Below are positions 1-46,592 of a stretch of 46,592 nucleotides of DNA, piece by piece; within the stretch, counting starts at the first letter, position 1, and the number at the start of each line of letters is the position of its first letter. The stretch covers positions 1-46,592 of the forward strand of contig NZ_JAVDDV010000023.1 in the NCBI RefSeq assembly GCF_030848565.1, in the 5' to 3' direction. Source of the stretch: Natronolimnohabitans sp. A-GB9. GTDB lineage: Archaea; Halobacteriota; Halobacteria; Halobacteriales; Natrialbaceae. The translations under genes and the position numbers were made by a program. The notes beneath the pieces were generated by a model that was given only the letters and a program-made list of their open reading frames with translations, made no database searches and was not told where the DNA came from.

Positions 1-416
1 TATTACGTTCTTACTGATCTCGAGTCCGGGAGACGAATCTCTAGTCCCATAAATACTGGAGTGAGAACGTTTTGCGAAGGGGAGCGACTCCACTTCATTC
101 GTACGTTTATTCGAATGACTGCCGCGGTAATTCGGCGTTAGTCAGTATCGAGTTAGGTGATTCAGGCCGACAGTGCGCTCGAACTCGAGTAGGCTGCGGT
201 TCGCTACGAACTGAGTACGTATCTCATCAATCCGAACGATTGACGAGAGAAGCTAATCCGGACGAATAAACAATAATACAAGTTAACATTACATAGTCTG
301 GTTCGAGGTAAAATTGTCTTGAGTACGTACTCGAGGTGAACCTCATGGTACTAATATTGTACTACGCGTCGAATCGCCCTCCGTATGCTTTAGGCACGTC
401 TGCAAATCCGGTCAGT
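1..416. other. Gene-free left edge
   Basis: No convincing gene is seen. Short open frames here lack the acidic haloarchaeal composition. A perfect 12-base palindrome, GAGTACGTACTC, lies at 321-332, just after a possible AT-rich promoter element (taaaatt, about 309-315). It could belong to the promoter of the broken gamma-glutamyltransferase gene that begins at 417, but the spacing to that start is long. Confidence 0.4.
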
Positions 417-2144
417 ATGGATCGACGTGAGCGTTTGACCGGTGGGTGCGCTGGCGTTGTCGGGTTAGCCGGGTGCATCGATCTCTGGACGCCGGAAGCC
501 GACGAACAGGTCACACAGGAGTCCGCCGCGGTCGTTTCACAGCACCATCTCGCCACTGAAGCCGGTCTCGACGTACTCGCCGAGGGGGAACGACAGCCGA
601 TGCTGCCGTAGCCGTCGCCTGTGCACTTAGCGTCGTCGAACCGTGGTTTTCATCTGCTCTGGGTGGTGGTACCTGGGCTCTCTACTACGACTCCGAGGCC
701 AACGAAGTGACCAGCGTTGATGGGGTCGGTCCCGTCGGATCCGACGCGACACCGGACGACTACGAAGCGCGTGCAGAGACTGCCGGAATGCACCAGGCTG
801 TCGTTCCTGATGCCTGGGATGGATGCGCTGGCTCGACGAGTACGGCGAACTGGAACTCGACGCGGTCATCGAGCCGGCGATAACACTCGCTCGAGAGGGA
901 TATCCTGTCAGTCCGGAGATGGCAGACTGGCTCGAGACCGAAGCGACGCTGCTCGACGGCCGATCCGATACGGCGGATATCTATCTGTCCGATGGTGAAC
1001 TGCTAGAAGAGGGGGAGACGGTGTATCAGGAAGAGATGGCCGAGACGTTCGAGTCACTCATTGTCGCATACGACGACGCTCGAGACGACGGGCGAAGCGA
1101 CGCCGTTCAGGCGGCAAGGGACTACTTTTATCGCGGGCCGATCGCCGAGGCAATCGTCGCGTTCTCCGACGAACACGATGGCTATCTCACGCTGTCGGAT
1201 TTTCACGAGTTCGAAGCCGAACTCGTAGAGCCGATTTCGATCGAGTACGGCGGCGAGACGCAGGTGTATCAGAATCCGCCGAACAGCCAGGGGATACGCA
1301 ACTGCTGGCGTTAAATATCGTAGACGAGTACGACCTGTCCGATCTGGATCCGGACGATGCAGACGCCGTCCACGTACAGGTCGAAGCGATCAAACTCGCG
1401 TTCGCGGACAGGTATCACCACGTCGGTGATCCCGATCGTGTCGACGTTCCCGTCGACGAACTGTTAGCTGACAAGTACGCGGAAAATCAAGGCGATCGCA
1501 TTGATATGGAGACGCCGATGGAGTGGCCAATCGACACCGGACTCTCCAAACGTTCCGACGCCAACCATACGACGACATTCCACGTCGTCGATGCAGACGG
1601 AAACGCCGCTGCAGTGACGACGAGTCTCGGTGCACAGTTTTTGGTAGTCGGAGAGACCGGCATTCACATCAACAATCGAATGCGGATGCTTGCCCTCAAG
1701 GACGACGACCCAAACCGGCCCACTCCCGGATACAAGGTTCGACACACCTCCAACCCGTATCTTGCTACCCGCAATGGCGACCCGTTCGTTCTGGGTGGAA
1801 ACACCGGCGTCGACACGCAACCGCAAGGACAAACCCAGCAGTTTCTCCACGTCGTCGAGTTCGGTCTGGATGCACAGGAGGCGATCTCCCGTCCCCGGTT
1901 CGTCAGTACTGCCTTCCTGTCGACGCAGTTCCCGTACGATACCGATAACTCCCTTCAGATGGAATCGGCGTTCTCATCGGACGTGATCGAGGAGCTCGAG
2001 GACTGCGGCCACGATGTCGAGGTCGGCGCTGGTATGTTCGGATCCGCGAACATGAATCTCATCGACGATGACGACGTGCAGATCGGTGCCGAACCGAGGA
2101 TTTCGCCCGCTGACGGTGACGTGGTGCAGATAGACGACGAGTGA
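417..2144 (+). pseudogene. ggt: Gamma-glutamyltransferase, broken by three frameshifts
   Basis: This is a full-length gamma-glutamyltransferase (cleaves or transfers the gamma-glutamyl group of glutathione-like substrates) that cannot be read in one frame. The start at 417 gives a Tat-lipoprotein-like signal (RRERLTGG, then the lipobox LAGC). The reading frame then slips three times, each consistent with loss of one base. The slips are in a run of five G near 583-587, near 819-822, and near 1293-1296. Stitched together, the pieces give family landmarks: ADAAVAVACALSVVEP, then EPAITLAREGYPV, then TTTFHVVDADGNA with the threonines used for autoprocessing, and GGNTG. The total of about 576 codons is normal for the family. 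Either the gene is decaying or the assembly has base deletions; the downstream genes are intact, which favours decay. Confidence 0.85.
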
Positions 2145-2399
2145 GACGGTCGACTGCACGTCGACGTCGGCGGGTTCGTGACTGGATCTGTGATCGCCCA
2201 CTGAAACACAGCTACAGCCGGGCATGGGTCGGCTAGAAAAAGTGCCGACCGTTTCGAGGGAGTCCAGATATCGAAATAGCCGATATACTGGTACCGAAAT
2301 AGTCGATCTTGCGGTCGCGTGGGAAGCCGCGCCGTCGTCGGGCATAGCCCGACTGCTTGAGGGGGCTTCGCTCCCTCTCCGTTTACGGCGCGGAGGATG

Positions 2400-3155
2400 T
2401 CACCGGAACATATTGCGGGCTTGCATGGGCTCGTCCTGTTGGCCTTGTGCTTGCTGTAGTTGCTGGGCGACCTGTTGTTTCTGGCGTTGGATCTCTTCTG
2501 CTTGTTCGCGGAGTTCGTCCGTGTCGATCTCGAAGTCGACGAGTTCCTCGAGTGCAGTCTCGATTACCGACCGAGCTGCAGCTGGATCCGGAAGGCGGGG
2601 ATCCGCTCGCACGAGCAACAGTACGGCTGGAACGTCCGCCTCGTAGAATTTCGTTACGAGCGCCCCAGTTACGCCGCCGACAGCGCCGGACTCCGTTGCG
2701 AGTTCGATCCCAGCGTCTTCGAGTTCGGCCTTCAACGCTTCGGTCGTCGCGACGCCGACGACCTCGCCTCGTTGGTCTTCGGATTGGGCGGGCGCCCCTG
2801 CGAGGAAGATCGCGCGCCCGGAATCGTCGACGAGTTCCTCGAGGACACAGTGGCTCAGGTCGGCGACCGCGTTTTCCGGGATCGGGACGTCACTCTGCAG
2901 CGTCAACACGTCGGGATCCGATCCACCGTAGACGCGTACTGTATCCTGAACGAGCCCGTCCGTAAACGACGTCACGGGTGGGAAGTCGTCGGATCGGATC
3001 GAGCCGTACTTCTCGAGTGCGAGTTGATCGGTAATCTGATCGACGGCGATCGACGCGACGAGTCCGTGGCCGGGGAGCCCTTCGATGAGCGTCGGGGTAT
3101 CGACCTCGAGGTCGGTCGTTCGGTCGAACTCGGCGTTGCAGTCATCAGTGGCCAT
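2400..3155 (-). CDS. PAC2 family protein (proteasome-assembly-chaperone-like)
   Basis: This 251-residue protein belongs to the PAC2 family, related to eukaryotic proteasome assembly chaperone 2. In archaea the family is common but its exact job is not settled. The N-terminal signature LIEGLPGHGLVASIAVDQI is typical, followed by the alternating hydrophobic core of the PAC2 domain (residues about 15-210). The tail (about 215-251) is a Gln-rich coiled coil. The start at 3155 was chosen over an ATG five codons upstream because an AT-rich TATA-like element (reverse strand, about 3178-3186) would then give a leaderless transcript, the usual haloarchaeal arrangement. The gene stands alone, facing away from the broken ggt gene. 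Confidence 0.85.
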   Translation of the reverse strand: MATDDCNAEFDRTTDLEVDTPTLIEGLPGHGLVASIAVDQITDQLALEKYGSIRSDDFPPVTSFTDGLVQDTVRVYGGSDPDVLTLQSDVPIPENAVADLSHCVLEELVDDSGRAIFLAGAPAQSEDQRGEVVGVATTEALKAELEDAGIELATESGAVGGVTGALVTKFYEADVPAVLLLVRADPRLPDPAAARSVIETALEELVDFEIDTDELREQAEEIQRQKQQVAQQLQQAQGQQDEPMQARNMFR

Positions 3156-3638
3156 ACTCGATGAGTACACCTCCCTGTTACATATGCCTCGGGGGTGACG
3201 GCACTCGACGTCTATCGCTGTGGTGTATCGATCGCTCGAGCCAGGCCGTCTCTGTCGTGGTGGTCGCGCGCCGTAACCGTCGTCTTTTGATTGCTGTCCG
3301 ACAGTACAGCCGATCGTGACGTTGTCACTCGAGCATCGGGATGGATGGGAGTCGTTGTCGTCCGATGAGTGATTCGAACGCCTACTTCTGAATAGCTAGA
3401 CGTTACACCTCTTTTTACTATTGTGGCTATTGCACCTATTTAACCTATTGCAAAACGCACAGCTATTGCTCTTGCTCCGTCTATTGTAGAACTGTCGTCG
3501 ATTGCTGCCGGTTTAGCGGTGTGTTCGTTCTCCCCCGCTGGCGTGTCTTGTTTCGACCGAGGGGACGTTTCGGTGTGAACGGTCGTCGTCGACCGGTCCG
3601 AGTACGGCCGATCGCGACGAATCGAAGCCCGCGCTGGC
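3156..3638. other. Intergenic region between PAC2 gene and SMC-like gene
   Basis: No gene is recognised in these 483 bases. They hold the PAC2 promoter, a single palindromic site GCTGTCCGACAGT (3293-3305) that matches the ends of the dispersed element seen at 12.4, 27.9 and 37.2 kb, and the 9-base-periodic array listed separately at 3418-3489. The SMC-like gene ends at 3639, so this is a region upstream of one gene and downstream of another. Confidence 0.5.
3418..3489 (+). repeat. Array of 9-bp units, consensus CTATTGCAC
   Basis: Units starting with CTATTG or CTATTT lie at 3418, 3427, 3436, 3445, 3463 and 3481, exactly 9 bases or multiples of 9 apart. The slots at 3454 and 3472 hold degenerate units. 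Because 9 is a multiple of 3, a decayed coding repeat was considered, but no frame gives a convincing protein. The 9-mer CCTATTGCA at 3444-3452 recurs exactly in the second array at 37816-37824, so the two arrays are probably related. A protein-binding array is one possible role. Confidence 0.6.
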
Positions 3639-5618
3639 CTACGGGGTCGTCGGTGATCCGATCTCCGAGACGACGTCGTGTTCGACGTCGACTGCCTGTG
3701 CGTCCTCGTCGAGCAGCGCGACGACGAGATACGGGACGTAAGACTCGAAGTACTCGATGAGCTTTGCGATCCGTTCGGAGTCGATCGCCTCGAGGGAGTC
3801 AAGCAGCATGAACGGGACCGTCTCGTAGACGTCGTGGACGAGATAGCCTGCGAGCGCAAAGACCAGTCCCGTCACCTCGCGTTCGCTCTCGCTCAGGTGG
3901 TCGATCGTGTCTTCGTACGCTGCACCGTCGTCGGTGCTGCGGACGATTTTGAGGTCGAACGACGAGCGTGAGACCTTCCGTCGTCCTTCGCGAACTTCGC
4001 GGGTCGTCCGATCGATCCAAATCCGATCGAGGTTTCCGTAGCCGAGCACCTCGAGGAGGTTCTCCATGTGCTCGTTGAACGCGTCGACGGCGTCGGCCTC
4101 GATCTGGTCGATTCGAGTTCGGAGATCTGTCAGCTCGTCGGTCACCTCGTCGCGTCGGGCCTTAAGTCCCTCGCGCTCGTCGAGTCGGTCCTCGATCGAA
4201 TCGATCTCCGATTCGATCTCCTCGAGTTCGCGCTCTTTGCGCTCGAGTTCGAACTCGAGCTGGTTGACCTCCTTGTGCTGGTCGAGAACGCCGCTGTAGT
4301 CCTCGTCTTCGGTCTCGAGGTCGTCGATCTCGTCTTCGAGGTCGTCGATCTCGTCGGTGAGCTCCTCGCGTTCGTCGATCAGTTCCTCGACACGCTCTTC
4401 CCGCCGCTCGATCTCGTCGTCGATCGATTCGAGGCGTCGCTGCGTCTGGCGGTACTCGGTTCGGTTCTCGTTGATAGTCGAGAGTGTCTCCCGGCGCTCG
4501 TCGAGTTCGGCGCTGAGCTCCGAGCGTTCCTCGAGTCGTTCCTGGCGGGCCGTGCGAAGCTGCTCGATCGTCGTTTCGATCTGTTCGCGGTCGACCGAGG
4601 AGCCACAGGTCCAGCAGGTAACCGTCTCGTCGTCGGCCAGCAGTTGATCCGTGACGGGGCCGTCGTCGCTGTCGTCGTCCGGCAGGATCGACTCCTGTTC
4701 GTCGAGCAGTTGTTCGTTGAACTGGATCGTACTCTGTAGTTGTGAGATCTCCTCGGAAAGCTCGGCCTTTTCGGACTGGAGCGTATCGATCTCGGCCTCG
4801 AGACGACTGATCTCCGTCTCGTCACCCGTCGAGAGCGATTCGAGCCGTTCTTCGACGTCCTCGCGCTCTGCTTCGAGCGCGTCGATGCTCTCGCGTTCGG
4901 TCTCGATCCGGTCGCGGACCCGCTCGAGTTCCGACCGCGTCTCTCGGACCTCTTCGAGTTTCGTCTCGAGTTCGGAGCGCTCTTCCCGTCGTTCTTCGAC
5001 GTCGACGTTGGTCTCCTCGAGTTCTGCCTGTGCGTCCTCGAGTTCGGCCCGAAGCGTCTCGATTTCGTCGTTCAGTCGCGTCCGCTTGGCTTCGAGGTCC
5101 GGCAGTCGTCCCTCGAGATCGTCTAGCTCTTCGAGTTGCTCGTCGATCTGTCGCTTTCGCTGTTCGCATTGTTCGATTTCGGCTTTGATCGCGTCGGTGT
5201 CGACCGGCCGCATGATCAGTTCCCGGAGGTCGTCACCGCGGGCGACGGCCCGTCGAGCTTCGTTGGACTCGAGGAGGAACGCAAAGAGATCGGCGAGTTC
5301 CGGATCCTCGAGGTACGGTTCGCCGTCGGTGACGATCGTCCCGTTTCGCCGCTCGAGGGATCGTCGATAGCGTTCGTCGCCGAACTCGAGTTTCGCCTCG
5401 CCCTCTTGGGCGTCGGCTTTGAGACTGACCTGATCGCTGCCCAGTGCAGCCATGATGGCTTGAAGCAACGACGTGCGGTTGGTCGCGTTCCGTCCCGAGA
5501 GAACCGTTACTCCCTGTCGAAACGAGACTTCTGCTTCGTCGATACCGCCGATGTTATCGACGAACAGCGTCGCTCGTTCTGGCGTATCTCGCTCCGCTGT
5601 ATCCAATTCGCTTCTCAT
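3639..5618 (-). CDS. Archaea-specific SMC-related coiled-coil ATPase
   Basis: A 659-residue SMC/Rad50-like ATPase. The N-terminal head carries the Walker A region GRNATNRTS (about residues 42-50). Two long Glu/Arg-rich coiled coils surround a CWTC zinc-hook-like turn near the middle. The C-terminal head has an LSESER ABC-type signature and a Walker B stretch, PFMLLDSLEAID. The protein is shorter than true SMCs, as is usual for this archaeal group. It lies 216 bases downstream of rdfA on the same strand, an arrangement seen in other haloarchaea, so a shared role in cell shape or chromosome organisation is likely. It appears to have its own promoter: an AT-rich box at about 5640-5651 is well placed for a leaderless start at 5618. 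Confidence 0.88.
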   Translation of the reverse strand: MRSELDTAERDTPERATLFVDNIGGIDEAEVSFRQGVTVLSGRNATNRTSLLQAIMAALGSDQVSLKADAQEGEAKLEFGDERYRRSLERRNGTIVTDGEPYLEDPELADLFAFLLESNEARRAVARGDDLRELIMRPVDTDAIKAEIEQCEQRKRQIDEQLEELDDLEGRLPDLEAKRTRLNDEIETLRAELEDAQAELEETNVDVEERREERSELETKLEEVRETRSELERVRDRIETERESIDALEAEREDVEERLESLSTGDETEISRLEAEIDTLQSEKAELSEEISQLQSTIQFNEQLLDEQESILPDDDSDDGPVTDQLLADDETVTCWTCGSSVDREQIETTIEQLRTARQERLEERSELSAELDERRETLSTINENRTEYRQTQRRLESIDDEIERREERVEELIDEREELTDEIDDLEDEIDDLETEDEDYSGVLDQHKEVNQLEFELERKERELEEIESEIDSIEDRLDEREGLKARRDEVTDELTDLRTRIDQIEADAVDAFNEHMENLLEVLGYGNLDRIWIDRTTREVREGRRKVSRSSFDLKIVRSTDDGAAYEDTIDHLSESEREVTGLVFALAGYLVHDVYETVPFMLLDSLEAIDSERIAKLIEYFESYVPYLVVALLDEDAQAVDVEHDVVSEIGSPTTP

Positions 5619-5834
5619 ACTGTGGCTTTCTCGGTCACTATAGATATATTTTGCCCCTCAAACATTTGCAGAAATACTGGGGGAAATTACCAGATGGTTT
5701 CTGAATCACTCCTGAAACACTGCAAACGTTCTACATACCCAGATCTATCTCACCGATCGCCAACTGTTATCGCCGATCACGTCGGAATTGTGTCTCTGTA
5801 CAGTTACGGCCGGCGCTTGTGTCGCAAGCGACGT

Positions 5835-6488
5835 TCAGGCGTCTGCTTCGGCGTCATCCGATTGGGATCGACAGTCACACGAGCGCTGGTCGAGTAACGT
5901 TCGGATCGGATACTCCTGGAGACAGTCCTCACAGGTCACAGTGACGGAGACGGCGACGTTGAACTCGCCGATATCGATGATGTCGTTTCGATCGAGTTGC
6001 TCGACGGTATCGGCCGTCACCGCTGCGGTCCGGTTCTGGAGTGCACCCAGCTTGTCGACGCTTCGCTCGACGCGTTCGTCGTCGCTCGGTTTCTCGAGGG
6101 ACGTCTCGAGACAGTCAGTCAGGTGATTGTAGACCGTCTGGTGGGAGACGAAGTCCGATTCGACCTGGTCGACCTCGACGCCGTCTCGTCGTAGCTCGTT
6201 TCGCGTCTGGACACGGGTCCCGCTGCTGACGTCGTCGTCGGTCAGCAACCGATACGTGTTCTCGATCTCGCCGTCCTTCGGGAGGATGCCCGCGTCCTCG
6301 AGTGCCGCCTCGAGGACCCGCTGGTTCACGTACGTCGCGAGTTGGCGCGTGCTCAACTGTTCGTCGCCGTCCCCAGTCCAGTATGCGATTAACTCCTCGT
6401 CGAGCGCTCGGAGTTCGTACTCGTCGCCGACACGTCCGAGTTTGCACCCACAGGAGGTGTCTGTCTCGGTCTGGCTACGATCAGTCAC
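5835..6488 (-). CDS. rdfA: Rod-determining factor RdfA
   Basis: A 217-residue protein matching the haloarchaeal RdfA family, named for its need in rod-shape formation in Haloferax volcanii. It has cysteine pairs at both ends: CGC near residue 13, then CEDC and CDC near the C-terminus (about residues 187-207), suggesting zinc binding. The middle is helical and acidic. The start is GTG at 6488; a TATA-like run on the reverse strand at about 6508-6514 makes this a leaderless start. The SMC-like ATPase gene follows on the same strand after a 216-base gap, which supports the family call. The assignment rests on recognised sequence features and neighbourhood, not on an alignment. Confidence 0.8.
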   Translation of the reverse strand: MTDRSQTETDTSCGCKLGRVGDEYELRALDEELIAYWTGDGDEQLSTRQLATYVNQRVLEAALEDAGILPKDGEIENTYRLLTDDDVSSGTRVQTRNELRRDGVEVDQVESDFVSHQTVYNHLTDCLETSLEKPSDDERVERSVDKLGALQNRTAAVTADTVEQLDRNDIIDIGEFNVAVSVTVTCEDCLQEYPIRTLLDQRSCDCRSQSDDAEADA

Positions 6489-6887
6489 GGTAGGCCGTAG
6501 GTATCGTCGGATAAAAAGCGTTCGGATACCGGAGCTGTTTACGATAGTATGTATGTAATACAGTTCGGTTTTACGACCTGAGCGCTGGTACCTATCTTAT
6601 GAAATTCAGTATTATAAAACCGATGTATTTAGCTATTGTAGATCCACTGAGTTTCATATACCGATATTATCCGTTCTGATAGCCATATACACCACTCTCT
6701 TTTACCGTTCGCTGTTAGAGAACAATTATTTTATGAGATAGTATTCAGAAAACCACAGAAGAATGACTATACTGTTCACTGTGTGCATACACGATCGAGC
6801 CGACAGCTGTAAAAAAGCGTCCGGTCTCGCGGGCGATCGTACGAATCGCGAACGTGTCGCGATTTGGAACTGATGTGTTCGTCTCGC
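6489..6887. other. AT-rich intergenic region upstream of rdfA
   Basis: No gene is seen in these 399 bases. The stretch 6590-6750 is unusually AT-rich for this genome. It lies between the 5' end of rdfA and the 3' end of the MATE gene, both on the minus strand, so it carries the rdfA promoter and probably the terminator of the MATE transcript. Confidence 0.4.
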
Positions 6888-8321
6888 CTAGTCCGTTACG
6901 CTCTCGGCTCGGTCGCGCAGTGAGCGACTGACGTCGCGCCAGGCGCCCGTGTAGTACCGGTACAGTGTAACCACGGCGGGGACGAACATCTCTGCGACGA
7001 GGGAGAGATACAGCGCCGCGACGCCGAGTGGGGTGACGACGCCGAGGAAGGCGACCGGGAGCGCGAAGCCATAGAGACCGATCAATGCCGCGTAAAACGG
7101 CCAACGGGTGTCGCCGGCACCGCGCAACGCGCCCGTGGCGGCTTCGTCGAGTCCGAGTCCGATCGTCGCGACGGCTGTGACCGCAACGAACGTCGCCGCC
7201 AGGTCGACGACTTCGGGATCGGTGACGAACAACTGCGCGATTGGCTCCGCGAAGACGATAACGAGGACAGCGGTAACGGCATACGCAAACAGCGAGAATC
7301 GAATGATTTCGTCGCCGTAGGCCGCCGCGATACCCTCTTCGCCCTTACCGAGGTGTCTGCCGACGAGACTACTCGAGGCGATCGAGAACCCCCACGAAAG
7401 GCTGTTGATCAGGTCGCGCATTCGGCGGGCGATCTCGTAGCCGGCGACGGCGACCGAGCCGAAGACGGCGGCGATGGCCAACAGCGGGAACGCGACCGCG
7501 GCTCGTGCGAGTTGCTGGAAGATAAGCGGCGTGCTGACGGAGACGAGCGGCCGCAGTAGCGATGGATCGACGAGCTGACCCGAAACCGACAGGTGAACAG
7601 GAAGGGCGTCCCGCGTCGGGTACGACTTCCCGGCGAGGCCCCACAGCAGTCCGACCGTAATGAGCGCGGTCGAGACGGCGGTTCCGACGGCGGCACCGAC
7701 GACGCCCATATCAAAGCCGAAGATCAATACGGCGTTGAGCAGGATGTTGACGGCGGCGCCGCCGCCACGAATCAGCATCGGCGTGAACGTATCACCGACA
7801 CCGGCAAAGATACGGCTCGCGACCTTGTTGTAGAACTCGAAGACGATAGCCGGTGCGACGATCGTCAGGTACGTCGCTCCGTACGCGACCGCCGTGGGAT
7901 CGCCGCTCATGATCCCGATCAGGAACTCGGCCTGCCAGTAGAACGCGACGGCCAGTGGAATCGACAGCGCCGTCGCGATCAGATAGCTCTGGGTGATCGC
8001 CCGGTTGGCCAGTTCGATCTCGTCGGCGCCGTAATGTTGTGAGACGAGACTGATCGACCCACCTGACAGACCAAGCGAGAGGCGATCGCCGAGTTGCCAG
8101 TAGGCGTACGCGAACGCGAGTCCGGCGATCGCCGACGGTCCCAACACCAACCCGACCATCGCAATGTCGGCAGTTTGTTTCGACATCCGTGCGAGCCCGG
8201 TGACAATTCGTGGCCAGGCGAGATCGACCGTCGCCCGTAGTCGGGATCGCTCGATGATGTTCGCGCGCTCTAGGAGAGTCGCGAGCACGCGCCAGACGGC
8301 TCTGAATAACCGAGAGACCAT
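6888..8321 (-). CDS. MATE family efflux transporter
   Basis: A 477-residue integral membrane protein of the MATE (multidrug and toxic compound extrusion) family, which exports cationic or other small compounds in exchange for Na+ or H+. About 12 hydrophobic segments can be counted, arranged as two similar halves. Family-typical text includes the first-helix region around MSKQTADIAMVGLVLGPSAI, the YLTIVAPAIVFEFYNKVASR segment and ALRGAGDTRWPFY in the second half. The start at 8321 has an AT-rich box about 27 bases upstream on the reverse strand, fitting a leaderless transcript. It is divergent from the SLC13 carrier gene. The substrate cannot be read from the sequence. Confidence 0.9.
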   Translation of the reverse strand: MVSRLFRAVWRVLATLLERANIIERSRLRATVDLAWPRIVTGLARMSKQTADIAMVGLVLGPSAIAGLAFAYAYWQLGDRLSLGLSGGSISLVSQHYGADEIELANRAITQSYLIATALSIPLAVAFYWQAEFLIGIMSGDPTAVAYGATYLTIVAPAIVFEFYNKVASRIFAGVGDTFTPMLIRGGGAAVNILLNAVLIFGFDMGVVGAAVGTAVSTALITVGLLWGLAGKSYPTRDALPVHLSVSGQLVDPSLLRPLVSVSTPLIFQQLARAAVAFPLLAIAAVFGSVAVAGYEIARRMRDLINSLSWGFSIASSSLVGRHLGKGEEGIAAAYGDEIIRFSLFAYAVTAVLVIVFAEPIAQLFVTDPEVVDLAATFVAVTAVATIGLGLDEAATGALRGAGDTRWPFYAALIGLYGFALPVAFLGVVTPLGVAALYLSLVAEMFVPAVVTLYRYYTGAWRDVSRSLRDRAESVTD

Positions 8322-8549
8322 CTACCGATAACTCACGGAGCCACACAATAACTGTTCTCATATGTGCCGAGATATCGTTCGACCCGATCAGTGATAGAGC
8401 CGTTCGGATCGTCGTCGAGCGTCACGTTCGATCGACCGAAGTGAGACGAAGCGGGGCCAGGGAACGCCCGAGATAGCGAGCACGTCTCGAGTCGGAACTG
8501 GCAGATCTCTTCGGTACATTTAACCTTTCACTGCCCGAGATGGTTCGTA

Positions 8550-9944
8550 ATGAACCGTCGGACGGTGATCGAGACGCTTCGCAGACCGCCGGTTGCGTTT
8601 GCCCTCGCGACACTCATCGCGGCTGTGACGTGGACGGCGTTTTCCGGAACGGCCGACGTCGCGTGGATGCTTTCGATCACCGTGTTCTGTATCTCACTTT
8701 GGATTCTCACGCCGATTCCACCTGCGTACACGGGACTGATCGGTATCGGGCTTATCGCCGTCGTCTTCTCGACTGACCTCGCGTTGACCGGCTTCCAGAA
8801 GCCCGCGACGTGGCTCATCGGCTTCGGGTTGTTGATGGGCGAGGCGACCCGTCGGAGCGGCCTTGCGAACTGGGCAGGAACGTGGATCACAGCACGAACC
8901 GTCTCCGACTCCGCCCGCGCACAACCAGTGCGGACCTACCGACGACTCCTGATCGCGCTCTCGATCGGCGCACACGCACTCGCCTTTTTGATCCCGTCGG
9001 CGCTCGTCCGCATTCTCATCATCGCGCCGATACTCAAAGAGACCGGTGACCTCTTCGACGACCGGGCGGCCCGCGTCGGACTCTTTCTCGGGCCCGCCTT
9101 CGCCACCTTCTATGGCTCTGCGGGAATTCTCACCGCCGATCTCCCGAACATCATGATCGCTGGCTTCGGCGACTCGATCGCCGGCCATCACATCTCCTGG
9201 ACCGAGTGGTGGTTCCACATGTACCCTGTCATGGGCTTGACGCGTGTCCTGCTGGTCTGTGGCGTCGTCTACTACCTCTTTCGGCCCGATCCGTCCTCGA
9301 GTGTCGACCTCCCGGACGGCTCTCGAGACGGTGCGTCGAGTACGGAACGACGGATGCTCGCGTTTCTCCTCGTGGGGGCGGCGATCTGGGCGACTGACTT
9401 CGTCCACGGCTTCCATCCGGTCGTCGGTGCGGTCGCCGTCGTCGCTCTCGCGTTCCTGCCGAGCGTCGGCGTCACCGATTTCGAGAGCGTCGGCGAGACC
9501 GACTTCTCGATCCTGTTTTTCATCGCTGCCGTGTTCGCGATCGGTGACGGCCTCGCTCACACGGGGTTCACCGAAGACGCGGCCGACTACCTGCTCGCGT
9601 CGATCCCGGCGGACGCGTCGCTGGCGATCGTTCTCGCGGTCGTCTTCGGTATTACGTTCCTGCTGGCGTTCCTGATGGAAGGGCTGGCCGTCGCGAGCGT
9701 TCTCACGCCGATTCTCATTCCGTATGCCGAGGCCGCCGGACTGCCGATGACGCCGGTGTTGATGGCCGAAGCGATGGCGTTGAGTTCGTATTTCTTCCCC
9801 TACCAGTCGGCGGTTCTCGTCGTGATCCTGGCGGAAGGGACCGCCGACACCGGCGAAGTTATCCGCACGACCGTCGCCTGCTCGGTCGCGACGATCGTAC
9901 TGCTCTTGCCGCTCCAGTTCGGCGTCTTCACGCTGCTTTACTGA
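8550..9944 (+). CDS. SLC13/DASS-type anion permease
   Basis: A 464-residue membrane protein of the SLC13 (divalent anion:Na+ symporter) group, which takes up dicarboxylates, sulfate or related anions. It shows about 11-12 hydrophobic segments. Typical stretches are WILTPIPPAYTGLIGIGLIAVVF early, the helix-break region FLGPAFATFYGSAGILTADLPN, and the C-terminal AMALSSYFFPYQSAVLVVI. A TATA-like element (atttaacc, about 8518-8525) sits at the right distance for a leaderless ATG at 8550. The neighbouring catabolic genes make an organic acid a reasonable guess for the substrate, but this is inference. The gene converges with the acyl-CoA synthetase gene across 107 bases. Confidence 0.82.
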   Translation: MNRRTVIETLRRPPVAFALATLIAAVTWTAFSGTADVAWMLSITVFCISLWILTPIPPAYTGLIGIGLIAVVFSTDLALTGFQKPATWLIGFGLLMGEATRRSGLANWAGTWITARTVSDSARAQPVRTYRRLLIALSIGAHALAFLIPSALVRILIIAPILKETGDLFDDRAARVGLFLGPAFATFYGSAGILTADLPNIMIAGFGDSIAGHHISWTEWWFHMYPVMGLTRVLLVCGVVYYLFRPDPSSSVDLPDGSRDGASSTERRMLAFLLVGAAIWATDFVHGFHPVVGAVAVVALAFLPSVGVTDFESVGETDFSILFFIAAVFAIGDGLAHTGFTEDAADYLLASIPADASLAIVLAVVFGITFLLAFLMEGLAVASVLTPILIPYAEAAGLPMTPVLMAEAMALSSYFFPYQSAVLVVILAEGTADTGEVIRTTVACSVATIVLLLPLQFGVFTLLY

Positions 9945-10051
9945 CCTCTTCGGTTCCGTTACGACTGCCAGGACGCTATCGTCATCGCACCGGCACCGCT
10001 TTCGACGTCAGCGAACGAGTCGAAAAATCGTCGCCGTCCCGCCGTGGTCCG

Positions 10052-11389
10052 TTATGCGTCCTCGTCGACCGAGTCGATCAGCGCCGCGACCGCGTGTGCG
10101 CCCCGCTCTGGCGCTCGGAACGTCGGAATTCCGGCTGCCTCCATCTGGAGGCGCTCCTCCTCGAAACCTTCTGCTGGGCCGGCGACTGTAAAGATGATCG
10201 GCTTGTCGACGTTTTCGGCAAGCGCCTCGAGTTCCTCGACTGGGTAGCCCAGCGAGTCCTCGTAGATCTCGTAGACGATAACCATGTCGACGTTGTCGTC
10301 GCGGCCGACGGCGTCGATGACCTGGCCGAACTCGGGTAGTGGCCGTCCGGTGTCGACCGGGTTCTCCGTGTAGGTGATTCCCTGCAGCAGGTCGTCGACA
10401 CGCTGTTGGGTCTCCGCTTCCAGATCCGGGAACTTGGCACCGCGTTCGTCGAGTTCGTCGGAGATGATGATCCCCGGCCCAGCCTGGGCGGTGACGACGC
10501 CGACGTTTTTCCCGTCCGGAGTCGGCGTGTCCGCGATCGCACGGCTGGCGTCTAGGAGTTCAGTCACCGAGGAGACGAAGACGACGCCCTCATCGGCGAG
10601 CGCCTCCTCGTAGGTCTCGCGGTCCTGAATCGGGGCACCGGTGTGTGACTGGACGAACTCGCTTAGGTCCTCGCTGCCGGCCTTGTACGCGACGATCGGC
10701 GTCTCAGCTTCCCGACAGACCTCGATGAAGTTATCGATGTCGTCGGTACCCTCGATGTGGAGTGCGATCGCGTCGGTGTTCGGATCGTCGTCGAGCACCG
10801 GAATCAGCTCGGCAAAGCCGGTGTTCGCTCGGTTGCCGAGGCCGAACATCGCTGACACGCCGTACTCCTCGCGATCTAACTGGAACGAGGACGTAACGCC
10901 GACGCCACCGCTTTGGGCGAGCAAAGCGACGTTCCCCGTCTCGACTTCACGGATCTGTGGAACGAACGAGCCGTAGAGATCCAGATGCGGGATACAGTAT
11001 CCGGCCGTGTTCGGGCCGAGGATCGTCATGTCGTACTCCTCGCCGATTCGAACGACTTCGTCCTCGAGTTCCTGTCCGTCCTCGTCGACTTCCGCGAAGC
11101 CGCCGGCGAAGATCACCGCTGCGCCGATGCCTGCTTCGCCACACTCCTCTAGAACCTCCGGCACGACGGGGCTGGGAACACAACACAGTGCCAGATCGGC
11201 GTCGACGTCGTGGACCGAGTCGACGAACTCGTAGCCGTAGACCTCTCCCGAACTGGAGGGGTTGACCGGGTAGACGTCGCCGTCGTAGGTGCGAATGTTT
11301 GTCATCGCATCGTTTCCGAGTTTGCCCTCGGTTTTCGACGCGCCGATGACGGCGATTCCGTCCGGATCGAAGAAGTCAGTTACACCCAT
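10052..11389 (-). CDS. ADP-forming acyl-CoA synthetase, alpha-subunit type
   Basis: A 445-residue protein like the alpha subunit of archaeal ADP-forming acetyl-CoA synthetases, which conserve the energy of acyl-CoA thioesters as ATP. A CoA-binding Rossmann domain leads (residues about 5-130, FFDPDGIAVIGAS), followed by two succinyl-CoA-synthetase-like domains. The phosphorylated histidine of the family is His249 in the motif SHTGA, so the catalytic step looks intact. No ATP-grasp beta subunit is encoded nearby; the partner must lie elsewhere. Within this window it could process acyl-CoA products of the catabolic genes. A TATA-like box (reverse strand, about 11412-11421) supports the leaderless start at 11389. 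Confidence 0.85.
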   Translation of the reverse strand: MGVTDFFDPDGIAVIGASKTEGKLGNDAMTNIRTYDGDVYPVNPSSSGEVYGYEFVDSVHDVDADLALCCVPSPVVPEVLEECGEAGIGAAVIFAGGFAEVDEDGQELEDEVVRIGEEYDMTILGPNTAGYCIPHLDLYGSFVPQIREVETGNVALLAQSGGVGVTSSFQLDREEYGVSAMFGLGNRANTGFAELIPVLDDDPNTDAIALHIEGTDDIDNFIEVCREAETPIVAYKAGSEDLSEFVQSHTGAPIQDRETYEEALADEGVVFVSSVTELLDASRAIADTPTPDGKNVGVVTAQAGPGIIISDELDERGAKFPDLEAETQQRVDDLLQGITYTENPVDTGRPLPEFGQVIDAVGRDDNVDMVIVYEIYEDSLGYPVEELEALAENVDKPIIFTVAGPAEGFEEERLQMEAAGIPTFRAPERGAHAVAALIDSVDEDA

Positions 11390-11477
11390 ATCGGGGGATG
11401 GTCGAACAATGTAATATAAATTACGAAGTTTGGATTCTAAGCGCTGAAACGTAGTCGATTATCTATATGTCTGTAAT

Positions 11478-12023
11478 TCACTCGTCGTACTCGAGGTACT
11501 GTCGTCCTTCTTCGGTCTCCGCGAGGATGTTATCGAAGACGGCAGCCTCGGTTTTGAATTTGTGAACGCTATGGAGCATTGTGTTGTGGAACTGGGAGAT
11601 AAGTTCGCCGTGGTCTTTAAAGAAGTTGTGGACCCACTGCTCCATCTGGTCGTCTGTCCGGAACTGTGCGATTATGTGCCACTGGTAGTCACTGTCTGCA
11701 GTAAAGAATATCAGGACGTGAGGATCGTTCAGAAGTGCATCGTAACACTCTCGCCAGTTGTCTTCGAAGTTTGGGAAGTTAAAGGAGACGCGGAAGAGGT
11801 AGTGACGGAAGATATCCCGATTCGGGAGGATCGTCTCACGGAAGATTTCCTCTTCGGACATCGTCCGCAGAATCTCGTTGATCCGGTTGTGTGAAAGCGA
11901 AATCCCGTACTCCTCCTCGAGAATCTGACTGAGCTCCCGTGTCGACGACGTTGGATTATCGACTCTCGCTTTTAGAATGGCGATATCACGGGGTGAGACG
12001 TCGAACGATTCGTCTTCGTCCAT
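11478..12023 (-). CDS. Lrp/AsnC-like winged-helix regulator
   Basis: A 181-residue regulator. Residues about 8-65 form a winged helix: SPRDIAILKARVDNPTSSTRELSQIL, then the recognition region SHNRINEILRTM. The rest (about 75-170) is a ligand-sensing RAM-like alpha/beta domain with the alternating pattern of the Lrp/AsnC class. The start at 12023 (MDEDESFD) was preferred to one 14 codons upstream because the extra residues are basic and unlike the rest. It lies downstream of the acyl-CoA synthetase start on the same strand, separated by 89 bases, and may control it. The ligand is unknown. Confidence 0.75.
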   Translation of the reverse strand: MDEDESFDVSPRDIAILKARVDNPTSSTRELSQILEEEYGISLSHNRINEILRTMSEEEIFRETILPNRDIFRHYLFRVSFNFPNFEDNWRECYDALLNDPHVLIFFTADSDYQWHIIAQFRTDDQMEQWVHNFFKDHGELISQFHNTMLHSVHKFKTEAAVFDNILAETEEGRQYLEYDE

Positions 12024-12388
12024 TGTAAGTGTCCGTGTGCAACGCGTCATCAAAAGCTTGTTCAATGGTCACCAGGGGAAGCAACCGATTCGGTGATACG
12101 TCCTCCTGTTTCGGTGTCCTGCCCACTCTCGCGAGGTTGCAGTTGAACGGATGACAAACTTACGTGTAACTGGACACACTCGAGAAGCAAATCTATTGTA
12201 GACACGTTCCCGTTCCAATCAAAGCTATTATGGTATCTAGTTAGATGACGTTCGAACGAGAAAAATATACACGGAGTCCACCTGGATACGCGCTAACAAT
12301 TAATAAATGAATGGAATAGCCATCCACATACGTTCGATCTTATAAACTGTTTCAACGATTCGCTGCAGGCTCTCGTACGTCGGTCTGT

Positions 12389-12497
12389 ATACTGTTGGAC
12401 AGCACGATTCGACGATCAGTCGCGCGACTGCGGCCGTCCCGCGGGTGACAGCCGCGAGTTCGCGACCGACGTCTCACTGACTGCTGTCCAACAGTAT
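12389..12497 (+). repeat. Dispersed 109-bp element with palindromic inverted ends (copy 1)
   Basis: The ends are exact inverted repeats: ATACTGTTGGACAGCA at 12389-12404 and its complement at 12482-12497. Each end is itself a near-palindrome of the form ACTGTC-N-GACAGC. The interior (GC-rich, with ACCCGCGGG near its centre on the reverse strand) can fold back. The reverse complement matches copy 2 at 27900-28009 along most of its length, by eye about three quarters of positions, and copy 3 is at 37176-37290. No coding capacity is present, so it is either a MITE-like element or a looped operator pair. The rest of the gap 12024-12760 shows no gene. Confidence 0.75.
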
Positions 12498-12760
12498 AAT
12501 CGAGATCGTAACATTAATTGATTTATGATCTGTTCAGCCAACTGTCCCATCGACTCGGGATCAGTTTCGATATTACTATCGAACTTCTTTGTATGTATGA
12601 ATACAGACATATATTGTGGTGGGGAACTGAATCTCGACTGGAACCGAGTACCGGAAACGGCCAACTGCTCGGTCCGGAGACACTGATCGGCCGGCAATTT
12701 CGCCGCTTCGAAAGTCAACCCTCGGAAATTATTTCCCCCTATTGTGCGTAGTTCAGCTAT

Positions 12761-13534
12761 ATGACGACGGGAGACGGTCCAAACCGGCGGGTCAAGACGA
12801 CAGATACACTACTCGAGATCATCGACACGCTCCAGTCACTCGACGGGGCGACGCTGGCGGAACTGACCGACGAACTCGAGTACGCAAAGAGTACGCTTCA
12901 CAGCCACCTCTCGACGCTCGAGCACAACGAGTACGTGGTCCGAAACGGTGACGAGTACGAACTGAGTCTCAAGTTCCTCGAACACGGGATGTTCGTCAAG
13001 AATAGCGACGAACTCTCTCGAGTGGGTGGGCCGGTCCTCGAGGATCTCGCCGCAGAGACGGGCGAAGTCGCCTGGCTCATCGTCGAAGAACACGGAAAGG
13101 CCGTCTACCTCGACAAGGCGATGGGCGAAAAGGCCGTTCAGACGCACGCCAGCGTCGGCGGTCGAGCCCGGTTGCACCACCTCGCGACCGGCAAGTTGAT
13201 CCTGGCGTATCTCCCCGACGAGCGCGTCGACGAGATCATCGACTGTCACGGCTTGCCCGAACTGACACCACACACGATCACCGATCCCGACGAACTCCGG
13301 GCCGAACTCGAGGAGATCCGCGAGGACGGGATCGCGTTCAACGACAAGGAGACGGTAGATGGGCTGCGAGCGATCGGTGCTCCAGTTTTAGGCGAGGAGA
13401 CGGTTTACGGTGCGATCTCCGTCTCCGGGCCGGCGAATCGGCTCACCGTCGAGCGATGTCTGGAGGAGATCAAACCGCTGTTGCTCGAGGCCACGAACGA
13501 ACTCGAGTTGAAGTTGCAGTATCCGCCGAACTGA
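12761..13534 (+). CDS. IclR family regulator (1)
   Basis: A 257-residue IclR-type transcription factor. The winged helix occupies residues about 12-75 (LLEIIDTLQSLDGATLAELT, then YAKSTLHSHLSTLE), followed by the effector-binding domain, including GRARLHHLATGKLILAYLPDE and the late IGAPVLGEETVYGAISVSGPANR. IclR proteins often sense small organic acids or aromatic intermediates. The ATG at 12761 follows an AT-rich box inside GGAAATTATTTCC (12724-12736), a near-palindrome over the likely TATA element, so self-regulation is plausible. It reads toward the amidohydrolase/Rieske pair 286 bases downstream, its most likely target. Confidence 0.9.
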   Translation: MTTGDGPNRRVKTTDTLLEIIDTLQSLDGATLAELTDELEYAKSTLHSHLSTLEHNEYVVRNGDEYELSLKFLEHGMFVKNSDELSRVGGPVLEDLAAETGEVAWLIVEEHGKAVYLDKAMGEKAVQTHASVGGRARLHHLATGKLILAYLPDERVDEIIDCHGLPELTPHTITDPDELRAELEEIREDGIAFNDKETVDGLRAIGAPVLGEETVYGAISVSGPANRLTVERCLEEIKPLLLEATNELELKLQYPPN

Positions 13535-13820
13535 GATACGCCCGATATCCGCTTTCTCGTTGTTTCGACGTCCTGTGTTCTGTTTCTCTGACCGTTCGTT
13601 GTCACCGAACGCACGACGTAGTGTTTACAAACATATTCTCGTAAATACCGCGGTGGTATTCGACGAGACGGTCGCTGCGATACGTCGTATACATTTATTC
13701 CATTCTGAATTGTTTGGTAATTCCGAACCAACTAATATGCAAAAATATTGCTGGGAACGCTAAAACCGGACGAACGCCGACCAGAAGCTTCAACACGGTG
13801 GATTCTCTATACCGCACTGT

Positions 13821-14954
13821 ATGGAGCCATCAGTAAGACGACTCGAAAGTGACGCGGAGGTTCCGGACGAGGCGTTCGAGGACGAGATCATCGATCTGGA
13901 CTTCCACGTCAATCCTCTCGAGGACGAGTTACTCGAATACGTCGAGGACGACCGCGCCTACGACAAGCTGACCACCGAGTTCGGCGCGACGCCGGTTATG
14001 GGGAAGTGGGACGCGGCCTACGGAATCAAAGAAGGGCAGGAAGGACTGTTCACCCAGGGACGTGCCAAATACGCGGAGGACGTCCAGGAGGCCTGTGAGT
14101 CGATCGCGGTCGACGAGCCGATCGTCAACGCAGGGATCAACAACCTCAACCACCAGCACCATCCCGTTCTGAAAAACGCCGTCGCGCAGGCGGCCAACGA
14201 CTACATGCTCGACCACTTCGCCGACGAGGGGATCTACACGTCGATGATGGTCCCGAAGTGGGATCCCGACTACGCCGTCGAAGAGATCGAGCGAATGGCC
14301 GACGAGAACAACATCGTCGGCGCCTACTCGTGGTTCGATCCGAAGGTGCCGTGGGGCAACGAACAGTTCGATCCCGTCTTCGAGGCGCTCGTCGAGCACG
14401 ACCTGCCGTTGCTTCTCCACGGCTCGCTGGCCTACTGGCCCCAACACTCCTACATCGGCGACGACATGCTGACGTGGACCGAGGTGCTCGGCTTCGACTG
14501 GCCGATCCACGCGATGGTCAACGTCGTCAACATGATCATGCGCGGGGTCTTCGACAAGTATCCCGACCTCGACGTCGTCATCCAGGAAGGTGGCCACTGG
14601 TGGGTGCCGTTCCTGCGCTACCGGATGGACGAGTTCTACGAGATGCACCCCGAGGACATCCAGATCACGCCCCGGAAGATGGACTCCGGCGAGCGATACC
14701 TCGAGCGTGCCCCAAGCGAGTATCTCCGTGACAACATCTACCTCTGTACGCAGCCGTTTGCGCTGCCACGGAACGCTCGCGAAGCGGAGAGCCTGCTCGA
14801 TCTCTCGATGGCCGACGATATGTTCATCTACTCCAGCGACTGGCCACACCAGACGCTCGACCCGCCGACGTGGTTCTACACCTCGCGAGCGTTCGACGAC
14901 CACACCAAAGAACAGATCCTCAGCGGGAACGCCAAAGAGATCCTCGACATCTAA
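13821..14954 (+). CDS. Amidohydrolase-2 family protein (1), metal-dependent
   Basis: A 377-residue TIM-barrel protein of the amidohydrolase_2 group, which includes ACMSD-type and aromatic-acid decarboxylases as well as hydrolases. Visible metal-site candidates are Asp27-x-His29 near the N-terminus, the His of LLLHGS in the middle, the His of EGGHWWVP, and the Asp of YSSDWPHQ near the end; the set looks complete. The Rieske ferredoxin gene follows after two bases, so the two are surely co-transcribed. A near-palindrome with arms TTGGT/ACCAA lies about 100 bases upstream. The substrate is unknown. A decarboxylase or hydrolase acting on an aromatic acid is the likeliest guess from the neighbours. 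Confidence 0.82.
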   Translation: MEPSVRRLESDAEVPDEAFEDEIIDLDFHVNPLEDELLEYVEDDRAYDKLTTEFGATPVMGKWDAAYGIKEGQEGLFTQGRAKYAEDVQEACESIAVDEPIVNAGINNLNHQHHPVLKNAVAQAANDYMLDHFADEGIYTSMMVPKWDPDYAVEEIERMADENNIVGAYSWFDPKVPWGNEQFDPVFEALVEHDLPLLLHGSLAYWPQHSYIGDDMLTWTEVLGFDWPIHAMVNVVNMIMRGVFDKYPDLDVVIQEGGHWWVPFLRYRMDEFYEMHPEDIQITPRKMDSGERYLERAPSEYLRDNIYLCTQPFALPRNAREAESLLDLSMADDMFIYSSDWPHQTLDPPTWFYTSRAFDDHTKEQILSGNAKEILDI

Positions 14955-14956
14955 TA

Positions 14957-15322
14957 ATGGTCGACAGAGACAACTTCACGAAAGTCGCAGAGGTCGGCGA
15001 CATTCCCGAGGGCGAAGGCGAGGGATTCGACGTCGATGGTATCGAGGTCGCCGTTTTCAACACCGGCGACGACTACTACGCGATCAACAATCGCTGTTCC
15101 CACCAGCGTGCTCCGCTGTGTAAGGCCGGCGACGAGAAGATCAACGCCGAAGACACCTGGACGGGAGAACGCGGTGGCCTCAACGCCGAAGCCTGTACGG
15201 TCTCCTGTCCGTGGCATCTCTGGGAGTGGGACCTGGAGACGGGCGAACACGAGGCGTCCGGACAGCGCATCGGGACGTTCGACTGCGTCGTCGACGATGA
15301 CGACATTCTAGTTCGTATCTGA
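14957..15322 (+). CDS. Rieske [2Fe-2S] ferredoxin-like protein (1)
   Basis: A 121-residue single-domain Rieske protein. The cluster ligands are Cys47/His49 (CSH) and Cys84/His87 (CPWH). The spacing between the two pairs is 34 residues, much longer than the roughly 15-17 usual for Rieske ferredoxins, and two extra cysteines (55 and 80) fall in the loop. The start at 14957 lies two bases after the amidohydrolase stop. Single-domain Rieske proteins usually feed electrons to ring-hydroxylating oxygenases or nitrite reductases. No oxygenase alpha subunit is encoded in the window, so its partner is unknown and may be the amidohydrolase-linked process itself. Confidence 0.85.
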   Translation: MVDRDNFTKVAEVGDIPEGEGEGFDVDGIEVAVFNTGDDYYAINNRCSHQRAPLCKAGDEKINAEDTWTGERGGLNAEACTVSCPWHLWEWDLETGEHEASGQRIGTFDCVVDDDDILVRI

Positions 15323-15382
15323 ACGAGTCGGCCGCCTTCCGGTTTCGATCGGCTCGAACGAGCCGTACGCGTTTCTAGTAAT

Positions 15383-15403
15383 ACTGCCAGACAGTAGTCC
15401 GTA
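15383..15403 (+). repeat. 21-bp motif, copy 1 (ACTGCCAGACAGT then 1 nt and GTCCGTA)
   Basis: This motif begins with a near-palindrome (ACTGCC-A-GACAGT) and ends in GTCCGTA. Two more copies in the same orientation lie at 24554-24574 and 33105-33125. It resembles the palindromic ends of the 110-bp dispersed element. Here it lies between the convergent Rieske and FAD/Fe-S oxidase genes, so a promoter role at this copy is unlikely. Confidence 0.5.
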
Positions 15404-15480
15404 TGAAACGCCGAAGCCGAACACCGCCTCGAGTGATCGATCCTCGACTCCCACGAACGAAAGAGCGAGCTGACCGTGCG

Positions 15481-18400
15481 TTACCGCGGGAGCGCGTAGG
15501 CCAACAGTTCGACCGGGGTCGGCGGCTCCTCACCGTCGAGGTCGCTCCCGGACAGCGAACTGCCGGCGGGAACCGGCTCGAGGCGTTTGTCCCCGAGTTG
15601 GGTCCGACAGGAGGTTCCGGGTGCGGTGACGACGGTCGCGTCGCTGTCTTCGATCTGATCGACGAGGATGTCGCCGATCGACTGGCTTAGCGAGTAGTGT
15701 TCGGCCTCGTAGCCGAAGCTCCCGGCCATCCCACAGCAGCCCGAATCGAGCGGATCGACCGCATAGCCTGCCCGTCGGAGCACGCCGACGGCGTGGTGGT
15801 CTTTCTTCGTGGCCTTCTGGTGGCAATGCCCGTGGTAGGCAAGCGAATCCGACGGCGCCGCCCAATCGACGTTCTCGTCGAGGCGGAACGTATCGAGGTA
15901 CTCACAGACGCCGTAGGTGTTCGCCGCGACCGACTCGACGGTAGGCCCGCCAAGCAGGTCGAGCGCGTCGGACTGGAACATCACGGCGTCGGAGGGCTCC
16001 GCGAGGACGACGTCCCATCCCGCTTCGACGCGAGGTGCAAGTTCGGCGGCGTTTGCACGCATCGTCTCGCGGGCTTTGTCGACGAACCCCTTCGAGAGTG
16101 CCGGTCGGCCGCTGTCGGTCCGTCTGGCGACGTCGACGTGGACGCCGGCGGCCTCGAGGACGCGAATCGTCGCCTTCCCGACGGCGGGATGGCTGTAGTT
16201 GGTGTAGGTGTCGACGAAGAAGACCGCCTTTCGCTCGGCTTCAGCCTCGGAAACTCGCGAGCCACCGCGGGCCTCGAACCAGTCCTGGACCGTCTCGCGG
16301 TGGAACTCCGGCAGCGACCGCTCGCGTGCGATGCCGACGGTCTTTTCGGCGACGGTTCCGGCGCCGGGAAGCGAGTCCGCGAGATTCGAAAGCGGCGCGA
16401 GGGCACTGCCAAGCGGTGCGAGCCGATCGAAGTTGGCAAAGAGCTTGTCCCGGAGGCTGGCACCGTGTTCCTGGTGGCGGGCGTGTTTGACCTCCGTCTT
16501 GAGCTTGGCCATATCGACCTCGCTCGGACAGTCACGCGCACAGCCCTTACAGCCGATACAGAGGTCGAGCACCTCTTCGACGAACTCGTCGTCGGTAGGG
16601 TCGTCTGGCAACTCGCCGCTCATCGCGTTTCGGAGGAGGTTCGCGCGACCACGGGTGGCCGTGACCTCCTCTTCGGCGGCACGGTAGGTCGGACACATCA
16701 CGCCGCCGGTCGTCTCTTGGTCGCCCCGACAGCCACCGCAGCCGTGACAGAGCTCGACCATGCCCTGCATGCCGTTTTCGTTGTCCCAGTTCAAGGCGGG
16801 GTCGAAACCGGCGTCGTGACTGTAGTCGCTGTCGTACCGGAGGTTCTCGGTCATGTCGTGGTCGCCACAGATGTTCCCCGGGTTGAGCAGCCAGTCGGGA
16901 TCGAACGCCGACTTCAGGTCACGGAACGTCTGCCAGAGGTTCTCGCCGTAGAGTTTCCGGTTCCACTGAGTTCGGGCGCGGCCGTCGCCGTGTTCACCAG
17001 AGACGGAGCCGCCGAACTCGACGACCATGTCGGTCACTTCGTCAGCGATTTCGACCATGTCCGTTCGGTCCTCGGCGGACTTCGTGTTCACCAGTGGGCG
17101 AACGTGGAGGACACCCGGCCCCGCGTGGGCGTAGAAGGCCGCGTCGACGTCCCGATCTTTCTCGACTAGCAGCGACTGGAACCCCTCGACGAACTCGGGG
17201 AGGTGTTCCGGCGGGATCGCACAGTCCTCCATGAAGCTAATGTGTTTCTCGTCGGAGGTTCGCGAGAGCAAGATCGGGAGGCCGGCCTTGCGTAGCTTCC
17301 AGAACTGCTCGCGTTCGTCTTCGGCGTGGGCCTCGAGTCCTTCGAAGGCGTGGATCTCGTCGATGTTCGGCCGGTCTACAGGCGGTTCGGCTTCGCTGTC
17401 GCTTCCGGGCACACGGTCGGCAAGGAGACCGGCGGTCTGTTCCCGGCCGTGGTCGTCGTCGGCGGCGTAGAACTCGACGAGCAGCGCCGCCTGAGCACCG
17501 TCGGGGACGAGTGCCGCGATCTCTTCGAACTCGGCCGTCTCACGCGCCAGTCCGATGAGCACGTCGTCGATGAGTTCGACCGCCGCCGGCTCGTGTTCGA
17601 GGACGTGCTGGACGTCCGTGACGGCCTCGAGGACGCTCTCGTAGAACAGCAGCGAGACCGCCTTCGTCTCCGGAACCGGCTCGAGGGAGACTTCGGCCTC
17701 GGTGACGACGGCCAGTGTCCCTTCGCTGCCCGCGAGCAGGCGCGCGAGATTGACGGTTCCGGAGCCGGCCTCCTCGACGAGCATGTCGAGATTGTAACCG
17801 GAGACGTTGCGTTTCAGATTAGGAAACCGGTCGCGAACCTCGTCGGCTTCCTCGTCGATGATCCGGACGACCTCGGCCGAGACGCGTTCGAGGATGTCAC
17901 CGTCGGGATCGGCTTGCTCGCGCAGTTCCGAGACGTCGGTCTCGCCGAGCGTGGCGACTGTCCCGTCGGCCAACACGACTTCACACTCCTCGATGTAGGC
18001 GTCGGTCTTCCCGTAGACCAGCGAGTGAGCGCCCGTCGAGTTGTTCCCGATCGCGCCGCCGATGGCGCTGCGGTTGCCCGCTGCCGGGTCGGGAGCGAAC
18101 TTCAGTCCATGGGTGGCGAGTGCGTCGTTGAGTTCCTCGAGCACAGTCCCCGATTGGACACGGGCCCGCCGATCGTCGGGATCGATGTCGACGACGGCGT
18201 CCATGTGGCGGGTGAAATCGAGGACGACCGCCTCGTTGACCGCCTGGCCGGCGAGGCTCGTTCCGCCGCCCCGTGGCAGGACTGGGATCTCCCGCTCGGC
18301 ACAGTAGGAGACGACGGCAGCGACGTCGTCGGTCGACGTCGGAAAGACGACGCCGATCGGCGTCTCCTGGTACGCGCTGGCGTCGGTCGCGTACAGCTGT

Positions 18401-18564
18401 CGGGTGTAGGTGTCGAATCGGACGTCGCCATCGATCCGACCCTCGAGGTCGGCGACCAGATCCGGTCGGTCGATGTCGTCCGATACGTAGTCGTAGCCGG
18501 CCCGCTCGTCGGCTGCCGGCTCGGAATCGTTCTCGTCGAGCGATGTGGTTGGGCTCGCAGTCAT
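15481..18564 (-). CDS. FAD- and Fe-S-binding oxidoreductase (D-lactate/2-hydroxyacid dehydrogenase type, 1)
   Basis: A 1027-residue three-part enzyme. The N-terminal FAD_binding_4 domain (about 65-225) has RGGGTSLAGQAV and the nucleotide loop GNNSTGAHS. The FAD-oxidase C-terminal domain spans about 250-540. Then come two 4Fe-4S motifs (CHGCGGC with a later CPTY, and CIGCKGCARDCP, about 620-720). The last third is a CCG domain with HGHCHQK and DSGCCGMAGSFGYE. This layout is that of membrane-linked D-lactate or 2-hydroxyacid dehydrogenases that pass electrons to the quinone pool. A close paralogue lies at 42667-45657. The true substrate cannot be read; glycolate, D-lactate or 2-hydroxyglutarate are options. 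Confidence 0.85.
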   Translation of the reverse strand: MTASPTTSLDENDSEPAADERAGYDYVSDDIDRPDLVADLEGRIDGDVRFDTYTRQLYATDASAYQETPIGVVFPTSTDDVAAVVSYCAEREIPVLPRGGGTSLAGQAVNEAVVLDFTRHMDAVVDIDPDDRRARVQSGTVLEELNDALATHGLKFAPDPAAGNRSAIGGAIGNNSTGAHSLVYGKTDAYIEECEVVLADGTVATLGETDVSELREQADPDGDILERVSAEVVRIIDEEADEVRDRFPNLKRNVSGYNLDMLVEEAGSGTVNLARLLAGSEGTLAVVTEAEVSLEPVPETKAVSLLFYESVLEAVTDVQHVLEHEPAAVELIDDVLIGLARETAEFEEIAALVPDGAQAALLVEFYAADDDHGREQTAGLLADRVPGSDSEAEPPVDRPNIDEIHAFEGLEAHAEDEREQFWKLRKAGLPILLSRTSDEKHISFMEDCAIPPEHLPEFVEGFQSLLVEKDRDVDAAFYAHAGPGVLHVRPLVNTKSAEDRTDMVEIADEVTDMVVEFGGSVSGEHGDGRARTQWNRKLYGENLWQTFRDLKSAFDPDWLLNPGNICGDHDMTENLRYDSDYSHDAGFDPALNWDNENGMQGMVELCHGCGGCRGDQETTGGVMCPTYRAAEEEVTATRGRANLLRNAMSGELPDDPTDDEFVEEVLDLCIGCKGCARDCPSEVDMAKLKTEVKHARHQEHGASLRDKLFANFDRLAPLGSALAPLSNLADSLPGAGTVAEKTVGIARERSLPEFHRETVQDWFEARGGSRVSEAEAERKAVFFVDTYTNYSHPAVGKATIRVLEAAGVHVDVARRTDSGRPALSKGFVDKARETMRANAAELAPRVEAGWDVVLAEPSDAVMFQSDALDLLGGPTVESVAANTYGVCEYLDTFRLDENVDWAAPSDSLAYHGHCHQKATKKDHHAVGVLRRAGYAVDPLDSGCCGMAGSFGYEAEHYSLSQSIGDILVDQIEDSDATVVTAPGTSCRTQLGDKRLEPVPAGSSLSGSDLDGEEPPTPVELLAYALPR

Positions 18565-19049
18565 AACTCGGTCAGTTGACGGTCTCGGGGGTCCCCGCAG
18601 TTCTCGCGGCGGGGGCGCGTTCGATCTCGTGTCGATCCAGTCCGTAGCATCGCGTCATGGATTCCCATTTCCAAAGCGGGCAGGTAACGTTGACGTTTTG
18701 CTCCGCGTGTGCGCGTTGGACACCGGTGACCGCTGTACTGAACCGACCGCCCGACTCGAGATGGCGCCGTCCGGGCGGAGCGGTCGTGTCGACGTCACCG
18801 GTACCGATGCGGTCTCGCTGTCCCCGCTCGAGGCATTGCTCGAGTCTCGGGGACGGCAACTGCTCGATGTCGATAGCCATGTGTGCCACTATATTACATC
18901 ATGGCCGGTATAAGGATTCCTACTGTCCATCATTCTCCTCATCTTTGCCAATATGTAATGGGTTTCTCGGAACATGATCGATCATGTTGTATTTCTACGG
19001 CGGCAGTAGCTTTATTAGAACTGCGGACCCGTATTTTGGGTATCAACGA
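18565..19049. other. Intergenic region between oxidase and thioesterase genes
   Basis: No gene is assigned in these 485 bases. Open frames exist on both strands (for example 18657-18977 on plus), but none has the haloarchaeal amino-acid bias throughout. The divergent promoters of the FAD/Fe-S oxidase and thioesterase genes must lie here, with the palindrome at 18971-18988 listed separately. Confidence 0.4.
18971..18988. promoter_or_regulatory. Perfect 18-bp palindrome, candidate operator
   Basis: AACATGATCGATCATGTT reads the same on both strands. It lies just upstream of a TATA-like element (tttatta, about 19010-19016) that would serve the thioesterase start at 19050. The position is typical for an activator or repressor site. 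No second copy was noticed elsewhere in the window. Confidence 0.5.
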
Positions 19050-19445
19050 ATGAGTTTCACACGCACTTGGACCGTCCGGTTCTCGGATACGGACCCGTTC
19101 GGTATCGCTCACTATCCGCGGATGATCGACGTGATTCACGAGACCTCGGATATGTTCATGGAAGAGATCGGCTGGCCCTACTGGGAACTCCACGAGGAAC
19201 ACGAATTAGGTCTTCCACTCGTCTCGATGGATTTCGATTTCCACGGTCAGATCGAAGGCGGCGACGTCGTCGAGATCGAACTCGACGCGACCGTCGGGGA
19301 GTCGAGCGTCCAGTTCGACTACCGGGCGATCCACGACGGTGAGGTCGTCTTCAGCGGAACCGAACACCGGGTGTGTGTCCCGATCAACGGTGATGGCGGC
19401 GTGTCAGTTCCCGACGACCTCCGCGATGCGCTCGAGAGCGTCTAG
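19050..19445 (+). CDS. 4-hydroxybenzoyl-CoA thioesterase-like hotdog protein
   Basis: A 131-residue acyl-CoA thioesterase of the hotdog fold. The signature RFSDTDPFGIAHYPRMIDVIHE carries the catalytic Asp of the 4HBT class (Asp-Pro-x-Gly-x-x-His/Tyr). The family hydrolyses aromatic or short-chain acyl-CoA thioesters. The start at 19050 was preferred over an upstream ATG at 18984 because the TATA-like element at about 19010-19016 places transcription start near 19040. It stands alone between the FAD/Fe-S oxidase and a region of decayed repeats, but the nearby CoA ligase and aldehyde dehydrogenase make a role in aromatic CoA-ester turnover sensible. Confidence 0.85.
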   Translation: MSFTRTWTVRFSDTDPFGIAHYPRMIDVIHETSDMFMEEIGWPYWELHEEHELGLPLVSMDFDFHGQIEGGDVVEIELDATVGESSVQFDYRAIHDGEVVFSGTEHRVCVPINGDGGVSVPDDLRDALESV

Positions 19446-19556
19446 TGGCGGTCTCTCGGATCGCCATCGACTCTCGTACTGCGGCCGGAACGCGACGACC
19501 TCTCATAGACCGCTCACACTATCGTAACCACTGAACGGTAGTGTACACCCGATCGC

Positions 19557-19772
19557 TTGCGGGACGCGCGGATCGATGCGACCACCGGGAGAACCGCGAA
19601 CTGGCTGGCGGGGACCGGTGTGCGCCGTGTGCCGTGCGATCGGTGTGGACCCGTCCGACGGTCACTCACCGTTGCGAGCGCGTACAGCGCCTTGGCGATG
19701 GGTGTTACCATCGCGAACAGGACGGTCGTCGACGGGTTACTCGAAGCCCCTCTGTGTATCGATTATGTTTGA
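19557..19772 (+). pseudogene. Decayed copy of a small CDRC-motif ORF
   Basis: A short frame (from a TTG) encodes RIDATTGRTANW and CDRCG, matching the neighbouring frame at 19809-20144 (RVDATTG, ANW, CDRC). Upstream DNA also aligns: the stretch near 19521-19560 matches that near 19852-19890 without gaps, but in this copy the equivalent frame has a stop and a shift. It therefore looks like a degenerate tandem copy. Function is unknown. Confidence 0.4.
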
Positions 19773-19808
19773 CACACTCACTCATGGGGGGAGGAGTTAC
19801 ATAAATCC

Positions 19809-20144
19809 TTGCAATACGACGACGGTGTCACTCATCGCGTCGAGGAAACGCTCTATAGTAGCCACTGGCCGTCGGTGCAAACTGATCGCACGAGGGGAGC
19901 GCGGGTCGATGCGACCACCGGAACGAGCCCTGCGAACTGGCGAGCAGGGGCTGACGTAACCTACGAACTCTGCGATCGGTGTGTGCATCGTTTCAGTTGT
20001 TACTCTAGTCTCTCTGGACCGCTGTCTATCGTGCCGGCGCGACCGCAAGATGGGCCGCGTCGGGAACTCGATGCAGCGGTCCGTATCGTGATAGTAGTTA
20101 CTCGCTGTGGCCGTTATCGTTCTCGCCGTCCGTTTTTTCACTGA
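19809..20144 (+). CDS. Hypothetical 111-residue protein, CDRC motif
   Basis: An open frame with the conserved core RVDATTGTSPANW, then AGADVTYELCDRC. It is the more intact of two tandem copies. Only two cysteines of a possible metal site sit in the motif. The C-terminal third (Arg-rich) does not look haloarchaeal, so the true stop or frame may differ and the gene may itself be decayed. No function can be offered. Confidence 0.3.
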   Translation: MQYDDGVTHRVEETLYSSHWPSVQTDRTRGARVDATTGTSPANWRAGADVTYELCDRCVHRFSCYSSLSGPLSIVPARPQDGPRRELDAAVRIVIVVTRCGRYRSRRPFFH

Positions 20145-20236
20145 GACGGATCGGAACGGATCCGTGTCCGTTGTCGATCGTGGCAAAAAGTCATATACCA
20201 CTGGGATTAATGGTAACGCTGTACGAACACCAATCC

Positions 20237-20632
20237 ATGACGACGATCTTACTCAGCATCGATACGAACGTCGAACGGGCGAACGAACAGGTCGAGTCGA
20301 TAACCGAACTCCCACTCGATACGACGGAGACGCAGATCGTCCTCTATCACGTCTTCCGGGCGGACGACGAAGGCGCTGACGCGAGAAATCTCAAGTCGGT
20401 CGCTGCGGCGGTGGAGCAACTCGAGGACGCCGGCTTCGACGTCGAGGTCGCCCAGTCGAGTGGCGATGCCGTGCCGAACATTCTGGACAAAGCCGACGAA
20501 CTCGACGCCGACCTCATTAGTCTCGCGGGCCGAAAGCGATCTCCGACCGGGAAGGCCCTGTTCGGGAGCGTCACGCAGGACGTGATTCTGAAATCCGACC
20601 GGACGGTGTTGCTCGAGACGACGAGTAGCTGA
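20237..20632 (+). CDS. Universal stress protein (UspA) family
   Basis: A 131-residue single UspA domain. It has the N-terminal strand TILLSIDTNVE and the C-terminal nucleotide-loop region AGRKRSPTGKALFGSVTQDV, which fits the G-2x-G-9x-G(S/T) pattern loosely and suggests possible ATP binding. The start at 20237 aligns with family proteins; upstream ATG codons at 20210 would add a non-conserved tail. A TATA-like element lies at about 20192-20200. UspA proteins beside transporters are common in haloarchaea, and the YjiH-type carrier gene follows after 173 bases. Confidence 0.85.
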   Translation: MTTILLSIDTNVERANEQVESITELPLDTTETQIVLYHVFRADDEGADARNLKSVAAAVEQLEDAGFDVEVAQSSGDAVPNILDKADELDADLISLAGRKRSPTGKALFGSVTQDVILKSDRTVLLETTSS

Positions 20633-20805
20633 TCGGCGGTGTCCGCTTTTTCGAATCGAGGTGACTCGAGTAGCACCGTTGTACGACACTACCATTATAA
20701 TTCTCACATTAAAATAAAAAAGTATGTATACTATGATTGTTCTCATAATACATTATCCGACATATGATCGGTGTTTTTATTACCCATGGGGCGGTTTGTC
20801 GAACC

Positions 20806-22266
20806 ATGTTTGGGGGTCAAGCCTGGGAAGATGACGAACACATATCAGGCGAGTCAGTGACACCTGAGGAGAAGTCGATCGACGACGTCGATTTCATCGA
20901 CAAAGGATGGAGGGCAACGCTGAAATTCATCGTCGCGTTCGCGACCGGTGCGTTCGTCTTCCTGTTCCCGATCCAGTGGGACGGGCAGACGACGATTCCA
21001 CTCGACGTGATGATGACGCTGCTCCAGAACGCGTCGATGTTCGCCGTCGAGATGTTCACGCTGGGGCTTCTCATCGCAGGTGGTGTGTTCACGACGATCG
21101 CGGAGCTGCACTACCGCAGAGTGTACACTGTGAGCGAACGAGTCGAGGAGTGGTTCGAACTCGACTACTGGCGAACGTCGAAGCCGTTCTGGGCGCTTCG
21201 AGTCATCGGCGCTGTCCTCGGGGTGGCAATCCTACTCGAGGCCGGCCCCGGTTGGATGTTCGCCGATCCGGTTGTCGGGACTGCCTGGAGCGCCCTCGCG
21301 ATCACGGTCGCACTCGTGATTCCGCTGGGGGCGATCTTCGTCAACTTACTCGCCGAACTTGGCGGTCTCCAGTTCATTGGGACGCTCGCCCAGCCGCTCA
21401 TGCGGCCGTTTTTCAATCTGCCCGGCCGGTCGGCACTCGACAGCGCGGCCTCGTGGCTCGGCTCGTTCAGCATCGGCTACTACCTGACCCGAAACGTCTT
21501 CGACCGCGGTGGTTACAACAAACGCGAAGTGTTCGTGATCTGTACGTGCTTCGCGACGGCGAACCTGGGGACGGTGGGGGCCGTCGCAGCGGTGTTGGAA
21601 ATCCTTCACCTCTTTCCGATCATCGTGGCGCTTTACCTCATCGCAACCCTCATCGTCGCCGCGATCCTCGCTCGCATTCCGCCGCTCTCGACGGTTCCGG
21701 AAGAGTACGTCGCCGAGCCGAATCCCGAACCGCGGTTTACCGGCACGGTCGGTGATTACTTCCGATTCGCCTTCAACGAGGGCGTGAAAACGGCGAAGAA
21801 AGGTGACTCGATCGCGCGCGCTTCCGTCGTCGGCTTCATCGACGGGATGAAACTGGCCGGAATGATCATCGGGACGGTGTTGACGATCGCGATGACCGTG
21901 CTCCTGCTCGAGCATTACACCGCGTTCTTCGCGTACATCTCTGCCCCGTTCATCCCGCTGATGAACATTCTCGGCATTCCGGACCCGCAGATGGCCGCGA
22001 CGGGCATCATCGCCGGTGGCGCGGAGTACTTCATCGGCGCGACGATGGTCGTCGAGGCCGACGTGCTCACGCAGGTGTTCGTCGTGATCGTCACGAGCGG
22101 ACAGGCGATCTTCATCGCAGCGTCGGCGCCGATGATGGTGGACATGTTCGACGACGTTCCCATGCGGTTCCGTGACCTGCTGCTCTTGCTCGTCCTACGG
22201 ACTGCATTCCTCATCCCCGTCGCTGCGGCCCTGACACATGCCGCTGCGTACGTGGGCCTCATCTAA
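20806..22266 (+). CDS. YjiH family membrane protein (nucleoside-recognition/GATE domain)
   Basis: A 486-residue membrane protein with about 11 hydrophobic segments. It resembles the YjiH group, which carries the nucleoside-recognition (GATE) domain found in many uncharacterised transporters. Family-like stretches include PLMRPFFNLPGRSALDSAASW, GGYNKREVFVICTCFATANLG, and a repeat of the motif in the second half near PFIPLMNILGIPDPQMAATG. The start at 20806 was preferred over 20764 because the TATA-like run (ttttatta, about 20774-20781) overlaps the longer version; a leaderless start results. Substrate unknown; uptake of an organic solute is likely given the neighbours. Confidence 0.75.
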   Translation: MFGGQAWEDDEHISGESVTPEEKSIDDVDFIDKGWRATLKFIVAFATGAFVFLFPIQWDGQTTIPLDVMMTLLQNASMFAVEMFTLGLLIAGGVFTTIAELHYRRVYTVSERVEEWFELDYWRTSKPFWALRVIGAVLGVAILLEAGPGWMFADPVVGTAWSALAITVALVIPLGAIFVNLLAELGGLQFIGTLAQPLMRPFFNLPGRSALDSAASWLGSFSIGYYLTRNVFDRGGYNKREVFVICTCFATANLGTVGAVAAVLEILHLFPIIVALYLIATLIVAAILARIPPLSTVPEEYVAEPNPEPRFTGTVGDYFRFAFNEGVKTAKKGDSIARASVVGFIDGMKLAGMIIGTVLTIAMTVLLLEHYTAFFAYISAPFIPLMNILGIPDPQMAATGIIAGGAEYFIGATMVVEADVLTQVFVVIVTSGQAIFIAASAPMMVDMFDDVPMRFRDLLLLLVLRTAFLIPVAAALTHAAAYVGLI

Positions 22267-22916
22267 CTGGGACCCACGCGCGGTCCGCGCCGTTTTCCGA
22301 ATCGCTCGTCGAGTGTGTCGATTCGCTGTGTCGCCCGTCATGGCATGTGGCGGCCGTCGTTCGTTTTTTGTTGTCGTGATCCGATCCGATCCGATTCGGA
22401 TCGATTCGGCAACCACACGCTCGGTTCTGACTCGAGACACTACTGCTCGTAACTGTCGAACGATCTCATCGAAACCTCCGCTTTATCCTCTGGCTGTAAT
22501 TTATATGCCTCTACGGGTTACCAGAGAAATACAGAACCTTATATTTCTTCGACCATGTATTATAACTAAAACCCAGTTCGCTGTCGGCGTTCTCGAGCGT
22601 ATTCGATAGTCGCCCAGTGTTTCTCACGAATATTATCGACATAGTGGGTGGGAGACGAGGAAAAGTACGCTATCCAGTGAAGTCCATAACAAATGAAGAA
22701 TGGACGGTAGTCGGGAACACGTTGGACGAACGTATACGGTGATACGGATCAGCAGTCGATACGTTCGACACTATCGATTGGCGTCGATCACGCGAAAAAT
22801 CGGCTATCGACAGGTCGTCGGTTCGAGGCCAACGATAGCCCGGCAAACCGGCGATAGTGAACCGCGGTCGAACGGTCGGCGACGGCGTTACCGATTCGAA
22901 ACGCGGACGACCCGTC
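22267..22916. other. Intergenic region between convergent YjiH and aldehyde dehydrogenase genes
   Basis: No gene or repeat is recognised in these 650 bases. The flanking genes converge, so two terminators are expected, but no strong hairpin with a T-run was seen. AT-rich stretches near 22500-22560 resemble former promoter DNA. Confidence 0.35.
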
Positions 22917-24386
22917 TTAGAACGGGTACTCTCGTTGCTCTCGCTGGATCGAGACCCACTTCGTTCGCGTGAACTTCCGCAGGATCGCTTCGGCGTTGTA
23001 CCGACCCATACCCGACGCGCCGACGCCGCCGAACGGCACGTGTGGCTCGTCGTTGATCGGCTGGTCGTTGATGTGGATCATGCCGGTCTCGACGCGGTCC
23101 GCAATGTCGCGGGCGCGCTCTAAGTCGCCGGCGTGGACGGCACCGGAGAGGCCGTACTCGGTGGCGTTTGCCATCTCGACGGCCTCGTCGTCGTCGGAGA
23201 ACGGAATCACCGGTGCGACCGGACCGAAGTGCTCGTTACACGCGGCAGCCATGTCGTTGGTGACGTCCGACAGCACCGTCGGTTCGATGACCAGACCGTC
23301 GGCTTCGCCGCCGGTCTCGAGAGTTGCGCCGGCCTCGACGGTTTCCTCGATGAACTCGAGGACCGTATCGCGCTGGGTTTCGTTGATGATCGGGCCGACG
23401 ACGACCTCGTCCAGTTCGGTGCCGGCGGGCAGCTGCGCGGCACGTTCGGTGAGCCGCTCGACGTACTCGTCGTAGACGTCCTCGTGGACGAGGTGGCGGT
23501 TGATCGAGATACACACCTGTCCCTGGTGCATGAACGTCCCGAAGACGCCAGCGTCGACGGCCTGCTCGAGGTCGGCATCGTCGGTGACGATGTGGACGTT
23601 GTTGCCGCCCAGTTCCAGCGCCGGCTCGGCGAAGTTTTCGGCGGCTCGCTGGGCGACCTGTCGGCCGACTTCGGTCGAGCCGGTAAACGCGACGACCTCC
23701 GCGCGCTCGTCGCTCGCGACGGCGTCACCGACGGTCGAGCCCGGACCGGGGACGACGTTGAGCAGTCCGTCCGGGAGGCCGGCCTCCTCGAAGATGTCGG
23801 CCAGGAGCAGTCCGCCGGTGATCGGCGTGTCTCCGGCGGGTTTGAGGACGACCGCGTTTCCGAGCGCGAGCGCCGGCGCGACAGCACGCATCGAGAGGTG
23901 GAACGGGAAGTTCCACGGCGAGATGACCCCGACGACGCCGACGGGTTCGCGTTCGACGACGTTTTCCTTGCCCGGGATGATCGACTTCTCGTGGTCGCCA
24001 CCGTCACGGAACGGGAAACTCGTCGCGACGTTCATCATCCCCGTAGCGAGTTGGACCTCCTTTGCTCCCTTCGGGACGATGCTCCCGGCTTCGCGTCCGA
24101 GGAGATCTACGACTTCGTCCTGCCGTTCCTGCAGTCGCTCGACTGCGCTCTCGATGACGGCAGCTCGCTCCTGTGGCGGCGTCTGTGCCCACTCGGTCTG
24201 TGCCTGTTCGGCGACTGCGTAGGCCTCGTCGACGTCGTCCTCGGTCGCCTGTGGGATCGTCGCGACGACCTCACCCGTCGCCGGGCTGGTAACCGTCGTC
24301 TCCGCTGCGCCCTCGGGTTGGCGCCACTCACCGTCGATGTACAGTCCGTTCCACTTCGTTTCGGCGTCCGTTGTCTGTGAACTCAT
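22917..24386 (-). CDS. NAD(P)-dependent aldehyde dehydrogenase (benzaldehyde/vanillin-type)
   Basis: A 489-residue aldehyde dehydrogenase. The catalytic Cys292 lies in GQVCISINR, the general base Glu258 in LELGGNN, and the cofactor-binding stretch GVISPWNFPFHLS is present; the oxyanion and FGPV regions are also recognisable. The overall look is that of aromatic aldehyde dehydrogenases, which oxidise benzaldehyde-type substrates to acids. The ATG at 24386 gives a natural start; a longer version adds six residues. A TATA-like run on the reverse strand at about 24437-24445 implies a leader of about 28 bases. It lies downstream of the second amidohydrolase-Rieske pair on the same strand but with its own promoter. 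Confidence 0.9.
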   Translation of the reverse strand: MSSQTTDAETKWNGLYIDGEWRQPEGAAETTVTSPATGEVVATIPQATEDDVDEAYAVAEQAQTEWAQTPPQERAAVIESAVERLQERQDEVVDLLGREAGSIVPKGAKEVQLATGMMNVATSFPFRDGGDHEKSIIPGKENVVEREPVGVVGVISPWNFPFHLSMRAVAPALALGNAVVLKPAGDTPITGGLLLADIFEEAGLPDGLLNVVPGPGSTVGDAVASDERAEVVAFTGSTEVGRQVAQRAAENFAEPALELGGNNVHIVTDDADLEQAVDAGVFGTFMHQGQVCISINRHLVHEDVYDEYVERLTERAAQLPAGTELDEVVVGPIINETQRDTVLEFIEETVEAGATLETGGEADGLVIEPTVLSDVTNDMAAACNEHFGPVAPVIPFSDDDEAVEMANATEYGLSGAVHAGDLERARDIADRVETGMIHINDQPINDEPHVPFGGVGASGMGRYNAEAILRKFTRTKWVSIQREQREYPF

Positions 24387-24553
24387 GTGTTGTGAACCGG
24401 CCACATGCGTGACCTACACCTAGGTACTCGCGTCGTCCAAATAAAACCATCCCTATCGATCGACCGAAAACCCGAACGAGAAGTGAGTACTGGCACGTCG
24501 TCGATACAGCCCTCTGTCTCGAACACCCGCAGCCGGGTCGCGGGTGTGCCGGT

Positions 24554-24574
24554 ACTGGCGGACAGTCGTCCGTA
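24554..24574 (+). repeat. 21-bp motif, copy 2
   Basis: It reads ACTGGCGGACAGT, one base, then GTCCGTA, matching the copies at 15383 and 33105 at 18 of 21 or better in the best-conserved comparison with copy 1. It lies in the gap between the Rieske stop (24633) and the aldehyde dehydrogenase promoter, about 110 bases upstream of that gene's TATA-like element. The wider match with copy 3 includes GTGCCGG just before it. Confidence 0.5.
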
Positions 24575-24632
24575 GACGGGTGTAATACCCTGCGCGGAGC
24601 TGTCGACGGATGTGGCTACTATCGTTCGAGTG

Positions 24633-25013
24633 TTATTGCTGGCCGTCGACGTAGACGACTCCGTCTTCGACGACGACGTCGAACGTCGGAAGGACGATGT
24701 CGTCGTCGGCGAGTTGCTCGCCCGTCTCGAGGTCGTACGACCAACCGTGCCACGGACAGGAGATGATCGGCTCGTTGTCGTCGTAGTCTTTCTCGACGCG
24801 CTTGCCGGGTTCGACGAACTCGCCGACGAGTTTCCGGCTGACCTGCCCTTCGGCGACCGGACCGCAGTCGTGGAGACACCGGTTCTGGACGGCGTGGAAC
24901 TCACCGTTGACGCGGAGAACGCCGACTTCGATGCCGTTTACGTCGACGAGTTCGCGATCGCCCTCTTCGAACTCCGATTCGGGTTTGACTTCGATCAGTT
25001 CCGTCGTGCTCAT
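24633..25013 (-). CDS. Rieske [2Fe-2S] ferredoxin-like protein (2)
   Basis: A 126-residue single-domain Rieske protein. Ligands are Cys46/His48 (CLH) and Cys86/His89 (CPWHGW), with an extra Cys50. The loop between ligand pairs is 37 residues, again much longer than in standard Rieske ferredoxins. Its start overlaps the stop of the upstream amidohydrolase by four bases (ATGA), so translation is coupled. It mirrors the pair at 13821-15322, but the two Rieske proteins are only distantly alike, so the pairing is conserved more strongly than the sequence. Likely role: electron carrier or redox partner for the same unknown reaction. Confidence 0.87.
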   Translation of the reverse strand: MSTTELIEVKPESEFEEGDRELVDVNGIEVGVLRVNGEFHAVQNRCLHDCGPVAEGQVSRKLVGEFVEPGKRVEKDYDDNEPIISCPWHGWSYDLETGEQLADDDIVLPTFDVVVEDGVVYVDGQQ

Positions 25014-26128
25014 AGGTCGAACACCTCCTGTGCGTTACCCGAGAGGATCTGCTTTTTCTCGTCTTCCGAGAGGAACGGGAGGTCGGTGACCGTCGTCGGT
25101 CGGTCGTAGTCCCAGTGTGGGTAGTCCGAAGCGTACATCAGGCTGTCGGCACCGACCATGTCGAAACACTTCTCGAGGTATTCGGGGTCGGCCGAGATCT
25201 CGAGGGGCTGGGTGCCGTAGTAGAAGTCCTTGATGTACTCGCCGGGCTTTTTCTCGAGCAGCGGCGCTTCTTCGGGGCGCTTGAGGTACTCCTCGTCGAG
25301 TCGCGTGATCAGGCCGGGGATGTAGGTGATGCCCGACTCCATGAAGACGATGTCCAGGTCGGGGAACTTCTCGGGGACGCCCTGGACGACGAGGCTGACG
25401 ATCTGAGACATGTTCGACTCCAGGAAGCCGAGCGTGTGGGTCTCGAGCATCTCCTGGTAGCCGGCACGGACGTACTCGTCGAGACCGGCACCGCCGGTGT
25501 GGAAGACCGCCGGAAGGCCGAGCTCTTCACACCGCTCGTAGAGCGGGTCGTACTTGCGGTTGCCAAGCGGTGGCGTCGCACCGGCGGTGACGAAACAGGC
25601 ACCGACGTATTCCTCTTCGCCTTCGATCCGATCGAGGATCTCGAGGGAGGCGTCGACGTCGCCGTAGGGGATGGGCGCGAGCCCGTGAATGCCGTCGTCG
25701 GGGTCGAGGACCTCCTCTTGCATGTACTCGACGTAGGCCTTCGCGAACGCGCTCTGGCGGTCGTCGTCGGCGGTCGTTCCGGCGCCCGCGAGGATGAGAT
25801 GCGAGATCAGCAGCGTCTCGTCGACGCCGATGGACTCCATCCCTTCACGGATCCGCTCGGGCGTCTCGGGCTCGTCTGGGTACGAGGAGTGTTCGCGGGT
25901 GATCTTCCCGTGGGCCTGGCGGTCGCCGGTCGAGAAGGGGAAGAACGAACTGAGGTTTTGCTTTGCGCCTTTCTCGTCGAAGTTGCTCTCCTCGAACTTC
26001 GTCTTCCAGGGCTCTTCCATGTACTCGGCGACGTCGTGGAACGACTCCATGTAGTGACAGTCGCCGTCGATGACGTGATACCGGTCTAGTGCCTCTTGAT
26101 TCGGCTGGCTCTCGTCGGATTCCAGCAT
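25010..26128 (-). CDS. Amidohydrolase-2 family protein (2), metal-dependent
   Basis: A 372-residue amidohydrolase_2 protein. The N-terminal metal motif is Asp23-x-His25 (VIDGDCH), the mid-barrel His is in AVFHTGG, and the late Asp is in MYASDYPHWD. The His that copy 1 shows in EGGHWW is replaced here by ESGITYIP, so the metal site or the substrate may differ. The C-terminus, KKQILSGNAQEVFDL, closely matches that of copy 1. It is the first gene of a two-gene unit with the Rieske protein. The start at 26128 has a TATA-like box about 25 bases upstream on the reverse strand, with a palindrome beside it (listed separately). Confidence 0.83.
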   Translation of the reverse strand: MLESDESQPNQEALDRYHVIDGDCHYMESFHDVAEYMEEPWKTKFEESNFDEKGAKQNLSSFFPFSTGDRQAHGKITREHSSYPDEPETPERIREGMESIGVDETLLISHLILAGAGTTADDDRQSAFAKAYVEYMQEEVLDPDDGIHGLAPIPYGDVDASLEILDRIEGEEEYVGACFVTAGATPPLGNRKYDPLYERCEELGLPAVFHTGGAGLDEYVRAGYQEMLETHTLGFLESNMSQIVSLVVQGVPEKFPDLDIVFMESGITYIPGLITRLDEEYLKRPEEAPLLEKKPGEYIKDFYYGTQPLEISADPEYLEKCFDMVGADSLMYASDYPHWDYDRPTTVTDLPFLSEDEKKQILSGNAQEVFDL

Positions 26129-26140
26129 GGTCGTATAACG

Positions 26141-26156
26141 GTACCGGTACTTTATA
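26141..26156 (-). promoter_or_regulatory. Promoter of amidohydrolase 2 with adjacent palindrome
   Basis: On the reverse strand a TATA-like box (tataaa, 26151-26156) is followed by the 10-base palindrome GTACCGGTAC (26141-26150), then the ATG at 26126-26128. A site between the TATA box and transcription start is where a repressor would act. The divergent IclR gene 2 is 3' to this unit, so IclR 2 is a candidate, but this is inference. Confidence 0.5.
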
Positions 26157-26387
26157 CACCTTTATTCGACGGGGGCTGTTGCTCCTAACCGAAGATAATT
26201 ATATTACTTCGAGCTGCCCGAGAGACGGATTTGACGTAGTCAAACCCAGTCGACCCACCAAACCCGTTCGAGGCCTGATCAGTTATTTACGATCGTACTT
26301 GTGTAATAGATCGCCGGGTCAGTCATTCCACCCCGTCTCCAACCGCCGGGAGAGAGAAGCGAGCCGCGGCGTGGCGTATTGAGAATA

Positions 26388-27191
26388 TCAAATCCAGGGA
26401 CGATCTCCGTCGGGGTACTCCGCGTGGACGTTGACTTCGATGGCGTTTGCCGCCCGCATGACCTTCTCCGGGAACTCCTCGCGGAAGCGGTCGCCGCTCC
26501 AGTTACTCGCCGACCCCGAGAGACTGACTGCTCCGAGGACGTGCTCACCGTCGTAGAGGATCGGAGCGCCGACCGCACGGATCCCCTGCATCTGTTCCTG
26601 ATCGTTCAGTGCGAACCCGCGTTCCCGGATGTCCTCGAGTTCCGCGGCGAGTTCGTCGGGATCCGTGATCGTCGAGGACGTATAGGAGACGAGCCCGTGG
26701 TCGTGGATGATCTCCGCGACTCGGTAGTCCGGCATGTGGGCGAGAATCGCCTTCCCCGCCGAAGTACAGTGGAGGTGGGTCTGTGGCCGGTCTCGTTTCC
26801 GTGGATGAAACTCCGTCCCGATCGCGTCCTCGCCGAACGCCTCGTGTAACACGACCAGTCGGCCGTCGTACTCGGTCATGAGGTGTGCGGTGGCGTTGCT
26901 GCCGTGTGCGAGTCGGTGGAGCTCCGCTTTGGCGGCCCGATAGAGGTCGTTTTGCAACCGAACGTGTTCCCCGTAGGGTAGTAGCTCGAGGCCGAGTCGG
27001 TACTCCCCGTCGTATTTGCGGACGAATCCACGTGACTCGAGGGTCGCGAGATACGTGTGTGCCGTCCCTGGCGACAATCCGACGGCGTCGGCTAGCGCCG
27101 AAACCGTCGTTCCTCCTGTCTCTCGCAGGTGCTCGAGGATGTCACAGACCCTATCGGCGGACTGAATTCGTCGCGGTTCGTCCGGGCTCAT
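26388..27191 (-). CDS. IclR family regulator (2)
   Basis: A 267-residue IclR-type regulator with a winged helix (SADRVCDILEHLRETGG, then GLSPGTAHTYLATLESR, residues about 10-75) and an effector domain ending near 250 (TSAGKAILAHMPDYRVAEI and the late GAVSLSGSASNW). The start at 27191 (MSPDEPRR) was chosen over an ATG 33 codons upstream, since the extra part is hydrophobic and unlike the family. It lies upstream of the amidohydrolase/Rieske unit 2 on the same strand, with a gap of 259 bases. Its upstream gap of about 0.9 kb holds two repeats of other kinds. Confidence 0.88.
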   Translation of the reverse strand: MSPDEPRRIQSADRVCDILEHLRETGGTTVSALADAVGLSPGTAHTYLATLESRGFVRKYDGEYRLGLELLPYGEHVRLQNDLYRAAKAELHRLAHGSNATAHLMTEYDGRLVVLHEAFGEDAIGTEFHPRKRDRPQTHLHCTSAGKAILAHMPDYRVAEIIHDHGLVSYTSSTITDPDELAAELEDIRERGFALNDQEQMQGIRAVGAPILYDGEHVLGAVSLSGSASNWSGDRFREEFPEKVMRAANAIEVNVHAEYPDGDRPWI

Positions 27192-27708
27192 ACTGCAGGC
27201 GATGGCTCCGAGGTCCAAGACTCTTTTGCTCACATCAAACGGTCCGACCGACTTCGGATAACCATACAAAATAGCGATAGCTAATCGCACTGCATGAAAC
27301 TACAGTTTTCACGTATATCTCGTAAATATACTCTTGCTATGACTGGTAGGAATATCATAGTGACGACTGAACCGGGTTACCTATCCGATCGACTTGGTAT
27401 TGGCGTCCAGGTGGTAACCACGAGTTGAACGTCCGGTGTGTTCGTCGTACGTTCGACCGTTCCTTACATCCATACTACTGTAAATTCTGAACGGACGTTG
27501 GAATCATCGACGCAGTATCTAGCTATCTCCCCACTATATTCGGGCGAATTACAAAAATCGTCCAAAACGAGTGTACGGATATTTGTGTAACGCGATATGC
27601 CAATCTTTCGAGTATTGTAATACACAAGTCTTGAATCCGAGTGTCCGCGCGTACGCGTATTCACGGCGTGTCCGTCGTACTGTACATCTCTTCCCGCTGT
27701 CCAAACCG

Positions 27709-27783
27709 CTAGTGGCGGTCCAAGCCTGAACTGATGGGTCGAACCCTGCGGTGTCGTCCGATTCGACCCATCAGTCGACGGTT
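27709..27783 (+). repeat. 75-bp hairpin repeat, copy 1
   Basis: This 75-base stretch recurs at 45720-45794 with only two mismatches. It has a perfect 13-base stem, CTGATGGGTCGAA and its complement, around an 18-base loop. It starts with CTAGTGGCGGTC. It resembles palindrome-bearing elements derived from IS200/IS605 ends (PATE-like), but no transposase is present. Apart from this repeat and the one at 27900, the gap 27192-28085 shows no gene. Confidence 0.75.
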
Positions 27784-27899
27784 AGAGTGAGAGAACATGA
27801 CGACGAAGCACGAGAACGTTCTCCAATAGCGAACAACCACGAACGACGGAAGATCGGAGGAGCTCCGACCGTATTAATCGGTCTCGTCGCGCGTCTCTG

Positions 27900-28009
27900 A
27901 TACTGTCGTACAGCAGTTAGAGAACCGTCGAGCGCGACGTTGCGTCCCTCACCCGCGGGGACGACCACAGTCGCGTGACCGAACTATGAATAGTGCTGTC
28001 CGACAGTAT
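27900..28009 (+). repeat. Dispersed 110-bp element with palindromic inverted ends (copy 2)
   Basis: Left end ATACTGTCGTACAGCA (27900-27915); right end is its near-complement TGCTGTCCGACAGTAT (27994-28009). It aligns along nearly its whole length with the reverse complement of the element at 12389-12497. The element ends 76 bases before the GNAT start at 28086 and lies upstream of IclR gene 2 on the other strand, though over 700 bases away. Confidence 0.75.
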
Positions 28010-28085
28010 GACTACATACTGAAACTGCCAACGACTGGTATTCGTGGAAAGTATTGAGTAACTGGATAGCGACGAATCGAACACT

Positions 28086-28670
28086 ATGGCGTCGAACGTG
28101 TGTAGCGGGTGGGACAACTCCGACTGCGAGGGGACGGAACACTGTCCACCACGTTGTCCGCGATATATCGACGACGCGGGCGATCCCGTGCTGATTGAAC
28201 TCTACGATGTACCGGTCGACGAATCGTTGCTCGCGATGTACGACGCGGTCGAGACCACGACGATGGCACTTCCACCGGACGACCCCGCCGAACGCAAGCG
28301 GTGGTTGCGACGGCTCACGAGCGAGGGCTGGAATCTAGTTGCGACCTGTAACGACGAAATCGTCGGCCACGTCGCCGTCGTTCCCGCCGACGCCTCCGAA
28401 CCGGAGTTCGTGATCTTCGTCCACCCGCAGTACCAGAACCGCGGTATCGGAACGGAGTTACTCGAGCACGTCGTTGCTCACGCTGACCACCGGGAACACG
28501 ACGAACTTCAGCTTAACGTCTCCCGTGACCGTCCCCGTGCGATCGCCGTCTACGAAAAGGTCGGGTTCAACGTCACCAGCACGAACGTGATCGACCTCGA
28601 GATGGCACTACCGCTCGAGGAGCCGATCGTCACGGCCGTCCAGCAGCCGCCGGCTGACAGGGATCGGTAA
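28086..28670 (+). CDS. GNAT family N-acetyltransferase with Cys-rich N-terminus
   Basis: A 194-residue acetyltransferase. The GNAT core is visible from about residue 85: IVGHVAVVP, then the acetyl-CoA loop HPQYQNRGIGTELLEHVV (Q/R-x-x-G-x-G/A pattern) and the closing YEKVGF. The first 30 residues contain four cysteines (6, 14, 20, 24), CSGWDNSDC and HCPPRC, which is not typical of GNAT proteins and suggests metal binding or an unusual start. No TATA box is clear. The protein acetylated is unknown. It reads away from IclR gene 2 and toward the FAD monooxygenase. Confidence 0.82.
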   Translation: MASNVCSGWDNSDCEGTEHCPPRCPRYIDDAGDPVLIELYDVPVDESLLAMYDAVETTTMALPPDDPAERKRWLRRLTSEGWNLVATCNDEIVGHVAVVPADASEPEFVIFVHPQYQNRGIGTELLEHVVAHADHREHDELQLNVSRDRPRAIAVYEKVGFNVTSTNVIDLEMALPLEEPIVTAVQQPPADRDR

Positions 28671-28941
28671 CGACAGGTTCGGCGACGTCGCCGCCCCCAA
28701 CGGTTGTTCGCTACCGAGAAACGCTGTATGTGAACTAATGACTCCCAACAGTGTGGTGGGGGTGACGAGAGAAAGACGTACGCATCCATAATGTGAAGCT
28801 GACCCGTTTTCACCGCTCGTGCCCGCCACTCTATCGCCGAGTGTAATACTAAGGCGACCTATATCGAACTCTGTCACCTCAAAGACGAGCTACAGTGGAC
28901 AACCACAACTACTATGATGCCGTGGTCCGTCACTGCTCATC

Positions 28942-30177
28942 ATGAGCGGAGATACGACTGATAAACCAGCACTGGTCGCGGGCGCTGGACCCGTCGGTAT
29001 GACGGCCGCACTCGCGTTGAACGCACGCGGTATCGATACGGCGATCCTCGAGGCGGAGCCAGAGGATCGGGACCGAGCGGGAAGCCGCGCGATCTACGTC
29101 CACGGCGCGACGCTGCGGACGTTCGAGCGAATCCATCCCGGGCTCGGTACGGACCTCGTCGACGAGGGCCTCGTCTGGCCGACTCGCCGAACGCTGTACA
29201 AGGGCAAGGAAGTATTCAACCGGACGTACAACTCGCCGGGTGGATCGGGTGACATCCCACACTTCACCAGCATTCCACAGGTCGTCACCGAGCAGTACAT
29301 GCTCGAGGCACTCGAGGAAGCCGGCATCGAGATCCACTGGGAGTCGGAGGTCGCCGCCGTCGACTCCTCGCCCGACGGCGTCACCGTCGAGACGACCGAC
29401 GGCGACGTGTGGGAAACGGAGTATCTGATCGGTGCTGACGGCGCCGGTTCGACGGTTCGCAAGGAGATCGGCGCGAACTTCGAGGGCGATCAGTCCGAGA
29501 ACGCCTTCATCATCGCCGACATCGAGGACGAGGAGATCGACGACGATCACCCCGACCTCGAGCGGCTGTTCCACTACGATGCACCCGAAGCCGACGGTCG
29601 CAACGTCTTGCTCGTCCCCTTCACGGGCGGCTGGCGGCTCGACATCCAGTGTATCGAGGGCGACGACCCCGAAGAACTCAGCAGCGAAGAGCGGATGCGG
29701 GAGTTCGTCAGCGACATCATGGGCGAGGAGTACGCCGACGACCTGCAGTGGGTCTCGACGTATCACTTCCTTCAGGTCCAGGCGGACACGTTCGTCGACG
29801 AACACCGCCGCGTGCTGCTCGCCGGCGAGGCGGCCCACCTGCTTGCCCCCTTCGGTGCACGCGGGATGAACTCCGGGGTTCCAGACGCTGACGAGGCCGC
29901 CTCGGCCATCTCGGTCGCACTCGACGCACAGACGGAAGCAGTCGCACACAACGAAGTCGAACTGTTTGCGGCACGCCGCGAGAAGGCCGCCGAGTACAAC
30001 ATCGGCGCGGCCGGCCAGGCCCTCGAGTACCTCCAGGGCGACGACCCGGTGACGGTGCTTCGCAAGGAGGTCGCCGCCGAGATGTCCGACCACTTCGAAA
30101 CCGCCGGTGAGTGGCTCGACGACGCACCGTACGGCCCCCACGAGGGGCCACCGATCGTCTCGACCGGCAACTACTAA
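28942..30177 (+). CDS. FAD-dependent aromatic monooxygenase (PHBH type)
   Basis: A 411-residue single-component flavoprotein hydroxylase. The FAD/NADH fold begins with GAGPVGMTAAL (residues about 14-24), the second motif GADGAGSTVRKEIG is near 160, and the third is AGEAAHLLAPFGARGMNSG (about 290-308), with GE in place of the usual GD. The family hydroxylates phenolic acids or related aromatics using NAD(P)H and O2, often to give gentisate-like diphenols. The ATG at 28942 follows a palindrome-like GTGGACAACCAC (28894-28905) and a weak TATA-like element. It lies 0.8 kb upstream of the SDR and cupin genes, which could be its partners. Confidence 0.87.
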   Translation: MSGDTTDKPALVAGAGPVGMTAALALNARGIDTAILEAEPEDRDRAGSRAIYVHGATLRTFERIHPGLGTDLVDEGLVWPTRRTLYKGKEVFNRTYNSPGGSGDIPHFTSIPQVVTEQYMLEALEEAGIEIHWESEVAAVDSSPDGVTVETTDGDVWETEYLIGADGAGSTVRKEIGANFEGDQSENAFIIADIEDEEIDDDHPDLERLFHYDAPEADGRNVLLVPFTGGWRLDIQCIEGDDPEELSSEERMREFVSDIMGEEYADDLQWVSTYHFLQVQADTFVDEHRRVLLAGEAAHLLAPFGARGMNSGVPDADEAASAISVALDAQTEAVAHNEVELFAARREKAAEYNIGAAGQALEYLQGDDPVTVLRKEVAAEMSDHFETAGEWLDDAPYGPHEGPPIVSTGNY

Positions 30178-30374
30178 GCGCGCACTGAAACCGTTTTCCG
30201 CGGTCGACACTCGTTTTCGACGGACTGGCTCCGACTACCGGTTCACTCGAGTACGACGTCTCGAATGTGAGCCACAGCCCTCGCCGACTCTGCCTTCTGA
30301 TCTTCGATGGACAGCAGCGCGACTCGTCGATCGATGCCTATGAAAAGGAGACAGGTCGTTCGATCTCCAGTCTG

Positions 30375-30698
30375 TTAGACCAGATCCAGTCGCTTGGCGA
30401 CCCAGTGGTCACGGGCGGCCAGCACGAACGATTCCTCGTCGTCGAACTCGGTCGACTCGGCGACGAACTCGTCCCACCGGCCGTGGGGGACGGTCTCGAG
30501 GTCGGCGGCGGAGTCGGCCTCGCTTGGACTGGCTGCGACCAGTTCGTCGAACGACCCGAACTCGGTTCGTTCCTGAACGAACGCGTCGTCGAACACGTCT
30601 TCGATCGGGACTTCCTCGTCTTCGTCGTAGACGTCGTCGACGTCCGGAAGGTCCTCTTGCTTCGCTGTAACGTCCTCGATGTCTGTCTCGAGTACCAT
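30375..30698 (-). CDS. Hypothetical acidic protein
   Basis: A 107-residue protein with very many Asp and Glu and no known domain by eye (start MVLETDIEDVTA). It has no membrane segment or signal. The start at 30698 was chosen over an upstream ATG at 30737, whose extra residues read as a non-conserved hydrophobic tail. It lies between the monooxygenase and SDR genes on the opposite strand, so it is not part of their operon. The codon and acidic composition fit a genuine haloarchaeal gene. Confidence 0.5.
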   Translation of the reverse strand: MVLETDIEDVTAKQEDLPDVDDVYDEDEEVPIEDVFDDAFVQERTEFGSFDELVAASPSEADSAADLETVPHGRWDEFVAESTEFDDEESFVLAARDHWVAKRLDLV

Positions 30699-30993
30699 AC
30701 TCGTAGTTAGATCCAGGTCTATGTAAATCCATTCCATTTGTTGTCGGTGCTTGTAATGCGAATCGATGTTTCGGTCGATCAGTTCACGCCACCGACGCCC
30801 CTGCAGTCACCGAGCCCCGATGACACGTCCCGAATTCTGATTATCGACGAGTTCGTACACCACGTATGGTCTGTGTAACTGATGCGAGACGACAGTCACA
30901 CACAGTGATCCCTCGTCCGAACCGAATCGGTGACGGTAGCGGACTGCGACGCGGGATCGGACACGGCCGTTCGGACGTCCACGGGGGTGGCGC

Positions 30994-31875
30994 ATGACTG
31001 ACCCAGCGTATCTCGTCGGCGGCGGCGGGCGTGGTCTCGGTGCTGCCACCGCATGGGAACTCGCAAGCGAGGGGGCGAACGTCGTGGTCTCCGATCTCGG
31101 AACCGCGGTCGACGGTAGCGGTTCGGATCCGGAACCGGCCCGCGAGGTCGCCGCGTCGATCGACGACGAGATCGATGGGGCGTCTGCGGTCGCTCACTTC
31201 GGCGACGCCGCCGATGCCGACGACGCCGCGGACGCCATCGAAACGACCCTCGAGGCGTTCGGCCGGCTAGACGGCGTCGCAAACTTCGCGGGAATCCTCC
31301 GCGACGGTATGTCCTGGACGTTGTCCGACGAGGACTGGGACGAGGTCGTCCGCACTCACCTCCGAAGCAATTTCACGCTGTTGCGAAGCGCGGTCGGACA
31401 CTGGCGGGAAGCGGACGATCCGCCCACGGATCGATCGTTTCTGGCCGTCAGCTCCAAGGGTGCGCTGGGTAACGTCGGTCAACTCGCCTACGCGAGCGCG
31501 AACGCCGGGATCCTCGGGTTCGTCCGTGCGGCCTCGACGGAGCTTCACCGCCAGGACGTTCGGGTCAACGCGCTCGTGCCCAACGGCTACACGCGGATGA
31601 CCGAGTCGATCCCCGAAGAACATCGCCCGTACACGCGCGAGGAGATGCCGCCCGAGGACGTCGCTCCCGCCGCGGCGTACCTGCTGAGCGAGGCGGCCGC
31701 CGACGTTACCGGTGTTACGGTGACGGCCGCGGGCGACGAGATCGGGATCCTTTCGGAGCCGCGTCAGACCCGGATCGGTGTCGCCGAGGACGGCTGGACG
31801 GTCGATTCGATCGACGAGACGTTCGACTCGCTCACTGCGGGCTACGAGACTACACGGACGGACCGCTTCCTGTAA
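30994..31875 (+). CDS. Short-chain dehydrogenase/reductase lacking the catalytic lysine
   Basis: A 293-residue SDR. The cofactor loop is GGGGRGLG (residues about 9-16) and the NAG-like motif is NFAG (97-100). Ser153/154 and Tyr166 occupy the catalytic positions, but the Lys of the usual YxxxK motif is Asn170 (YASAN). The codon is clearly AAC, so this is not a reading slip. The family reduces or oxidises hydroxyl or keto groups of acyl or ring substrates. The start ATG at 30994 is preceded by no strong TATA-like box. It is followed by the cupin dioxygenase on the same strand, 102 bases away, so co-function in aromatic breakdown is likely. Confidence 0.8.
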   Translation: MTDPAYLVGGGGRGLGAATAWELASEGANVVVSDLGTAVDGSGSDPEPAREVAASIDDEIDGASAVAHFGDAADADDAADAIETTLEAFGRLDGVANFAGILRDGMSWTLSDEDWDEVVRTHLRSNFTLLRSAVGHWREADDPPTDRSFLAVSSKGALGNVGQLAYASANAGILGFVRAASTELHRQDVRVNALVPNGYTRMTESIPEEHRPYTREEMPPEDVAPAAAYLLSEAAADVTGVTVTAAGDEIGILSEPRQTRIGVAEDGWTVDSIDETFDSLTAGYETTRTDRFL

Positions 31876-31977
31876 GAGCCGTCCGCTCCCGAAACTCCAC
31901 GATGTGGTAGCCGCTCTCGATTCCGAACCTCGGGATCCTCCAACACACTTATGATGATTCTTCCGGAAGTATCCAGT

Positions 31978-33063
31978 ATGGCAGAGCAAGAGCCCGAAGA
32001 CCGCATAGAACTGACTTCGGATACTCGGGACCTCCTCGAGGAGAACAATCTCCGGCCGTTGTGGGAGGTCGAGAACACGATGGGAACCGTCTACGACGAC
32101 CTCGAAGCGGAGATCTGGAAGTGGGACGATATCAAGCAGGTGATCGACAACGTCGAAGAGGACATGCCCATCGAGGAGCTCCCGCCGGGCTTTCAGCGCC
32201 GGGTTGCCGTCCCGATCAACACCGGGATGGACAACGCCATCTCGAACACGATCTACGTCGGTGTCCAGACCGTCTCGCCGGGTGAGACGGCGCCGTCCCA
32301 CCGCCACGGAGCCAATGCTCTGCGCTTTACGATCGACGGTCACGAAGACATGAAAACGGTCGTCGCGGGCGAGGAGTTCCCCATGGAGAACAACGACCTC
32401 ATCACGACGCCTCAGTGGGAGTGGCACGACCACGTCAACGATTCCGACGAGACGGCGATGTGGCTCGACGTACTGGATCTGCCGCTGGTGCTCGACTCGC
32501 TGAACGCCTCGAACGTCTTCGAGAACCACGAACTCGAGCGCCAGCCGGTCACCAAGACCCAGGGCTATTGGGACTCCCAGTACGGACAGGCACGACCTCC
32601 TGAAGCGTCCAAAAGCGACGGGATCCCCGGACCGTTCGAGGGAATCCGCGAGCCGACGCCGCCCCACCGCTTTAGCTGGGAGGAGACTATCCAGACGCTT
32701 CGTCAGCGTGCGGACAACAACACGCCCGACCCCTACGATGGGTACAACATGGCCTACGTCAACCCGACGACGGGCCAGCCGCCGCTGTTCCCGACGATGT
32801 CGTTCCGGGCCCAACTCCTCCAGGAGGAAACCGAGGCCCACTTCCACAACGCCACGGAGGTCTACTTCGTCATCGAGGGTGAAGGCGCGACCCACGTCGG
32901 TGGCGAGACCCTCGAGTGGGGACAGTGGGACATCTTCGTGATCCCGCCGGACGAGCCACACCACCACGAACCCGACGGCGAGGAAGCGATCCTCCTGGGT
33001 ATGACCGACCGTCCGGTGTTCGAGGCGTTCAACTTCTACGCCGAGTCCGCCATCGACGAGTAA
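31978..33063 (+). CDS. Gentisate 1,2-dioxygenase-type double cupin
   Basis: A 361-residue bicupin of the gentisate/salicylate/1-hydroxy-2-naphthoate dioxygenase group, Fe(II) enzymes that open the ring between the carboxyl-bearing carbon and the neighbouring hydroxylated carbon. The N-terminal cupin carries the family signature HRHGANALRFTIDG (His108, His110) and WEWHDH (His150), the expected metal ligands. A second cupin follows (about 270-350, HFHNATEVYFVIEG, PPDEPHHH). The start at 31978 is preferred: a TATA-like element lies about 25 bases upstream (near 31949-31956), with a palindrome CTTCCGGAAG between them. Which phenolic acid is used cannot be told from sequence. Confidence 0.87.
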   Translation: MAEQEPEDRIELTSDTRDLLEENNLRPLWEVENTMGTVYDDLEAEIWKWDDIKQVIDNVEEDMPIEELPPGFQRRVAVPINTGMDNAISNTIYVGVQTVSPGETAPSHRHGANALRFTIDGHEDMKTVVAGEEFPMENNDLITTPQWEWHDHVNDSDETAMWLDVLDLPLVLDSLNASNVFENHELERQPVTKTQGYWDSQYGQARPPEASKSDGIPGPFEGIREPTPPHRFSWEETIQTLRQRADNNTPDPYDGYNMAYVNPTTGQPPLFPTMSFRAQLLQEETEAHFHNATEVYFVIEGEGATHVGGETLEWGQWDIFVIPPDEPHHHEPDGEEAILLGMTDRPVFEAFNFYAESAIDE

Positions 33064-33088
33064 TACTCCCGAACAACCACGACTCGTC

Positions 33089-33125
33089 TTCCGGTTGTGC
33101 CGGAACTGGCTTCCGGCAGTCCGTA
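33089..33125 (+). promoter_or_regulatory. TTCCGG/CCGGAA sites and 21-bp motif copy 3
   Basis: Three half-sites with 11-base phasing lie here: TTCCGG (33089), CCGGAA (33100) and TTCCGG (33111), just upstream of a TATA-like element near 33126-33132 for the zinc ribbon gene. The same stretch contains the third copy of the 21-base motif (33105-33125, ACTGGCTTCCGGCAGT then CCGTA). A related arrangement, CCGGATTGGCTTCCGG, occurs at 33343-33358 just after that gene. A dimeric regulator could bind here. Confidence 0.5.
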
Positions 33126-33158
33126 TCCTTTATGCGTCGGTGTCCCTAGAAAATCAGT

Positions 33159-33341
33159 ATGGCAGAGTTCGAGAACCCGTACGCGGAGCACGATCCGTTC
33201 GTCCGGGCACACTTCGACTGTCTGGACTGTGGTGGCAAGCTCTGGGAGTACGCGATCGACGGACAGATGGTGTGTGAAGACTGTCGCAGTGTGTTCCCGT
33301 CGGAAGACGTCTTCGACGATCAGATCGAGGCAAGCGGCTGA
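33159..33341 (+). CDS. Small zinc-ribbon protein
   Basis: A 60-residue protein with two CxxC knuckles: Cys21/Cys24 (CLDC) and Cys39/Cys42 (CEDC). It starts MAEFENPYAEHDPF. Small double-knuckle proteins are abundant in haloarchaea, and some regulate or stabilise partner proteins. The start follows a TATA-like element (near 33126-33132), giving a short leader of roughly 8-10 bases. It sits between the cupin dioxygenase and FAH hydrolase genes on the same strand and probably belongs with them. Confidence 0.8.
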   Translation: MAEFENPYAEHDPFVRAHFDCLDCGGKLWEYAIDGQMVCEDCRSVFPSEDVFDDQIEASG

Positions 33342-33490
33342 CCGGATTGGCTTCCGGCTCCCCACTCGCCGAAGTGGCGACTCGAGTCGCAGTCCTGCTC
33401 CGGTTTCGGGAGCGAAATCCTTCACCATTTTTCGGACGGGCAAAATCCGAGAAAGGATGATTTATGTGGGCGCGTCGCAGTGGTTCTACC

Positions 33491-34369
33491 ATGCGACTCG
33501 TCAGATTCAACGACGATCGACTCGGCCTGCTGACCGACGACGACGGTATCGTCGACGTCACCGACGAACTCGGTCTCGAGACGAACGACCCGCTCAAGGA
33601 GTACGCTCGCAAGGACCTCGATGCCAGCGAGTACGAAGAGGAGGACGCCGACTACGACCGTGAAGAGGTAACCATCGAATCGCCCGTCCGCCGACCCGGT
33701 AAGGTCATCGCCGCGCCGCTGAACTACGAAAACCACGTCGAGGAGGCGCTGGCCGACAAGGACATCGTCACCGAGGAGTGGTTCACCATCGAGGACAAGG
33801 GCTACTTCCTCAAAGCCCCCTCGAGCGTCGCCGGTCCCGAAGACGGTATCGAACTCCCCTTCAACGACCGACGCGTCGACCACGAGATCGAACTCGCGTT
33901 CGTCATGGGTGAGGACGTCAAAGACATCGACGCCGAGGACGTCTGGGACGCCGTCCTGGGGTACACCATCCTGCTCGACGTCTCCGTCCGCGGTGACCAG
34001 GACCGTTCCAACCGCAAGTCCTACGATACGTTCACCATTATCGGTCCCTGCGTCACGACGCCCGACGAGTTCGACGACCCCCACGATCTCGAGATGGAAC
34101 TCCAGCTCAACGGCGAGACCAAACAACAGCAAAACACCGGCGGGATGATCTACAGCTGTGCCGACGTCGTCGAGTACGCCTCGATCGGCGCGACGATCGA
34201 AGCCGGCGACGTCATCACTACTGGGACGCCGGAAGGCGTCAGCCCGCTCGCCGACGGCGACACCATCGACGCCGAGATCGAAGACGTTGGCCAGATGACC
34301 GTCGACGTCACCGAACGCGACGTCGCCTTCGAGGACGTCGACGTCCAGAAGAGCCAGCAAGACAACTAA
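33491..34369 (+). CDS. FAH family hydrolase (fumarylpyruvate hydrolase type, 1)
   Basis: A 292-residue member of the fumarylacetoacetate hydrolase family. The metal-site motif is visible as VDHEIELAFVMG, with downstream DQDRSN and the product-loop region TTGTPEGVSPLADGD. In gentisate pathways such enzymes split fumarylpyruvate or maleylpyruvate to pyruvate plus a C4 acid. A start at 33491 is preferred over 33464 because the TATA-like element (atttatg, about 33459-33465) would lie inside the longer version. It follows the cupin and zinc-ribbon genes on the same strand. No maleylpyruvate isomerase gene is visible nearby. Confidence 0.85.
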   Translation: MRLVRFNDDRLGLLTDDDGIVDVTDELGLETNDPLKEYARKDLDASEYEEEDADYDREEVTIESPVRRPGKVIAAPLNYENHVEEALADKDIVTEEWFTIEDKGYFLKAPSSVAGPEDGIELPFNDRRVDHEIELAFVMGEDVKDIDAEDVWDAVLGYTILLDVSVRGDQDRSNRKSYDTFTIIGPCVTTPDEFDDPHDLEMELQLNGETKQQQNTGGMIYSCADVVEYASIGATIEAGDVITTGTPEGVSPLADGDTIDAEIEDVGQMTVDVTERDVAFEDVDVQKSQQDN

Positions 34370-34567
34370 CGACTGACGGCGGTCCGACCAACGACGATTC
34401 TTTCGGCGGTATTTTTTCGACGCGGACACGTTCACCGAAGCACGCTATCGGGAGCGGTAGCCGTCGCTTTTCGTCGCCCACGAGTGATACGGATTGCTGT
34501 CCCGATCTCTCACCGATCACAAGCGCGGGAGCGGCGATCGGCGGGACGTGACGACGGCCGTGCTGGG

Positions 34568-36115
34568 CTATTCGGCGAAGTACTCCGTCTGGACCGTCTC
34601 CCGCTCGATGGTGCCGGTGTCGGTTCGCGGAAGCGAGTCTTCTATTACGACGTACTCGCGTGGGCGTTTGAAATTCGCCAGTTCGTCGTGGTTCTTGCAG
34701 AATCGGTCGAGATCGTCGGTCTCGAGGTCTTCGGACTCGGTACAGACCACACAGGCGACACGGTGGCCCCACTCCTCGTCCTCGAGACCGACGACGGCGG
34801 CTTCCTCGACGTCTGTGTGGCCTTCGATGACCTCCTCGACCTCCTCGGGATAGATGTTCTCGCCGCCGCTGACGATCATGTTGTCGATACGACCGACGAT
34901 ATACAGGAAGCCATCCTCGTCGACGTCGGCGCAGTCACCCGTCCGGATCCACTCGTCGTCGACGAGCAGCCAGTCGGCTGCCTCCGGGCGGTCCATGTAG
35001 CCGTCACACGTGCCGGGGCCGCGAACGAGAACCTCGCCAGTCTCGCCGGGAGCGACCGTTGCTTCGGGATCGGGCTCGTCGTCGGGATCGACGGCCTCGA
35101 CGACCCGGACTTCGGAAACGAACGACTCCTTGCCGATCGTCCCTGGATGCTCGGCCTGAACCGACGGATGGGCGAAGGTCAGGTTCGGCCCGCCCTCGGT
35201 CAACCCGTAGGTGTTGTAGATGCCCTCGGTCAGGTACGTCGAGGCCTTTTCGACGAGCGACTCCGTGACGATCGAACCGCCGGTCCGGATATACGAGAGG
35301 GAGTCGATGTCGTACTCGGCCTCGCGCTGGCAGTCTGCCAGTGCGTGTAGCTGGGTTGGGACGGCGAGGACGCCGGTGACGTCGTGGTCGTCGGTGAGTC
35401 GCAACGCCTCGTCGGGGTCGAAGTCGGACTGGACGACCAGCGTCGCCCCCGCCTGAAGGTGTGGGAGGATCCAGGCGTCACAGGTCACCATGTGATACCA
35501 CGGTGACGTGACCAACGCCGTGTCCGTCTCCTCGATTCCCATCTCCATGACCACCTGGGTGCTGCCGTGCCACAGCTGTTCCTGGTCGAACAGCACTGCC
35601 TTCGGCGTGCTCGTCGTCCCACTCGTGTAGAACACGCCGTGTTCGTACTCCGGATCCGGCTCGACGTCGGCCGTCGAGGCATCCGAGAGAACGACGTCGT
35701 AGGAGTCGACGGCTTCGTGATCGATCGGTTTCTCGCCCGCGTGAATCCCATACTCGAGGGCGGAGCGATCGAGGACCTCGAGGGCCGTGTCGGCGTTTTC
35801 GTCGTCGAAGACGAGAACGGCCGCGTCAGTCGGCTCGAGCATCGAGACGAGTCCGCCTGGACTGTCGCGAAACGGAAGTTGCACGTTGCCGATCCCACGC
35901 TTTTGACTCGCGATCATCGTCTCGATCGCCGCGTAGCCGTTGTTCGCGAGAGTTGCGACTCGACGATCGGCGACCTGCTCGTTCAGGGCGTTTGCGAGCC
36001 GCGTCGTCCGCTCGTCTAACTCCCCGTATGTCACCGACTGACCGTCGTCGAAGACGAGGGCGATATCCGACGAATGTCGCCGGACGGAGCGGTTGAAGGA
36101 ATCGATGAAATACAT
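34568..36115 (-). CDS. AMP-dependent acyl-CoA synthetase/ligase, A10 lysine replaced
   Basis: A 515-residue adenylate-forming enzyme. The P-loop is YTSGTTSTPK (163-172), followed by YNTYGLTEGG and the hinge region GRIDNMIVSGGENIYPEE. The A10 core normally ends LPRTxxGK with an essential Lys; here it is LPRTDTGTIER, with Thr502 in place of Lys. The codon reads ACC on the coding strand. This Lys is normally needed to form the acyl-adenylate, so activity may be reduced or altered. It is convergent with the FAH hydrolase gene. A near-palindrome, GGTGACCGTTACC (36129-36141), lies between a TATA-like element (about 36150-36158) and the start. Confidence 0.83.
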   Translation of the reverse strand: MYFIDSFNRSVRRHSSDIALVFDDGQSVTYGELDERTTRLANALNEQVADRRVATLANNGYAAIETMIASQKRGIGNVQLPFRDSPGGLVSMLEPTDAAVLVFDDENADTALEVLDRSALEYGIHAGEKPIDHEAVDSYDVVLSDASTADVEPDPEYEHGVFYTSGTTSTPKAVLFDQEQLWHGSTQVVMEMGIEETDTALVTSPWYHMVTCDAWILPHLQAGATLVVQSDFDPDEALRLTDDHDVTGVLAVPTQLHALADCQREAEYDIDSLSYIRTGGSIVTESLVEKASTYLTEGIYNTYGLTEGGPNLTFAHPSVQAEHPGTIGKESFVSEVRVVEAVDPDDEPDPEATVAPGETGEVLVRGPGTCDGYMDRPEAADWLLVDDEWIRTGDCADVDEDGFLYIVGRIDNMIVSGGENIYPEEVEEVIEGHTDVEEAAVVGLEDEEWGHRVACVVCTESEDLETDDLDRFCKNHDELANFKRPREYVVIEDSLPRTDTGTIERETVQTEYFAE

Positions 36116-36253
36116 ACAGACTATGTGTGGTGACCGTTACCGAAGGTATTAATTATTATGGAAAACCCGCTCGAGACGCTCCCGAGACGGGTGGCGACTG
36201 TGCACCTCGTTCTGTCCGGTAGTACCAGTGACGTCAGGAGACCGTATGAATCG

Positions 36254-37021
36254 CTATCCGTACACGAGTCGAAGTTCGATGTCGTCGACGGCTTCGAGCA
36301 ACGCCCCGTACAGTTCGTCCTCGATGCGGTCTTCGGTGAGACGGTTGGCGGCACCAGCGATCGTCACAGCCGCAACCGGGCGTCCGTCGCTGATGATCGG
36401 CGTCGCGATCGCGTGGAGCCCTCGCAGATCCTCCTGGAAGTTCATCGCGTACCCGCGCTCGCGTGCCGCCTCGAGTTCGTCGAACAACACCTGCCGATCA
36501 GTGATCGTGTTCTCTGTCTGGGCCGGCAGACCGTGACGATCGATGATCTCTTCGACCTCTTCTCTGGGAAGATCAGCGAGAATCGCCTTCCCCGCCGAGT
36601 TCGCGTGGAGGTAGACCCACTTCCCGATCGTCGAATCGAACGAGAACGATTCGTTCTGCGGAACGCCGTAGACGAACATTCCAAGCCCGTTTTCGTGGAC
36701 GATAAGCCAGGCCGCCTCGTCAGTCTCGGCGGCTAACCGGTCGATTCGATCCTTCGCGGCGTGGTAGACCTCGTACTGATTTCGAACGTGGACACCGGTG
36801 TTGAAGAACTCGAGTCCGAGGCGATAGTAGCCGTCTTCGTTGACGACGTATCTATTGCGCTCGAGACTCACGAGATGTTTGTGTACGGTACTTTTTGCCA
36901 ATCCGAGCCGGTCAGCGAGTTCGGTCACTCCTGCGCCGTTGGTCTCTTTAAGGGCTTCTATGATGGCGAACAGTGTGCCATTCGATTTGATTGATCGTCC
37001 AGAACGCTCACGTCCTTCCAT
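36254..37021 (-). CDS. IclR family regulator (3)
   Basis: A 255-residue IclR-type regulator. The winged helix (GTLFAIIEALKETNGAGVT, then GLAKSTVHKHLVSLERNRY) lies at residues about 14-75, and the effector domain (about 80-250) includes HANSAGKAILADLPREE and ATPIISDGRPVAAVTIAGAANR. The start at 37021 follows an AT-rich box at about 37045-37053 on the reverse strand. A palindrome-like site ACCGGAAATTCGGT (37092-37105) sits just upstream. The gene reads toward the CoA ligase on the same strand, 138 bases away, and is the likely regulator of that gene. Confidence 0.9.
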   Translation of the reverse strand: MEGRERSGRSIKSNGTLFAIIEALKETNGAGVTELADRLGLAKSTVHKHLVSLERNRYVVNEDGYYRLGLEFFNTGVHVRNQYEVYHAAKDRIDRLAAETDEAAWLIVHENGLGMFVYGVPQNESFSFDSTIGKWVYLHANSAGKAILADLPREEVEEIIDRHGLPAQTENTITDRQVLFDELEAARERGYAMNFQEDLRGLHAIATPIISDGRPVAAVTIAGAANRLTEDRIEDELYGALLEAVDDIELRLVYG

Positions 37022-37175
37022 AGCTAGTGTATTGGAAACATACTGCTAAAGCATTCTGTTTGATTTCTGCTCTCTACCATATATCGTAAATACCGGAAAT
37101 TCGGTTCTGTGAAACCACGAGAAATCGATCGAGTGGACAGCACTCAGTGTGTCCGATCGTTCGAGGGTGTTGGTC

Positions 37176-37290
37176 GTGGTGCCAGACAGCACGGGTGGAC
37201 ACTCGCCGCCCTGTCCAGGAACCCGCCTGTGTGGCGATCGGCAGGAGATCGGAACACCAGTCCGTAGCAGTGACTGCTGTCCGGCAGTAT
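37176..37290 (+). repeat. Dispersed 115-bp element with palindromic inverted ends (copy 3, diverged)
   Basis: The ends match the family: GTGCCAGACAGCA inside 37176-37191 on the left and TGCTGTCCGGCAGTAT at 37275-37290 on the right. The interior is only weakly like copies 1 and 2. It lies 155 bases upstream of the start of IclR gene 3, as copy 1 does for IclR gene 1 (265 bases). Confidence 0.6.
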
Positions 37291-37781
37291 CACGATCAGG
37301 AAACTCCCTTGGCTATCGGGAGTCACGATATCTCGAGGACAGAGAAAGCCTGTGATATATAGTTCTAACAGCATAAATAGTTCTATTGAATGTTGTGCAT
37401 ATAGAGCAACATACTTGGGTCTGAGTCGACGGTCGACGGCACAGTCACCAGCGACTTGGAATCGCGATTTCGTATCGTTAAGTCGGACAAAGAGGCGTTG
37501 GCCGCCGTATTACCGATAGACCCACTATCGTATCGAATAGTCTGTACTAGCGCACAGTAGTTCGCGTCTATTACTGATATTTGTGGGTAAATAATCTATC
37601 TAAGATCATAAAAAACGGCTCGGGGCGGAAGTTGCTTGTAGGGTATTCAAGAGCTAGCACTCGTTCGACAGGCAGGCCAATATTGCTCTACTTTGGCAAC
37701 ATCATAGAGGGAATTGCTGAAATAATAATTTGAATGATTGGTTGCTCGTGGCAAACGACTCGAGACGAGAGCTATTTCAGA

Positions 37782-37863
37782 TACAATAGGTGAGGTAGGT
37801 ACAATAGGTACTCTACCTATTGCACCGATTGTATCAATTGTACCTACTCCAGATACGGTACAG
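37782..37863. repeat. Inverted array of 9-bp units, CCTATTGTA-like
   Basis: Units of 9 bases face each other across a 7-base spacer (TACTCTA, 37809-37815). On the left are TACAATAGG (37782), TGAGGTAGG (37791) and TACAATAGG (37800). On the right are CCTATTGCA (37816), CCGATTGTA (37825), TCAATTGTA (37834) and CCTACTCCA (37843). The unit is the same as in the array at 3418-3489. The symmetric layout suggests binding of a protein with several contacts. It lies about 150-230 bases upstream of FAH gene 2. Confidence 0.65.
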
Positions 37864-38013
37864 TAGCTATGCGGAGGAGGGCCGTGCCAGATTGTCGAAA
37901 CGAGTGGACGGCCGGACAGCCCGTCGGCAGACGATCAACTCGAGCGCAGTCCCAGCCGACCGTGTCGAGGTCGAATCGGTAGACATACCCACCTGGACTC
38001 ACGACGTCCGGTA

Positions 38014-38736
38014 ATGCGACTCGCACGGATCGCGACTTCCGATGGACCGGTTACCGGACAGTACGACGACGGCGTCGTCCACGCCGACGACGAGAGCTAC
38101 GAAGTCGGCGTCGACGGCGATCTCTTGCCGCCTTGTGAGCCATCGGCGCTGTACTGTGTCGGCCGCAACTACGCGGAAACCTTAGATCAGATGGAGTACG
38201 AGCGCCCCGAGGAACCCGACTTTTTCATCAAGCCGCCGACGTCCCTGGTGGCACACGAGGAGCCGATTCCCTATCCCGAGTTCACGGACGAACTGACCTA
38301 CGCCGGCGAGCTCGCGGCGGTCATCGACGAACCGTGCCACGACGTCTCGGAGGACGAGGTCCCCGACGTCGTCCGTGGGTACACGATCATGAACGACGTC
38401 GACGCCCTCGACCAACAGGGCCGAACCGCACGGAAAGCGTTCGACGGCTCCGGACCGCTCGGCCCGTGGATCGAGACCGATGTCGATCCGACTGGAATCG
38501 ATATGTGGACGGACGTAAGCGGTGAACGACGACAGGACGCAAACACGGAACTGATGTTGTTCGATCCCTACGAGATACTCTCGTATCTCTCGAGACGGTT
38601 TACGTTCCAACCGGGTGACGTCGTCGCGTTCGGCAGCCCTGCGAACCCCGGACTCATCGAACCCGGTGATGCCGTCGAGATCACGTACGAGGGGGTTGGA
38701 ACCCTTCGGAATCGAGTCGTCGATACGGGCGAGTAG
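38014..38736 (+). CDS. FAH family hydrolase (2)
   Basis: A 240-residue FAH-family protein. Recognisable parts are VGRNYAE (residue about 49), FFIKPPTSLVAHEEPI, the metal-binding ELTYAGELAAVID, and VAFGSPANPGLIEPGDAVEI near the end. It is shorter than FAH 1 (292) but complete for the small subgroup, which includes 5-oxopent-3-ene-tricarboxylate decarboxylase/isomerase and fumarylpyruvate hydrolase types. The start ATG at 38014 is natural. It stands alone, with lactate permease further downstream. The exact reaction cannot be read; breakdown of a ring-cleavage product is probable. Confidence 0.83.
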   Translation: MRLARIATSDGPVTGQYDDGVVHADDESYEVGVDGDLLPPCEPSALYCVGRNYAETLDQMEYERPEEPDFFIKPPTSLVAHEEPIPYPEFTDELTYAGELAAVIDEPCHDVSEDEVPDVVRGYTIMNDVDALDQQGRTARKAFDGSGPLGPWIETDVDPTGIDMWTDVSGERRQDANTELMLFDPYEILSYLSRRFTFQPGDVVAFGSPANPGLIEPGDAVEITYEGVGTLRNRVVDTGE

Positions 38737-38970
38737 AAAACGGCCTGGACACGTCAAGCGGATCGTGTGTACGCCGGCACTGATCGACAGGGGCCCGTCT
38801 CGGCCATGGACACCGATCACGATGGCTCCGGGCGTCACTACTGCTCGTTTCGGTCCGTAGCGTACCCACAGCACAGTACGATTGATTTGTAGCTATTTTC
38901 GGATTTGGCATTTTAGAAATTGTATTGCATGACTAAATTTCGATTATGTATGTATCGCATCTTCTACCAT

Positions 38971-39101
38971 CATATTTATTAATATGGTTCTGATGCGTAT
39001 TGTGTGAGGTGTTTGCAATGGACATAGGGGCAATACTGTCGACCCACCGAAATCCGTGTACAGGGGGTAACTACATCAGTCGACTCGAGTCGACGGGAGG
39101 T
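38971..39101 (+). promoter_or_regulatory. lctP promoter, leader palindrome and Shine-Dalgarno
   Basis: The TATA-like element lies inside an inverted repeat, CATATT-TATT-AATATG (38971-38986). The likely start of transcription near 39003 gives a leader of roughly 107 bases, which is long for haloarchaea. The leader holds a perfect 16-base palindrome, GTCGACTCGAGTCGAC (39079-39094), directly before a strong ribosome binding site GGAGGT (39096-39101), 8 bases ahead of the ATG. The palindrome could be an operator or a hairpin that affects access to the binding site. The rest of the gap 38737-39109 shows no gene. Confidence 0.6.
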
Positions 39102-39109
39102 CCTGAAAG

Positions 39110-39951
39110 ATGGTTGTAGAGACACTCGCTGCGGCGTTACCGCTGGTGGTCGTCGCAATCTTGATCGTCGGGCTGCTGTGGCCGGCGACGTATGCGATGC
39201 CGATCGCGTGGGGCGTTGCACTCGGGATCGGATACGTCATGTGGAACAATCCCCCCGAGTATCTCGCGGCAGCGTCGATCGTCGGAGTGATGACGGCTCT
39301 CGAGATCCTCTGGATCGTTTTCGGCGCGCTCGTCTTGCTGTATACGCTGATGCAGGCTGGTGCGTTTGATCGGATCAACGAAGGGTTCACGGCGATATCG
39401 GACGATCGACGCGTTCAGATCGTCCTGCTTGGCTTTCTACTCGCGACGTTCATCGAGGGCGCTGCCGGCTTCGGGACGCCGGCTGCGGTCGTCGCACCGC
39501 TGTTGCTCGCGCTTGGGTTCCCGGCGCTTGCAGCGGTGCTCGCTGCGCTGATCGGACACATCATCGCCGTGACCTACGGCGCAGTGGGAACTCCGATCAT
39601 CGTCGGCATCCAGGACCCCCTCGAGAGCGTCGCGTTCACACAGGAGGCGATCCAGGCCGAGGGGATGACCGTCGCCGAGTACTCGGTCGAAGTCGCCGCC
39701 TGGGCAGCCACCTACCACGCGCTGGTCGGGTTCGTGATGCCGCTGTTCGCCGTCGGGATGGTCGTCTACTTCTTTAGCCCGAAAGACGAACGCTCACTCG
39801 AGCCAGCACTCGAGGTCTGGCCGCTCTGTCTGTTCGCGGGGATCGCCTTCGCCGTTCCCTACTGGCTCTCGGCGTGGTTCCTGACGGCCGAGTTCCCGGC
39901 GTTGATCGGATCGATGGTCGGCACCGCGATCGTCATTCCCGCTCTCAAGGC
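39110..39951 (+). pseudogene. lctP: Lactate permease LctP, 5' part (split by insertion sequence)
   Basis: The first 281 codons of an L-lactate permease (LctP, H+ or Na+ coupled import of lactate or glycolate). Hydrophobic helices are numerous, with family stretches [25 protein letters not shown] and [29 protein letters not shown]. The frame is broken at codon 281 by the insertion sequence at 39952-41613. If the element and one copy of the 10-base target repeat are removed, the reading frame continues exactly (IPALKAGYFLPEE), so the gene would then encode 577 residues. The insertion therefore looks recent and the gene is inactive as found. Confidence 0.9.
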
Positions 39952-40113
39952 CTGTCTCTTACCCATAACTCATCTCTACTGAGAAAAATCAACCAAATTC
40001 CGCCCGATATGAATAGATCAGTCAGGAAGGAATCATTATTGATACTGGCTTACGACTTTCAGAGGCTGGACAGTCTGTGACCCTGAACAAAAGCTGGATT
40101 CACGGAGAGTCTC

Positions 40114-40144
40114 GCTGAATGAGCGGCTGTGGCGCTCATTCAGC
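40114..40144 (-). terminator. Hairpin at the transposase 3' end
   Basis: A perfect 12-base stem (GCTGAATGAGCG, 40114-40125, and its complement 40133-40144) with a 7-base loop overlaps the final codons and stop of the transposase. It could end the transposase transcript or block read-through from lctP into the gene from outside. There is no long T-run. Confidence 0.6.
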
Positions 40145-41560
40145 ACCCAGTTCGTAGCCTTCTGCCCACATGCGGAGCTTCTGAAGCCCTTTCCACATCG
40201 TCTCCCAGCCTGGAGGAGGATCTGAACCGCGGTCTAAATATCCGCCAAGCTTCGCCACATGTACCGCGTAGGCTTTCCCGCTTTGACCGCTCAGTTCTGG
40301 AAATTTCGTTTCCAGAACTGCGCGTTCGGCCTCGCTTAACAAGATCTCTGGAGCAACTGAACTCTCTCCACGGGCTAGCTCTCGTAACTCCAAGACCTTC
40401 CAGGCAATCACTGAATACACGCTCAACAACACTTCCATACGCTCCCACGTTTGCAGTTGCCGTTCTTCGATTTTACAACCGCTCTTCAGCACCTTGTGCC
40501 AGTCTTCGATCCGCCAGCGAAGGCCGTAGTACTCGATAATGGCTAGAATATCGTCGAACGTTTCGACCGATTCAGTGGTGAGTAACACCCACTGAATCGG
40601 ATCGCCAGTCCCATTGACTTCATCCACTCTCACCACATTCACTTTGACGGACCCTTCTTGATCCGGATTATTTCGCGGTGCGCGCAACTCACAGGTTCCT
40701 GCAGTGATTGAGACTTCGGCTGTTCTGGCTTCTCGTCCACCGCCTTGTTGAATCTCGATGGAGTTGCGACCTCGTTCTGCGAGGTCGCTACTCCAATCGA
40801 AGAGTTTCCCACCTTCACCACCTTCTGTCAAGACTCGTCGGTTTTGATTGGCTCGAACAACGAAACCAGCGTTAGCACTCTCCTTGCTCAGTTCCTCGTA
40901 CAACGAGAAGGCGTCCCCACCTCGGTCATGGACAAAAATCGGACGCACGTCTTCGGGAAGCCACTCGGCGGCTTCCCTATCCCCACGCAACCACTTTTCA
41001 TGCTCGTTCTCAAGGAGAATTGGGTCGTCTTTGCCGTTTGTGCTGTAAGTGTTGCCCGCCTGTTGGTCCTCGACCAGCACCTGCTGGTCGATGACCCCAG
41101 TCATCTGCTGCGTGTCTGGGCGAATACCAACGGAAGTGTGTAATTTGACGCCTTCTACGTCGATATCTGAGGAACTAATATCTCCAAGACCGTCCTTGGC
41201 TGGGTGGCGAGGAAAGGTGAGATACGTCGTGTCGGAGACGACCAACAGCTCGTCTCCGCCACTCACCCGTGATCGCTGTGACTGCCTGTGAGCAGAGAGA
41301 ATCTCGGTCGGTTCCACACTCTCATTATCGCAAAATCGGTATGTAGCCTTTGTGGACGCCCAGTCCTCGCAGGAAGCCGGGATGGACTCGGCAGGTGAAC
41401 TGCCGAGTTCATCCCCGAGTTGGACCAATCGATCGGTAAGACGCTTGTCTCCGAACTCCGCTGCCCGAAACTCCGTCCGAATCCAACCTGATACATCCAT
41501 GTCACACAACTCCCCGTCATCGTTCAGATCAGGTCGCCAACTCCGCTGATCTCGTCCCAT
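40136..41560 (-). CDS. IS4-family (IS50-type) transposase
   Basis: A 474-residue DDE transposase. Landmarks follow the Tn5 transposase in order: FGDKRLTDRLVQL (near residue 36), ATYRFCDN, the first Asp in VVSDTTYLTF (about 108), the second in FVHDRGGDAFSLYEEL (about 210), and the YREK-like catalytic Glu region YYGLRWRIEDWHKVLKSG (about 345). The DDE set looks complete, so it is probably active. The ATG at 41560 lies 53 bases inside the element and follows a purine-rich ggctgggag; an internal ATG at 41500 (MDVSGWIRTEF) is the alternative and would align better with Tn5. The stop lies in the hairpin at 40114-40144. Confidence 0.92.
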   Translation of the reverse strand: MGRDQRSWRPDLNDDGELCDMDVSGWIRTEFRAAEFGDKRLTDRLVQLGDELGSSPAESIPASCEDWASTKATYRFCDNESVEPTEILSAHRQSQRSRVSGGDELLVVSDTTYLTFPRHPAKDGLGDISSSDIDVEGVKLHTSVGIRPDTQQMTGVIDQQVLVEDQQAGNTYSTNGKDDPILLENEHEKWLRGDREAAEWLPEDVRPIFVHDRGGDAFSLYEELSKESANAGFVVRANQNRRVLTEGGEGGKLFDWSSDLAERGRNSIEIQQGGGREARTAEVSITAGTCELRAPRNNPDQEGSVKVNVVRVDEVNGTGDPIQWVLLTTESVETFDDILAIIEYYGLRWRIEDWHKVLKSGCKIEERQLQTWERMEVLLSVYSVIAWKVLELRELARGESSVAPEILLSEAERAVLETKFPELSGQSGKAYAVHVAKLGGYLDRGSDPPPGWETMWKGLQKLRMWAEGYELGAE

Positions 41561-41623
41561 CTCCCAGCCTCAACTTCTCAGCTACGGGAATAGAATTTGT
41601 GGGTAAGAGACAGCTCTCAAGGC

Positions 41624-42515
41624 GGGGTACTTTCTGCCCGAGGAGAAGTGGGATTTCCCGCCGCGAGAGGAGTGGCCCAGTCACTGGGTCGGAACGATCG
41701 AACCGGGTGAGAACGGCGGTGGAACGACGGCCGCGACGAACGGCGGACGGGCGATGTCGCTGTTCCGAGCGTGGTCGCCGTACATCTTCCTCGTCGTGTT
41801 GCTGGTGATCACCCGCGTGATCGAACCGATCACGGAGTTTTTCACCAGTTCGCTGTTCGTCCTCGAGTGGTCGAACATCCTGGGGACGGGACACGCCGCA
41901 GCGATCGAGTGGGGCCACGCTCCCGGCCTGTGGCTGCTCGTGAGTGCGCTCGTCGCGATCCCACTCTTTGGGATGAACACCGACCAGGTCAGCAAAGCGT
42001 GGCGTGAAGCCGGAGAGAAGATCGTCTCCCCGCTGATCGCGCTCGTGTTCGTTATCGCGATGGTCCAGGTGATGTTGCTCTCCGGTGCCCCCGATAGTGC
42101 GCCGGAGGTCGGAAGTATGATCGAGGTGCTCGCGGTCGCGACCGCAGATGTCTTCGGTCCGGCCTACCCCGCTATCGCGGCGTTGATCGGCGCACTCGCC
42201 GCAGCGATGACCGGATCGAACACCGCCTCGAACATCACCTTCGGTGCGTTCCAGTTCGAGGCGGCGTCAGAACTGGGCTTCCCGACGCAGATCATCGTCG
42301 GTGCACAGGCCGTCGGTGGGGCGATCGGTAACCTCGTCGCGATCCACAACGTCATCGCAGCACTCGCGACCGTCGGCCTCGTCGGCCAGGAGGGACGGAT
42401 TATCCGGCTGAACCTGATTCCGCTGGTCTACTACGCGGTGTTCGTCGGATTCTGGGCGCTGGTGTTCGTCTACATCATGCCCGATGTGTTGCCAGCGGTG
42501 TTCGACGTCTTCTAA
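41624..42515 (+). pseudogene. lctP: Lactate permease LctP, 3' part
   Basis: The remaining 296 codons of the permease, in the frame of GYFLPEEKWDFPPREEWP and then many membrane helices, including the family-typical AMTGSNTASNITFGAFQ and GAQAVGGAIGNLVAIHNVIAAL. The part up to 41753 is in frame with the rest, showing that the whole gene is preserved apart from the insertion. An ATG at 41754 might allow internal initiation, but half a permease would not be functional. Confidence 0.9.
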
Positions 42516-42666
42516 CAGTACTGTTCGTCTACCGGTTCGATTTTTCTCGCCATCGCGACGTCGCTACGGAACGTTGTCGGCTCGAGTCGGCAGTCTCGGT
42601 TCCCGCTCGGACTCACGAAGCCACGACGCGCGAAACGCGACCGCTATCGCTAAAAACTAGCGATGA

Positions 42667-45657
42667 TTACGACCGCGAGAGCTGTTCGTTTACCTTCTCG
42701 ATGGGATGTGGAGGGTTCTCGTCTCGCGTCTCTCGATCGCCGATCTGACTCCGACAGGAGGCGCCGGGAGCGACTGGCGTCCCGCCACTCTCGTCGAGTT
42801 TCTCGTAGAGACGCTCGCCGATCTCCTTCGAGAGGTCGTAGTGTTCGGCTTCGTAGCCGAAGCTTCCGGCCATCCCACAACACGAAGAATCGATCGGATC
42901 GACGGCGTAGCCGGCACGGCGGAGCACGCCGACGGCGTGGTGGTCCTTCCCGGCCGCCTTCTGGTGGCAGTGACCGTGATAGGAGAGTCGTTCGTCCGTC
43001 TCCTCGAGCGGGAGCTCCTCAACAAGACGGTAGGTATCCAGGTACTCACAGACGCCGTAGGCGTTCGCCGCGACCGTCTCGGCGGCCGCCGTACTCACGA
43101 GATCGAGGTACTCGTCCTGAAAAGCCACGGCATCGGAGGGCTCGATGGCGACGACGTCGTAGCCGTCCTCGATGTATTCGGCGAACAGTTCGACGTTCGT
43201 CCGAGCACGCTCCTCGGCGGCGTCGAGCATCCCGACCGAGTACGCCGCCCGGCCGCTCGGGGCGGCCTCGTCGGGAATCTCGACGTGGACGTCCGCGGAC
43301 TCGAGGACGGCGATGGCGGCTTTCCCGGCCCGGGGGTAGCTGTAGTTCGTGTACGTATCGGGGAACAAAACCACCTTTCTGTCGGCCGTTTCCGGGCTCA
43401 CACGCGAGCCACGCTTCTCGTACCACTCCTGTAAGGATTCCCGCTCGAAGGTGGGAAGCTCACGTTCGGGGGCGATACCGACGACCGTTTCCATCAGGAG
43501 ACGGCTTCCAGGGAGCTTCTGACCGACGTTCGAAAGCGGCGCGAGCGCGCTTCCGATCCTCGAGAGCGTATCGATGTTGCCGAACAGCCGTTCCCGGAGG
43601 CCGACACCCTCGCGTTCGTGGTACTGATACTTGGTCTCGGCTTTGAGCTTCGCCAGGTCGACGCCGGTCGGACAGTCGCTCTTACAGCCTTTACAGCCGA
43701 CACAGAGATCGAGCACTTCCTCCTGGAATCGTTTCGAGTACAGTTCGTCCTCGGGGAGCTCCCCGGAGATCGCCGCCCGGAGCATGTTCGCCCGCCCACG
43801 GGTCGTCGCGATCTCGTCGTTCATCCCCCGATAGGTTGGACACATCACGTCGTCGGTCTGGCGACAGGTCCCACAGCCGTTACACAGCTCCACCAGGTGC
43901 GAGAACCCGCCCTCTTCCGAGAAGTCGAGTTTCGTCTGCGGTTCGATCGAGGAGTAACTCGCCCCATACCGGAGGTTCTCGCGCATGTCGGTCGGCTCGT
44001 CGTCGGTGTAGACGACCGTTCCCGGGTTCAGTCGCCAGTCGGGATCGAAGGCCAACTTGACCGCCTTGAACGCCTCCCACAGCTCCTCGCCGTACAGCTT
44101 CCGGTTGAACGCCGTCCGTGCGAGCCCGTCGCCGTGCTCGCCGGAGAACGAGCCGTGGTGCTCGAGGACGAGGTCGGTGACGTCTTCGGTGATCGACTGC
44201 ATCGTCTGGATGCCGTCGTCGTCTTTCAGGTCGAGAATGGGGCGGATGTGAAGCGTCCCGCTGCCCGCGTGGGCGAAGTACGCGGCGGACGTGTCGTGGG
44301 CCTCGAGGACGTCCATGAACCCCTCGACGTAGTCGGCGAGCTCGGCTGGCGGCACCGTCGCATCCTCGATGAAGGGGTACGGCTTCGGATCGCCCTCGAG
44401 GCTCATCAGCAGCGGGATAGCCGCCTTTCGAAGCTTCCAGAGGTCCGCCTGCTCGTCCTCGGTGTAGGCCTCGATAGCATCGAAGGCGTCGCCCTCGTCG
44501 ACGAAGTGAGCGTTCGTTTGCCCGATCGCTTCCTCGAAGTCGTCGTGGAGCTCCGAGTCGTACTCGAGCATCAGCGCCGCTTCCGTTTCGTCGGGGATCG
44601 GCTCCTCGTAGCGGGAGAACTGTTCTGACTCCCGAGCGAGCCTGAACAGTTCGTCGTCCATGAGTTCGACCGCGCTGGGATCGAACTCGAGGGCCTCGGG
44701 GACCGCCTCGAGCGCCGCGATCAGGTCGTCGAAACAGTAGAGGACGAGTGCCGTCTCTTCGGGAAGCGTCACGAGACTGATCTCCGCTTCCACGATCACG
44801 CCAAGCGTCGATTCTGCGCCGACGAACAGTTTCGAGAGGTTGATGACCTCCTCGCCCGCGTCGTTTTCGTAGATCACCTTGTTGAGGTTGTACCCGGAGA
44901 CGTTGCGTTTGAGATCCGGGTAGCGGGTCTCGATCTCGTCTTCGTTCTCCTCGACGAGTTCACGAACGGTCCGGTAGATCTCCGCCTCGCGACCGTCTTT
45001 CGACACGATCTCCTCGTACTCAGCGGAGTCGAGGACAACCTCACGGGTGTGGATCAGCGAGCCGTCGGCGAGGACGACTTTCAACTCCTCGGTGTAGGCG
45101 TCGGTGATCCCGTACCGGACGGAGTGGGCCCCCGTGGAGTTGTTCCCGATCCCGCCGCCGATCGTCGCTCGGTTCGACGAGGCAGGGTCGGGAGCGAACT
45201 TGAGCCCGTACTGTTCGACGTGGTCGTCGAAGTGGTCCTGGACGACCCCGGGCTGGACGCGCGCTCGCTGCCGGTCGACGTCGACCTCGAGGATGTCGTC
45301 CATGTAGACGGTCATATCGAGCACGACACAGCCCGGTCCCACTGTCTGTCCGCCGAGGGACGATCCGGCCCCACGTGCGATGACCGGCACGTCGTGGTCG
45401 GCTGCGACACGAACCGCGTTTCGTACGTCTTCGGTATCTCGAGGGAGAACAGCGCCCGCTGGGCGAGCCTGATAGATACTACCGTCAGTCGCATACAGCA
45501 CCTGTGCGTATTCGTCGAATCGAACGTCGCCGCTGATAACTGAACGAAGATCGTCCGCGAGTTCGGCGTACTCGCGTACGTCGCTGTAGTCGTGGTCGAG
45601 CGTCTCTCGGAACGCCTCGTAACTACCGAGGTCGTCTTGTGGCTTTTCAACAGCCAT
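42667..45657 (-). CDS. FAD- and Fe-S-binding oxidoreductase (D-lactate/2-hydroxyacid dehydrogenase type, 2)
   Basis: A 996-residue paralogue of the enzyme at 15481-18564 with the same domain order: FAD-binding (ARGAGSSLGGQTV and GNNSTGAHSVRYG), FAD-oxidase C-terminal, two 4Fe-4S motifs (CNGCGTC with later CPTY; CVGCKGCKSDCP), and a CCG domain with HGHCHQK and DSSCCGMAGSFGYE. It is convergent with lctP and 151 bases from it, which favours lactate as substrate. A TATA-like box (reverse strand, 45683-45690) and a near-palindrome TCCGTAATTTCGGA (45660-45673) lie just upstream of the start. The electron acceptor is probably a quinone. Confidence 0.86.
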   Translation of the reverse strand: MAVEKPQDDLGSYEAFRETLDHDYSDVREYAELADDLRSVISGDVRFDEYAQVLYATDGSIYQARPAGAVLPRDTEDVRNAVRVAADHDVPVIARGAGSSLGGQTVGPGCVVLDMTVYMDDILEVDVDRQRARVQPGVVQDHFDDHVEQYGLKFAPDPASSNRATIGGGIGNNSTGAHSVRYGITDAYTEELKVVLADGSLIHTREVVLDSAEYEEIVSKDGREAEIYRTVRELVEENEDEIETRYPDLKRNVSGYNLNKVIYENDAGEEVINLSKLFVGAESTLGVIVEAEISLVTLPEETALVLYCFDDLIAALEAVPEALEFDPSAVELMDDELFRLARESEQFSRYEEPIPDETEAALMLEYDSELHDDFEEAIGQTNAHFVDEGDAFDAIEAYTEDEQADLWKLRKAAIPLLMSLEGDPKPYPFIEDATVPPAELADYVEGFMDVLEAHDTSAAYFAHAGSGTLHIRPILDLKDDDGIQTMQSITEDVTDLVLEHHGSFSGEHGDGLARTAFNRKLYGEELWEAFKAVKLAFDPDWRLNPGTVVYTDDEPTDMRENLRYGASYSSIEPQTKLDFSEEGGFSHLVELCNGCGTCRQTDDVMCPTYRGMNDEIATTRGRANMLRAAISGELPEDELYSKRFQEEVLDLCVGCKGCKSDCPTGVDLAKLKAETKYQYHEREGVGLRERLFGNIDTLSRIGSALAPLSNVGQKLPGSRLLMETVVGIAPERELPTFERESLQEWYEKRGSRVSPETADRKVVLFPDTYTNYSYPRAGKAAIAVLESADVHVEIPDEAAPSGRAAYSVGMLDAAEERARTNVELFAEYIEDGYDVVAIEPSDAVAFQDEYLDLVSTAAAETVAANAYGVCEYLDTYRLVEELPLEETDERLSYHGHCHQKAAGKDHHAVGVLRRAGYAVDPIDSSCCGMAGSFGYEAEHYDLSKEIGERLYEKLDESGGTPVAPGASCRSQIGDRETRDENPPHPIEKVNEQLSRS

Positions 45658-45719
45658 TATCCGTAATTTCGGACATCAATTATTATAAATCCTGGTGTTA
45701 GTTTCACACTCCCATGGCC

Positions 45720-45794
45720 CTAGTGGCGGTCCACGCCTGAACTGATGGGTCGAATCCTGCGGTGTCGTCCGATTCGACCCATCAGTCGACGGTT
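45720..45794 (+). repeat. 75-bp hairpin repeat, copy 2
   Basis: Two mismatches separate it from the copy at 27709-27783. The 13-base stem CTGATGGGTCGAA and its complement are intact, and the left edge CTAGTGGCGGTC is the same. It lies between the divergent FAD/Fe-S oxidase 2 and glyoxalase-type genes, about 63 bases upstream of the former start. An apparent 56-codon extension of the glyoxalase ORF is only the repeat read as protein. Confidence 0.75.
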
Positions 45795-45929
45795 GGAACG
45801 GTACTAGATCACAGTGAGCGGCCACTGATAGGTCTCCGTTGGCGACGGGACGGCAAAGCGCTCGCTGACGACCTCGACGAAACGAGATGGATCAACGAGT
45901 TTAAGAGAGTGCTCGTGAGGGAGTTTGAT

Positions 45930-46298
45930 ATGGAACTGATCCATATCAATATCAACGTCGCTGACGCCGACGAAACGATCGAATTCTACGAGCAGTTCGG
46001 ATTTGAGGAGAGCTGGGAGTTCGAAACGCCTGACGGTGACACCAAAAACCGGTATATCGCCGACGACAACGGAATCGAACTCCAGCTCTCGGATACGACT
46101 GGTAACGACGAGTTCGACCAGGGGACGGCGTGGGATCACCTCGCTATCGGCGTCGACGACGTCGACGAAGTCTTCGAGGAGATCGATCACTACGGCGTCG
46201 AGAAGGAGCCGGGCGATCAGCCCGAAGCCGGAGCTCGAACGGCGTTCGTCTCCGATCCCGACGGCCGGACGGTCGAACTCGTCGAACCGCTCGACTAG
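45930..46298 (+). CDS. VOC family protein, glyoxalase I-like
   Basis: A 122-residue vicinal-oxygen-chelate protein. The expected metal ligands of glyoxalase I are present: His5 (MELIHININV), Glu50 (GIELQLSD), His70 (WDHLAIG) and Glu116 (TVELVEP). The residues and length match bacterial GlxI closely, though other VOC enzymes (dioxygenases, epimerases) share this layout. Start: ATG at 45930, with a TATA-like element near 45900-45906. The longer ORF from 45762 is not favoured, since its first part is the 75-base repeat. Role in methylglyoxal detoxification is possible. Confidence 0.8.
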   Translation: MELIHININVADADETIEFYEQFGFEESWEFETPDGDTKNRYIADDNGIELQLSDTTGNDEFDQGTAWDHLAIGVDDVDEVFEEIDHYGVEKEPGDQPEAGARTAFVSDPDGRTVELVEPLD

Positions 46299-46592
46299 TT
46301 CGGCAGTCCACCCTGCTGTTCTCTATTTCAGAAATATAGGGAATCCAGCGACAACGACAGTGTACCATTACACCAATACGGATGTAAATATAGGGTTGTC
46401 AGGGGGAACGATAGCTGGACGGAAAACGGGATCGGCATCGGTTTTTCTCTATTCCAGAACGACGCATCGAACCCGTTGGCTCTCGGAAGCGTGTCCATCA
46501 CACGACGTGACTGTACACGGAGCAGATACGAACGTCGGGAACCGCCCGTGATGGGGTGACCGGTGACGGGCATCTCGGTCGCAGTTCTCTAT
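46299..46592. other. Right edge, no gene seen
   Basis: Nothing convincing is present in the last 294 bases. Open frames here are Arg-rich and lack acidic bias. No tRNA, repeat or terminator hairpin was recognised. Confidence 0.35.

Follow-up and report, generated by a model that had tools for sequence, protein, structure and literature searches.

What enzyme does a Rieske ferredoxin serve when its gene lies beside that of an amidohydrolase? The question arises twice on one contig of Natronolimnohabitans sp. A-GB9 (NZ_JAVDDV010000023.1), whose termini are also those of the window, the 46,592-nucleotide stretch analysed here. The first amidohydrolase-fold gene, AH1 (13821..14954, plus strand; 377 aa; PF04909, E 8e-24), is separated by a 2-base gap from the downstream gene Rieske1 (14957..15322, plus strand; 121 aa; PF00355, E 1e-14). 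The second, AH2 (25010..26128, minus strand; 372 aa; PF04909, E 6e-36), overlaps Rieske2 (24633..25013, minus strand; 126 aa; PF00355, E 4e-14) by 4 bases. Each small Rieske gene is adjacent to its partner and on the same strand, a layout that suggests a putative shared transcription unit. An earlier note on this DNA had placed both pairs at exactly these coordinates, and had proposed that they form a redox-linked decarboxylase or hydrolase system not yet described, with no oxygenase partner for the ferredoxins.

A ring-hydroxylating oxygenase encoded next door would be one candidate user of these ferredoxins. Examination of the whole contig revealed neither a Rieske dioxygenase alpha subunit nor any Rieske protein beyond Rieske1 and Rieske2, which agrees with the earlier statement that no such dioxygenase is encoded here. 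The dioxygenase-type ORFs of this genome occur on two other contigs, C24 and C39.

Comparison with solved structures points instead to the amidohydrolase-fold proteins themselves. Literature from 2021-2024 (PMC7782822, PMC10401708, PMC10811679) describes the amidohydrolase-related dinuclear oxygenases (AROs), a class with AibH2, PtmU3 and SfbO as members, and reports that they are tightly linked to small Rieske proteins. The PDB sequences closest to AH2 are the ARO 8sm7 (E 1.7e-44), AibH2 (6m1w_B, 6.6e-38) and SfbO (8sm6, 1.7e-34), whereas decarboxylases reach only E 1e-10 to 1e-8. Those nearest AH1 are the AROs 8sm7 and 8sm9; its ARO matches span E 1e-31 to 1e-23, with LigW/gamma-resorcylate decarboxylase behind at about 1e-13. 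The AlphaFold model of AH1 is matched best by SfbO (8sm6; TM 0.79/0.84), and every one of its best 20 PDB matches is SfbO, AibH1H2 or another of the ARO entries. With the AibH2 ligand set as reference (D25, H27, H211, E265, D337 and H340), all six positions are kept in AH2 (D23, H25, H210, E264, D335 and H338), in AH1 (D27, H29, H200, E256, D340 and H343), and in essentially every full-length paired homologue, including a further copy on contig C31 of the same genome. Because both proteins match AROs better than decarboxylases and retain these positions, we conclude that an oxygenase is most probably encoded here, namely the amidohydrolase-fold protein itself, and the claim of a missing oxygenase partner fails. 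An important caveat is that the six ligands are insufficient alone, because AibH1, a Zn-binding, non-catalytic subunit, keeps the same letters (SDYPHKHH); we have withdrawn them as proof of a dinuclear site.

The family PF04909 does include decarboxylases, hydratases and hydrolases (PMC10811679), so the pairs could in principle be a new type of redox-linked decarboxylase or hydrolase, in which the amidohydrolase acts other than as an oxygenase and the Rieske protein fills a different redox role. We regard this as very improbable, since the ligand set and the closest relatives belong to oxygenases and C-H hydroxylation is the reaction of the characterised relatives with a Rieske link (PMC7782822, PMC10811679). 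The decarboxylase reading of AH1 and AH2 was rejected on the closest structures and the ligand set. The redox link in the original proposal thus survives, but the decarboxylase or hydrolase assignment does not, and the ARO class is not undescribed.

The two proteins differ in a second-sphere residue. AH2 is a clear and confident member of the AROs; its D340 matches Asp342 of AibH2, and this Asp is also kept in the C31 copy. AH1 has Thr345 at that position, and its archaeal clade ('SDWPHxT') has Thr throughout, Marine Group IV copies included, apart from Ala in one member. Mutation of Asp342 to Ala diminished the activity of AibH2 (PMC10401708); the residue is important in that enzyme, but is not stated as a family-defining criterion. 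Because Thr replaces this important Asp, the catalytic status of AH1 is less certain than that of AH2. Its clade is deep and archaeal, and AH1 is probably an ARO.

One rival reading denies AH1 the role of a catalytic oxygenase: it would be a mononuclear subunit like AibH1, or else a redox enzyme of some specialised kind, leaving AH2 and the C31 copy as the only true AROs. The clade-wide substitution favours it, as do the long, separate branch on which AH1 sits and the loss of the same Asp (to Q, H or N) in AibH1-like partner subunits. However, AH1 comes with a Rieske gene and a regulator of its own, keeps the six ligand positions and has a model closest to SfbO. Moreover, its orthologs in two genomes (G138 and G104) occur without any other ARO found there, whereas AibH1-like subunits stand in tandem with a catalytic AibH2. 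We consider this rival unlikely. A single AibH1H2-like heteromer of AH1 and AH2 (31% identity) is not supported, because AH1 orthologs are found in the absence of AH2 and the two proteins are each paired with a separate Rieske gene.

As the earlier note had anticipated, the pairing of amidohydrolase and Rieske genes is found in many other genomes, both archaeal and bacterial. We gathered 112 unique pairs. Both genes share a strand in 109 of them, and the Rieske gene lies downstream of its partner in 105; Rieske1 is paired with AH1 orthologs in further haloarchaea, and a Rieske gene adjoins 28 of 30 haloarchaeal AH2-like loci. None of 28 non-ARO PF04909 loci in this and related genomes has a Rieske neighbour. 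The genome encodes four more PF04909 proteins, from which AH1 and AH2 differ: these have neither a D-x-x-H motif near the end nor a Rieske neighbour. Together, the third amidohydrolase-Rieske pair on C31, the 112 unique pairs and the unpaired non-ARO loci argue that the pairing is not due to chance. In addition, the partners co-diverge, with distance correlations of r = 0.90 for 108 pairs and 0.82 for 57 archaeal pairs (permutation maxima, 0.12 and 0.17). The pairing is thus real and widespread, but already published: haloarchaeal members were on a 2023 tree, the pairing was reported in 2023-24 with haloarchaea included (PMC10401708, PMC10811679), and small Rieske genes neighbour 90% of 555 AibH2-like genes (PMC10401708).

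The Rieske proteins carry a signature of their own. The spacing between C-x-H and C-x2-H is 34 residues in Rieske1 (C-x-H-x34-C-x2-H) and 37 in Rieske2 (C-x-H-x37-C-x2-H), confirming the unusually long inter-ligand loop noted previously, and 108 of the 112 pairs have a spacing of 31-38 residues, compared to about 16-25 in the remaining Rieske domains of the genome. Long spacing is a trait common to ARO-linked Rieske proteins. In Rieske2, the insert (residues 57-85) is predicted by AlphaFold to form a beta-hairpin (mean pLDDT 94.5). Rieske1 and Rieske2 are, as had been noted, only distantly alike (36% identity) despite the conserved pairing; the extra cysteines also remarked upon are present, but are not invariant across the partner family.

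Foldseek with the Rieske2 model returned dioxygenase and toluene-monooxygenase ferredoxins. Together with the Rieske dioxygenase-like ORFs on C24 and C39, the dioxygenase ferredoxins among these nearest solved folds could suggest that the Rieske proteins are general ferredoxins for dioxygenases on other contigs, and that the amidohydrolases are ordinary decarboxylases or hydrolases whose adjacency is incidental. This is hard to reconcile with Rieske genes that pair and co-diverge with the amidohydrolase gene in archaea and bacteria alike, with amidohydrolases that match AROs rather than decarboxylases, and with non-ARO PF04909 genes that are never paired in our sample; we judge its probability to be very small. 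A role for Rieske1 and Rieske2 as dioxygenase ferredoxins was rejected, because the contig encodes no such dioxygenase and co-divergence with the amidohydrolase is strong. Even so, the Rieske-dioxygenase-like ORFs elsewhere in the genome might use these ferredoxins, a point that weighs against the ARO reading.

We therefore favor a model in which each pair is, with high probability, a two-gene oxygenase system comprising an ARO-type hydroxylase and its Rieske electron donor. The 'amidohydrolase' would be a TIM-barrel ARO-type oxygenase whose site is dinuclear (Mn/Fe or Fe2). Electrons passed to it by the Rieske ferredoxin would allow O2 activation and hydroxylation of a small organic substrate. 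The fold, ligand positions, gene pairing, co-divergence and absence of pairing from non-ARO amidohydrolases were obtained in this analysis; the dinuclear site, O2 activation, hydroxylation and Rieske-to-ARO electron transfer we infer from characterised relatives. Of four proteins picked by Rieske linkage, all had diiron sites with redox activity, and one of them catalyses C-H hydroxylation (PMC10811679); AibH1H2 requires AibG (Rieske) and AibF in cells (PMC7782822). Profile searches of the genome detected neither an AibF-type reductase (PF00175), which was found in control genomes, nor a dioxygenase-type reductase (PF14759), and the electron chain is therefore incomplete on paper. There is also no second amidohydrolase in tandem with the window pairs that would represent an AibH1-like subunit.

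The gene neighborhood suggests catabolic roles. An IclR-type regulator (PF01614/PF09339) lies directly upstream of both AH1 (12761..13534, plus strand) and AH2 (26388..27290, minus strand). The order of regulator and AH1 is repeated at locus L076 (81% identity), and a regulator lies upstream of AH2 at L096, L097 and L099 and slightly further off at L098. An aldehyde dehydrogenase gene (22917..24404, minus strand; PF00171), 228 bp after Rieske2 on the same strand, encodes a possible follow-on enzyme, and related genes occur near several other pairs. The gentisate-type aromatic cluster (28942..36115; flavin monooxygenase, SDR, gentisate 1,2-dioxygenase-like double cupin, FAA hydrolase and AMP-CoA ligase) adjoins AH2 in several genera, with synteny at L096-L099. 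In other genomes, AH2 neighbors include SsuA/NMT1-type importers and 2-oxoacid dehydrogenase or ThDP-enzyme genes, and this variation rules out reading a single substrate from gene context; a mandelate-like route was considered as speculation. The pairs probably belong to a catabolic island under IclR control, where each acts on its own substrate and a gentisate pathway is encoded as well.

Beyond the window, two observations look new. Two Marine Group IV genomes of ~1 Mb carry seven ARO-Rieske pairs apiece, and an uncharacterised family of 110-145 aa proteins, associated with the C31-type branch, occurs only in ARO-bearing archaeal genomes and has no Pfam or NCBIfam match and no credible PDB match. 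Tentatively, archaeal AROs may constitute an oxygenase set of their own with undescribed features: a deep, archaeal-only AH1 clade of altered second sphere, electron supply without the AibF or dioxygenase reductase families, a ferredoxin with a conserved beta-hairpin insert as its hallmark, and a third small protein in the C31-type branch, with a possible role akin to that of the coupling proteins in other diiron monooxygenases. Automated annotation as hydrolases would hide many O2-activating enzymes in haloarchaea and marine archaea, and the Marine Group IV genomes suggest heavy investment in an ARO route for dissolved organic matter. For the island itself, the ARO assignment shifts the predicted chemistry to C-H hydroxylation feeding aromatic or organic-acid catabolism, and offers halophilic candidates for Mn/Fe oxygen chemistry.

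Among known systems, SfbO and three other characterised AROs (PDB 8SM6-8SM9; PMC10811679) share with the window pairs the PF04909 TIM barrel, the six ligand positions and a single catalytic-type gene adjoining a small Rieske gene. They have about 25% identity with AH1, which differs by Thr in place of the second-sphere Asp, and the window pairs differ in their haloarchaeal setting without AibF-type reductase families. The 2-aminoisobutyrate hydroxylase AibH1H2GF of Rhodococcus wratislaviensis (PMC7782822, PMC10401708) likewise has an AibH2-like catalytic protein and a Rieske ferredoxin encoded in a single unit, close to an aldehyde dehydrogenase gene, whereas the window pairs have neither its tandem AibH1-like subunit nor an AibF-like reductase in the genome. 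PtmU3 (PDB 6OMP), a dinuclear monooxygenase with a TIM barrel, belongs to the same superfamily (E 7e-11 against AH2), but is more distant and biosynthetic (platensimycin). Finally, the dioxygenase and toluene 4-monooxygenase ferredoxins CarAc, BphA3, NdoA and TmoC have the same single-domain Rieske fold, from which the ARO partners are set apart by their 31-38-residue spacing and extra beta-hairpin.

The window carries two amidohydrolase-Rieske gene pairs, at the positions reported in an earlier note. AH1 (13821-14954, plus strand) is followed after 2 bases by the single-domain Rieske gene Rieske1 (14957-15322), and AH2 (25010-26128, minus strand) overlaps Rieske2 (24633-25013) by 4 bases; Pfam assigns the amidohydrolases to PF04909 and their partners to PF00355. 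The Rieske proteins share 36% identity, and a third such pair lies on contig C31 of the same 4.3 Mb haloarchaeal genome. The earlier note saw no oxygenase partner and proposed a redox-linked decarboxylase or hydrolase. Our comparisons indicate instead that the amidohydrolases are very probably themselves amidohydrolase-related dinuclear oxygenases (AROs). By sequence, the closest solved structures to AH2 and AH1 are AROs (8sm7, 8sm9, 6m1w_B from AibH2 and 8sm6 from SfbO), and PF04909 decarboxylases score far lower, which argues against the decarboxylase reading. The AlphaFold model of AH1 (mean pLDDT 84) matches SfbO best (TM 0.79/0.84), and every one of its top 20 PDB matches is an ARO or AibH1H2 entry, with LigW2 ranking behind. 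AH1, AH2 and the C31 protein keep all six AibH2 metal-ligand positions (PMC7782822); the four remaining PF04909 proteins of the genome have neither the D-x-x-H motif nor a Rieske neighbour. Each functional statement here is based on homology to a small number of characterised proteins. The note's concern that an oxygenase might lie just outside the window has no sequence to apply to, because the window is the entire contig.

The claim that the pairing is conserved held up when other genomes were surveyed. A single-domain Rieske gene directly adjoins 28 of 30 AH2-like loci, and among 112 unique archaeal and bacterial pairs, 109 have both genes on the same strand and 105 have the Rieske gene downstream. 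Many amidohydrolase genes with no Rieske gene within 1 kb are the AibH1-like first gene of a bacterial amidohydrolase-amidohydrolase-Rieske tandem. A Rieske neighbour was found at 4/5 ARO loci versus 0/28 non-ARO PF04909 loci; the genome samples of the different searches share members. At the cut-offs used, AH2-like matches occur in 44 and AH1-like matches in 36 of 146 genomes of the order, in overlapping sets. Amidohydrolase distances track those of the Rieske partners (r 0.90, 108 pairs, permutation maximum 0.12; archaea only, r 0.82, 57 pairs, maximum 0.17), a correlation that partly reflects common descent of entire genomes and includes same-genome paralogous pairs.

The inter-ligand loops of Rieske1 and Rieske2, described earlier as unusually long, do measure 34 and 37 residues, but a spacing of 31-38 in 108/112 pairs makes this a trait of the family and not of these two members in particular. 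Other Rieske domains of the genome have about 16-25 residues (counted by eye). In the Rieske2 model (mean pLDDT 94.5), the loop forms a beta-hairpin of two long strands (57-65 and 74-85) on an ordinary Rieske ferredoxin fold, and this hairpin may dock to the oxygenase.

AH1 could alternatively be a silent subunit resembling AibH1, the Zn-binding partner of AibH2. Asp342 of AibH2, whose mutation to Ala diminishes activity, is kept in AH2 and the C31 protein; in the AH1 clade the position is Thr (Ala in one member), and the Asp is also lost in AibH1 and AibH1-like bacterial partners. The six ligand letters cannot decide the matter, since AibH1 has them too. In a midpoint-rooted tree, the AH1 clade is archaeal-only, including Marine Group IV members, with 100/100 support and a long branch. 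A stand-alone enzyme is the likelier reading, given that AH1 comes with a Rieske gene and a regulator of its own and that other genomes contain it in the absence of AH2.

In the mechanism we propose, electrons would pass from a donor to the Rieske protein and on to the dinuclear site of the amidohydrolase-fold protein, which would activate O2 for hydroxylation. Searches for PF00175 and PF14759 reductases, positive in control genomes, detected none in this genome. An IclR-type regulator directly upstream of each pair is kept in related genomes. In Natronolimnohabitans, Natronococcus, Haloterrigena and Halegenticoccus, the AH2 pair lies among genes for a flavin monooxygenase, an SDR, a gentisate-dioxygenase-like protein and an FAA hydrolase, although individual genera may miss some of the set; other AH2 relatives adjoin different catabolic genes, so context names no substrate. 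One related locus, L097, holds both window pairs in a single island. Near AH1 orthologs in two genomes lies a PF17645 (arylmalonate decarboxylase type) gene (L076:11374-12138, by Pfam; L078:6843-7601, by clustering with the former), which could hint at the substrate class of AH1.

The window also encodes two large GlcD/GlpC-type FAD dehydrogenase and iron-sulfur fusion proteins (15481-18564 and 42667-45657); one such gene is convergent, just past Rieske1, and kept with the island in L097-L099. A lactate permease gene (span 39110-42515) is split into 39110-39982 and 41754-42515 by insertion of a transposase-like ORF (40136-41560). On contig C18 of this haloarchaeal genome, inspection of the ORFs suggests a toluene-monooxygenase-like cluster with TmoB-, TmoC- and TmoE-like members (L003, G000:C18:4415-7675).

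Immediately downstream of the third pair is a gene for a small acidic protein of 143 aa (G000:C31:7684-8115, equivalent to L091:7684-8115, minus strand) with conserved WW and PPRF-x-D motifs; it matched nothing in Pfam or NCBIfam and nothing credible in the PDB. Its family occurs in 24/146 genomes of the order, all of them among the 44 that carry AH2-like AROs (p about 1e-15 by hypergeometric test, genomes treated as unrelated), mostly within about 1 kb of an ARO gene. A phylum-wide sample repeated this containment (9/9), and within the samples searched the family is limited to ARO-bearing archaeal genomes. It is a possible accessory or coupling protein. The literature search covered open-access papers, so this protein and haloarchaeal AROs may already be described elsewhere.

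Two Marine Group IV genomes of about 1 Mb, both streamlined MAGs, each carry seven ARO-Rieske pairs (L205-L211 in G032; L212-L218 in G018), apparently the same seven paralogs, one of them AH1-like. We infer their Hikarchaeia lineage from named loci (L107-L109, L111-L116) matching the same sequences. The Hikarchaeia paper considers possible aromatic substrates, and its main text mentions neither amidohydrolases nor oxygenases (PMC7599335).

The earlier note took this system to be undescribed; the ARO class and its Rieske linkage are in print. Hydroxylation of 2-aminoisobutyrate requires AibH1H2 together with AibG, a Rieske ferredoxin, and AibF, a reductase (PMC7782822), and the AibH2 site is Mn/Fe (PMC10401708). 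A small Rieske gene is adjacent for 90% of 555 listed AibH2-like proteins, and the accompanying tree marks haloarchaea (PMC10401708); four AROs were found through the pairing, then characterised, in the paper that named the class (PMC10811679). Since these three papers describe both class and pairing, the window pairs are new members of an already published kind.

Follow-up and report, generated by a model that had tools for sequence, protein, structure and literature searches.

Which aromatic acid feeds the ring-cleavage genes on this haloarchaeal DNA, and through which steps is it opened? In the whole 46,592-nt stretch that we analysed (the window), we believe that the genes probably form a haloarchaeal Phg-type route for the plant-derived acid 4-hydroxybenzoate, with a carboxyl NIH shift, gentisate cleavage and direct hydrolysis of maleylpyruvate. 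A CoA ligase would convert 4-hydroxybenzoate to 4-hydroxybenzoyl-CoA, and the FAD monooxygenase (FMO) would hydroxylate C1 while the thioester-bearing carbon moves to the neighbouring carbon (the carboxyl NIH shift), giving gentisyl-CoA. A hotdog thioesterase would release free gentisate, the bicupin dioxygenase (GDO) would open its ring to maleylpyruvate, and the FAH-fold enzyme would split this directly into maleate and pyruvate. The IclR regulators probably switch the route on, a 60-aa zinc ribbon would serve GDO or the gdo gene, and a 107-aa acidic protein would serve FMO. The genes concerned are as follows.

10052-11389, minus strand: CoA-binding/succinyl-CoA-ligase-like protein of the ADP-forming acyl-CoA synthetase type (PF13607, PF13380)
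12761-13534: further IclR gene
19053-19445, plus strand: hotdog thioesterase, proposed gentisyl-CoA thioesterase (PF13279, PDB 5wh9)
26388-27290, minus strand: second IclR-family regulator (PF01614)
28942-30177, plus strand: FMO, class A FAD monooxygenase, proposed PhgB-like 4-hydroxybenzoyl-CoA 1-hydroxylase (PF01494)
30375-30698, minus strand: conserved acidic 107-aa protein, FMO-linked (co-occurrence)
30994-31875, plus strand: SDR, short-chain dehydrogenase, accessory (PF13561)
31951-33063, plus strand: GDO, gentisate 1,2-dioxygenase, bicupin (TIGR02272 under its cutoff, PDB 2d40, residues)
33159-33341, plus strand: 60-aa four-cysteine zinc ribbon (CxxCG...CxxC), GDO neighbour (co-occurrence)
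33464-34369, plus strand: FAH-fold hydrolase, proposed maleylpyruvate hydrolase (PF01557, PDB 6jvv)
34568-36115, minus strand: AMP-forming CoA ligase, proposed 4-hydroxybenzoate-CoA ligase (PF00501)
36254-37021, minus strand: IclR-family regulator adjoining the ligase (PF01614)

The original prediction named FMO, SDR, double cupin, zinc ribbon and FAH genes in this plus-strand order, and all five are present. As a pathway list it stood for the ring-cleavage genes; it left out the CoA ligase and the thioesterase and included the SDR, which we rejected as a core step on its presence in only 4 of 30 GDO loci. It also proposed IclR control for the route at 28942-34369; all three IclR genes lie outside that interval. 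Ligase, FMO and thioesterase are all encoded in the window with GDO, the thioesterase 9.5 kb from FMO.

Its catalytic residues, and not its TIGR02272 score, identify the double cupin as a gentisate 1,2-dioxygenase, and the gentisate ring cleavage predicted for it is well supported. The three iron histidines noticed from the start are H117, H119 and H159, and were kept in 42/42 aligned GDOs. Residues Q106, H117, H119, H159, H161 and D173 align with Q108, H119, H121, H160, H162 and D175 of the S. pomeroyi GDO, as given in the relevant part of PMC4019311. Besides the outer-shell residues Q106, H161 and D173, the window GDO has the specificity-site tyrosine Y102, which is found in most GDOs; it shares the N-terminal 3-His iron site and the acid-base residues with known GDOs (2d40, 3bu7), and the PDB search returned the gentisate dioxygenase 2d40 (E 4e-48). 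The TIGR02272 score was 214.7 bits against a curated cutoff of 442.1, a cutoff also missed by the Geobacillus (310.3) and Brevibacillus (349) GDOs. The haloarchaeal GDOs were 25-36% identical to the 11 bacterial GDOs compared, and their second cupin carries a complete His-His-Glu-His metal motif, whereas the Glu is missing in 11/11 of the bacterial ones. GDO matches entered the alignment only above 60 bits and with an extracted ORF longer than 300 aa, which removed L059, L084 and L103 among others, and its 31 haloarchaeal rows, window included, represent 30 distinct ones (L048 and L081 were counted separately). The second-cupin site was kept in 24/24 family GDOs. Orthologs of the window GDO are annotated with a start about 27 bases downstream (about 31978).

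For the upstream steps, a passage of PMC7862547 that cites Zhao 2018 states that phgABC (ligase, hydroxylase, thioesterase) converts 4-hydroxybenzoate to gentisate, and Haloarcula D1 reportedly uses an NIH shift on 4-hydroxybenzoate (Fairley 2002). Against our reading, PMC7862547 also states in part that phgABC in Pseudomonas gave no gentisate, and a passage of PMC6140281 describes ortho cleavage of p-hydroxybenzoate via catechol or protocatechuate in other haloarchaea. The window resembles the phgABC route in having a ligase, a FAD hydroxylase and a thioesterase together with GDO. The haloarchaeal loci differ in adding the zinc ribbon; many of them also contain the 107-aa protein and a CoA ligase of the ADP-forming type.

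The window FMO reached no curated family cutoff in the best 25 of 67 NCBIfam matches (PRK08132, 242 of 416 bits), which also weighs against our reading. Bacterial relatives were 44-54% identical to it. Those of Geobacillus and Brevibacillus (48-51%) are encoded near ligase, thioesterase and GDO genes, in the order IclR, IclR, ligase, FMO, thioesterase, FAH, DinB, GDO in Geobacillus (L098) and FMO, thioesterase, 195-aa ORF, GDO, FAH, 394-aa ORF, ligase in Brevibacillus (L099). The phgABC genes of the Zhao 2018 study reportedly originated from Brevibacillus. The B. panacihumi FMO, from a matching cluster, was 51% identical to that of the window, and the FMO tree puts the Bacillota proteins in a separate clade, apart from the archaeal FMOs and in the same half as the actinobacterial ones. 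GDO was in the fetched locus for 8/8 Bacillota rows and for a gammaproteobacterial MAG, the sister of the 43 archaeal rows, and was absent from the locus in 19/22 actinobacterial rows. The tree was built from loci from L050 on, minus L062, L081, L084, L091, L118 and L120; the window's own row is tagged 'noGDO' only because it was absent from the hit table. Since the FMOs of Streptomyces (44-49%) resemble the window FMO almost as much as the Brevibacillus ones do (48-51%), we call it PhgB-like without claiming strict orthology to PhgB.

Class A FMOs vary in substrate, and the gentisate trunk could be kept while FMO acts on salicylate, 3-hydroxybenzoate or 4-aminobenzoate, or on a CoA ester of one of these. 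A Streptomyces relative whose cluster contains pabB and the actinobacterial relatives mostly without GDO would fit such a substrate, as would the resemblance of the window GDO to 5-aminosalicylate dioxygenase, whose model (5e-65) was slightly ahead of that of gentisate dioxygenase (1.6e-63), both below cutoff. We nevertheless consider this rather unlikely, because the Bacillota relatives lie in clusters of ligase, FMO, thioesterase and GDO, and salicylyl-CoA hydroxylases form a separate two-domain family. A member of this kind, a salicylyl-CoA 5-hydroxylase-like protein, replaces FMO in Natrinema salinisoli, the only ribbon-bearing GDO genome lacking this FMO, where GDO, zinc ribbon, FAH and thioesterase are kept. 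Taken with their partner genes, the FMO relatives point to hydroxylation of CoA-bound 4-hydroxybenzoate, not of free salicylate or 3-hydroxybenzoate.

The CoA ligase and the hotdog thioesterase are probable members of the route. The top PDB matches of the ligase included feruloyl-CoA synthetase and 4-chlorobenzoyl-CoA ligase, and the thioesterase matched 4-hydroxybenzoyl-CoA thioesterase (5wh9, E 1.2e-8). In other haloarchaea, relatives of the thioesterase are encoded beside the zinc ribbon and GDO; its identity was 58-85% to four haloarchaeal thioesterases. Against the Phg-type reading stand its identity of 25-28% to the thioesterases of the bacilli, its distance of 9.5 kb from FMO and the use of a PaaK-like ligase by G. 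jurassicus.

Across 391 haloarchaeal genomes, 62 carried FMO and GDO, two only GDO and two only FMO, so both were present in 62/66 genomes with either. The linkage of FMO and GDO is not due to chance; p-values of the Fisher tests overstate independence, given that the genomes share ancestry and that clusters are passed from one to another. In 30 fetched haloarchaeal GDO loci, FMO was present in 26, the thioesterase in 21 and an AMP ligase of at least 50% identity in 18, while without an identity threshold a ligase of the AMP or ADP type was found in 28/30, and a homolog (at least 45%) of the CoA-binding/ADP-forming-type ligase in 25/30. An IclR gene at least 35% identical to one of the window's was present in 24/30, and in related loci similar IclR genes lie near the ligase; from this placement we infer that IclR proteins may control the route. 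L062 and L081, the same records as L047 and L048, were removed before the counts over 30 or 31 GDO loci and 51 FMO loci. In G038, IclR adjoins GDO and an AMP ligase is also present; a scan of 9 of its 31 listed ORFs found no FMO, and neither did a genome-wide search at E<=1e-60.

Maleylpyruvate is likely hydrolysed directly, since among solved structures the FAH enzyme is closest to a maleylpyruvate hydrolase (6jvv, E 1e-49, against 1.7e-34 for the next enzyme) and three family models found no isomerase. It had been noticed that no maleylpyruvate isomerase is visible, with direct hydrolysis or an unrelated isomerase offered as explanations; the absence was borne out genome-wide, with MaiA at 20 bits (cutoff 171) and no match for MDMPI or DinB, another difference from the phgABC route, and direct hydrolysis is the better of the two options. 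The enzyme, with a likely start at 33491, shares the FAH fold with the HbzF-type hydrolase 6jvv; it differs in being haloarchaeal and of predicted activity only, and substrates in the FAH family are hard to call. Part of PMC5658364 describes HbzF combined with gentisate dioxygenases for maleate production. Should an unrecognised isomerase act first, the FAH enzyme would be a fumarylpyruvate hydrolase. DinB is the fold of some thiol-dependent isomerases, and the Geobacillus cluster has a DinB-type protein between FAH and GDO; we find this order of steps unlikely all the same, given the isomerase search of the genome and the name of the best PDB relative. Two candidate maleate isomerases were set aside: an Amdase-family match on C67 (134.8 bits), which sits after a gene that we take to resemble hydantoinase B, and, in L042, an Asp/Glu racemase encoded close to GDO that scored below the cutoffs of its best models.

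The zinc ribbon was found in 63/64 GDO genomes and in 0/327 other haloarchaeal genomes at E<=1e-8, with weak matches in two more family genomes (G099, G124) at E<=0.001. It was in every genome checked with the main form of GDO, and 41-250 bp separate it from GDO in 64/64 copies. Only 2/31 GDO loci were without it: L056, where the edge of the locus falls at GDO, and L084, where GDO is broken over frames. We rejected a strict link to the second-cupin metal site on account of G038, whose 48% GDO retains it although the ribbon is absent. Twenty ribbon sequences shared 27/61 invariant columns; no Pfam family matched over its cutoff, and the model (mean pLDDT 70) gave only weak zinc-ribbon-type PDB matches (best E 0.67). 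By pattern (<100 aa, CxxCG and a Cys/His pattern 7-40 residues away) it is a haloarchaeal CPxCG zinc-finger microprotein predicted to bind zinc; according to part of PMC11241148, 5/14 such Haloferax proteins that were produced were zinc-free.

For the ribbon, a Brz-like role in regulating gdo transcription locally and a role as protein partner of GDO seem to us evenly balanced. According to parts of PMC2253796, Brz, a small CPxCG-type protein encoded beside bop, is required for bop mRNA, and its authors suggest that other such proteins regulate adjacent genes; the CxxCG and CxxC patterns of the ribbon match the definition given there. Like Brz and the haloarchaeal CPxCG microproteins, it is very small, has two Cys/His pairs and is encoded beside a gene that it may serve, but it is tied to a ring-cleavage dioxygenase. 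Nothing speaks directly against the regulator, and the constant closeness to GDO and the invariant columns suit regulator or partner alike. No ribbon-GDO link was found in the literature searched, a search with most subscription papers outside its reach.

The minus-strand gene between FMO and SDR, at first thought unrelated, follows FMO closely: strong matches (E<1e-36) occurred in exactly the 22/125 family genomes carrying FMO, with 23 copies for 23. Among haloarchaeal FMO loci it was present in 39/51, so it does not accompany all haloarchaeal FMOs. The protein had no Pfam match at E<=10, and its helical model (mean pLDDT 76) had no significant PDB match (one, E 9.4) and was uninformative.

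XylT acts on catechol dioxygenases in iron loading or re-reduction. By analogy, we speculated that haloarchaeal GDO is a two-metal bicupin needing the dedicated 60-aa ribbon to load or re-reduce its iron, and that in many haloarchaea FMO has its own partner in the 107-aa protein; this combination we regard as improbable. If true, it would mean two accessory-protein dependencies, neither of them in the bacterial loci examined.

The pathway type is already known, and what is new is the tightly linked small proteins, the 60-aa ribbon with GDO and the 107-aa protein with FMO. The locus offers candidate genes for the haloarchaeal carboxyl NIH shift of 4-hydroxybenzoate, reported in 2002. It also links each of two uncharacterised small proteins to a particular enzyme, in one case with almost perfect co-occurrence. 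One haloarchaeal zinc-finger microprotein, among many of unclear role, thereby becomes directly testable by a single deletion.

The window, contig C16, belongs to a haloarchaeal genome assembled as 72 contigs with a total of 4.3 Mb. The original prediction proposed a gentisate-like route made up of an FAD monooxygenase (FMO), a short-chain dehydrogenase (SDR), a double cupin (GDO below), a zinc ribbon and a fumarylacetoacetate hydrolase-fold (FAH) enzyme. All of these genes are present as described, but a CoA ligase and a hotdog thioesterase, one on each side of the set, had been missed, and the SDR occurs in only 4/30 haloarchaeal GDO loci (a lower bound). The genes are as follows.

19053-19445, hotdog thioesterase, on one side of the set
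28942-30177, plus strand, class A FAD monooxygenase (FMO)
30375-30698, minus strand, acidic 107-aa protein
30994-31875, plus strand, SDR
31951-33063, plus strand, bicupin gentisate 1,2-dioxygenase (GDO)
33159-33341, plus strand, zinc ribbon, 60 aa with four cysteines
33464-34369, plus strand, FAH-fold hydrolase
34568-36115, CoA ligase, on the other side of the set

The survey covered 30 fetched haloarchaeal loci whose GDO was at least 70% identical; their flanks reached up to 10-20 kb and some were ended by contig ends, so the counts are lower bounds. The zinc ribbon was found in at least 29 of these loci, the FMO and the FAH enzyme in at least 26 each, and the thioesterase in at least 21. With a threshold of 50% identity, an AMP-forming ligase was found in at least 18, and a ligase of either type, at any identity, in at least 28. 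The window also holds a second FAH-fold hydrolase (PF01557, 38014-38736), which is rarely near GDO elsewhere (1/30 loci at 50% identity or more). Two pairs of amidohydrolase (PF04909) and Rieske ferredoxin genes lie at 13821-15322 and 24633-26128, each with an IclR gene close by; relatives of the amidohydrolase were found in 2/30 and 5/30 GDO loci, respectively. A transposase-like gene (40136-41560) presumably interrupts a lactate permease-like gene, whose pieces are 39110-39982 and 41754-42515 (39110-42515 overall).

The closest PDB relatives of the cupin protein are GDOs (E 4e-48), and it scores below the curated TIGR02272 cutoff. The three iron histidines predicted for it were confirmed as H117, H119 and H159, and this N-terminal triad is kept in 42/42 aligned GDOs. 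Q106, H161 and D173 are the counterparts of the acid-base residues listed for S. pomeroyi GDO in an excerpt of PMC4019311. Y102 occupies the position that, in the literature excerpts consulted, is tyrosine in most GDOs and tryptophan in salicylate dioxygenase. Haloarchaeal GDOs also retain H297, H299, E303 and H337 in the second cupin; the exception for H337 is locus L076, whose row stops short of the position. E303 was found in 31/31 haloarchaeal and 0/11 bacterial rows of the GDO alignment, and in 24/24 GDOs of the 125 family genomes. From these residues, a second metal per subunit is predicted. An annotated GDO of Haloferax volcanii, HVO_A0090, is reported in an excerpt of PMC11349517 to be upregulated 13.4-fold upon iron starvation.

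A search of 391 Halobacteria genomes found GDO (E<=1e-30) in 64, FMO (E<=1e-120) in 64, and both in 62. G187 and G261 have FMO without GDO, and G038 and G069 have GDO without FMO. The G038 GDO is only 48% identical and lies in a different gene setting. G069 corresponds in GDO position to a Natrinema salinisoli plasmid locus (L043), which lacks the window-type FMO but retains GDO, ribbon, FAH enzyme and thioesterase. This locus encodes a 699-aa fusion (L043:14631-16730) most like salicylyl-CoA 5-hydroxylase (562 bits, under the cutoff of 1078), and apparently one CoA-dependent front end was swapped for another.

In the phgABC route, as described in an excerpt of PMC7862547, 4-hydroxybenzoate is joined to CoA, hydroxylated with a carboxyl shift and freed as gentisate. 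Named genomes were scanned with the FMO alignment, and 80 loci were retained, 33 of them bacterial; GDO lay within the fetched stretch in 12 of the 33. GDO is present in all eight Bacillota loci of the FMO tree, and in the remaining two (L118 and L120) the contig ends close to the FMO. The gene order in Geobacillus jurassicus is IclR, IclR, ligase, FMO, thioesterase, FAH, DinB, GDO, a gene content matching that of the phgABC route. In the tree, the FMO of a gammaproteobacterial MAG (L097), whose locus has GDO and FAH genes, joins 43 archaeal FMOs. FMOs of the Bacillota fall into a clade of their own, in the half of the tree (the root is arbitrary) that also holds actinobacterial and other bacterial FMOs, 19/22 of which have no GDO in the locus. 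The tree thus limits the argument for the Phg reaction from related FMOs: the case draws less on orthology than on common gene sets and co-occurrence. A Streptomyces goshikiensis plasmid carries a 47% FMO relative in an apparently biosynthetic gene cluster (L045:6539-14047). This cluster includes pabB, a class IV aminotransferase and AMP-binding proteins, followed by desaturases, which suggests a 4-aminobenzoyl-derived natural product.

The nearest PDB relative of the FAH enzyme is maleylpyruvate hydrolase (E 1e-49; next enzyme 1.7e-34). Three family models found no maleylpyruvate isomerase in the genome: MDMPI and DinB had no match, and MaiA reached just 20 bits against a cutoff of 171. Given both results, the simplest reading is that maleylpyruvate would be hydrolysed directly to maleate and pyruvate. 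The window encodes two large proteins resembling FAD and Fe-S 2-hydroxyacid dehydrogenases, at 15481-18564 (tested) and 42667-45657 (judged by eye). Relatives of at least 60% identity were found in 13/30 GDO loci for the first, a D-2-hydroxyacid dehydrogenase-like protein that we infer might oxidise D-malate, and in 0/30 for the second.

The zinc ribbon (E<=1e-8) was found in 63/391 genomes, namely all GDO genomes except G038, and in 0/327 GDO-less genomes. It lies 41-250 bp from GDO for 64/64 copies, including both copies of G238. In an alignment of 20 sequences, 27/61 columns are invariant, the four cysteines among them. The protein fits the definition of CPxCG microproteins in an excerpt of PMC2253796, where one of them, Brz, is described as controlling a neighbouring gene. 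Direct action on the GDO enzyme and Brz-like regulation of a neighbour are equally open. At L084:11652-12401, GDO is split across several frames and the ribbon is missing; the locus also has matches to the FMO (73%) and to the 107-aa gene.

The 107-aa protein (E<1e-36) was found in exactly the 22 FMO-bearing genomes among the 125 family genomes, with 23 copies for 23 FMOs. Of these copies, 19 are no more than 350 bp from the FMO and two about 2 kb off; two further copies are about 15 kb from the FMO yet about 400 bp from GDO. One genome (G019) has two FMO copies and two 107-aa genes, one of each on contigs C2 and C3. Another 10 family genomes, which lack this FMO, have weaker homologs (24-38% identity, E 4e-4 to 3e-10). 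In the wider set, the protein accompanies 39/51 haloarchaeal FMO loci, 38 within 700 bp. It is absent from the deeper FMO branch (Halobacterium and Halarchaeum type), and also from L044 and L049 (Halorussus, Halobaculum) and the MAG locus L083; therefore, it accompanies only part of the FMO family.

Both this kind of pathway and the group that carries it are already known, and the pathway's genes can now be assigned. The surprise is that two uncharacterised small proteins are attached to two of the pathway enzymes, and the tie between zinc ribbon and GDO is near-perfect.
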